39,124 nucleotides of DNA, taken from the NCBI GenBank assembly GCA_016934515.1, contig JAFGSR010000238.1, positions 1-39,124 on the forward strand. The letters run 5' to 3'. The DNA is from Sedimentisphaerales bacterium. GTDB lineage: Bacteria; Planctomycetota; Phycisphaerae; Sedimentisphaerales; SM23-30. The notes under the pieces are model-generated. The model saw nothing but the letters and a program-made list of their open reading frames with translations, searched no databases and was not told the DNA's origin. Shown here piece by piece: positions 1 through 39,124 of the stretch. Position numbers and translations under genes: made by a program. Numbering within the stretch: position 1 is the stretch's first letter; each line of letters opens with the position of its first letter.

Positions 1-757
1 AGCGTGTCAAAAGCGCGACAAAAGTGGGCCGAAAATGAGAAAAGATGAAATTTTGTCAAAAAACAGGGTCGAAAGTTGGGTGGTTTTGGGGTGGTTTTTG
101 AAGAAAGTTGGGGCAAAGTTATCGGTTTTTTGCAGAAACTTGCGATTTTTGAAAAAGGCTTGTCGCGCTTTTGGCCCGGTTGATTAGCCACGGAGAATTT
201 ACGTAAACCTTTATGGAACCGCAGATTAACGCCGATTTACGCAGATTTTTATAAAATTATATCCTACTGTTCTGGTGGGGATTGAAATTATAGGTTTTGG
301 GCCTACCGAAGAGATGTTGAATTCTCACCGTGCTCACGCCAGCTTGCCATGTTTTGCAAGTCGAAGCAGGTTGCGAAAGCTGTTTTTTAAAATTAGCTTC
401 GTCACCGGTGATACCGTAATTATACTTTTTGATATTAAATTTATGGTTTATACCGGTTTATCCGGATTAGGTATTAGTGAAATTCAGCCTGGGAAAAGCA
501 TAGTTAAATGATAGGAAATAATAAAATATCGGTATTGACGGGGTGGGGGACGGGGAATTATAATTGGAATATCTTGAATTGCAACGGGAAGAATGTAACT
601 TTGTCAGAGATGAATATTATTTTTTTCTGTATTGAAATATAAGAAGATAAGAAAGAACAATATATAATGTAATATAGCCGGGAAGTCTCTGCCCGGCCTA
701 CATGGCTGAAGCGGCTAAAATCTTTAACTATGAAGGTCAGATTAATTCGATCAGAGG
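1..757. other. Intergenic region with short interspersed repeats
   Basis: No convincing gene is seen. The frame beginning at base 2 is open to a stop at 184-186 and could be the end of a gene cut by the window, but it is low in complexity and unrecognised. A perfect 13-bp inverted repeat (CAAAAGCGCGACA) lies at 8-20 and 161-173. Around 220-250 there is a degenerate copy of the interspersed word CGCAGATTAACGC. At 677-697 a GCCGGG/CCCGGC hairpin is followed by CTACA, a design repeated elsewhere in this window. A TATAAT word at 663-668 could be a -10 box for the next gene, but no matching -35 box is placed correctly. Confidence 0.6.
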
Positions 758-1822
758 GTGATTGTGAAAAAGGCGAAGCGTAAGGGAACTGATCCGGTTA
801 GATTGGCGAAGCGTAGGCGGCGGCGAAAGATTCGGCGTTGTATTCTGCTGATTTTGCTGGTGATATTTTGCGGGTTGTTGATTAATCCGATTCGGACGTT
901 ATCCACCCTGGAGAAGGTTGATGATTATCCTTTGTATGTTATGAGTTATAAGGGGGGCTATGATTATTTGGGTGTGGTTCATGATTTTTACGGGGCAATA
1001 TTTGGAGTGGAGAGCGGCAAAGGTGATAAGGATGGTAAAAAACCGGAGGCGTGCAGTCTATTTGCTGCGTACGGTGATTTAAGTCGGCCGATATACGGGA
1101 GGAATCTGGATTGGAGTTACAGTCCTTTGCTGGTGCTTTATACGAATCCGACCGGTGGTTATGCTTCGCTTTCACTGGTTGATATTGCGTATCTGGGAAT
1201 TGGTAAGACGGAGGATTCGGAATTGCCGGATTGGGGCAAAAGATTTCGTTTGCTGGCAACGCCCGGATTGCCGTTCGAAGGGATAAACGAGCATGGATTG
1301 ACGGTTACGATTGCTTTGGTGCCTGATCTGGACTTGAAGGCGGATCCACAAAAAGAAACGCTGCATTCGCTGGCGGCGTTGCGTATGATGTTGGATAATA
1401 CCCGGACGACCCAGCAGGCGATTGAGTTTCTTGAGAATTATAACATTAATTTCAGGCCCGGGCCGACGGTGCATTATCTGATAGCTGATGCCCAGGGGGA
1501 CAGAGCTTTGGTTGAGTATGTGGAGGAGGGGATGAAGGTGATTCGATCGGAAGAGCTTTATCTGGTGGCTACGAATTTTTATCTGAATGGAGCAGGTGAA
1601 GATTTAAAGTCAAAATGTTGGCGGTATTCAACTGCCAGGAAGATGCTGGAAGAGAGAGAGGGCAAGGTGACTGATAGTCAGGCAATGGAGATTCTGGAAA
1701 AGGTTTCGGTTGGCGGGACGGTTTGGTCGGTAGTGTATGATCTTCAACAGAGAAAGGTGCATATTGTTTTAGCTAGAAATTATGACAAAGTGCACACTTT
1801 TGTGTTGGATGATTTTGATTGA
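758..1822 (+). CDS. Membrane-anchored choloylglycine hydrolase / penicillin acylase-like Ntn hydrolase
   Basis: This 354-residue protein resembles the linear-amide C-N hydrolase branch of the Ntn hydrolases (bile-salt hydrolase, penicillin V acylase, acyl-transferase type). Seen in the sequence: a very basic N-terminus (residues 4-27, many K/R), one hydrophobic helix at about 28-43, then the presumed nucleophile Cys99 (EACSLFAAYGD) followed by GRNLDW at 114-119, the spacing typical of the family, and a GINEHGLTVT motif. Known families free the Cys as a new N-terminus by removing what precedes it. Here that piece would contain the membrane anchor, so the mature enzyme could be released or stay attached. 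Translation could start at GTG 758 or, better spaced from the GAGG upstream, GTG 764. The substrate cannot be told; quorum-signal or other N-acyl amides are possible. Confidence 0.75.
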   Translation: MIVKKAKRKGTDPVRLAKRRRRRKIRRCILLILLVIFCGLLINPIRTLSTLEKVDDYPLYVMSYKGGYDYLGVVHDFYGAIFGVESGKGDKDGKKPEACSLFAAYGDLSRPIYGRNLDWSYSPLLVLYTNPTGGYASLSLVDIAYLGIGKTEDSELPDWGKRFRLLATPGLPFEGINEHGLTVTIALVPDLDLKADPQKETLHSLAALRMMLDNTRTTQQAIEFLENYNINFRPGPTVHYLIADAQGDRALVEYVEEGMKVIRSEELYLVATNFYLNGAGEDLKSKCWRYSTARKMLEEREGKVTDSQAMEILEKVSVGGTVWSVVYDLQQRKVHIVLARNYDKVHTFVLDDFD

Positions 1823-2022
1823 AATTCTGATACGTTATTGTCGGCGTGGCTGGGGGATGAAGGATTAATATTCGTTGCAGGATGCCGGCAAGATGCCGGC
1901 GGTACGGGGGAAAGCATGGGCTGAAGCCCGTCCTACAATTTTAATCATGGGCAAGATGCCCATGCCATCTCAGATAATCAAGGGCAAGATGCCCATGCCA
2001 CCTCAAGGGCGGGGGAGTTGGG
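1823..2022. repeat. Cluster of palindromic GC-rich interspersed repeats between convergent genes
   Basis: The gap between two convergent genes contains several short palindromic units: GATGCCGGCAAGATGCCGGC at 1881-1900, GGGCTGAAGCCC followed by CCTACAA around 1918-1936, and GGGCAAGATGCCCATGCC twice, near 1949-1966 and 1982-1999. Each can fold into a small hairpin. They resemble REP-like elements. By position they could also end transcription from both sides, although no T-run follows them. Confidence 0.65.
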
Positions 2023-2787
2023 TTATTTATATTTGATGAAGGTGAGGAGGGTGGGGCTGTAGGTTTGGAAGAGTTGTTGGGGGGAGAGGTTGTCGTCGGA
2101 GCGGGGGAATTCTAGGGTGATGATGGGGATGTTCAGGGTGTTGCCGGCGTAGGAGCCTAGAGAGCCTGGTCGGCTGCCGAGTTTTTTTATGGGGAGGTTG
2201 CATTGCATAGCCATTTGTTCGGCTAGATGTTGGGCGGGGCCGTCGTAGTCGATGCAATTTAGAGGTTGGTGGATGGTGACGATGCGCGAGGGGTGGTACT
2301 GGTCGATGAGTTGATAGAGTGCGGTGGACTCGGGTTCGGAGAGGGCGGATTGGCCGAATTTTTTGGTGTTGCGGCGGTTGTCGGCGGGGAAGTTGCGGTT
2401 GAGGTCGATGCCGCGGCTGTTGAAGCGGCGGTTGTGGGCGACGCCGTCGGGATTGGCGACGGGGACAATAACCAGTTGTCGTCCGGCGAGCAGATGGGCA
2501 TTTTGAGGTTGCTGAAGATGTTCGATGAGTTGGAGCAGCAGGGGGGTGCCGGCTTGTTCGTTGCCGTGGATGGTAGCCATGATGAGGCAGGTGTTGGGGC
2601 CGTGGCCGAGGAGGAGGTAAGTGATGGGGCGATTCTCGACGGAATAGCCAAAAATGTGCTCCTGGGGTGAAAGTGGGGGTGTTAAACGGGTGACGGGGGT
2701 GACTTTTATGTTTTGAGGTTGGGGGGAGCGGCAGCCAACGAGAACAAGAGCGAGCAGTAGAGCCAGGTGAAGAGGAAGTCGATTCAT
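2023..2787 (-). CDS. M14-family zinc carboxypeptidase lipoprotein (MpaA-like murein peptide amidase)
   Basis: A 254-residue protein with a lipoprotein signal peptide (hydrophobic residues 8-17, lipobox LVGC, Cys19). The M14 metallopeptidase pattern is complete: zinc ligands His74 and Glu77 in HGNE, the substrate-binding NPDG...N-R stretch with GIDLNRNFP at 126-134, third zinc ligand His173 (TIHQP), and the catalytic Glu226 in TLEFPR. The compact size and motif order match MpaA-type enzymes, which split the D-Glu/meso-diaminopimelate bond in murein peptides. Because this protein is a lipoprotein it would act in the periplasm, whereas E. coli MpaA is cytoplasmic. The plus strand here is extremely G-rich, so the coding strand is C-rich, unlike the neighbouring plus-strand genes. 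Confidence 0.85.
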   Translation of the reverse strand: MNRLPLHLALLLALVLVGCRSPQPQNIKVTPVTRLTPPLSPQEHIFGYSVENRPITYLLLGHGPNTCLIMATIHGNEQAGTPLLLQLIEHLQQPQNAHLLAGRQLVIVPVANPDGVAHNRRFNSRGIDLNRNFPADNRRNTKKFGQSALSEPESTALYQLIDQYHPSRIVTIHQPLNCIDYDGPAQHLAEQMAMQCNLPIKKLGSRPGSLGSYAGNTLNIPIITLEFPRSDDNLSPQQLFQTYSPTLLTFIKYK

Positions 2788-2831
2788 GATTGTTTTCCTA
2801 AAAGAGTACCATTATCGTTGCCAAGTCAATG

Positions 2832-2860
2832 ATAATACTGCATTTACAATGACCAATCAA
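2832..2860 (-). promoter_or_regulatory. Candidate sigma-70-type promoter for the M14 lipoprotein gene
   Basis: Read on the minus strand, TTGATT (2855-2860) is followed after 17 bases by TATTAT (2832-2837). Transcription would begin near 2825, about 38 bases before the start codon. Predicted from consensus only. Confidence 0.4.
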
Positions 2861-3159
2861 GAGGCGGTTGGCAGGTGGAATCGAAATATGGTTATGTTTA
2901 GCCGGTTTTTTGATAGGGGAAAGGGGGAAAAGGGAAGAATTTTGAGGAGGATTTGACTTTGGTAAATTCAGGGTAATAATTGAATAGCAGAGCATGTGGA
3001 CGGGCTAGAAGGAGATTGCTGGTCGGTCCAAATGCGGCACATCTATTATTCATGTGTTGAGAGAGAATCGCGGAGCGGAGAAAGATGCATTTCGCTATGT
3101 AACCTTCATTAGACACAGTCGGTCAGGGTTAGTGTTTGTCTGAAAGGAGGCGCCTATTG

Positions 3160-3195
3160 ATGATAATGCGAGTGCCTAAACGGAGTGTGACATAA
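3160..3195 (+). other. Possible 11-codon leader ORF with strong Shine-Dalgarno site
   Basis: AAAGGAGG at 3143-3150, an excellent anti-16S match, stands nine bases before an ATG opening an 11-residue frame (MIMRVPKRSVT) that ends in TAA at 3193-3195. It lies 100 bases upstream of the PEP-CTERM gene on the same strand. It could be a leader peptide or the remains of a lost gene start. Its coding status cannot be tested from one sequence. Confidence 0.25.
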
Positions 3196-3295
3196 GCCAG
3201 GGAAGGTAGAAGGAGTTGTTTGCTACGGGTGGTCTGTGGTGTAGGAAAGCATGTGTAAATGTAATAAGAAAAGTATATCTATAAAGGAGAATATG

Positions 3296-4084
3296 ATGAA
3301 AAAGACACTATTAACCATGGTATGTGTAATGTTGGTAAGTTCAGTGGTTTGGGCGGACTGGAAACCTGAAGACGGGCACAAGATGCATTTTCCGCAGTTG
3401 CCGGATCCACAGGGATGGGATGTTTTTGCGGGGACAAATGAAGACAACACTCAGAAAGTTTTGGCAGACGACTGGATGTGCAGCGAGAGCGGTCCGGTGA
3501 GAGACATTCATCTGTGGGGATCGTGGAAGGACGATATTCAAGGTGTAATAGACAGTGTACATGTGAGTATTCACAAGAATATTCCGGCCGGGGAGGATGA
3601 CAATATGCCCTGGAGTCATCCGGGTGAGTTATTGTGGGAGCGAGATTTTGCTGGGACAGAGATCAGGGTAATTGATCCGTGGGGTACCGGTAACCAAGGC
3701 TGGTACAATCCGAATACGGGAGATGTATTTGAGGATGATCATTTTAGTTTCCACCAGATAAATATTATGAATATAGACGATCCCTATTATCAGGTGTATG
3801 AGACGATTTACTGGCTGGATATTACGGTCAAGTCGCATGGTGATATAGGTACTATTCCCCCGGAGTGGGGATGGAAGACCTCCCAGGATCACTGGGAAGA
3901 CGATGCGGTGTGGGGTGATTCTAACGCTGCCGGTGGAGTAGATTTCTGGAACGAGTTGCGGAATCCAATCAATACTGCCGAATCGCTGGATATGGCGTTT
4001 GTGATTGTTCCGGAGCCGGCGACGATGGGGTTGCTGGTGCTGGGCGGATTGAGTTTGTTATATCGTCGGAAGAAAAACTTTTGA
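3296..4084 (+). CDS. PEP-CTERM sorting-domain protein (DUF7901-like ectodomain)
   Basis: The protein is exported by Sec and probably processed by an exosortase. The chosen start, ATG 3296, sits six bases after AAGGAG. Upstream in-frame starts at 3251 and 3293 are possible but give a worse signal peptide or spacing. Signal peptide: MKK, hydrophobic LLTMVCVMLVSSVVWA, then mature DWKPEDG. The Trp/Asp-rich body (LADDWMCSESGPVRDIHLWGS, split by the motif VHVSIHKNIPA and a SHPGELLWERDF stretch) resembles a planctomycete family known to me as DUF7901; I cannot confirm that by search. The C-terminus is a textbook PEP-CTERM tail: VPEPATMGLLVLGG, a hydrophobic segment, then YRRKKNF. No exosortase gene is in this window. 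A hairpin terminator follows. Confidence 0.85.
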   Translation: MKKTLLTMVCVMLVSSVVWADWKPEDGHKMHFPQLPDPQGWDVFAGTNEDNTQKVLADDWMCSESGPVRDIHLWGSWKDDIQGVIDSVHVSIHKNIPAGEDDNMPWSHPGELLWERDFAGTEIRVIDPWGTGNQGWYNPNTGDVFEDDHFSFHQINIMNIDDPYYQVYETIYWLDITVKSHGDIGTIPPEWGWKTSQDHWEDDAVWGDSNAAGGVDFWNELRNPINTAESLDMAFVIVPEPATMGLLVLGGLSLLYRRKKNF

Positions 4085-4132
4085 AAAATGTTGTTGAAAT
4101 GTATTTTGAACTGCAATGAATGAGAGGTGATT

Positions 4133-4172
4133 GGGGCCAATCAAAGGTGTCCGTTGATCTTTGGTTGGCCCC
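4133..4172 (+). terminator. Hairpin after the PEP-CTERM gene
   Basis: Arms GGGGCCAATCAAAG (4133-4146) and CTTTGGTTGGCCCC (4159-4172) pair over 14 positions with one G-U wobble and a 12-base loop, 48 bases after the stop. There is no clean T-run after it (GGTTAATT), so it may be an imperfect terminator or an RNA 3'-end protector. Confidence 0.5.
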
Positions 4173-4199
4173 GGTTAATTCAGAGGGGGGGCTTTTATG

Positions 4200-4228
4200 T
4201 TGACAAGTTGTGGCTGGATTACTAGTCT
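4200..4228 (+). promoter_or_regulatory. Candidate promoter for the symporter-folP pair
   Basis: A perfect TTGACA at 4200-4205 is followed after 17 bases by TAGTCT at 4223-4228, a weak -10 box. The predicted start of transcription would be near 4235, some 60 bases before the symporter ATG. Confidence 0.4.
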
Positions 4229-4297
4229 CTATTAGATTAGTTGCGTCTTCAAGAGTTTTCCGGTTCAGGGGACTTTGCTTTATCTGGAGCGTTCGTG

Positions 4298-6091
4298 ATG
4301 AGTTATCTGTTGGTGATATTTTTTTATCTGTTAGTTTTGGCGGGGATCGGGATTTATAAATCTCGACAGGTGAAGACGCAGGAAGATTTTTCGGTGGCGG
4401 GTCGGACGCTGTCGCCGTGGATTATGGTTTGTACGATGCTGGCGGTGTGGATTGGTACGGGGTCCATTGTGGGGAACGCGGGGCAGGCGTTTCGGGACGG
4501 GGCGGCGGCGTTGGTTTTGCCGATGGGGACTTTTTTGGGGATGATTTTGCTGAGTTTTATTGCGCCGCGGGCGCGGAATATTCAGGCTACGTCGGTTCCG
4601 GAAATTATTGGTGAGCGGTTTGGTCATACGGCGCGGATGCTGGCGGTGATATCTCTGATTATCGCGTACATGGTGATTGTCAGTTATCAGTTCAACGCGG
4701 GGGGGATGGTTTTGGAGGTGATTGCGGGGAAAAAAGCACCGGTGGAGCTGGCGGCGGGCAGCGAGCTGAGCAGTTGGCAGGTGGAGAAGGGGTATGTGGA
4801 ATTTTATCCTGATGAGGACTGGCAGGGGACGGCGAAGATTGGATTCAATGTTTATGAGGAGGGGGGCTGGTCGAGGGGGGAGGAGATTTTTGGGGTGGAA
4901 GTGATTTCGGCGGCGGAGAAGGCTGGTCGTGATGTGGCAGGTGGTGGGGAAGCGGTGCGGAATTTTGTTACGATTAAAGAAAATAATGTAGCGAAAATTG
5001 TAATCGGAGGATTTGTTGGTGCGCCAGATGAACAGGGGAATTTGTATCGGATAGCGGCGGTTCCGGAGCAGGGCAGGTTGGTGCTGGCGGAGCCGAAGTT
5101 GACGGCGCAAAAGGCGACGGTGATAGCGGCGGTTTTTATAATAATGTACACGATGCTGGCGGGTTTGATGTCGCTGGCGTTTGCGGACATTGTGACGGGG
5201 GTGGTAATCACGGCGATGCTGATTATCGGGTTTCCGATTTTGCTGGTCAAGGCGGGCGGATTTGCGGGGATGAGCGAGGCTTATGCGGCGATGGCGGACC
5301 GGCCGCGGCACATGGAATTTTGGGGAGTGTATGATGCGACGAAGGTGGTGAATTATTGTTTGCCGGTGTTTTTGTTGATTATGGGTGACGCGAATATGTA
5401 TCAGCGGATTTTTGCGGGTAAGAATGCGCGGGGAGCCAAGGCGGCGGTTACGATATTGATTTTTCTGGCGTTGGCGGTGGAGTTGTTGATTATCGGGGAG
5501 GCGTGGATAGCGGGGAGCATGATTTCGGATCCGGAGAATGGTCGTTATGTTTTGATATATGCGGCCCGACATTTTATGCCGCGGGCAATAGGTTGTTTGT
5601 TTATGGCGATGGTGGTGGGAATTATCATTTCGACGGCGGATTCGTTTTTGCTGGTGCCGGCGACGACGTTTATCAAGGACGTTTACCAGCAGTATATCAA
5701 TCCGCAAGCGGGGGATAAAAGGGTGGTGTTTTTCAGTCGAATGCTGGTTTTAGTGTTTGGGGTGATTGCTTATTTGATTTCTCTGGCGTTTGCCGAATCG
5801 ACGACGGTGTTTGAGAAGGCACTATACGCGTTTACGGTGTATGGTTCGGCGATTACGCCGTGTCTGGTGGCGGCATTGTTCTGGAAGGGGGCTACGCGGG
5901 CCGGGGCGATATCGTCGATTCTTTCGGGTACGGTGGTGACGCTGTTATGGTCGGAATTGCCGATGGTTCAGAGTTTGCCGGGCAGCATAGCGGAACTGGA
6001 TGCGGTTTTGCCGGCGATCAGCTGTTCGGTGGCATGTTTGATAGTTGTGAGTCTGTTGACGAAAAAGCGGGCGAATCCGGGTGAAGGATAA
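4298..6091 (+). CDS. Sodium:solute symporter (SSS family) with a periplasmic cadherin-like insert
   Basis: A 597-residue transporter of the SSS/SLC5 type. Helix 1 (MSYLLVIFFYLLVLAGIGIY) is followed by the usual cytoplasmic K/R loop and GR.L (VAGRTLSPW). Further helices include WIGTGSIVGNAGQAFRDG and the conserved YTMLAGLMSLAFADIVTG. The start at ATG 4298 is preceded by GGAG nine bases away. The frame extends upstream to TTG 4241, but that adds a non-hydrophobic tail. Residues about 144-271 form a ~125-residue insert between TM4 and TM5, where relatives have only a short loop. By SSS topology it lies in the periplasm. It contains VEFYPDEDWQGTAKIGFNVYE and IAAVPEQGRLVL, which look like cadherin/tandem-95 (Big_9-like) strands. 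Substrate unknown. Gene folP follows after 14 bases. Confidence 0.85.
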   Translation: MSYLLVIFFYLLVLAGIGIYKSRQVKTQEDFSVAGRTLSPWIMVCTMLAVWIGTGSIVGNAGQAFRDGAAALVLPMGTFLGMILLSFIAPRARNIQATSVPEIIGERFGHTARMLAVISLIIAYMVIVSYQFNAGGMVLEVIAGKKAPVELAAGSELSSWQVEKGYVEFYPDEDWQGTAKIGFNVYEEGGWSRGEEIFGVEVISAAEKAGRDVAGGGEAVRNFVTIKENNVAKIVIGGFVGAPDEQGNLYRIAAVPEQGRLVLAEPKLTAQKATVIAAVFIIMYTMLAGLMSLAFADIVTGVVITAMLIIGFPILLVKAGGFAGMSEAYAAMADRPRHMEFWGVYDATKVVNYCLPVFLLIMGDANMYQRIFAGKNARGAKAAVTILIFLALAVELLIIGEAWIAGSMISDPENGRYVLIYAARHFMPRAIGCLFMAMVVGIIISTADSFLLVPATTFIKDVYQQYINPQAGDKRVVFFSRMLVLVFGVIAYLISLAFAESTTVFEKALYAFTVYGSAITPCLVAALFWKGATRAGAISSILSGTVVTLLWSELPMVQSLPGSIAELDAVLPAISCSVACLIVVSLLTKKRANPGEG

Positions 6092-6105
6092 TTTTGGAAA
6101 TTCAT

Positions 6106-6963
6106 ATGTTGCAAAATCGGAAAAAATATCAATTAAACTGTTGTGGTCGGATGCTGGATTTGGGAGGGCGGCCGTTGATAATGGGGATTCTGAACGTTAC
6201 GCCGGATTCGTTCAGTGACGGTGGTCGGTATTTGGAGGCGGCGGAAGCGGTTGAGCATGGTTTGAGGATGGTGGGGGAGGGTGCGGCGATAATAGATGTG
6301 GGAGGTGAATCGACGCGGCCGGGATCGGAAGCGGTTGGAGCGGAAGAGCAGGTCAGGCGGGTGGTTCCGGTGATTGAAGGATTGGTGCGGCAAACGCAGG
6401 TTCCGGTGAGTATCGACACGAGAAGTGCGGCGGTAGCGAAGGCGGCGTTCGAAGCGGGGGCGACAATTGTTAATGATATTTCGGCGTTGCGATTTGATGC
6501 GGAGATGGCTGGGTTTGCGGCGCGGAATGAGCTGGCGGTTATTTTAATGCACATGCAGGGTAGTCCCGGAGATATGCAGCGAAAGCCGCGATATGATGAT
6601 GTGGTTGGGGAGGTGAAGGGATTTTTGGCGGAGCGGATCGATTATGCGGTGGGGGCGGGAATCGGCGGTGATCGGTTGGTGGTGGATCCGGGGATTGGTT
6701 TTGGCAAGACGGTGGAGCACAATTTGTTGCTTTTGAAGAGACTAGCTGAATTTGGTGAGCTTGGTGTTCCGGTGCTGATCGGGCCGAGCAGGAAATCGTT
6801 TATCGGTAAGGTGCTGGGTCTGGAGGATCCGGGGGAGCGGTTGTTCGGGACGGCAGCAGTGGTGGCGATGTCGGCGGTTCTGGGGGCTCAGATCATTCGG
6901 GTTCACGATGTTGGGGAGATGTCTCAGGTGGTCAAGCTGGCCTGGGCGATAAGTCAAAGCTAA
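6106..6963 (+). CDS. folP: Dihydropteroate synthase
   Basis: Joins 4-aminobenzoate to 6-hydroxymethyl-7,8-dihydropterin diphosphate in folate synthesis, in the cytoplasm. All family motifs are present in order: MGILNVTPDSFSDGG (26-40), DVGGESTRPGS (64-74), SIDTRSA (102-108), a VNDISA strand, DPGIGFGKT, GPSRKSFIG and RVHDV near the C-terminus. Length of 285 residues is normal. ATG 6106 is preferred over TTG 6094. The gene follows the symporter by 14 bases and is presumably co-transcribed. Its stop codon is followed immediately by a TGACGAATGACGAA repeat. Confidence 0.97.
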   Translation: MLQNRKKYQLNCCGRMLDLGGRPLIMGILNVTPDSFSDGGRYLEAAEAVEHGLRMVGEGAAIIDVGGESTRPGSEAVGAEEQVRRVVPVIEGLVRQTQVPVSIDTRSAAVAKAAFEAGATIVNDISALRFDAEMAGFAARNELAVILMHMQGSPGDMQRKPRYDDVVGEVKGFLAERIDYAVGAGIGGDRLVVDPGIGFGKTVEHNLLLLKRLAEFGELGVPVLIGPSRKSFIGKVLGLEDPGERLFGTAAVVAMSAVLGAQIIRVHDVGEMSQVVKLAWAISQS

Positions 6964-7307
6964 ATGACGAATGACGAAGCCTGACCCGGCTTCGCCAAAC
7001 TGCCGCGACGGGCGCGAGCACGGCGGGAACGCTTCGCCGCGGCAAGATGACGAATCAATTACGAATAACGAATGACGAAAAATAGCTACGTGGGTAGCAA
7101 GTTACCCATTCTACAAGTCAACAAGTCTATTTGCGGGCGCATAATTATTGGACCTTCGGCCAGGTAAGTGGTAAGAATGTGTCTATTTATGCTTATTGTA
7201 TCAGTTATGCTGAATAAGCGGATGGTGGGGAATGGGTAAAGTGTTTGTGTTCTAGCGAACAGGGAAGAAATAGTTATTGGATAAAATAAGTAATTCAGGT
7301 GAACCGG
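6964..7307. repeat. folP-pilM gap: composite TGACGAA repeat array and CTACAAG palindrome
   Basis: Copies of a 7-base unit TGACGAA start right at the folP stop (6964-6978) and recur at about 7047-7080. Between them is a GC-rich block (CCCGGCTTCGCC...CTTCGCCGCGGCAAGATGACG) that reappears, shortened, in the pilN-pilO gap. A near-perfect palindrome, TGGGTAGC/AA/GTTACCCA, stands at 7091-7108 and is followed by CTACAAG. The rest (about 7120-7307) shows nothing recognised. Confidence 0.7.
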
Positions 7308-7336
7308 TTGCCATGGGTGGTTGTGTATTTTATGTT
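7308..7336 (+). promoter_or_regulatory. Candidate promoter of the type IV pilus operon
   Basis: TTGCCA (7308-7313; five of six bases match TTGACA) is followed after 17 bases by TATGTT (7331-7336; four of six match TATAAT). This would give a ~100-base untranslated leader before pilM. The bases from here to the pilM start (7337-7445) hold no other recognised feature. Confidence 0.35.
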
Positions 7337-7445
7337 TTGAATGGAGATTTAAAGGTTGTAGTCCGGATAATCCAGTGACATATGGTCCGGAGAAGAGAGA
7401 ACGTTAATAAGGTTAGTATGAGGGGTGATTGGAGGCTTCAGCGTA

Positions 7446-8657
7446 ATGCTGGGTTTATTGAGACAAAAAGTGCATCCGATTGGGGTGGATCTCGGTGCGG
7501 GCAGTTTGAAGATGCTGCAATTGAGCGGTTCCAGAGAGCGTTTATCTCTGTTAGCGGCGGCACAGATGGAAGTTCCGGTTGAAATACATGGAAATCCGCC
7601 GGCATTTCAGGAGTGGTACATCGAGACGGTACGGGAGTTGCTGGCGACACGGAAATTCAAGGGCAATCGAGTGATAAGTTGTTTGCCGGCGCGGGAGATG
7701 CTGGTGCAACATATGCGGATGGCGAAGATGGAAGAGAAGCATCTGGAAAAAACACTGCCCTTTGAAGCGCAAGGAAAGGTGCCGTTCGATATTCATCGGG
7801 CCCGATTACGTCATGTGATTGCGGGGGAGGTTTATGACGGTTCGGAGACGAAGCTGGAAATTATTTTGATGGCGGCATCGAGTGCAGTGGTCAATCAGCA
7901 TTTGAATTTTTTGGAAAGATCTCGTTTGGAGATTGTTTCGATTGGTGTTGAGCCCTGTGCGTTGGTGAATTGTTTTAAACATCTGCTGGACCGCGACGAA
8001 GCGAACAAGAGCGGGACGATGTTTTTGGATTTGGGATACAGCGTTACCAAGGTAGTGATAACACACGGGCCGAGCATGGTGTTTTGCCGGACGTTGGGAA
8101 TTGGTGCCGATCAACTTTTGCGGATGCTGCGCGAGAAAATGAAAGTGGATTATCCCCAAGCGGCGGGTCAGTTGCGGAATTTGAACCAGCAGGAGTTGGA
8201 AGCAGATTGCGCTGTTGTACAGTTGGGTCAAAATCAGTCTGGGGAATCTGTTGCAACCGGTGAGGCGGCCTCGGCGGCGGAAGGTGAAGCAGTGGGATGT
8301 TCGGCGGCGGCATGTGGAACAATGGTTGAAAAGCAGGAGGAGAAATGCAATCCTGGCCAGGCGATAAAGCCGACGCTAGATACTTTGTGTAAGGATATTC
8401 GCGGTTGTGTGAGCTATCATGACATGATGTTCAATTCGTGTCCGGTGGGTCGGGTGATTTTCCTGGGGGGCCAAGCCAAGAATAAGGTGCTTAGTCAGTA
8501 TCTGGCAAAAAGTATTGGACTGCCGGCGCAGTTGGGAGATCCATTTGGCAGAGTGGTGAAGGATTCTCTATACGGCAAACATAGTGATCTGGTTCCGGAT
8601 GAACTGCATGGTGAGTGGGCGGTGGCGTTTGGTTTAAGTGTTGGCAAGATAGATTGA
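7446..8657 (+). CDS. pilM: Type IV pilus assembly protein PilM
   Basis: An actin-like ATPase of the pilus inner-membrane complex, located in the cytoplasm, where it normally binds the N-terminal tail of PilN. Actin-fold motifs: PIGVDLGAGSLKMLQL (11-26), MFLDLGYSVTKVVI (192-205) and VIFLGGQAKN (337-346). Start ATG 7446 follows GGAGG by ten bases; an upstream GTG at 7425 is in frame but less likely. At 403 residues it is longer than most PilM proteins. Residues 262-305 are a low-complexity Gln/Ala/Gly/Glu stretch with scattered Cys that looks like a flexible insert. First gene of a ten-gene pilus operon. Confidence 0.93.
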   Translation: MLGLLRQKVHPIGVDLGAGSLKMLQLSGSRERLSLLAAAQMEVPVEIHGNPPAFQEWYIETVRELLATRKFKGNRVISCLPAREMLVQHMRMAKMEEKHLEKTLPFEAQGKVPFDIHRARLRHVIAGEVYDGSETKLEIILMAASSAVVNQHLNFLERSRLEIVSIGVEPCALVNCFKHLLDRDEANKSGTMFLDLGYSVTKVVITHGPSMVFCRTLGIGADQLLRMLREKMKVDYPQAAGQLRNLNQQELEADCAVVQLGQNQSGESVATGEAASAAEGEAVGCSAAACGTMVEKQEEKCNPGQAIKPTLDTLCKDIRGCVSYHDMMFNSCPVGRVIFLGGQAKNKVLSQYLAKSIGLPAQLGDPFGRVVKDSLYGKHSDLVPDELHGEWAVAFGLSVGKID

Positions 8658-8787
8658 TAATGACGAATGACGAAAACAGAATGACGAATCAATGACGAAT
8701 GACGAAGTGCAAAAAATTAATCAATAACGAATGACGAATGATGTTGCGGAGCGACGCGGCATTTTAGAGAAGAAAAATGGAGCGGTT
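8658..8787. repeat. pilM-pilN gap: TGACGAA repeat array
   Basis: From the pilM stop to about 8742 the gap is made largely of TGACGAA units, often paired as AATGACGAATGACGAA and interrupted by variant AATCAATGACG and AATCAATAACG words. The units contain ATG and so open spurious upstream frames into pilN (for example from 8731). They should not be taken as the start of the gene. Confidence 0.75.
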
Positions 8788-9513
8788 ATGAATAAGGTAG
8801 ATTTTTTACCGGAAGATTATATCGAGAAGAAAGCCCAGCAGCGAACGAATGTGATATGTCTGATGCTATTTCTGGTGGTTATGTTGGGAGTGGGTGGAGG
8901 ATTTGCGATAACCGAAAAGCGAAAAAAGGGGATGGATGATCGTATTGCGCAGGTCAACAAGCAGATGAAACAGGTGAGTGAATCGCTGAAGCAGTTGGAA
9001 GTGTTGGAAGGCAAGCGAGAGCAGATGATGAACAAGGCATCGTTGAGTGCGTCGTTGATGGAGTCGGTTCCGCGGTCGTTGATATTAGCGACGGTTACGA
9101 ATGATTTGCCGGCAGGAGTGTCGTTGACGGAATTTGAGTTATCCAGCAAGGATATAACACCCCAGCCGGAGGTTCAAACGAAAAAGACCAGCAAATCGCG
9201 TAGTAAAAACAGTAAAAGTAAGTCGGTCCAAAAGGATGCTGAACCGGAGAATACAAAAATTATTCCCCAGAAGTGGCAAACGGTTGTGGAAGTTACCGGC
9301 CTGGCCCCTACGGACATCCAGGTGGCGGAGTTGATCGAGAATCTGCAGGCTTCGAAATTGATAAAGGAAGCCAATCTAATGTATTCGGAAGAGCACGAAG
9401 GCGAAGATGAAATTATACGACATTTTCAGTTGCTGCTGACTCTGGACCCGGAAGCCCGGGCCAGTGAGGAAGATGTGGAGATGGCGCGTTCTATCGGCGT
9501 AAAGGGGATGTAA
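8788..9513 (+). CDS. pilN: Type IV pilus assembly protein PilN
   Basis: A bitopic inner-membrane protein that links PilM to PilO. The conserved cytoplasmic tail MNKVDFLPEDYIEKK opens the protein and corresponds to the INFLPxY-type PilM-binding motif. One membrane helix follows at about 21-41, then a coiled-coil region (residues about 50-80), a Lys/Ser-rich low-complexity linker around 130-150, and a C-terminal ferredoxin-like part (VVEVTGLAPTDIQVAELIENL). Start ATG 8788 has GGAG six bases upstream. An earlier in-frame ATG lies in the repeat array and is rejected. Confidence 0.9.
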   Translation: MNKVDFLPEDYIEKKAQQRTNVICLMLFLVVMLGVGGGFAITEKRKKGMDDRIAQVNKQMKQVSESLKQLEVLEGKREQMMNKASLSASLMESVPRSLILATVTNDLPAGVSLTEFELSSKDITPQPEVQTKKTSKSRSKNSKSKSVQKDAEPENTKIIPQKWQTVVEVTGLAPTDIQVAELIENLQASKLIKEANLMYSEEHEGEDEIIRHFQLLLTLDPEARASEEDVEMARSIGVKGM

Positions 9514-9518
9514 AGTGT

Positions 9519-9543
9519 TCAAACTGACCGATGGCCAGTTTGA
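9519..9543. repeat. Palindrome, copy A (after pilN stop)
   Basis: Arms TCAAACTGACC (9519-9529) and GGCCAGTTTGA (9533-9543) flank GAT. One position is mismatched. It starts six bases after the pilN stop and is followed by AATGACGAATAACGAA. The same palindrome occurs after pilO and pilC. Confidence 0.9.
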
Positions 9544-9708
9544 GAATGACGAATAACGAAATTCGACCCGGCTTCGCGATAGCTTCGCCGCGGCAAGATG
9601 ACGAATCAATGACGAAATCCGAATGATGAAAAAACCGCGTGGGCAACAAGTTGCCCAATCTAAAAGAATACAGGATCATTAATCGTATAAAGAAAAGGGA
9701 ACTATAAG
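9544..9708. repeat. pilN-pilO gap: TGACGAA words, GC-rich block and TGGGCAAC palindrome
   Basis: After palindrome A come TGACGAATAACGAA, a short form of the folP-pilM GC-rich block (CGACCCGGCTTCGC...CTTCGCCGCGGCAAGATGACG, about 9563-9603), further TGACGAA words, and a perfect palindrome TGGGCAAC/AA/GTTGCCCA at 9640-9657 followed by CTAAAAG. The last ~40 bases lead to pilO. Confidence 0.7.
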
Positions 9709-10266
9709 ATGAAATTTGGAGTACGGGAATTATTATTTGTGGTTTTGTTGCTGGCGATACCTACGGGGGCATATTTTTGGATTTTCAAGCCTGCCAATGA
9801 GAATGTGGAACGACAGCGACAGGAGATCGAGGCGAAATCCCAGAAGCTGGCCAGTTTGCAGAAAGCACTGGTGGGTATCAAGGATCTGAATGAGGAAGTT
9901 GTGAAGCTACAGGAAGCGGTTGGTTTTTTTGAGGCGAAACTACCCAAGCAGCACGAAATTCACCGGGTTTTGGAACAGGTGACCAAAGTGGTCGAGCAGC
10001 AGCGACTGGAAACCAAGCTGTTCAAGACCCTCAAGGCGAAGTGTTGTTCGGGCTATTCCGAGCAACCTATCAGGCTGGAGGTGTCGGGGAATTTTAATTC
10101 GTTTTACGAGTTTATGCTGGAGTTGGAGAAATTACCGCGAATCACCAAGTTTCGGGTGATGCATCTTGAAAAAGACAAAGAGAACGAGGGTATGATGAAC
10201 GCGGAACTGGAGCTGAGTATTTATTTTGACAGCTCAGTTAAATCGTCGTTGGTTGCGCGAGGTTAG
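9709..10266 (+). CDS. pilO: Type IV pilus assembly protein PilO
   Basis: An inner-membrane protein forming heterodimers with PilN. Short cytoplasmic tail (MKFGVRE), one membrane helix at about 7-27, a long coiled coil (residues about 30-95, ERQRQEIEAKSQKLASLQKAL) and a C-terminal ferredoxin-like domain with the typical IRLEVSGNFNSFYEFMLELE strand-helix (PilO signature of a V.G.Y..l..Fl..l type). Size (185 residues) is usual for PilO. Ribosome site AAAGGGAAC lies upstream. The stop is followed after six bases by palindrome copy B. Confidence 0.9.
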   Translation: MKFGVRELLFVVLLLAIPTGAYFWIFKPANENVERQRQEIEAKSQKLASLQKALVGIKDLNEEVVKLQEAVGFFEAKLPKQHEIHRVLEQVTKVVEQQRLETKLFKTLKAKCCSGYSEQPIRLEVSGNFNSFYEFMLELEKLPRITKFRVMHLEKDKENEGMMNAELELSIYFDSSVKSSLVARG

Positions 10267-10272
10267 CAACAA

Positions 10273-10299
10273 CTCAAACTGACCGATGGTCAGTTTGAG
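10273..10299. repeat. Palindrome, copy B (after pilO stop)
   Basis: Perfect 12-base arms, CTCAAACTGACC (10273-10284) and GGTCAGTTTGAG (10288-10299), around GAT. It begins six bases after the pilO stop and runs into AATGACGAATGACGAA. Confidence 0.95.
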
Positions 10300-10556
10300 A
10301 ATGACGAATGACGAAGCTCGAATGACGATTTAATGACGACACGGAGCGAAGCGGAGAGCCCGGCACGGAAATGCGAATGACGAATATTTCAGAAATTCTA
10401 AATCCTAATATCTTAATCCTAAACAAATTCAATTTACAAATGTTAAAATTCAAAACGGTTACGAGCGTTTAGCAATAACCGCGTGGGTAACAAGTGACCC
10501 ACCCTACAAGGCTAGAAAATATTGTTAGTGATATGCAGAGAGGATGAAAACAGAAA
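10300..10556. repeat. pilO-pilP gap: stacked interspersed repeats
   Basis: Following palindrome B are TGACGAA words (to about 10385), then an AT-rich segment built on AAATCCTAATATCTTAATCC (about 10398-10417) that looks like another interspersed family, then TGGGTAAC/AA/GTGACCCA with CCTACAAGG (10484-10510). The pilP-like gene follows, with GAGAGGATG upstream of its start. Confidence 0.65.
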
Positions 10557-11246
10557 ATGAGCAGTGAATACGATCAATATGAAAGCGGGACGGATCAGGG
10601 GCAGGCTTATGAAAACGAGCAGTGGTCAGGAGCTGACGTTAGTGCCAGTGAGATGGCGGCGGCGGAATCGGCTGAGCAGCAATATAGGGTGGCGAATAAG
10701 AATAATGTCAATCGCAGTGCGGTGATTTTGCTGATGACCTGTTTAATGGGGGTGGGAGCGATATATTTGTTTGGGCTGCGTAACAAACCCAAGGAAGCGA
10801 CTGCCCAGGAGCAGGAAGTGGAAGCGAAGGTTGATCAGGTGTTAGCTAAACTGGTTGACCAGCAGAAAAAGGATGAAGCGCGTAAGATGTTTCAGGACAC
10901 CGATAATATGGTTCAGGTGTTTTACGATTATCCTGCTAAACAGCAGGTTGAAGTTGAGGAGTTGCAGCGAAATCCGTTTTCGCGGATGTTAGCTAAGGAC
11001 GAAGGTGCTAATGATGTGGATGAGGCGCTCAAGCGTCGTGAACAGTTGCGAATCGAGCTTAGTGAGAAATCGGCTAAATTTGTTTTGCAATCAGTGTTGC
11101 AGGGCAAGAAGGGTGCTAAATGTTTGATTGACGGAAACATATATAGTGAAGGGGATCTCATCGACAGTGTTTTCAAGGTCAAAAAAGTTAATAATGAAAG
11201 TGTAATATTGACAGCGGAAGAGATGGATTTTGTGGTGCAGATGTAG
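10557..11246 (+). CDS. PilP-like type IV pilus assembly protein
   Basis: A 229-residue protein in the pilP position of the operon. Residues 1-53 are acidic/polar and cytoplasmic, residues 54-73 form one membrane helix (SAVILLMTCLMGVGAIYLFG), and a charged, coiled-coil-prone periplasmic stretch follows. The C-terminal ~55 residues (LQSVLQGKKGAKCLIDGNIY...GDLIDSVFKVKKV...VILTAEEMDFVV) match the short beta-domain shared by PilP and GspC (HR domain), which contacts the secretin. PilP is usually a lipoprotein; here a GspC-like bitopic anchor is present, so it may be a PilP/GspC hybrid. No pilQ gene follows. Confidence 0.7.
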   Translation: MSSEYDQYESGTDQGQAYENEQWSGADVSASEMAAAESAEQQYRVANKNNVNRSAVILLMTCLMGVGAIYLFGLRNKPKEATAQEQEVEAKVDQVLAKLVDQQKKDEARKMFQDTDNMVQVFYDYPAKQQVEVEELQRNPFSRMLAKDEGANDVDEALKRREQLRIELSEKSAKFVLQSVLQGKKGAKCLIDGNIYSEGDLIDSVFKVKKVNNESVILTAEEMDFVVQM

Positions 11247-11279
11247 AAGCGTGAGAACGCGGTTCCAGGTAAAAAATTA

Positions 11280-13127
11280 ATGCAAAAAAATATGGTAAAT
11301 AGTACCGAGCTGGATGACAGCATCGCTCAATTTAATGATCCCAAAGGGTCAGAATTTGGCGTCGATATCGGTTTAGAGTGCGCCGGTAAGGAAGTGAGCG
11401 ATTTTTGGCAGCCGGACGAAAAACAGTTGTCCGGTAGTGGGTCCTATGAAGAAAAACTCTTCAAAAGCGGCATGGTCAGCGAAGAGCAGATGGAGCAGGC
11501 TCGCAGTATTCACAGCAAAACTCCGCGTAAGCGACTAGGTCAGGTGCTTTTGGAAATGGGAGTTGTCAAGGAAGCGGACCTGCTGGCCTGTTTGGCGGAG
11601 CAGTACGAACTGCCATTTATTCGTTTGGAACGGGATATGGTTGAGCCGGCGGCTTTTCGTAAGCTGGACAAGGGCTTTATGGAAAGTCATAAGGTTATGC
11701 CCGTTGGTTTGGAAGGAAATCGACTGGTACTGGCGACGACGGATCCGACGAATGTGTTTTTGCTGGATGAAATCAGGCGTAAAACCGGCATGGAATTATC
11801 CGTAAAGGTTTGCCCCTGGGAGGACATCAAAAGTGTGTTGTCGTCGCTGACCGAAACCACTACGGATTTTCAGGTTGATGAAATTATCTCGAACATCGAA
11901 GCAGAAGATTTGGAAGTGGTTGGTGACGAGGAGGAAGATATTGCCGATCTGGAAAAATCGGCTGCTGAATCGCCAATTATCAAGTTTGTAAATTATCTTA
12001 TCTATAATGCGGTCAAGGACGGTGCGAGCGATATTCACATTGAGCCGGGCGACAAGAAGCTGCGTATTCGTTATCGAGTTGACGGAGTTCTGTTTGAAAC
12101 GGTGAATCCGCCCCATAACATGCACGCACCGGTGGTATCGCGAATCAAGATCATGGCCAATCTGGATATTGCTGAGCGTCGATTGCCGCAGGACGGTCGA
12201 ATTCGTGTGGTTATTCATGGTCGCAATATTGACATGCGAATTTCGGTATTGCCCACTTCGTACGGCGAAAAGGTAGTTATTCGTATTCTGGATATGGGTA
12301 CGTCCAAGATGAACCTTACGGATTTAGGTATGGATCCGGATAACCTGGCAATCATGGAGCATCAGATCAGCCAGCCCCACGGTATTATTCTGGTTACCGG
12401 GCCGACCGGTTCGGGTAAAAGTACAACCCTGTACGCGGCATTGCGGAATATGGATATGCAACGGTTGAACATTTCAACGGTTGAAGATCCGGTCGAGTAT
12501 CAAATCAATGGAATATCACAGGTTCAGGTTTACGACAAGATCGGTATGAGTTTTTCGGCGGCGTTACGATCGCTGCTGCGGCAGGATCCGGATGTTATCA
12601 TGGTGGGTGAGATACGTGATCCGGAAACCGCCCGGATTGCGATTCAGGCATCGCTTACGGGGCACATGGTGCTATCGACGCTGCATACCAACGATGCGCC
12701 CAGCAGCATTACGCGGTTAATCAATATAGGTGTGGAATCGTATTTGATAGCGGCTTCGACGAATGCGGTGCTGGCGCAGCGGCTGGTGCGGCGGATGTGT
12801 CAGCATTGTAAGCAGCCTTACCAGGTGGAAGCTGAAGCGGCGGGATTTATCGAGATGTACGGCTTCAATCTGGAGAATCTATATAAGGGTCAGGGGTGTG
12901 AGAAGTGTAGGTTTACCGGTTTTCAGGGGCGAGTGGGTATTCATGAACTGCTGGTAATTGATGACTCTTATCGTGACATTATCACAAGCAGCCCGACGGT
13001 AACGGAATTGCGCCGGCTTTGTAAGGAACGGGGCATGGTTACGCTGCGAGAAGACGGTTTTCGGAAAGTTCAGTCAGGATTGACGACTATAGATGAGGTT
13101 ATGCGGGTGACGGAGTGCACTGTCTAA
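11280..13127 (+). CDS. pilB: PilB/GspE-type assembly ATPase
   Basis: The hexameric motor that drives pilus extension. Domains in order: a unique acidic N-terminus (1-55), a GspE N-terminal (MshEN-like) domain at about 56-190, a linker, then the NTPase. Walker A GPTGSGKST is at 374-382, the Asp box STVEDPVEY at 399-407, Walker B region LLRQDPDVIMVGEIRD at 432-447, and the His box LTGHMVLSTLHTND at 459-472. Four Cys (507, 510, 540, 543: CQHC, CEKC) form the tetracysteine zinc motif of PilB/GspE extension ATPases, separating it from the retraction motor PilT that follows. Normal length (615). Start ATG 11280 is 33 bases after the PilP-like gene. Confidence 0.93.
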   Translation: MQKNMVNSTELDDSIAQFNDPKGSEFGVDIGLECAGKEVSDFWQPDEKQLSGSGSYEEKLFKSGMVSEEQMEQARSIHSKTPRKRLGQVLLEMGVVKEADLLACLAEQYELPFIRLERDMVEPAAFRKLDKGFMESHKVMPVGLEGNRLVLATTDPTNVFLLDEIRRKTGMELSVKVCPWEDIKSVLSSLTETTTDFQVDEIISNIEAEDLEVVGDEEEDIADLEKSAAESPIIKFVNYLIYNAVKDGASDIHIEPGDKKLRIRYRVDGVLFETVNPPHNMHAPVVSRIKIMANLDIAERRLPQDGRIRVVIHGRNIDMRISVLPTSYGEKVVIRILDMGTSKMNLTDLGMDPDNLAIMEHQISQPHGIILVTGPTGSGKSTTLYAALRNMDMQRLNISTVEDPVEYQINGISQVQVYDKIGMSFSAALRSLLRQDPDVIMVGEIRDPETARIAIQASLTGHMVLSTLHTNDAPSSITRLINIGVESYLIAASTNAVLAQRLVRRMCQHCKQPYQVEAEAAGFIEMYGFNLENLYKGQGCEKCRFTGFQGRVGIHELLVIDDSYRDIITSSPTVTELRRLCKERGMVTLREDGFRKVQSGLTTIDEVMRVTECTV

Positions 13128-13224
13128 ACGGCAACGAGAAGAGAAAGAAATAAGTTTTATAACAAATTATTGAGTTAACGGGAAAAATTTAAGGCAGCCA
13201 AATTGTTGGTGCAAGGAGAATAAG

Positions 13225-14283
13225 GTGTCACAGTTACAGGAATTATTAACAACGGCTTTGAATTGCGGTGCGAGTGACGTGCATATTATGGTGGGTTCGC
13301 CGCCGTTGCTGCGGGTTCATACCGTTTTGCAGGAAACTGATTATCCTGTGGTAACCGTCGAAGGGGCTGAAGCAATGGTACGCGAGTTGCTTCCGGAGCA
13401 TCGGGTCAGGGATTTTATGGAGAGGCGGGATATTGATTTTTCAGCTGAGGTGTCGGGCAAAGGGCGTTTTCGTGTTAATGCTCACTTTCAGCGGGGCAGT
13501 ATCGGTATTGCGTTTCGCGGCATTCCGGAAGAAGTGCTGCCTTTGGAAAAGCTGAATCTGCCCCGGGCGGTATTCAATATAGTGGACATGACACGTGGAT
13601 TGGTGTTGGTTACAGGGGACACCGGTTCGGGTAAGAGTACTACGATGGCTAGTGTTATCAACTCTATGAACCAGAAATATCGTAAGCACATTATTACTCT
13701 TGAGGATCCGATCGAGTACATGCTCACGAGCAATAAATGTGCTATCGAACAGCGTGAAATCGGGGATGACTGTCCCACTTTTGCGTCTGGTCTTAAGCAT
13801 GCTTTGCGTCAGGACCCGGATGTTATTCTGGTTGGTGAAATGCGAGATCTGGAAACATCATCGGCGGCGATTACGGCGGCGGAGACCGGCCACCTGGTGT
13901 TGAGTACTTTGCACACGATTAACGCTCCGCAGACCATCGAGCGTATTATCGATATTTATCCCACGGGTCAGCAGAACCAGATTCGTTCGATGTTGGCGAA
14001 CACGCTCAAAGGGGTAATCAGTCAGACGCTGCTCAAGCGGACGGACACTCCGGGAATGATACCGGCAATTGAAGTGATGCTCTGTACCTCGGCGGTGCGG
14101 AACTGTATTCGAGAAAACCGAATTTATGAATTGCCGAATGTGATTGAAACTTCGCGGGCGTTGGGTATGCAAAGTCTGGACACCAGCATCGGCCAATTGT
14201 ATTTCAACGGTCAGATTTCTCGGGAAGACGCTCTGGCCCATGCGGCGCAACCGGAAAAACTCGAACGTGCCTTATCGGCATAG
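13225..14283 (+). CDS. pilT: Twitching motility retraction ATPase PilT
   Basis: The hexameric motor for pilus disassembly. It starts with GTG 13225 behind AAGGAG. The N-terminal PAS-like domain has GASDVHIMVG (15-24) and the core has Walker A GDTGSGKST at 131-139, ITLEDPIEY (157-165), ALRQDPDVILVGEMRD (193-208) and ETGHLVLSTLHT (220-231). The C-terminal signature AVRNCIRENR (290-299) corresponds to the AIRNLIRE motif required for retraction in PilT. The protein has no zinc tetracysteine. Length 352. Its presence indicates a retractable pilus able to support twitching, adhesion or DNA uptake. Confidence 0.95.
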   Translation: MSQLQELLTTALNCGASDVHIMVGSPPLLRVHTVLQETDYPVVTVEGAEAMVRELLPEHRVRDFMERRDIDFSAEVSGKGRFRVNAHFQRGSIGIAFRGIPEEVLPLEKLNLPRAVFNIVDMTRGLVLVTGDTGSGKSTTMASVINSMNQKYRKHIITLEDPIEYMLTSNKCAIEQREIGDDCPTFASGLKHALRQDPDVILVGEMRDLETSSAAITAAETGHLVLSTLHTINAPQTIERIIDIYPTGQQNQIRSMLANTLKGVISQTLLKRTDTPGMIPAIEVMLCTSAVRNCIRENRIYELPNVIETSRALGMQSLDTSIGQLYFNGQISREDALAHAAQPEKLERALSA

Positions 14284-14369
14284 AGCAAAATAATTTATGA
14301 GGATTAAATCAAGCAGAATAGAAACTTCAGGGAAAAACAAAACCAGAATAACTGGTATGGGAAGAGGCT

Positions 14370-15593
14370 ATGCCTAACTATCGTTATGAATTAAAATCGG
14401 CTTCGGGGCAGATTAACGCGGGAGTTATCGCGGCGGACTCAATCACCGCGGCGACGCAGATGCTGCGTAGTCAGGGAAGTTACATTCTTTCGTTGGCGGC
14501 GGTGGCGCAAAGTCAGGGTGGCGGTTTGCAAAAGCTGTTGTCATTCAACGTGCAAACCGGGCCGTCGGCAAAAGACGTTATGAACTTTACCAGCCAACTG
14601 GCGGTGATGATCAAGGCCGGTATCAGTATTCGAGCCGCTCTGGAAGGGATTTGTGATCAGGTAGATAATGTTAAGTTTCGGGACATTCTGCAGCAGATCA
14701 AGCGTGACGTTGAAGCGGGTAAGACGTTTTCGGAAGCGTTGGCACGTTTTCCGAAAGTGTTCAGTCCGCTGTATGTCAATATGGTTCGGGCATCGGAGTT
14801 ATCCGGTTCGTTCGGAGGGATGCTGGAACGAGTAGCTGAGTACCTTACTCAGCAGCATGAAACCCGCGCACAGGTCCGGGCGGCGATGATTTATCCAATT
14901 ATCATTGGTGTGATGGCGGTGAGCACTACGGTGTTTCTGCTTACCTTTGTATTGCCGAAATTTGTCGTGCTTTTTGAGGGCAAAGAAGCTGCTATGCCCA
15001 TGCCTACCAAGGTAGTTTTGGCCAGCAGTTATGTGATGCGTACCTACTGGTATATTATTCTGGCAGTGGTGGTGGGATTGATCTGGATGTTTTTCTGGGC
15101 GATTAACACCGATTGGGGGCGGGCACGCTGGGATCAAGTAAAACTCAAAATGCCCATTTTTAAGAAATTGTGTCGGTGTCTTTACATTTCCCGGAGTATG
15201 CACACCATGGGAGAATTGGTGAACGCTGGTGTACCGATGCTGGATACGATTAGTATTACGGCCAATATTTCGGGCAACACGCTTTATAAGCGGATGTGGC
15301 TTCAGGTTTACGTAGCGGTTAAGCAGGGTAAGAAAATCGCACAACCTCTGCAGCGTAGTCCGCTACTGCCGCGTAGTGTGGTTCAGATGATCGGCAGCGG
15401 CGAAGAAAGCGGTAAGCTTGCCGAAGTGCTAAGTGACATCAGTGAGTTTTATCAAAAGGAGTTGAAAAACGTTGTTCGTACGGTAACGGCCATGATCGAG
15501 CCTTTGATGATTGTGGTTATGGGTGCTCTGGTGGGCTTTATCGCTATGAGTATTATTCTGCCGATATTCAAACTTTCCAGTCTGGTTAAGTAA
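14370..15593 (+). CDS. pilC: Type IV pilus inner-membrane platform protein PilC (GspF family)
   Basis: A polytopic membrane protein on which PilB and PilT act. An N-terminal beta segment (MPNYRYELKSASGQ) precedes two copies of the T2SSF domain. The first has MNFTSQLAVMIKAGISIRAALEG, split as FTSQLAVMIKAG and RAALEG, and GKTFSEAL. The second has LVNAGVPMLDTI and GEESGKLAEVL. Membrane helices are at about 172-200, 222-245 and 375-400. Length 407 is typical. Its stop codon lies inside the 12-base duplicated target of a small inserted element that separates it from the next gene. Confidence 0.95.
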   Translation: MPNYRYELKSASGQINAGVIAADSITAATQMLRSQGSYILSLAAVAQSQGGGLQKLLSFNVQTGPSAKDVMNFTSQLAVMIKAGISIRAALEGICDQVDNVKFRDILQQIKRDVEAGKTFSEALARFPKVFSPLYVNMVRASELSGSFGGMLERVAEYLTQQHETRAQVRAAMIYPIIIGVMAVSTTVFLLTFVLPKFVVLFEGKEAAMPMPTKVVLASSYVMRTYWYIILAVVVGLIWMFFWAINTDWGRARWDQVKLKMPIFKKLCRCLYISRSMHTMGELVNAGVPMLDTISITANISGNTLYKRMWLQVYVAVKQGKKIAQPLQRSPLLPRSVVQMIGSGEESGKLAEVLSDISEFYQKELKNVVRTVTAMIEPLMIVVMGALVGFIAMSIILPIFKLSSLVK

Positions 15594-15761
15594 AAGACTC
15601 AAACTGACCGATGGTCAGTTTGAGAATGACGAATGACGAAATCCTAAGAACAAGGTTCAATTTTACCATGAAGGCCATGAAGTACATGAAGATTTTAATA
15701 CTGGATGCCCGCCTTCGCGGGCATGACATATTGTGTTGGTCAGTTTGAGTTAAGTAAAAGA
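15586..15761. mobile_element. MITE-like 152-bp element with 12-bp terminal inverted repeats and 12-bp target duplication
   Basis: The direct repeat TTAAGTAAAAGA occurs at 15586-15597 and again at 15750-15761. Between them a 152-base segment begins with CTCAAACTGACC (15598-15609) and ends with its exact reverse complement GGTCAGTTTGAG (15738-15749). The left end continues into the palindrome seen after pilN and pilO (15598-15624), then AATGACGAATGACGAA, an ACCATGAAGGCCATGAAG word, and a hairpin ATGCCCGC/CTTC/GCGGGCAT at 15705-15724. No protein is encoded. Removing the element and one target copy leaves a tight pilC-pilV junction of 13 bases. This is the layout of a miniature inverted-repeat transposable element. 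That it moved by transposition is inferred. Confidence 0.75.
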
Positions 15762-15769
15762 GGTGAATT

Positions 15770-16201
15770 ATGAATTACATCAGCAAAAGAACTCGCTGTA
15801 GGAGTGGCGGTTTTACGCTGATGGAGGCGGTCTTTTCGATTATGATTGTTGGATTGGGGGTGGCAGCTTTGATGCAGGTTTTTGCTTCGGGCACCAATGT
15901 AAATGATTTTGGTAACAAGCTGTCCACGGCGGTTTTCCTGGCTGGTGAATTACGCTCCATGACCGACGATGTGGATTTTGTGGATTTGCCGGATTTTAAC
16001 GGTTCCACTTACAACGGTGTCGATTCCAATGGTTTGGCTTTGACGGGGATGCAGGATTACCAGCAAGGTCTGACGGTGGAAGATGTTAATCCGGTTGACA
16101 TGACGGTTTCGGCAGGCGGAATGGATATGTATCGCTTGACCGCGAGGGTAACTTACAAAGGGCAACTGCTTTCTGAAATTTCCTGGCTGCGCAGTTGGTG
16201 A
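15770..16201 (+). CDS. Type IV prepilin-like protein (PilV/GspI type)
   Basis: A 143-residue minor pilin. Class III leader MNYISKRTRCRSGG ends at Gly14 and is followed by FTLMEAVFSIMIVGLG, with the conserved Glu at mature position 5 (Glu19). PilD would cut after Gly14 and methylate Phe15. The rest of the N-terminal helix is hydrophobic to about residue 36, followed by a small globular domain. The AGAGGTG ribosome site lies just after the inserted element. With the next two genes it forms a PilV-PilX-PilW type set that would prime pilus assembly. Confidence 0.85.
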   Translation: MNYISKRTRCRSGGFTLMEAVFSIMIVGLGVAALMQVFASGTNVNDFGNKLSTAVFLAGELRSMTDDVDFVDLPDFNGSTYNGVDSNGLALTGMQDYQQGLTVEDVNPVDMTVSAGGMDMYRLTARVTYKGQLLSEISWLRSW

Positions 16202-16273
16202 TGAGAGTTATGGGGTACTGAGGCGGTCGGTACGTGTTGAGTGTTGAGGTTTTTTACGCGAAAGGGGGAAGGT

Positions 16274-17902
16274 ATGATTATGCATTCACGTAACCGATTA
16301 AGACGTGGGGGCACGTCAATACTGGCGGTGTTTTTTGTAACTCTTTTTGCGGTACTGGCGATTTCGTTCACGGCGATGAGTAACATTAATTTACAGATGT
16401 CGAAAAATCATCATGAAATGAACGCTGCGCAAGCTGCGGCAGAATCGGGATTGCAATACGCTAATTACCTGGTGGGCACTTATGAAACACCGAGTGAAGC
16501 TTATTCGATGGTCAATACGGTTTCTCAGTCTGAAGCGGAAGAGACATTTGGATATTTTGTTGCCCACGCGCAGAACCTGATTGGTGATTCGGTGATTTTG
16601 GACGGTAACGGCATCAGTTGGGACAACTCTGCTTTAGAGTTGCGAATTCCCGCTACCGGCGATATTGCCTACAAGACGGACAGCATAGGGCGGTTTGCGT
16701 TGCTGTTTCGATTTGAGGCGGGAGTTGGTGATAACCCGCATCGGCTGATTGTCGAAAGCGTTGGTGTTGCCGATGGTATTACCCGTGGTGCAGGTCTGGC
16801 TTATCCGATTGGCAAGGACACTGAGGTTCTCGAATACGCTATCGCCAGTCGTGGTAGAATGTGGCTTACGGGGGATACTAATATTCAGGGTGATATTTTC
16901 AGTTCCTGGGACCGGGCCGATATCTCGCCATTCAACATAACCAGCGATTCCCGCGTCGAGGGCACCATCAATACCGTCTTGACGCTGGAGCAGATTCAAA
17001 ACGAGGATTATCAGATGGAAACCCTCGACGAAGATGATAATCCCATGTTCGACGGGGACGGCAATCGGATTTACAGCCCCGAAGATGAAGTTCAAGGCTA
17101 TCACGAAGGGATTAATTACGATCAACCCTGTCAGGATGTGCCCGGAATGGATATTGCCGATTATGACACGGACATGTATAATGACGGCAGTCTTACGGAA
17201 ATTCCTTATTGTCCGAGCAGTGATCGGGAAACTGAGTATTTCCCGCACGTTGCCGGCAATTACAATGCTCCCAGCCAAAGCTGGTCGCGTGTGCTTGACC
17301 GCCATGTCTATGAAAACCAGACCTTTACTAATGCCAAACTGCCCAATAACCGCAACGCCCTCTTCCGTAATTGTACCTTCGAAGGAATTCTATATGTTGA
17401 CTGTTCCAAAAGCGGTTCCACCTACTACAATAATGTCAGGTTCGAAAACTGCAATTTCAACGGTCCTATCATTACCGATGTGCCTGAGGTGCTGAAATGG
17501 CAGAATAACTGCCTTTATTTTACCGGCACCGCCACGTTCCAAAATACCGCTATGGCTGAGGCAACTATTCTGGCGCCGCATTTTAATGTCAACCTGGGTA
17601 ATACCAACTCCGATTCCGGCGACAACAACGTGCTTTCCGGAGCTATCGTTGGCGGTATCGTGGATGTTCGCGGCAACGCCACTATCAACGGAACCATTAT
17701 TTCCATGTGCGATACCACCGTGTGGTCCAGCGGTTACGTAACCAATATCGGTGCAACCATGGGTGACGGCGGCTCGGAAACTACCGAACCCGGCGATGTA
17801 GGAACAATCTGCATCACGCCTGATCCGGGTAATATGTTGCCCAGCGGCATGCGGACTCCGATTGTAATTATGATGGACGGCAACTCTTATGTGGAATTTT
17901 AA
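16274..17902 (+). CDS. PilX-like pilus protein with beta-helix-like C-terminal domain
   Basis: The N-terminus has the PilX style: basic RNRLRRGG, hydrophobic helix TSILAVFFVTLFAVLAISFTA, then MSKNHHEMNAAQAAAESGLQ. It has no FTLxE motif, as is usual in PilX relatives. At 542 residues it is several times the length of classical PilX. The C-terminal half contains repeated short strands with turns (LFRNCTFEGILYVDC, VRFENCNFNGPIITDV, CLYFTGTATFQNT, GGIVDVRGNATINGTII) that suggest a right-handed parallel beta-helix or bactofilin-like fold. It would be an adhesive or structural tip module. Start ATG 16274 (or 16280) follows GGGGGAAGG; an in-frame TTG-type start upstream at 16241 is less likely. Base composition shifts from G-rich to C-rich within the gene. 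Confidence 0.75.
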   Translation: MIMHSRNRLRRGGTSILAVFFVTLFAVLAISFTAMSNINLQMSKNHHEMNAAQAAAESGLQYANYLVGTYETPSEAYSMVNTVSQSEAEETFGYFVAHAQNLIGDSVILDGNGISWDNSALELRIPATGDIAYKTDSIGRFALLFRFEAGVGDNPHRLIVESVGVADGITRGAGLAYPIGKDTEVLEYAIASRGRMWLTGDTNIQGDIFSSWDRADISPFNITSDSRVEGTINTVLTLEQIQNEDYQMETLDEDDNPMFDGDGNRIYSPEDEVQGYHEGINYDQPCQDVPGMDIADYDTDMYNDGSLTEIPYCPSSDRETEYFPHVAGNYNAPSQSWSRVLDRHVYENQTFTNAKLPNNRNALFRNCTFEGILYVDCSKSGSTYYNNVRFENCNFNGPIITDVPEVLKWQNNCLYFTGTATFQNTAMAEATILAPHFNVNLGNTNSDSGDNNVLSGAIVGGIVDVRGNATINGTIISMCDTTVWSSGYVTNIGATMGDGGSETTEPGDVGTICITPDPGNMLPSGMRTPIVIMMDGNSYVEF

Positions 17903-17953
17903 TATGTTGGGAAATTGTACATTTAGAGATGTCTGATAAATGAGGATTTTGTT

Positions 17954-18616
17954 ATGAATATAAGAAATTACCCTGCCGGCGGGAAATCGCATTCAGCTTG
18001 CCCATCGAGTTCGATTCGCCTGTCGGGTCCAACTCGCCTGTCAGTTCCAATTCACCAGTCAGTTCCAACTGGGCTGTCGAGTCATCGTCGGCGATGTCGG
18101 GGATTGTCGCTGGTGGAAATTTTGATTTCGTTAGCTATTGCGGCGTTGCTGCTGATTGCTACGGCAACGGCTTTTAATGCCGCCCTGACCAGTTACAAAG
18201 CCAATCACGATATGGCCATGGCCAGTGTTTCCGCCCGCAACAGTATGCATCAGATGTGCAGTCTGATGCGTTCAGCCTGGAATGATCCTGAAGTCGCAAC
18301 TATTAATGTCAATGGCGACGGGACGGAGTGTTCCTTTACGGACGCTTCCGATCGAGACATCATCTATCGTTACGATGCCGACCTGGATCAGATGCAGATT
18401 AATCTTGATGGTGCTGTGGACTGGTATGTGCTGATGGAGAACATTGTCCCAATTGAAGAGGGCGAGCAGATTTTTACTTCCAGTCCACCTCAAGCCGGTG
18501 ATTTTGAAGTTGGCACGGTTGGGCGGGTGGAGATTCGCTTCAAAGTAAATCAATGCGATGTTTCGCGGCCGGTCTCAATGGCGGTGGTCCCCCGGAACGT
18601 CGTTTACGCCCAGTAG
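17954..18616 (+). CDS. Type IV prepilin-like protein (PilW type) with an exceptionally long leader
   Basis: A 220-residue minor pilin. The prepilin cleavage motif is RRRCRG/LSLVEILISLAIAALL: Gly50, then Glu55 at mature position 5, then a hydrophobic helix. The leader before Gly50 is about 50 residues, compared with 6-25 in common prepilins, and its second half is encoded by four 18-base tandem repeats (18010-18081). GAGG stands eight bases before the ATG at 17954, which supports this start; no other start with a good ribosome site is apparent downstream. Last gene of the pilus operon, ending 64 bases before the convergent DUF151 gene. Confidence 0.8.
   Translation: MNIRNYPAGGKSHSACPSSSIRLSGPTRLSVPIHQSVPTGLSSHRRRCRGLSLVEILISLAIAALLLIATATAFNAALTSYKANHDMAMASVSARNSMHQMCSLMRSAWNDPEVATINVNGDGTECSFTDASDRDIIYRYDADLDQMQINLDGAVDWYVLMENIVPIEEGEQIFTSSPPQAGDFEVGTVGRVEIRFKVNQCDVSRPVSMAVVPRNVVYAQ
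18010..18081 (+). repeat. Four 18-bp tandem repeats inside a prepilin leader
   Basis: Units TTCGATTCGCCTGTCGGG, TCCAACTCGCCTGTCAGT, TCCAATTCACCAGTCAGT and TCCAACTGGGCTGTCGAG follow without gaps. The period is a multiple of three, so changes in copy number would keep the reading frame and add or remove six residues each. Confidence 0.9.
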
Positions 18617-18680
18617 AAAAGTTCTGATAAGGGAAATGCTGCTGATGCCCAGTTATACCGGTGTTCAATTGCCCAGGTTC

Positions 18681-19073
18681 TTAAGTTACTTCGTCGAGGA
18701 TGTGCTCAGCGACAAAAATTGGGGTGTTGTCCACCACTCCCAGGGCGATGGCGTCGCTGGGGCGTGAATCAATTTCGAGTAATTTTCCATCGCGTTCGAT
18801 AATCAGCATCGCGTAAAAGGTGTGGTCCCGGATGTCGTTGATAATTACCCGGTCCAGCCGCCCGCCCAGTTGGGTAATGGTTCGGTAAAGCAAATCGTGG
18901 GTCATCGGTCGCGGTGTGGGGATTCCCTTGAGGCGGCGATCAATGGCGATGGCTTCGTTAATGCCGATTACGATAGGAAACGAACGTTCGCCATTAATTT
19001 CCTTGAGGAAAATAAACTGTTGGTCAGAAGTTTCCTGAATAATGATTCGGGACAATTCCATTTCAATATTCAT
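18681..19073 (-). CDS. DUF151 bifunctional nuclease family protein
   Basis: A 130-residue cytoplasmic protein of the BFN/DUF151 family, members of which have been reported to have DNase and RNase activity. Recognisable parts: MELSRIIIQETSDQQFIFLKE, RSFPIVIGINEAIAI, the RPMTHDLL motif, and the strongly conserved EIDSRPSDAIALGV near the C-terminus. Start ATG 19073 is placed behind AAAGGTG; an upstream in-frame start overlaps the end of valS. It lies 37 bases after valS on the same strand and is probably co-transcribed. Confidence 0.9.
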   Translation of the reverse strand: MNIEMELSRIIIQETSDQQFIFLKEINGERSFPIVIGINEAIAIDRRLKGIPTPRPMTHDLLYRTITQLGGRLDRVIINDIRDHTFYAMLIIERDGKLLEIDSRPSDAIALGVVDNTPIFVAEHILDEVT

Positions 19074-19110
19074 GGCGGCACCTTTGGTTGTAACTGTCGG
19101 CTTTTGGCTT

Positions 19111-21828
19111 TCAGTTAGATTTTGACAGGGCGGCAAGGTTTTTTTCTACCGTTGCCAGTTGTTCCTGCAGTTGAATCAGGCGGTCTCGTTCGCGTTGGAC
19201 GACTTCACTTTTGGCGCGGCTTATAAAATTATCATTGTTAAGTTTGGCCTGGGTTTGTTTTAGAAAGCCGTTGATTTGCTCCTGCTGTTTTAGCAGTCGT
19301 TCTTGTTCAGCATCATTATCAATTACGCCTTTGACGTAAATTTCCATTTCATCCGCCAGGGAAACTGCAGCGTCGGCGGGCTTGACACAATCCGGAGTCG
19401 CCTCCAGGGCTTCCAGGCCGGCCAGGTGGATTATCATTTTTTGATGCTCCAACAGCAATGCCGCATGTTCCGAAGAAGTTTTGATTGCCACGTTCAGCGG
19501 TTTTCGCGGAGCAACCTGATAGCGGGTCCGTACGTCCCGAATCAAGCGAATAGCACTTTGGATCAGGACCATTTGGTTTTCGACTTGGTTGTCGATCAAT
19601 TCCGAATTTGCGTGGGGCCAATCTGCTCGAATCAGCGTTTTACTCGCCGGTAATTCCGCCACCGTGGGCAGTTCCCGCTCCGGACAGATTTCGTTAAGTT
19701 GTTGATAGATACCTTCGGTGATGAACGGGATAAACGGATGGAACAGGCGTAAGGTTGCGTCCAAGACGTAAGCCAGCACCCGCTGAGCCACCGCTCGTTG
19801 AGAATCATCCCGTATCCGGGGCTTGATAATCTCCAGATACCAGTCGCAAAGATCGTTCCAGAAGAATCGATACAGGCCGCTAACCGGTTCGCTGAATTTG
19901 AATTCGTCAAGCTCTGCGGTCGTCTGGGCGATGGTCTGGTGCAGCCGCGATAAAATCCAGCGATCTTCCATTTGCAGCATTTGGGCCGAGAAATCGCCCG
20001 CTTCCATATTCTGCAAATTGGTCAAGGCGAACCGAGAGGCGTTCCAGAGCTTGTTGCAGAAATTTCTACCGATATCGAATTTTTCACTGATGTTGCGACC
20101 GTTTTCGTCCTTGGTTACCGGCAGGCGCATGTCCTGGCTTTCGGTGGTCATCTGGGCGATGCTGAAACGCATGGCGTCGGCACCGTAACTTTCGATGATT
20201 CCAATCGGATCGATGCCGTTGCCTTTGCTTTTGCTCATCCGCACGCCATTGCCGTCCAGGATTGTGCCGTGAATGAAGACGTCGGAAAACGGAATGTCCT
20301 TCATGTTGTAAAGCCCCATCATCACCATTCGCGAAACCCACAGCGTGATGATGTCGCGAGCTGTAACGAGGGTGCTGGTGGGATAATAGAAATTCAATTC
20401 GTTGGTATCCTCCGGCCAGCCCAGTGTGCTGTGCGGCCACAAAGCGCTGGAAAACCAGGTGTCCAGCACGTCCGGATCCTGTTCGATGTTGCTGCTTTGG
20501 CAGTGTTCGCATTCGGTCGGATCTTCCAGCCCGGTGGTACTTTCGCCGCAGTCCTGACAATACCAGATGGGAATTCGGTGTCCCCACCATAACTGTCGGC
20601 TGATGCACCAGTCGCGAATCCCTCGGAGCCAATCCAGGTAAGAATTTCCGTAACGGTCCGGGTGGAATTTTATTTTGCCGCTTTCGACGGCTTTGATTGC
20701 CGGTTCCGCCAGCGGTCTCACTTTGACAAACCACTGATCGGACAAATAGGGCTCAATGGCGGCGTGGGAGCGATAACTGTGGCCGACCTGATGGGTGTGT
20801 TCCTCAACTTTTTCGAGCAGGCCCAGGGCTTCCAGGTCGGCTACAACAGCTTTTCGGGCGGCGTAGCGGTCCAGGCCGGTGTATTTTCCACCGTTTTCGT
20901 TGACGGTGGCGTCCGGGTGTAAAATGTTAACCATTTCAAGGTTGTGTCTTAAACCAATTTCGTAGTCATTGGGATCATGTGCCGGGGTAACCTTCAGGAA
21001 GCCCGATCCCTCTCCCCGTTTAACATAATCGTCGGCAACGATAGGGATCTGTCTATCGGTAAGGGGCAGCTTGACCATTTTGCCGAGGTATTCATTTGCC
21101 CGATCGTCTTTGGGATTTACTGCCACGGCGGTATCGCCGAGCATGGTTTCCGGTCGGGTGGTGGCCACGGTTACGTATCCGGAGCCGTCTGCCAGTGGGT
21201 AACGGATGTGCCAGAAGTGTCCCTTGACTTCCTTGTGCTCAACTTCATCATCCGCCAAAGCTGTCTGCGAAACGGGGTCCCAGTTAACCAGCCTTTTACC
21301 GCGATAGATCAGGCCGTCCCGATAGAGTTTCACAAAGGTCTGCCGGACCGCCTTGGCGCAGACGTCGTCTAGGGTGAAACGGGTACGTCGCCAGTCGCAA
21401 CTGGCTCCGAGCCGCTTGAGCTGATCGAGTATTTGATTGCCGTACTGGTCTTTCCAGTTCCAAATCCGCTTTAGCAGTTCATCCCGGCCCAGTTCTTGAC
21501 GGGTTTTGCCTTCGGTTTCCAGCACTTGCTTTTCCACAACGGATTGGGTTGCAATGCCCGCGTGATCAGTCCCCGGCAGCCAGAGGGTGTTGCAGCCTTG
21601 CATTCGGCGATACCGAATCAAAATGTCCTGCAACGTATTATCCAGCGCGTGCCCCATGTGCAGTGCACCGGTTACGTTGGGTGGTGGGATCACGATGGTG
21701 TAAGGCGTTTCGTTCGAAGCTGGATCCGAAGGAGGCTCGGCGTCAAAGCCATGGGTGTCCAACCACAATTGGTTGGCGATTGATTCGATTTTGTCCGGCT
21801 CATAAACTTTTGGTAGATCGTTTGTCAT
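19111..21828 (-). CDS. valS: Valyl-tRNA synthetase
   Basis: Charges tRNA-Val with valine. Class I signatures: PPPNVTGALHMGHALDNTL with HMGH at 57-60, the RMSKSKGNG loop (RMSKS 530-534), the CP1 editing domain (TTRPETMLGDTAVAVNP at about 223-239, GSGFLKVTPAHDPNDYE at about 275-290), and a zinc-type knuckle with Cys424, 427, 440 and 443. The final ~60 residues are a coiled coil, as in bacterial ValRS. Length 905 is normal. A near-consensus promoter stands just upstream. DUF151 follows. Confidence 0.98.
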   Translation of the reverse strand: MTNDLPKVYEPDKIESIANQLWLDTHGFDAEPPSDPASNETPYTIVIPPPNVTGALHMGHALDNTLQDILIRYRRMQGCNTLWLPGTDHAGIATQSVVEKQVLETEGKTRQELGRDELLKRIWNWKDQYGNQILDQLKRLGASCDWRRTRFTLDDVCAKAVRQTFVKLYRDGLIYRGKRLVNWDPVSQTALADDEVEHKEVKGHFWHIRYPLADGSGYVTVATTRPETMLGDTAVAVNPKDDRANEYLGKMVKLPLTDRQIPIVADDYVKRGEGSGFLKVTPAHDPNDYEIGLRHNLEMVNILHPDATVNENGGKYTGLDRYAARKAVVADLEALGLLEKVEEHTHQVGHSYRSHAAIEPYLSDQWFVKVRPLAEPAIKAVESGKIKFHPDRYGNSYLDWLRGIRDWCISRQLWWGHRIPIWYCQDCGESTTGLEDPTECEHCQSSNIEQDPDVLDTWFSSALWPHSTLGWPEDTNELNFYYPTSTLVTARDIITLWVSRMVMMGLYNMKDIPFSDVFIHGTILDGNGVRMSKSKGNGIDPIGIIESYGADAMRFSIAQMTTESQDMRLPVTKDENGRNISEKFDIGRNFCNKLWNASRFALTNLQNMEAGDFSAQMLQMEDRWILSRLHQTIAQTTAELDEFKFSEPVSGLYRFFWNDLCDWYLEIIKPRIRDDSQRAVAQRVLAYVLDATLRLFHPFIPFITEGIYQQLNEICPERELPTVAELPASKTLIRADWPHANSELIDNQVENQMVLIQSAIRLIRDVRTRYQVAPRKPLNVAIKTSSEHAALLLEHQKMIIHLAGLEALEATPDCVKPADAAVSLADEMEIYVKGVIDNDAEQERLLKQQEQINGFLKQTQAKLNNDNFISRAKSEVVQRERDRLIQLQEQLATVEKNLAALSKSN

Positions 21829-21882
21829 TGGGTGGTGGTCGTTTCCTGGGCTTAAATTTTCTAAATATATACACTTCCGTCA

Positions 21883-21910
21883 ATTATAGAAACAGACTTG
21901 TTTTTGTCAA
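21883..21910 (-). promoter_or_regulatory. Promoter of valS-DUF151
   Basis: On the minus strand a perfect TTGACA (21905-21910) is followed after 16 bases by a perfect TATAAT (21883-21888). Transcription would begin near 21876, about 48 bases before the valS ATG. No T-box leader is visible in this short untranslated region. Confidence 0.7.
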
Positions 21911-21926
21911 GGTCGGCGCAAAAATA

Positions 21927-21970
21927 CGCCCCGTCCGAGAACCACCATAGTAAAAATCTCGTTCGGGGCG
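21927..21970 (-). terminator. Intrinsic terminator between the PEP-CTERM cluster and valS
   Basis: Arms at 21957-21970 and 21927-21940 (CGCCCCGAACGAGA with TCTCGGACGGGGCG, minus strand) pair at 12 of 14 positions. On the minus strand the second arm is followed directly by TATTTTTGCG, a T-run. It isolates the valS promoter from upstream transcription. Confidence 0.6.
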
Positions 21971-22022
21971 CGTGTCTAGGTGAAAATTATTAGTTCTAAT
22001 AAAACTCGCAAAATATAGCAAA

Positions 22023-22043
22023 ATTGGCGATTAACCGCCCAAT
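22023..22043 (-). terminator. Small hairpin after the PEP-CTERM gene at 22073
   Basis: Minus-strand ATTGGGCG and CGCCAAT pair around a short AT loop and are followed by TTTTGCTATATTTT. It is about 30 bases after the stop and probably acts together with the stronger hairpin at 21927-21970. Confidence 0.4.
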
Positions 22044-22072
22044 AAGTTTTTTGGCACCTTATAACTCAAAAA

Positions 22073-22786
22073 TTAACGTTTACTACGTCTAAGCAGAACC
22101 AAGCTACCCAGACCCAAAATGGCCAAGGTTGCCGGTTCCGGTGTATGGCAGACACCGACGTAAACGGCAAAGTCACTTTCACACAAAGCGGTTATTCCAA
22201 CAAACAGGTAAATACTGCTGTTTTCGTCAAGCGTGGTTAACGGAAACCGGGCGGATAGAATGCCACCTTCGCCGAGACAGACATAACCGGACGAAGTGTC
22301 CGGGTCTATCGGATCGGTTTCGAAGAATGCGTCACCATTGTCAAGGGTGGCGGTGGCAAAGTCAATGGAATCGTCAGGGTTCAACCCGAACAGTTTACCC
22401 GGATGGGCTGCTGTGGGCTGAAAGGTGGAGGTTGTTTCGTTGATGATGGAACCGGGAAGTACATAGGTATCACTGGATTCCTGAGGTACAATCCACGGGT
22501 CCGTAGCGGTAGGAGTGTCGCTGAAATTCCATGCGACAAAATCAATATCCAGTCCTGAAAAAACTCCGTCAAGGCCTATGTCGGCACCGTCGTAGATTAC
22601 CGCATCCATAAAATAACTTGCCTGGGCAACAGATAACTCCCCACGATAAATTTTCGTTTGAAAAGAATACCCATAATGCTGCATGTCCAACGGAATAAAA
22701 GCCGCCTGAGCGGTTGAACCGAAGAGAGTTGTGATCAGCGTGAACAGTAATACCTTAGTTAGTGTAATCCCTTTAATTTCTCTCAT
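22073..22786 (-). CDS. PEP-CTERM sorting-domain protein
   Basis: A 237-residue exported protein. The signal peptide covers about the first 28 residues (basic MREIKG, hydrophobic VLLFTLITTLFGSTAQA, mature AFIPLDMQ). The C-terminal sorting signal is TPEPATLAILGLGSLVLL followed by RRSKR. The body (FQTKIYRGELSVAQASYFMD, split before AVIYDG) resembles no family I can name. It has an acidic, Asp/Thr-rich composition typical of planctomycete surface proteins. It is the last of three consecutive minus-strand PEP-CTERM genes and is separated from the previous one by 215 bases containing a dispersed repeat. Confidence 0.8.
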   Translation of the reverse strand: MREIKGITLTKVLLFTLITTLFGSTAQAAFIPLDMQHYGYSFQTKIYRGELSVAQASYFMDAVIYDGADIGLDGVFSGLDIDFVAWNFSDTPTATDPWIVPQESSDTYVLPGSIINETTSTFQPTAAHPGKLFGLNPDDSIDFATATLDNGDAFFETDPIDPDTSSGYVCLGEGGILSARFPLTTLDENSSIYLFVGITALCESDFAVYVGVCHTPEPATLAILGLGSLVLLRRSKR

Positions 22787-23001
22787 TATTTTCTACTTTC
22801 CCCATAGCCTCGGTTTTTCTGGTTTAGGTCAAACTCTAGTGTTGCCCCGGGTTAATTCTGGCGGCGAATTTATCGGTCCAGCAGAATAAATTACCAGCTT
22901 TCGCTGGACCGGATTCGCCGCGATTCACAGGGAGTTTCGCCGCTCCCGTTGGTCGCTGCGGTTTTCGGAAACAGCGAAATACAAATTCCTGTGCATTTAA
23001 A
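22787..23001. other. Gap between two PEP-CTERM genes, with hairpin and dispersed repeat
   Basis: The 22861-22882 segment (GCGGCGAAT...GGTCCAGC) can pair with 22903-22921 (GCTGGACC...ATTCGCCGC), forming an imperfect long hairpin that overlaps the edge of the dispersed repeat at 22889-22990. The stretch nearest the 22073-22786 gene contains GTTTGACC on the minus strand but no convincing -10 box. Confidence 0.5.
22889..22990 (-). repeat. Dispersed ~103-bp repeat, copy 1
   Basis: On the minus strand this segment runs AGGAATTTGTATTTCGCTG ... CAGCGAAAGCTGGTAATT. It matches 36207-36309 on the plus strand with four substitutions and one single-base gap. Inside it is a small hairpin CCAGC/TTTC/GCTGG. 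It lies 11 bases after the stop of the PEP-CTERM gene at 23002. Confidence 0.92.
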
Positions 23002-23700
23002 TTATTTACGCTTCCTCAGGTGTAAAGCTATGAAACCACCGCTTAACAGCAGCAATGTTGTTGGCTCTGGAACAGTAGGCCATTCTTTTAAAATAAAGTA
23101 CTGCCCCTCATCCATATCTGTAATAATGCGAATATTATTATCATCGCCACCGAAATAACCAGGTGCGAAGGTATCGCCATCTGCTACCTGTCCGTCATCA
23201 AAATTTAAAGATACAGGCATTTCGTTCAATCCGATGTTATCGGCAAACTCAACTGTCTGAAAGGGATTATAAGGCGGCAGATTGGCGGTATAAATAAACT
23301 GTGGATCAAAACCGACATAGGGTTCGTAATTCATGAAATCCCAGGAGACGGCCATGTGAAAATCGAACCAGGTGCGTCCTGTATTGTTTTCAATAAGTTC
23401 CTCGGAAATCACAATATTCGGGGCGAAATTAACAGCCTGGGAATCTGTCAAAACAAATTTAATAGCTGCCGGTTGCCCCAGGCCGCCGCCGTCAAACGTA
23501 CTGGAGTCAAATACCTTGTCAAATTCGATCCAGACTGCGTCATCGGAAGTACCCCGATAGGTAATGCTTACCGCGCCTTCAAAAAGCCCGAAGTTTTCCA
23601 CACTCCAGCCGGTAGTATCAATCGGTGTCAGGGCCGCCGAAGCGCTAACTGTTAACAAACCCACAAACAAAATACTAATAATTAAACTTTTCTGGCTCAT
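23002..23700 (-). CDS. PEP-CTERM sorting-domain protein
   Basis: A 232-residue exported protein when started at ATG 23700; a GTG four codons earlier is also possible. Signal peptide: MSQKSLIISILFVGLLTVS with cleavage after ASA, mature ALTPIDTTGW. Sorting signal: VPEPTTLLLLSGGFIALHL then RKRK, with the variant PEPTT. The body has a WFDFHMAVSWDFMNYEP motif and many acidic residues, and no recognised catalytic motif. The gene lies 64 bases after the PEP-CTERM gene at 23765 on the same strand and is probably co-transcribed with it. Confidence 0.8.
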   Translation of the reverse strand: MSQKSLIISILFVGLLTVSASAALTPIDTTGWSVENFGLFEGAVSITYRGTSDDAVWIEFDKVFDSSTFDGGGLGQPAAIKFVLTDSQAVNFAPNIVISEELIENNTGRTWFDFHMAVSWDFMNYEPYVGFDPQFIYTANLPPYNPFQTVEFADNIGLNEMPVSLNFDDGQVADGDTFAPGYFGGDDNNIRIITDMDEGQYFILKEWPTVPEPTTLLLLSGGFIALHLRKRK

Positions 23701-23734
23701 TTTCTCTCTCACTTTCTGGTTCTTTCTGACCGCC

Positions 23735-23755
23735 TAAATTTATTAGATAAATTTA
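23735..23755. repeat. AT-rich palindrome between PEP-CTERM genes
   Basis: TAAATTTA (23735-23742) and TAAATTTA (23748-23755), each itself palindromic, flank five bases. It could be a protein-binding site or a weak RNA hairpin. No function can be assigned. Confidence 0.4.
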
Positions 23756-23764
23756 CCGTATTTT

Positions 23765-24817
23765 TCATTTTCTTCTTAACCGGCGTATTACCCGGTTTTT
23801 ATTACCCATAACAATTAATCCCCCAAAACCCAGCAGGACAAAAGTTGCCGGCTCAGGAACAACCTGAGTTTGCTGAATTTCTGCCAGCTTCGGTTGAGAC
23901 GGGCCGAAAATTACTTCCGCGCCCGTTCCGTTTCCGCGGGTGGTTATTGAACTGGTAATCTGAGTTTTAATATCATATTCCTGGCCAATCGTAACTTTAG
24001 CACGGTAGGGAATATGGATGTCCTCCAGAGCAATTTCAAAGAATTCCACCGGGTTTTTCAATTCAATCCGGAGTTTTTTGCGAAAATCAGCAATAAATTT
24101 TTTGCTGAGATTACCCGTGGTATTGATTGCCAGATTTCCTTCGGGGGTGCCGTAAAGCGTAATGGACCCTTTAACCAGGTCCTTGGTAACCGGGGTAGTA
24201 ATCGTTTCGCCTTTATTGGGCCCTTTATGAGCGATTTTGGTAACTTCATATTCCTGGGTGACCAGCAGGTCAAATTTTGCCAGCAGTCCGGTAAAAGTGT
24301 CTTCCTCGGATTCGCGTGCCAAAGACAAAGCACCATCCAGAATTACATTACTGCGGGCGATAACCGATTTGCGCGGATGGTATCCCATCTGGAGCAGTTC
24401 GTCATTTGTAATCAAAAAAGTTCGGGTGTGACCGGTCGTGTTAAATACCGTGTAAAAAGGCTGGGTTACATTTGGTAAGGTGTAAGCAAAAACGTGCTGG
24501 TACATTTGTGGATTATTAGTTGCCGGATTACCCGCTCCGGCGCCACTGATCGCCAAGCCGATATTTTCGTAGATTTCCTGGGTGTAGAAATACGGAACAC
24601 CGTCAGGTTGAACCTGCACAGATGCCTGGCCGGACGGCGTTACTGCCTGGCCATTGCGATAAATGTGGGGAATGTCATTGTCCCAGGCGCTGGACTGGAA
24701 ATTCGTAATTGCGCCATTTGCCGGCAACGACAGCAATAAAGCAAACACAAAAGCCGCCATTATTCGAGCGGCAAAGTGCCGTCCAGTGTTAATGGACTCA
24801 CAAAATCTTCTTACCAT
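23765..24817 (-). CDS. PEP-CTERM sorting-domain protein, first of three
   Basis: A 350-residue exported protein. The N-region is long and basic (MVRRFCESINTGRHFAAR), followed by the hydrophobic core IMAAFVFALLLSLPANG and mature AITNFQSS. The tail is VPEPATFVLLGFGGLIVMG followed by a basic end, NKNRVIRRLRRK. The middle has a LITNDELLQMGYHPRKSVI stretch and a strand-rich part (GSITLYGTPEGNLAINTTGN); the overall family is not recognised. It heads three minus-strand PEP-CTERM genes and has an 877-base upstream region with repeated candidate sites. Confidence 0.8.
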   Translation of the reverse strand: MVRRFCESINTGRHFAARIMAAFVFALLLSLPANGAITNFQSSAWDNDIPHIYRNGQAVTPSGQASVQVQPDGVPYFYTQEIYENIGLAISGAGAGNPATNNPQMYQHVFAYTLPNVTQPFYTVFNTTGHTRTFLITNDELLQMGYHPRKSVIARSNVILDGALSLARESEEDTFTGLLAKFDLLVTQEYEVTKIAHKGPNKGETITTPVTKDLVKGSITLYGTPEGNLAINTTGNLSKKFIADFRKKLRIELKNPVEFFEIALEDIHIPYRAKVTIGQEYDIKTQITSSITTRGNGTGAEVIFGPSQPKLAEIQQTQVVPEPATFVLLGFGGLIVMGNKNRVIRRLRRK

Positions 24818-24911
24818 TCTCAGTTCTCCCTCACTCGAATACGGTCGAGGCGCAGTAAAAACACAAGCAGTTCAAACCGCATTTAAAAGAGTTACGGGAA
24901 AAACACAGACA

Positions 24912-24965
24912 ACAGCCCGTGTAAGCTAATCCTACATAAAGAGTACGCCCATCTAAGCTAATACC
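24912..24965 (-). promoter_or_regulatory. Paired direct repeats, candidate regulator-binding sites
   Basis: GCCCGTGTAAGCTAAT and GCCCATCTAAGCTAAT share 13 of 16 bases and are spaced 32 bases apart, about three helical turns. They lie about 100-150 bases before the start codon of the PEP-CTERM gene at 24817. A regulatory role is inferred from position and spacing. Confidence 0.35.
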
Positions 24966-25271
24966 CATTACAAGAATTTGGCCGACACTGACCGTGCAGA
25001 AGAGGTCTCTCTCTCTCCCGGGCCTGAGTTTGCCGCAACCAGATTCATTCAGTTTTATTGTAGACTAAAACTTCGCACTAATTATATACAAACGAACGGA
25101 TTGACAAATAAGAATCTCTCCGCTCTCTTACTCGACCTACTAATAATACCACTTTACTCATTATAATGCAACAATATCTTAAGCTGAGGATAAATTTAAT
25201 CGTGGAATTATTTTTCACAATTCGTGGTAGGTTTTGCTCTCTCTTTCTCTAAGTGTTTTACACAAAACAAT

Positions 25272-25314
25272 TTACAGCTAAAAGTCTGCGGAAAGCTCGT
25301 CCGCAGCCCTGTAA
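25272..25314 (-). other. Nested stem structure, possible structured RNA
   Basis: Read on the minus strand, TTACAG (25309-25314) pairs with CTGTAA (25272-25277), enclosing a perfect seven-base stem CTGCGGA/TCCGCAG (25300-25306 with 25286-25292) around a seven-base loop. It lies in the long leader before the PEP-CTERM trio. Confidence 0.35.
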
Positions 25315-25694
25315 GCTGACACTCTCTCTTCGTTATAATTAATAAGCAAAGGGTATGCCACCCGCCTCCTAAGCACTTTGCAATGCGCATTATTTACATA
25401 AGCCATTGTTAAATAGAATGTTATGAATTTTCAGGCCGATAATTAGCTACCCTGATTCCGGTTGGTATTCTTCCATGATGTTGCCCCGAATCAACATAGA
25501 TATCGGGTGTTTGTGACGTAAAATCTTAAACAGCAAGGTAATAAGTCATTTGTTCCCATGTTGCTTTCATGCATCTAAAATCGGAATATTCCCTCATTTG
25601 TAGTGGATTATAGGTCCCGATAAATTTTTTCATATTTTCAACCATTTTCACCGCCATTCTTGAAATTCTGCGGTATTTTGCTATTAATGTAACA

Positions 25695-26540
25695 ATGGCA
25701 ACAACGATTGAGCAACAATTACGTGCTTGTGGTAGATATAAACTTCCCGAAATCCTCAACCTGAATGGAATCGAATATTGCCGCCGGCAAATTTTCAAAC
25801 ACGACTTTTTCGCCGCTACCTCGCTTTACATACGCTCTGCTACCGCGCTAAAATCACCGGCCGATTCTCTGAATGTTCCGGAAAAGGTGGTTTTGAAGGT
25901 GGCCCGGTTGGGTGATTTTCTGGGTATCCCGCTTAAATGGCTGGGCTTCTGCCTGACTAATCACGAAAAGTTCATACTGAAAAAACTCCAGGGCGAAAAT
26001 GGCGTGCCCCGTTTTATAACGAATTTTGGTTCAAACGGTTTGATTTACGAATACATCGAAGGCCTGACCCTGGATGAGCGACCGGAGGTACCCGATGATT
26101 TTTTCGACCGTCTTGAAGAACTGCTCAGCCGTATTCATGGCAGGCGAATCGCTTATGTTGACATGAATAAACGCGGCAACATCATTCTTGGTAGTGACGG
26201 TTGCCCCCGGCTTATTGATTTTCAGATTTCCTGGTTTTTCTGCAGATCTTTTTTAGGTTCCAGACGACTGCCGAATTTCCTAATGAATATTTTTCGACGT
26301 GCCGATTTCTATCATCTGAAAAAACACAAAAGACGGTTGCGCAGCGACTTGATGAGCACTCAGGAAATTATCCAGTCCCGCAGGACTTCCAGATGGATAG
26401 CCACTCATCGGACCGGTACCCGACACCTGACCGATATCAGGCGCAAAATCCTCGGTTATTTTTACAGTTCAGGAAAGCTTTCCAATCACGATGGTATTAC
26501 CGTCAGTCCCGAAACTGACCCGAAACGCTGGATTAAATAA
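25695..26540 (+). CDS. Divergent RIO/WaaP-like protein kinase-fold protein
   Basis: A 281-residue cytoplasmic protein with a reduced kinase fold. Seen: VVLKVAR with the candidate ATP-binding Lys68; a possible helix-C Glu91 (NHEKFILKKL); GVPRF; hinge LIYEYIEGLTL (116-126); catalytic-loop equivalent YVDMNKRGNIIL with Asp156 and Asn162; and LIDFQIS (173-179) in place of DFG, where Asp175 would bind metal. The layout resembles the RIO and lipopolysaccharide (Kdo/WaaP) kinases more than eukaryote-like Ser/Thr kinases. The last ~70 residues are basic. Substrate unknown; it could be a surface sugar or a protein. No ribosome site precedes the ATG. Gene GH4 follows after 27 bases on the same strand. 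Confidence 0.7.
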   Translation: MATTIEQQLRACGRYKLPEILNLNGIEYCRRQIFKHDFFAATSLYIRSATALKSPADSLNVPEKVVLKVARLGDFLGIPLKWLGFCLTNHEKFILKKLQGENGVPRFITNFGSNGLIYEYIEGLTLDERPEVPDDFFDRLEELLSRIHGRRIAYVDMNKRGNIILGSDGCPRLIDFQISWFFCRSFLGSRRLPNFLMNIFRRADFYHLKKHKRRLRSDLMSTQEIIQSRRTSRWIATHRTGTRHLTDIRRKILGYFYSSGKLSNHDGITVSPETDPKRWIK

Positions 26541-26567
26541 CACCGATTAATAACAAATGGACCAGCA

Positions 26568-27863
26568 ATGAAAGAACAAGTGAAGATTGTATTGATTGGT
26601 GCCGGCAGTTTTTTTAGTCGCGGAACTTTGGCTGACATTTTGAGTAGCGACATACTCAAAAAACTCACCTGCCACATTGTTCTGGTGGACATCGACAAAA
26701 GCGCTCTGGACGAAATACAAAAACTTGCCGATCAAATCAACACCCATTACGGCAACTGGGCTCAAATAGAAGCCACCACCGACCGTCAACAGGCTTTGCC
26801 GGATGCCGATTTTGTCATTATGGCGGTCGAGAGAAAACGTTACGAACTTTGGGAACAGGATTACCGCGTTCCGCTGGCGTTTGGTTTTCGTCATGTCCTG
26901 GGTGAAAACGGCGGCCCCGGCGCCCTGTTCCATGCCCTGCGGAACTACGAAATCGTTTTGCCCATTTGCCGCGATATTGAAAAACTCAGCCCGCAGGCCT
27001 GGCTGCTGAATTTCACCAATCCCGAAAGCCGAATTCTGATGGCGATTTCCCACCTGACCAAAATCAAAGCTGTCGGACTTTGTCATGGTGTCCTCGAAGC
27101 CCGCGAATACATTGCTGAACTTCTGGAAAGGGATCTGGATGATCTGGACATTATCACCGGTGGGCTCAATCATTTCTTCTGGGTTTTGAAATTGAAGGAC
27201 AAAAAGACTGGTGAGGATTTGTATCCAGTGCTTCGTCAGAAAGCCGCCGAATCCGCACCGCCGCTGGTTCGCAAAATGGTCGAGGTGTTTGGCTGTTTCA
27301 CTTATCCATCCGACGACCACATTGGGGAATACCTTTCTTTCGGCTCGGAGTTTACCGGGAACTTATGGCAGTACGGCTGGGAAGCCAAAAACGTTGCTGC
27401 TGAATTGCCTGCCTCATTGCAAAGCGGTTGGCGAGGGGAATTTCTAAACGGCAACAAATCCAATGAGGAATTGCTCAAGCCCAGCGGCGAAATAGCAGTG
27501 GGAATTATTTGTGATATTATTGCCGACCGAAAAACCTGGCGACCAACAGTTAACGTTTTGAATTCGGATGGTTTTGTAGAAAATCTACCCACCGAGGCCG
27601 TTGTCGAAGTCCCCGCCGTGGTCGATGCCGGCGGCATTCATCCCCAACACGTTGGTCCCTTACCGGAAGCGTTGGCAGCTTTTAGTCGAACTCAGGTTTC
27701 CATCCAGAAAATACTGCTCCAGGCCTATCAGCAGCGTTCTCGAAATCTGCTTCTCCAGGCTCTGCTGATCGATCCAGTTATTGATAATGCCACCAATGCC
27801 GAAAAAATGCTCGATTACATGCTCCAGTTGCAAAAAGACTACCTGGGCGAATACTCAGATTAG
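26568..27863 (+). CDS. Glycoside hydrolase family 4 (NAD- and metal-dependent glycosidase)
   Basis: GH4 enzymes cleave alpha- or beta-glycosides by a redox-assisted mechanism that needs NAD and usually Mn(II). The protein begins with the Rossmann motif VLIGAGSFFSRG (8-19), then VDIDKS (acidic residue for the NAD ribose). Later motifs are NFTNPES (148-154), GLCHG with Cys172-His173 (the metal site), GLNHFFWVLKL (199-209, His202 metal ligand) and SDDHIGEY. Length 431 is normal. Family members include alpha-galactosidase, alpha-glucosidase and alpha-galacturonidase; the preferred sugar cannot be decided here. It is cytoplasmic and convergent, eight bases apart, with the aldolase-like gene. Confidence 0.9.
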   Translation: MKEQVKIVLIGAGSFFSRGTLADILSSDILKKLTCHIVLVDIDKSALDEIQKLADQINTHYGNWAQIEATTDRQQALPDADFVIMAVERKRYELWEQDYRVPLAFGFRHVLGENGGPGALFHALRNYEIVLPICRDIEKLSPQAWLLNFTNPESRILMAISHLTKIKAVGLCHGVLEAREYIAELLERDLDDLDIITGGLNHFFWVLKLKDKKTGEDLYPVLRQKAAESAPPLVRKMVEVFGCFTYPSDDHIGEYLSFGSEFTGNLWQYGWEAKNVAAELPASLQSGWRGEFLNGNKSNEELLKPSGEIAVGIICDIIADRKTWRPTVNVLNSDGFVENLPTEAVVEVPAVVDAGGIHPQHVGPLPEALAAFSRTQVSIQKILLQAYQQRSRNLLLQALLIDPVIDNATNAEKMLDYMLQLQKDYLGEYSD

Positions 27864-27871
27864 TTATCTAT

Positions 27872-28492
27872 TCACGCGCCGGTTAATTTGTCTGCTATTT
27901 CCGGTGGGATAATGTTCATCTGGTTCTGGCACAACAATATCTGGCAGGCGAGTTCGAAAAAGCAGGCTTTTTGGATGGCGTCGTTAAAATCTTTGCCGAC
28001 TGTTACCAGCCCGTGGTTTTTCATAATCACCAGTTCGTGTTGGTTTAATGATTCGATTACCGCCTCGGCGAGTTCCGCCGATCCCGGGGCGAGCAGGTCA
28101 ACGATTCCCGGCTGGCCGATGTAGAAGGGCACTTCGATAATGACATTAAAGTCGAGTTTTCCCGGATCCCCGCAGGCCACTGCTGTTGCCCAGGGACTCT
28201 GGAAATGCAGCACCACGTTGACATCAGCTCGATTACGCAAAACTCCCAGATGAAAAACTGTTTCGATGCTGGGTTGTTTACCGTTCAAGCACTGACCGTC
28301 TTTTATCGAACAGATCGCAATCTGATCTTCTGTTATATCCGCCAGCCAGGTTTTGCTCGCCGAAACCGCTGCCAGATCATTTTCCAGCCGCCAGGACAGA
28401 TTTCCGCTGCTGCAGCGAACCAGTCCGTAATCCGCCACCCGATGAGCTGCTTCGAGATACCTGTGTTTTTGATTTTCAGTTAAATTTTGCAT
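27872..28492 (-). CDS. Class II aldolase/adducin-domain protein with an altered metal site
   Basis: A 206-residue protein of the FucA/AraD fold. Typical features: SSGNLSWRL (28-36), the SASKTWLADIT loop, Glu77 (PSIETVFH), the LHFQSPWATAVA strand (95-106), and KNHGLVTVG with His160. Fuculose-phosphate aldolase binds zinc through two histidines in an H-x-H motif (His92 and His94) and a later His. Here the H-x-H is His96-Phe-Gln98, so one ligand is replaced. The protein may bind metal differently, use a different metal, or not be an aldolase. The start has no ribosome site, but TATAAT lies six bases upstream. The gene lies 21 bases after the beta-helix gene. Confidence 0.8.
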   Translation of the reverse strand: MQNLTENQKHRYLEAAHRVADYGLVRCSSGNLSWRLENDLAAVSASKTWLADITEDQIAICSIKDGQCLNGKQPSIETVFHLGVLRNRADVNVVLHFQSPWATAVACGDPGKLDFNVIIEVPFYIGQPGIVDLLAPGSAELAEAVIESLNQHELVIMKNHGLVTVGKDFNDAIQKACFFELACQILLCQNQMNIIPPEIADKLTGA

Positions 28493-28513
28493 AGGGATAT
28501 TATAAGGAATTGA

Positions 28514-31500
28514 TTATCTCAGGTTGATATTGTCGGTCTGGTTGAAACCAGTAAAGGCTATGCCAAAGTTCACTGAGTCGGGTTGTGAACTGATGTCGAG
28601 ATTATTGATAGTTACCTTGAAAGTGCATTTATTCAGGTCGAACTGGGCCGAGGAGACATAGGCACTGCCATCGTTGGTTTTAGCTCCCTTGTAGGAATAC
28701 TTTTTGTTGGGCTTGGCTGAGATCCCGGCTATATCGAACGGAAGTATGCTGCCCACGCTTATGCTGACGATTTCGTTGTTAAGTAACACATTGTTATCTG
28801 CTAACGCTATCGAACCCTGGACGGCCAGAGTTCCGATATCATTTCCTCCGGAGAATTTTAACCTGGTTATCTCCAGTGTATTCTGATAACCGACCATGAA
28901 TTGCAGTGGAATGGCTTTGGAGGTATTAACTACATCGTTGCTACCTGAATCCCAGGCGAGTCCCACTCCGCTATATGTCCCGAACGATAATGCGATTTGT
29001 ACAGGGTCGCTTAAGCCGGTCAGGCTGACATTTTTCCCGGCTATGGTTAATTTGCTTTTCCCCAGATCCATTACCAACGATTGTATAGCACCTGAAGCAC
29101 CTCTGTAGGTGTACTTGGAATTTTTGCCTGCAGGGATGCTGCTACAGTTGATGCTTTCGGTGTAGGGTCCGACCTGAACATCTACAGTACCAATTCCGGT
29201 GTAAGCCGAGGCCGGGGCGTCTAAAAATGCAGTAAGGGCGAACGAGTCCAAGCCGGCCGCGGGAATCTTTCCGGATTTTACCGTCAACTTGCTTACTATT
29301 ATTATGGCTTCTTCGTAGATTCCCATATCGACGATATTATTAATTATACGATCGTTACCAGCTAAATCTGTCGGGCTATCCGGGGCGGTGAAAGTTGGAT
29401 CACCGGCATCTAAACATGGTGACAGAGCCGAAAGGTGATAATTGCCCTCTATCCAGGTGTCGTCAGATTTATCGGCAGGGGTGGTGTTGTCATCCCAGGT
29501 TCCCGGTGCCACAAAGTTGGGATCAATATTAATATTACCGGTGCCCCAAACCAGGGTGTCATAGCTGGTTAAAGAAACATCGCTTTGCCCGCCTTGAACG
29601 TCACTGTATTCGACACTTATCCATGTAGGCATATCATTAGAGCCACGCATCCTGATTTGTTCGCCCCAGACAGCAGCGCGGTTACCCCAGACTATACTAT
29701 TTTTCAACCATAATTCGGTATCGTAAGAACCATAAATGCCGCCACCTTCTTTGGCGGAGTTTCCGGTTATGGTACAGTTGGTAAATTCCACCTTGGTAGC
29801 CCAGTAGGTGCAGAAACCACCACCAAGGCCATTGGCGTAATCAGTCCAGTTGCCGGTAATTTTGCAATTGATCAGTTCGGTAAACGATTCATCATTCCGG
29901 CCCCGACAATATATTCCGCCGCCATCATAGTTGATGGCGTTGTTGTCCTGGATGGAACAGTTAATCAATGTGGGTGAGGCAAAGAAGGTTTGGATTCCTC
30001 CGCCGTAATTAAGCGCTGTGTTATCCCGGATGACGCATTCTGTAATAGTTGCATCACTGTTTTCGCCGAGATATATCCCACCGCCTTGAGCGTTGGTTTC
30101 TGCAAGATTGGTAACTATGTTGTCGTAGATCAGGCTGTTGGAGATATTAACATTGCTTTTATAGGTATAAATTGCTCCTCCATAATCTGCGGCGGTATTA
30201 TTCTTGAATATACAATAGGCGAACGTGGGACTGGCGTACCTGCATGAAACAGCGCCGCCAACATCTTCGTATCCGTTCATTACAGTAAAGCCATCAATGG
30301 TACAGTTTTCATTGTAATCATCGAAAATAAAGCCCCGGTGTAAATCGCCGACGCTGCCGCCGCAATCAATGGTGCAGGCGCTGGCGCCATTTTCGCTGCG
30401 GACGGTAATGGGTTTATTTCTGAATACCAGGTCGCGGTTGCCGGTGCCGGAATAGGTGCCGTCGGCCACGATCACAATATCACCGGTATCGGCGACATCA
30501 ATCGCATCCTGGATAGTGGCATAGACGCTCGGTACATACAACTCGTTCGGCTCGGTGGAGGGGGGGGATCCGACTGTATATGTTACATTTGCTGAAGTAG
30601 TCTGGTCTCTCAGGACGCTGACCTGCATCGGTGCCGGGGTATCATAGCCGATTACAGAACCGAAGCTAACGGTATATTCACCAATATCCAGAACCTCGGT
30701 TAGCGGGGCGGAGCCATAGTTTGAGCCGTTTATATATATTGCACCTTTGACGGGTGAAGTATTGACATATAAAGTTCCGGTGGCAAGAGTGTAAACGCCA
30801 TTGGCCTGTGATGTCTGGTTTAAATATACGGTTATAGTTTGGTTGGCAGGAGTGACATAATCTGTAACATCTGCAAAGCTGACAGTGTATTCTCCCGCCG
30901 CTAAATCACGGCTCTGGGGAGCGGTGCCCCAGCTGGTGCTCTCAACAAACACTTCCGCTGCAAAAGGTGAAGTGTCAACGGTAAGTGTTCCTGTTGCGCT
31001 GGTAGAAACATAATCTCCGTTGAATAGTGTTGTCTGGCCGTTGTAAACGACTGCATATTGGTCGTCGGGTTTATAATAGCCATTAACATCTCCGAAGCTG
31101 ACCGTGTGAATGCCGGTACTTATGGTTTGACTTTTCGGTGCTGTCCCCCAGCTTGTACCGTCAACATAAACCGTCCCTTTCACGGGCAATGAATCAATTG
31201 ACAGCGTACCGGTAGTTGCCACAGGTGGCACATGCACCTCGTATGCACCCATGTCGGTGTAAGCGGGGCTTCCGGTGCCGGTATTGGCAACGGTTGTTAC
31301 ATCGAAACGCGTACTGCCTTCCAAATCGGTATTGGAAGCTTCATTTCCATCTGCGGCGTCAATACAGGGTGACGTTGAATTGAGGTGATAGTCACCTTCC
31401 ACCCAGATGTCATCAGTCAGGTCGGCGGGTGTGGAGTTGTCGTCCCAACTGCCCGGAGTTACGAAATTGGGATTGGTTTCGAAATTGCCGGCACCCCAAG

Positions 31501-32581
31501 CCAGCGTATTGCTGGCGTTTCTAAGGTAAATATCACTCGCGCCGCCCGGGATATTACAATATTCGACACTTACCCATGAGGGGGAGTCGTTACTGCCATA
31601 AAGGCAAAGCTGGCTGCCATCGTCAGTGGCACGATTATCCCGGACGATGGTATTAGTTAACCACATTTGGGAATTGTAGTAGGTGCTGATGCCGCCGCCA
31701 CGGTTTGCAAAATTTCCGATAACGGTGCAATTTGTCAATTCTATTTTTGTGGGCCAATTGGTAAAAAGGCCTCCGCCAAAACTATAGTCGGATTGGGCCT
31801 GATTGCCGCTGATAACGCAGTTGATTAACCTGGTTACCGATGCATCGTCCCGGCCGCGACAGTAGAGGCCGCCGCCATCGTAAATGTCAGCAGTATTGCC
31901 CTGGATCAGGCAGTTGGTAATTGTGGGTGAGGCATTACCCGTTCTGATTCCTCCACCGTAATTCAGGGCATAGTTATCCCGGATGACACAATCTGTAATA
32001 GTTGCGTCACTGTCTTGGTCGAGATACACACCTCCACCTTGCGCGTTGGTGCCGGCAATATTGGTAACGGTATTGCCATAGATAAGGCAGTTGGTTATGG
32101 TTAAATTGCTTTGGTTGGTGTAAATTCCTCCGCCGTGATCTTCGGCGGTATTGTTTCTCAACACACAGTTAGTGATGGTTGGGCTGGCGTACCTGCAACT
32201 GATACCGCCTCCGGTTGATGTGTATCCGTTCATAATGGTAAAGCCATCGATAGTGACATTTTCGTTGGCATTATTGATCGTAATCCCCCGGTGCTCGTTA
32301 CCTGCACTGCCCCCACAATCAATGGTACAGGTGTAGGGGCCGTTTTCACTTTGCAGGGTGATAGCTTTTCCGCCAAAGGTCAGGTCCCGGTTACCGTCGC
32401 CATAATAAACCCCGTCGGCTACAGTTACCGTATCGCCACCAGTAGCGGCGGTGATTGCCTCCTGGATAGTGGCATATCCGCCGGGAACCAGCAATTCAGC
32501 CGCGTCGAGTGATTTTGCCTGAATCCCAAGTACAGTTAATACCATAATTAAACGAATGCCCCATTTCCCTGTACGTAACAT
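28514..32581 (-). CDS. Giant secreted parallel beta-helix protein with three PEGA domains
   Basis: A 1355-residue secreted protein. The signal peptide is about residues 1-28 (hydrophobic LIMVLTVLGIQA, mature around AELLVPGGY). Two copies of a ~415-residue right-handed beta-helix module cover about 29-448 and 679-1089, each starting with YATIQ.AI, containing T-I-D-CGG, RYASPT and GGG/NC repeats and ending with a DPNF/SPC-DA-D closure. Three ~70-residue PEGA domains (GTL..DTSPVKG.., about 457-525, 530-598 and 601-670) lie between them. Two related beta-sandwich domains end the protein (about 1095-1215 and 1235-1355). No PEP-CTERM tail is seen. It starts with ATG 32581 after AGGAGA. It could bind or degrade polysaccharide, or act as an adhesin; no catalytic motif is clear. 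Confidence 0.85.
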   Translation of the reverse strand: MLRTGKWGIRLIMVLTVLGIQAKSLDAAELLVPGGYATIQEAITAATGGDTVTVADGVYYGDGNRDLTFGGKAITLQSENGPYTCTIDCGGSAGNEHRGITINNANENVTIDGFTIMNGYTSTGGGISCRYASPTITNCVLRNNTAEDHGGGIYTNQSNLTITNCLIYGNTVTNIAGTNAQGGGVYLDQDSDATITDCVIRDNYALNYGGGIRTGNASPTITNCLIQGNTADIYDGGGLYCRGRDDASVTRLINCVISGNQAQSDYSFGGGLFTNWPTKIELTNCTVIGNFANRGGGISTYYNSQMWLTNTIVRDNRATDDGSQLCLYGSNDSPSWVSVEYCNIPGGASDIYLRNASNTLAWGAGNFETNPNFVTPGSWDDNSTPADLTDDIWVEGDYHLNSTSPCIDAADGNEASNTDLEGSTRFDVTTVANTGTGSPAYTDMGAYEVHVPPVATTGTLSIDSLPVKGTVYVDGTSWGTAPKSQTISTGIHTVSFGDVNGYYKPDDQYAVVYNGQTTLFNGDYVSTSATGTLTVDTSPFAAEVFVESTSWGTAPQSRDLAAGEYTVSFADVTDYVTPANQTITVYLNQTSQANGVYTLATGTLYVNTSPVKGAIYINGSNYGSAPLTEVLDIGEYTVSFGSVIGYDTPAPMQVSVLRDQTTSANVTYTVGSPPSTEPNELYVPSVYATIQDAIDVADTGDIVIVADGTYSGTGNRDLVFRNKPITVRSENGASACTIDCGGSVGDLHRGFIFDDYNENCTIDGFTVMNGYEDVGGAVSCRYASPTFAYCIFKNNTAADYGGAIYTYKSNVNISNSLIYDNIVTNLAETNAQGGGIYLGENSDATITECVIRDNTALNYGGGIQTFFASPTLINCSIQDNNAINYDGGGIYCRGRNDESFTELINCKITGNWTDYANGLGGGFCTYWATKVEFTNCTITGNSAKEGGGIYGSYDTELWLKNSIVWGNRAAVWGEQIRMRGSNDMPTWISVEYSDVQGGQSDVSLTSYDTLVWGTGNINIDPNFVAPGTWDDNTTPADKSDDTWIEGNYHLSALSPCLDAGDPTFTAPDSPTDLAGNDRIINNIVDMGIYEEAIIIVSKLTVKSGKIPAAGLDSFALTAFLDAPASAYTGIGTVDVQVGPYTESINCSSIPAGKNSKYTYRGASGAIQSLVMDLGKSKLTIAGKNVSLTGLSDPVQIALSFGTYSGVGLAWDSGSNDVVNTSKAIPLQFMVGYQNTLEITRLKFSGGNDIGTLAVQGSIALADNNVLLNNEIVSISVGSILPFDIAGISAKPNKKYSYKGAKTNDGSAYVSSAQFDLNKCTFKVTINNLDISSQPDSVNFGIAFTGFNQTDNINLR

Positions 32582-32741
32582 TTTTAGTCTCCTATAGTTA
32601 TAATTTTTTTACCGCAGCCTTTTACGTTCATGTTTATTGTGGATTATTGTACGAAACATTCATTATGCAGGGGTATATCTTTTATCCGACATTTTCCGTT
32701 CGAATGCTTAAAAATATGATTCACTCCTTCCGACAGAAATA

Positions 32742-32770
32742 ATTTTATATAAACCATTTTGGACTAGCAA
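32742..32770 (-). promoter_or_regulatory. Candidate promoter of the beta-helix/PEGA gene
   Basis: On the minus strand TTGCTA (32765-32770) and TAAAAT (32742-32747) are separated by 17 bases. This gives a ~150-base leader ending in TAGGAGACT just before the ATG. Confidence 0.4.
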
Positions 32771-32795
32771 GATTTTTCTGCTTCAACATAGAAGG

Positions 32796-32825
32796 TTGGC
32801 AAAAAAGCCCGGTCTGGAGTAAAAT
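32796..32825 (+). promoter_or_regulatory. Candidate promoter of the dihydrouridine synthase gene
   Basis: TTGGCA (32796-32801) and TAAAAT (32820-32825) are 18 bases apart. The start of transcription would fall near 32832, leaving only about ten bases before the ATG at 32843, which agrees with the missing ribosome site. Confidence 0.4.
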
Positions 32826-32842
32826 GACTGCCAAGTTGAATT

Positions 32843-33829
32843 ATGCTGAAAATTGGTGATATACAATTGAAAATGCCGGTGCTGCAATCGGCGATCAGTG
32901 GCTATTCGGATGTCGTGATGCGGCGGCTTGCCCGGCAGTTCGGGGTGGAGTTAACCTTTAGCCCGGTGATGCTGGATAAGTCGGTGGCATACCGGAAATT
33001 CTGGAAAAAGCCCGCTTTCTGTCTGGCGGATGACGAAAAACCCATCGGTGGTCAGATAGTCGGAGCGGATCCGCAGACCATGGCAGCAGCGGCGAAGGTG
33101 CTGGTGGAAAAGGGATTCGATCTGGTTGATTTGAATTTTGCCTGTCCGGCGCCGAAAGTGCTGCGGCGGGGTCGGGGCGGCGAGATGATGCGCAATTCAA
33201 AACTGGCACTGGAGATTTTTCAGCGGGTCCGCAGCGCGGTGCAGGTGCCGGTAACGCTCAAGCTGCGGACCTCATATTATGAAAATGATTCCGAACGGGA
33301 GCACTTCTGGCAAATTTGCGCAGGGGCAATAAGTGGTGGAGTGGATGCGCTGATCGTGCACGGCAGGGCGGTGGAGCAGCGGTATCGCGGTAAGGCCGAT
33401 TGGGAAGTGCTGGCCCAGGTTAAGCAGCGGTTCAACGATACGGTAATTCTCGGCAGCGGTGATCTTTTCAAGGCTGATGATGTGGCGGATGAGATGCGTC
33501 TCAGCGGAGTTGACGGAGTGGTGATTGCGCGAGGAGCGATTGGGAATCCGTGGATTTTTCGGGAACTCACCGAGCTGTTCAACGGCGATGAGCCGACACC
33601 GCCCCCAAGCGTAACCGAAGTGGGGCAGGTGCTGCTGCAGCACTTTAATATGGTGGCCGATCTGTATCCGGAGCACAAAGCGGTGGTTTATTTTCGTAAA
33701 TTCAGCGCGAATTACTGCCGTCGGCACCCGAAACGCAAAAAAGTTTTGTTGGCATTGATGGCGTGCAAAACTGCCGAGCAGGTCAGGGGAGAAATTGAAC
33801 GGTGGTTTTTTAATTTTGAAAACAATTAG
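32843..33829 (+). CDS. tRNA-dihydrouridine synthase (DusB-like)
   Basis: An FMN-dependent enzyme that reduces uridine in the tRNA D-loop. TIM-barrel motifs: MPVLQSAISGYSDVVMRRL at the N-terminus in place of the usual APMAGVTD; GGQIVGADP; DLNFACPAPKV with catalytic Cys101; the RGRGGEMMRN loop; VTLKLRTS; LIVHGR (HGR motif); GSGDLFKADD; and GVVIARGAIGNPWIFRE. The C-terminal helical domain (RKFSANYCR) binds tRNA. Length 328 is typical. DusB or DusA type cannot be decided by eye. Confidence 0.93.
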   Translation: MLKIGDIQLKMPVLQSAISGYSDVVMRRLARQFGVELTFSPVMLDKSVAYRKFWKKPAFCLADDEKPIGGQIVGADPQTMAAAAKVLVEKGFDLVDLNFACPAPKVLRRGRGGEMMRNSKLALEIFQRVRSAVQVPVTLKLRTSYYENDSEREHFWQICAGAISGGVDALIVHGRAVEQRYRGKADWEVLAQVKQRFNDTVILGSGDLFKADDVADEMRLSGVDGVVIARGAIGNPWIFRELTELFNGDEPTPPPSVTEVGQVLLQHFNMVADLYPEHKAVVYFRKFSANYCRRHPKRKKVLLALMACKTAEQVRGEIERWFFNFENN

Positions 33830-33865
33830 ACAAATTGCATGATGGCAGATTGAAGGAGCTTAACG

Positions 33866-34438
33866 ATGATACGCGAAATGATTTTGAAGAATCGCAGTTA
33901 CCGCCGGTTCGATCAACACGTGAAACTGGATGAGCACTTGTTGCGCGAACTGGTTGATCTGGGGCGGATTAGTGGCTCGGCGGCGAATTTGCAGCCTTTG
34001 CGTTATATACTGAGCTGGACGGATCAGCGAAACGCTTTGATATTCGAGCACGTGGCCTGGGCGGGGTATCTACAGGATTGGGACGGTCCTGCCGAGGGTG
34101 AGCGGCCGAGCGGGTATGTAATTGTGCTGGCCGATAACCGGGTGAGTAAAAATGTGGATTGCGATCACGGCATTGCCTGCCAGAGCATTTTGCTCGGAGC
34201 GGTGGAAAAAGGCCTCGGCGGGTGCATGATCGGATCGATCCGACGAGAAGCCCTGCAGCAGGTGCTGGGGATCGGGCCGGAATACAAAATTCTGCTGATT
34301 ATCGCGCTGGGTAAGCCCGCCGAGCAGGTCGAACTGGAGGATGTCGGACCGCAGGGGGACATTAAATACTGGCGGGACGATGCAAGTGTGCATCACGTGC
34401 CCAAACGCACCTTGAATGAAGTTATTCTGAAGGTCTGA
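33866..34438 (+). CDS. Nitroreductase-family FMN protein
   Basis: A 190-residue flavoprotein of the nitroreductase fold. Motifs: NRSYRRFDQ (9-17, the RRSxRxF phosphate-binding arm of the family), SGSAANLQPLRYIL (36-49, the SxxNxQPW/R element) and a GLGGCMIGSIRREALQQVLGI segment (split at GSI). The start ATG follows GGAG by nine bases. It follows the dihydrouridine synthase by 36 bases and overlaps the 3' end of the opposite-strand epimerase gene by 17 bases. Its substrate is unknown. Confidence 0.88.
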   Translation: MIREMILKNRSYRRFDQHVKLDEHLLRELVDLGRISGSAANLQPLRYILSWTDQRNALIFEHVAWAGYLQDWDGPAEGERPSGYVIVLADNRVSKNVDCDHGIACQSILLGAVEKGLGGCMIGSIRREALQQVLGIGPEYKILLIIALGKPAEQVELEDVGPQGDIKYWRDDASVHHVPKRTLNEVILKV

Positions 34439-35369
34439 TTTCCTGCCACATGTCCCGGAGCGATTGCTGCCAGTCGATGGTGGCAGTCCAGTCAATGGTA
34501 TTGCGGAGTTTTTCGTTGTTGCCGATGATGACGGGAACGTCAGCGGCTTTTAGACGCGCCGGATCGTGGCGGACGGGGATTTCACGATCGGCAAACGTCA
34601 GGCAGGTATCGAGCAGGTCGGCGATTTTTACAGCTTTTCCGGAAGCAAGGTTGAAAACTTGTTCGTTGGTGTCGTTGTCCGTGGTGAGCAGTTTCCACAG
34701 GGCCTCGGTAACGTCGCGGACGTCGGTGAAATCACGTTTGGTAGTGGTGTTGCCGACACAAATTTCTTCAGCCCGACCGGCGAGTACGTCAGCAAGTTGC
34801 TGCAAAAACGCGGCGGGAACCAGATTGGGCGATTGGCCCGGTCCGATGATGTTGAAAATCCGCACGCAGCACAGCGGAACTCTGCCGGTGCGGGCGTAAT
34901 GCAAAGCCCACTGCTCCTGCATGGTTTTGGAAAGCGCGTAAGGAGTCAGAGGATTCAGGGGAAAGTTTTCATCGACGATGATGTTGTCCCCGGATGTGAT
35001 GCCGTACTGAGCGGCGGTACCGATGATGATTACCCGAGGCGGATTGGCAAGTTGACTGGCGGCGTCGAGCAGGTTGGCAGCGGCGCGGGTGTTGACATTG
35101 AAGCAGGTCAGCGGATCGGCAACAGCAACACCGGCCAGGTGAATGATACCGTCGGGGCGGGTCTCCCGGATTATTTCAGCCGTGGTGTTCGAATCGGTAA
35201 GATCGCAGCTAATCGGGGTAATTATTTCGGTTGGGGGGCGCAGTCGGCTGTCCAGAGCGATGATGCGATCGGGGGCATTAGGTGAGTTTGCAATAGTGTT
35301 GAGCAGGTGACGACCGAGGAAACCAGCCGCACCGGTAACCAGAACAGTTTGGCAGGGTAGAGGCGTCAT
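34422..35369 (-). CDS. NAD(P)-dependent sugar-nucleotide reductase/epimerase (RMD-like SDR)
   Basis: A 315-residue extended short-chain dehydrogenase. The Rossmann motif is LVTGAAGFLGRH (10-21); the catalytic Tyr144-x-x-x-Lys148 is in PYALSKTMQEQ; GTAAQYG (117-123) supplies the third catalytic residue; RIFNIIGPGQ and TKRDFTDVRDVTEAL are typical. The sequence is closest in pattern to GDP-4-keto-6-deoxy-mannose reductase. As the last gene of a four-gene operon after a nucleotidyltransferase and a 4,6-dehydratase, it could reduce the 4-keto sugar to a 6-deoxyhexose. AAGGA is six bases before ATG 35369. Confidence 0.85.
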   Translation of the reverse strand: MTPLPCQTVLVTGAAGFLGRHLLNTIANSPNAPDRIIALDSRLRPPTEIITPISCDLTDSNTTAEIIRETRPDGIIHLAGVAVADPLTCFNVNTRAAANLLDAASQLANPPRVIIIGTAAQYGITSGDNIIVDENFPLNPLTPYALSKTMQEQWALHYARTGRVPLCCVRIFNIIGPGQSPNLVPAAFLQQLADVLAGRAEEICVGNTTTKRDFTDVRDVTEALWKLLTTDNDTNEQVFNLASGKAVKIADLLDTCLTFADREIPVRHDPARLKAADVPVIIGNNEKLRNTIDWTATIDWQQSLRDMWQEIRPSE

Positions 35370-35403
35370 GACGAATCCTTAAATAAACCAGGCAGAGTCA
35401 ACA

Positions 35404-36111
35404 CTAATCGGGCAGAATCAGCTTAAGCAACTCGTCGATGTTCTCCTGGGCCTGTGCGTAGTCATCAGGCCGACCGATGTCGAGCCAGAAACCGTTGTGA
35501 GGGTAACAGATCGCTTTGCGGTTTTGTTCGATGCAGGCGTACATCAGGTGGTCGAAGCCGAACGGGGCGTCGTTGGGGACCATATCGAGGATGCGGCGGT
35601 TGAGGACGTAAACGCCCATGCTGACGTTGAACTGGTAAACCGGCTTTTCGCGGAAGCCGACAACTTTATTGTCCGGGTCGGTATCGAGCACGCCAAAGTC
35701 GATTTTGTCGTCGCGCTGGAAGGTAGCTACCGTAATGTCAGAATCGTTCCGGCGATGGCTTTCATAAAGCTCAACCAAATTCAGATCAGTCAGAACGTCG
35801 CCGTTCATGACAAAGAAGTTTTCGGGCAGATCAGGGATGAGTTTCAGCGGGGCGATGGTGCTTAACGGCTTGTCCTCGAGGCTGTAGTCGATTTTGAGAT
35901 TCCATTTTTCGCCGTTGCCGAAATAAGCCTGCAACAAATGGGCCAAATGACTGACCGCCATGGTAACGTGGGTAACGCCGCAGTTGCTTAATTGTTGCAG
36001 GACGATTTCCAGAACCGCACGGTCGCCGATGGGGACCAGTGGCTTGGGCAGGGTAGCAGTGAAGGGACGCAGTCGGGTTCCTTTACCGCCGGCCAGGATG
36101 ACAGCTCTCAT
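35404..36111 (-). CDS. Sugar-1-phosphate nucleotidyltransferase
   Basis: A 235-residue enzyme activating a sugar-1-phosphate with NTP. GGKGTRLRPFT (8-18) is the nucleotide-binding loop and is followed by LPKPLVPIG with the catalytic Lys. Also present are FFVMNGDVLTD (metal Asp), VGFREKP and a FWLDIGRPDDY motif near the C-terminus. The base and sugar specificity (GDP, CDP, dTDP or UDP) cannot be seen. It lacks the C-terminal domain of ManC-type enzymes. The gene is third in the polysaccharide operon. Confidence 0.9.
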   Translation of the reverse strand: MRAVILAGGKGTRLRPFTATLPKPLVPIGDRAVLEIVLQQLSNCGVTHVTMAVSHLAHLLQAYFGNGEKWNLKIDYSLEDKPLSTIAPLKLIPDLPENFFVMNGDVLTDLNLVELYESHRRNDSDITVATFQRDDKIDFGVLDTDPDNKVVGFREKPVYQFNVSMGVYVLNRRILDMVPNDAPFGFDHLMYACIEQNRKAICYPHNGFWLDIGRPDDYAQAQENIDELLKLILPD

Positions 36112-36206
36112 AATTTTCTCTCGTAATCGTTAGTGTAAAATCAGAGCCCCAACCGTAAGGGAGGGGATTAAAAACGTCGGTTTCTTGTTCGATAATTGAA
36201 TCGTAT

Positions 36207-36309
36207 AGGAATTTGTATTTTGCTGTTTCCGAAAAACCGCAGCGACCAACGGGAGCGGCGAAACTTCCTGTGGATCACGGCGAATCCGGTCCAGCGAAAG
36301 CTGGTAATT
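36207..36309 (+). repeat. Dispersed ~103-bp repeat, copy 2
   Basis: This is the reverse-complement partner of 22889-22990. Its plus strand begins AGGAATTTGTATTTTGCTG and ends CAGCGAAAGCTGGTAATT. It lies 16 bases after the stop of the 4,6-dehydratase gene, in the 214-base gap before the nucleotidyltransferase gene. Confidence 0.92.
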
Positions 36310-36325
36310 GAATTTTTAGAGGTTC

Positions 36326-37321
36326 CTAAACATTATAGATGTCGGTTTTGTACAGGTTCTGGTTTTTTTCGATGTATTCGATGGTATTGCTCAGCCCCTG
36401 ACGCAGCGAATACTCCGGCTGCCAGTTCACCAGGGACCGGGCTTTTTCCGCTGAACAGATCAGTCGCTGCACTTCACTTTTTTCGGGCCGGACCCGCTGA
36501 TTGTCGCAGATGATTTCGGCGTCAACATTCATGAGTTCGATTATCAACTTGGCCAAGTCGCCGATGGAGATGCCCTGGCCGTTGCCGGCATTAATCACTT
36601 CACCGCAGCTTTCGGGGCACTGTGCAATGGCCATGAAAGCCGCCGCGGTGTCCTGGGCGTAAGTCAGATCGCGAACCGGATCGAGCGCGCCGAGCTTGAT
36701 TTGTTTTTTGCCGGCGGCTAACTGACTGATGATGGTGGGAATAACCGCCCGGGCCGATTGACGCGGGCCGTAAGTGTTGAAAGGGCGAATGGTAGCTACA
36801 GGTGTACCAAAGGACAGATAAAAACTTTCGGCAATTTTGTCGGCACCGATTTTACTGGCCGAGTAGGGCGATTGCCCCTGCATGGGGTGCTTCTCATCAA
36901 TGGGAACGTACTGGGCGGTGCCGTAGGTTTCGCTGGTGGAGGTGTGGACGATTTTTTCGACGCCCAGATCACGCCCCGCCTGGAGGATGTTCAGGGTGCC
37001 GTTGATATTAGTGGCGACGTAATCAGCTGGTGCAATGTAGGAATAAGGGATAGCGATCAGTGCCGCCAGATGCATAACCACCGCCTGATCCTTGACCGCC
37101 TGACGGCAAAAATAAGCATCTCGAATGTCGCCGCAGATAACTTCGCAATTGTCGCGAATGTCCTGATCGAGCAGTTCCAGATTACCCCAGTCATTGCGGC
37201 TGTTGTAGTGGGCCATGGCGCGAACCCGGGCACCGTTTCTAACCAGCCGTTCGGTGAGATGACTGCCGATAAAGCCCCCGGCTCCGGTAACCAGAACCGC
37301 CTTACCCTGGAAGTAACTCAT
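36326..37321 (-). CDS. NAD-dependent nucleotide-sugar 4,6-dehydratase (LegB-like SDR)
   Basis: A 331-residue extended SDR when started at ATG 37321, which has AGGAGA upstream. The Rossmann motif is LVTGAGGFIGSH (10-21). HYNSRNDWGNLE (38-49) is characteristic of a LegB-like subfamily that I associate with sugar-nucleotide dehydratases of legionaminic-acid or exosortase-linked loci. SETYG lies at 130-134 and the catalytic Tyr153-x-x-x-Lys157 in PYSASKIGADK. It would make a 4-keto-6-deoxy sugar nucleotide. The exact sugar is not certain. Confidence 0.88.
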   Translation of the reverse strand: MSYFQGKAVLVTGAGGFIGSHLTERLVRNGARVRAMAHYNSRNDWGNLELLDQDIRDNCEVICGDIRDAYFCRQAVKDQAVVMHLAALIAIPYSYIAPADYVATNINGTLNILQAGRDLGVEKIVHTSTSETYGTAQYVPIDEKHPMQGQSPYSASKIGADKIAESFYLSFGTPVATIRPFNTYGPRQSARAVIPTIISQLAAGKKQIKLGALDPVRDLTYAQDTAAAFMAIAQCPESCGEVINAGNGQGISIGDLAKLIIELMNVDAEIICDNQRVRPEKSEVQRLICSAEKARSLVNWQPEYSLRQGLSNTIEYIEKNQNLYKTDIYNV

Positions 37322-37472
37322 TAAAATCTCCTGTGGTAATGCAATAATTGATGCCCTGAGATATCGAGCCCAATGAACATGAATCAATTATACTGATTAA
37401 TTTACCGGGATTAGTTTTCCAGCTTAATGAAAAATCCCCGTGCTATCGGCGCCACAGCAATTATAAGTTGGT

Positions 37473-38414
37473 TTAATTTGTAACACCTTCGTCGAAACTG
37501 TAATACGCCCCTACGCTTCTGCTAAAGGGTAGCACTTTGTCGATATATTGTTCAACCCAGAGGTTGATTTCGGCAATTTTGCTGCGCGGTACAAACACCA
37601 CATCCTGGGGTTGCAGGGCAATGTTCTCGGGAAGAATATTCTTTTTCGCATCATATTTCAGATTGGCCACCAGGAAAATCGGTTTTTCGGTGCCCTGATT
37701 GCGCATGATAACAACATTGGCAGGTTCGGCGGTGGTGCGGTAGCCTCCGGCCTGCATAACCGCCTGGAGGCAGGACACCGGTCCGTTCATATTGATAACG
37801 CCGGGCCGAATTACTTCACCGCCAACAAAAATCCGCTGGGTAGATGATTGCCGCAAAATTACCGTAAGCTCAGGCTGCTTCAATGACCGCGAGTATTGTT
37901 CGGTTAGCAGATTATCCAGTTGACTGGGCGTCAAGCCCGAAACGTGGATTTCATCCAGTAGCGGCAGAGAGATTTTCCCGTCGGCCCTGACGGTAACCGT
38001 TTCATTGAGGTCGGGATGATAATAGTGTTTGATCTCAATTGTATCGCCGATCTGGAGCAGACACAGGGGAATATCAGTCGGCGGTGTTGGTGCTATGGTT
38101 TCCGGCTGCAGGGCAGTTGCATCAGGATTGGACTGAACCATCCGGCTGCCCTGAACCGAACTGCTTTGGACCGGGATATTCATTATCGGACCCTGAGGTA
38201 CAACCATCGAGGCAGTTGAGTTGTCGAATGCTACGATTGCTTCAGAAGAAACCGGGCCACCTGCAGATGAAACAGATCGGCCCTCCATTGCAGAAACTGT
38301 TTCCTCAGCGACGGTATTATGGGACTTTGACAGCGATTTGCAGCCAATCCCATTAACCGCGATTAGCATAATTATTGCCGTAACAAATAATTTTAATTTT
38401 ATAGTTTTCATCAT
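37473..38414 (-). CDS. Polysaccharide export outer-membrane lipoprotein (Wza-like)
   Basis: A 313-residue lipoprotein. The signal (MMKTIKLKLFVTAIIMLIAV) ends in the lipobox NGIGC with Cys25. A Ser/Ala/Val-rich linker follows to about residue 110. The Poly_export domain (LQIGDTIEIKHYYHPDLNETVTVRADGKISLPLLDEI, split at the charged turn; Gln-Ile-Gly-Asp motif) is at about 119-205, then an SLBB-type domain (FVGGEVIRPGVINMNGP) and DVVFVPRSKIAEINLWVEQYI at the end. Such proteins form or feed the export channel for exopolysaccharide. It is the first gene of a four-gene minus-strand operon. Confidence 0.9.
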   Translation of the reverse strand: MMKTIKLKLFVTAIIMLIAVNGIGCKSLSKSHNTVAEETVSAMEGRSVSSAGGPVSSEAIVAFDNSTASMVVPQGPIMNIPVQSSSVQGSRMVQSNPDATALQPETIAPTPPTDIPLCLLQIGDTIEIKHYYHPDLNETVTVRADGKISLPLLDEIHVSGLTPSQLDNLLTEQYSRSLKQPELTVILRQSSTQRIFVGGEVIRPGVINMNGPVSCLQAVMQAGGYRTTAEPANVVIMRNQGTEKPIFLVANLKYDAKKNILPENIALQPQDVVFVPRSKIAEINLWVEQYIDKVLPFSRSVGAYYSFDEGVTN

Positions 38415-38592
38415 GATGCTAATCGGTCCTTTCAGGCAAAAAATGAAGGGTTTTTTCAATACAATCTACCGATTACAAATGACATTGCGCCGCCGACGGT
38501 CCGCCGAAGGCAGGCTCAGATAGCAACTGCAATTCCAACAGTCCTTTACAAAAGGCTCTGTCGAAAATCGTGAAACCAACCTGTTTGTAAAT

Positions 38593-38620
38593 ATTTTATA
38601 CCTGGTCACAACGCTGTCAA
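38593..38620 (-). promoter_or_regulatory. Promoter of the exopolysaccharide operon
   Basis: On the minus strand a perfect TTGACA (38615-38620) precedes TAAAAT (38593-38598) by 16 bases. Transcription would start near 38586, giving a ~170-base leader to the Wza-like gene. Confidence 0.5.
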
Positions 38621-39082
38621 GAACACAGCATTATCTGCTGATAGAGAATTTTCCGCAACAAATAATTGCCAAACTTCAAAAACCTCAATAATTCCTTCAA
38701 GACCGGCGTGGCCCCAAGCGGATTCGAGGTGGCTTCCTAGAAATCAACGTCTCGGCTACCGGAAAATTGCTTTCTAAATGTGGTTTTTTTGGCTTAAATC
38801 AGTTTGATATTCTCTTATCAGGCTGAAAATGCCGATAATTTACTTCAGGTCTGCCACTTTTTGGCGGATTTGCCGAATTTTACTATATATATTGGGTTGG
38901 AATACGTTGGTCTATTTCCGAAAGTACTTGTTATTAAGTGACTTATGTTTATTATTATAATTTCTGTCAAATCGAATCAAAATTGATTATTAAATTAAAA
39001 TTCACCTGCCAGAAAACTCGTTTTGTTGAAGTAAATAAAATTTGGATCAACTCGGAAAAAGTTGGTTGATTGAGAGGAAAAA
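38621..39082. other. Intergenic region upstream of the polysaccharide operon
   Basis: About 460 AT-rich bases between the operon promoter and the window end contain no clear gene. A TTTACTATATATATTGG stretch around 38880-38895 could serve as promoter sequence for a plus-strand gene beginning at the edge. No repeats of the families seen elsewhere were noticed. Confidence 0.5.
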
Positions 39083-39124
39083 ATGGTTTATTGCCCGGCT
39101 AAAGTTTATCGCCTTATTGCCACC
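39083..39124 (+). CDS. Possible start of a gene truncated by the window edge
   Basis: A plus-strand frame opens with ATG 39083 and stays open for 14 codons (MVYCPAKVYRLIAT) to the last base. GAGAGG lies six to eleven bases upstream. Too short to recognise. Confidence 0.3.
   Translation, partial: MVYCPAKVYRLIAT

Follow-up and report, generated by a model that had tools for sequence, protein, structure and literature searches.

A circularly permuted cadherin-like domain in a loop of a sodium:solute symporter from Sedimentisphaerales

The gene at positions 4298-6091 (forward strand) of the window, as we call the whole 39,124-nucleotide stretch of Sedimentisphaerales DNA analysed here, encodes a sodium:solute symporter (SSS) of 597 amino acids with 128 extra residues between transmembrane helices TM4 and TM5 (residues 144-271; 4727-5110, forward strand). 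This insert is, with little doubt, a cadherin-like domain whose two halves stand in swapped order, i.e., a circular permutant. It is optional among orthologs, and the genes found next to the carrier in relatives tie it to the use of hydroxyproline or prolyl peptides; both points go beyond the first-pass annotation, which had proposed a cadherin/tandem-95-like insert of about 125 residues in this loop.

The open reading frame is free of stops throughout and its translation matches the SSF family (PF00474) with an E-value of 3.9e-37, at 128.5 bits over a cut-off of 22.8. The match is split in two, covering profile positions 1-117 and 121-406; the break falls exactly at the insert and three profile positions are missing. 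The two segments of the transport core are TM1-TM4 (residues 1-142; 4298-4723, forward strand) and TM5 to the C-terminus (residues 272-597; 5111-6088, forward strand). A full-length AF2 model, built with a 23-row alignment (mean pLDDT 77), combines the SSS helices with an all-beta insert; compared with CHT1 it gives a Z-score of 38.5 and an rmsd of 3.7 over 467 aligned residues, which points to a LeuT-type core fold, and its matches to CHT1, NIS and SiaT lie at Z 33-38. S445 and T446 are invariant in the 23-row alignment and presumably correspond to S340 and T341 of PutP, the Ser/Thr pair of the Na2 site; the carrier is probably Na+-coupled. The PutP equivalog (TIGR02121) scored 150.4 bits on this protein, below its cut-off of 515.5. 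The C-terminus is basic, as judged by charge counts, and under the topology that we take to be that of SSS carriers (N-terminus outside, C-terminus inside) the TM4-TM5 loop and its insert would lie on the outer face, where the first-pass annotation had placed them. This loop presumably occupies the position of the loop between TM3 and TM4 of LeuT. The source genome holds 27 PF00474 matches, and within it the insert profile matches the gene at 4298-6091 only. Three further long SSS proteins encoded there (L189, L190 and L191; contigs C15, C22 and C3 of G000) also split the SSF profile; their extra residues are of different sequence and sit in other loops, and the insert profile matches none of them.

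The insert is predicted to be a folded beta domain. In the full model it is all beta apart from two helices, a short one at residues 159-163 and one in the hinge at 205-214, and when it was predicted alone the mean pLDDT was 77.5, with most strands at about 80-90; disorder or extra membrane helices, either of which would have spoken against the original reading, are ruled out by the strand prediction. Two parts can be distinguished, residues 147-203 (4736-4906) and residues 219-271 (4952-5110), joined by a hinge at residues 204-218 (4907-4951; all on the forward strand). The hinge has a pLDDT below 50 at residues 213-220 of the full model and is the seat of most of the length variation of the insert among relatives; in one of these (L058, 5938-7962) it is expanded into a long, charged and possibly helical stretch. 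At the junction with TM5, residues E265, P266, L268 and T269 are invariant or nearly so in the alignment, and each end of the insert has a stretch that closes with a leucine-threonine pair.

The stronger evidence for the permutation is the order in which the two parts match natural repeats. The native-order profile of the insert picked out a repeat protein, L143, in which the match to its second part directly precedes that to its first; at L091, the locus of an APC amino-acid permease, this profile also matches as two pieces in swapped order. Swapping the halves of the profile turned both into one-piece matches, of 41.1 bits in L143 and 33.7 bits in L091. When all cut points were tried in steps of five, the score was maximal with the cut at the hinge (41.1 bits for L143; 33.7 bits for L091, with 34.0 bits one step off) and minimal with the cut within the strand motif DEDWQG (15.9 and 8.8 bits, respectively); a first rotation scan, in which TM residues and the hinge were kept, was uninformative, as the local alignment caught one half alone. 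Aligned by hhalign to ten natural repeats, the half-swapped inserts matched over 101 of 109 columns (99.3%, E 1.4e-20) and the inserts in native order over 59, the first part falling on columns 49-107 of the natural repeat and thus being its second half, and the second part its first half; eight of the ten repeats had first been found with the swapped profile, so that this E-value is not independent of the swap, whereas the two from L143 are. Among 397 genomes of the class, the restored-order profile gave one-piece matches (profile start at or before 18, end at or after 106; rows counted by hand) in 34 of the 41 rows outside SSS frames, from eight genomes, and in none of the 49 rows that lie in frames of the SSS family, a group confirmed as the carrier family in 26 of its 27 genomes and assigned by length only in G320.

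Both sequence strings that the first-pass annotation had quoted as strand signatures are present and are indeed cadherin-like; what it had missed is their order, the second half of the repeat preceding the first. Pfam matches to the inserts in native order were weak and confined to a minority of members (Cadherin_5 and Big_9 in 7 of 22 each, with best E-values of 0.0023 and 0.0034); the insert of the window itself, in native order, matched neither family, and swapping the halves brought a small gain, to 8 and 9 of 22, respectively. A sequence profile search of solved structures with the native-order insert gave no useful match; with the restored-order profile it returned a pilin backbone protein at a sequence E-value of 0.0028, with each matching stretch at 8.2, a weak match that was not used. 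Foldseek and VIA-align found no convincing cadherin-like structure for the insert model among the matches listed, the best of the VIA-align matches listed, none above Z 5.4, being beta domains of viral and carbohydrate-binding type; sequential aligners handle permuted folds badly. These structural and Pfam results can be cited for a coincidental order of the halves and an ordinary or unrelated beta domain, a reading we regard as extremely improbable in view of the swapped two-piece matches in L143 and L091, the peak of the rotation scan at the hinge, the confinement of one-piece matches to non-SSS frames and the 101 against 59 aligned columns.

As the hinge sits at the would-be boundary of the natural repeat and the leucine-threonine stretch recurs at both ends, the insert appears to be a little over one period of a tandem array, captured out of phase. 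We propose that the starting point was a Na+-coupled SSS importer of the LeuT fold and that, in a single event early in the history of this planctomycete family, its outer TM4-TM5 loop gave way to roughly one period cut from a cadherin-like tandem repeat. The slice being out of phase, a circularly permuted beta domain would result, in which the old termini of the repeat are joined by the variable hinge and the new termini run into TM4 and TM5. The carrier would import trans-4-hydroxyproline, proline or small prolyl or hydroxyprolyl peptides, and the insert would act as an optional docking or anchoring module on the envelope side rather than as a substrate site. Taken as a whole this explanation seems to us reasonably probable; its last element, the docking role, is put forward only tentatively.

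The same insert was sought, and found, in related genomes. A search of 59 genomes returned, in addition to the window, ten relatives with the insert and two without it (G042 and G047); a scan of genome contigs gave 25 loci, and 27 of 298 genomes of the class contain a gene that matches the carrier strongly, whether or not it has the insert. In an alignment of 50 family rows, which includes near-copies, the insert measures 112-186 residues in 39, and 11 have a loop of 7-29 residues instead. This distribution rules out a sequencing artefact and a usual SSS loop, the latter a caveat attached to the original proposal, and the insert is also absent from four outgroup SSS proteins. Members bearing the insert span several families and one other order, and within one genus a genome has it (G053) and another lacks it (G042). 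On a tree of the core columns of the 50 rows, the trait requires four changes. The simplest history is a single gain at the root of the family followed by three losses, or a later gain should the placement of the long-branched L019 be wrong. The insert design is ancestral to this carrier family of Sedimentisphaerales-type planctomycetes and was lost several times.

These losses, at least two to three on the tree, and the difference between G053 and G042 would also fit an insert that the carrier tolerates as a passenger, without any specific function other than doing it no harm, as would its faster evolution: over 11 pairs, which are not independent, dN/dS was 0.16-0.30 for the insert and 0.03-0.09 for the core, i.e., about two to seven times higher in the insert. 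Values of 0.16-0.30 nevertheless indicate selection at least for folding, and the insert has been kept in those 39 of 50 rows, near-copies included, across several families and a second order; we consider the passenger reading unlikely, if still worth weighing.

In relatives, the carrier lies beside genes for a HypD activase, a trans-4-hydroxyproline dehydratase (HypD; NF043068, 1209 bits over a cut-off of 1100), an ACE/M3-like peptidase that carries a lipobox-like signal (read by eye) and a prolidase that looks cytoplasmic; at L062, positions 698-9198 hold an operon of the activase, the dehydratase, the ACE-like lipoprotein peptidase, the carrier and the prolidase. HypD produces P5C from hydroxyproline (PMC7077986); a search of the main text of that paper for the word "transport" gave no match. 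Across the 39 distinct loci of the family (51 rows minus eight duplicates and four outgroups), many with flanks cut short, the prolidase was found in 32, the ACE-like lipoprotein in 25 and HypD in 18, and none of the three adjoins the carrier at the four outgroup loci. HypD exceeds the cut-off in 11 of 13 carrier-bearing genomes versus 10 of the 46 that lack the carrier (Fisher p 6e-5, a value that treats related genomes as independent). These neighbours make hydroxyproline, proline or a prolyl peptide the probable substrate of the family.

The copy in the window lies outside such an operon, flanked by folP and a PEP-CTERM gene with no HypD adjoining, and shares with the neighbourhoods of relatives nothing but the carrier itself; in its genome, which is 88% complete, neither a HypD match nor a close copy of the relatives' prolidase was found. 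The substrate assignment is for these reasons weakest here, and we would give it slightly less than an even chance for this copy. The gene directly upstream (3251-4084) encodes a DUF7901 protein with a PEP-CTERM sorting signal. Elsewhere in the window, positions 7425-15593 carry genes for PilM, PilO, two T2SSE-type ATPases and T2SSF, resembling type IV pilus or type II secretion systems, and 28514-32581 on the reverse strand encodes a protein of 1355 residues in which beta-helix, PEGA and Chlam_PMP matches were found.

None of these neighbours goes specifically with the insert, since loci without it keep them too: the prolidase, the ACE-like gene and HypD occur at 27, 21 and 13 of the 33 loci with the insert and at five, four and five of the six without it. 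That insert-free loci retain the ACE-like gene weakens the idea that docking to this peptidase is the sole role of the insert. The same retention of the operon counts against a role in substrate capture, whereby the insert would bind a nutrient or peptide outside and pass it to the carrier; this was one of two roles that the first-pass annotation had suggested, coupling of the carrier to the cell envelope being the other. Its outer location beside the vestibule, which we take from SSS topology, and the ACE-like lipoprotein of relatives, which could release peptides nearby, would suit such a role. However, 14 of the 26 insert positions that are nearly invariant are scaffold residues common to the natural repeats, which somewhat disfavours a dedicated ligand pocket, and the other 12 include several at the TM5 junction together with a few basic ones; the higher dN/dS of the insert relative to the core also argues against capture, which we hold to be improbable. 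Equally doubtful in our estimate is that the insert regulates or stabilises its own carrier, as a gating lid, a dimer contact or a protection against proteases, binding neither substrate nor partner; its position between TM4 and TM5, presumably that of the LeuT TM3-TM4 loop, and the nearly invariant E265, P266, L268 and T269 are consistent with this. We retain docking or anchoring as a working proposal for the role.

A second case came from the APC permease (L091, 931-2583; contig C66 of G002), in which an unpermuted cadherin-like domain is inserted between two helices, with Cadherin_3 (E 5.1e-8) and Big_9 (E 1.3e-5) both over their cut-offs. Its orthologs in the same order, for example at L192, are without the domain, and among the matches listed it was found in one of 148 genomes of the order, a single draft in which an assembly error is possible. 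It may be, though we think it rather improbable, that some planctomycetes turn pieces of surface-repeat arrays into docking modules for transporters, permuted in the SSS carrier and in phase in the APC permease, and so attach carriers to extracellular machinery for protein degradation.

A literature search for such a fusion, or for this carrier paired with HypD, returned nothing relevant among the entries listed. The insert would represent a natural example of one unit of a tandem repeat that was caught out of phase and so became a circular permutant within a membrane carrier. Orthologs with and without it beside the same genes make the role of extracytoplasmic loop domains on LeuT-fold carriers testable, and the carrier is a candidate for the importer that serves anaerobic hydroxyproline breakdown.

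With the SSS/SLC5 carriers (CHT1, SiaT, PutP and vSGLT; PF00474) the carrier of the window has its core fold and sequence family in common, and it differs from them by the folded domain of 128 residues between TM4 and TM5 and by a score below PutP level. The cadherin-like/Big_9 tandem repeats of large planctomycete surface proteins (PF16184, PF17963 and PF17892) are homologous to the insert over nearly the whole repeat once the order is restored; the insert, in contrast, is single-copy, has its halves swapped, lies within a membrane carrier and has lost the acidic D27 and D30 of the natural repeat. The APC permease of G002, a LeuT-fold carrier too, likewise bears a cadherin-like domain in one of its loops, but there the domain is unpermuted and lies between a different pair of helices.
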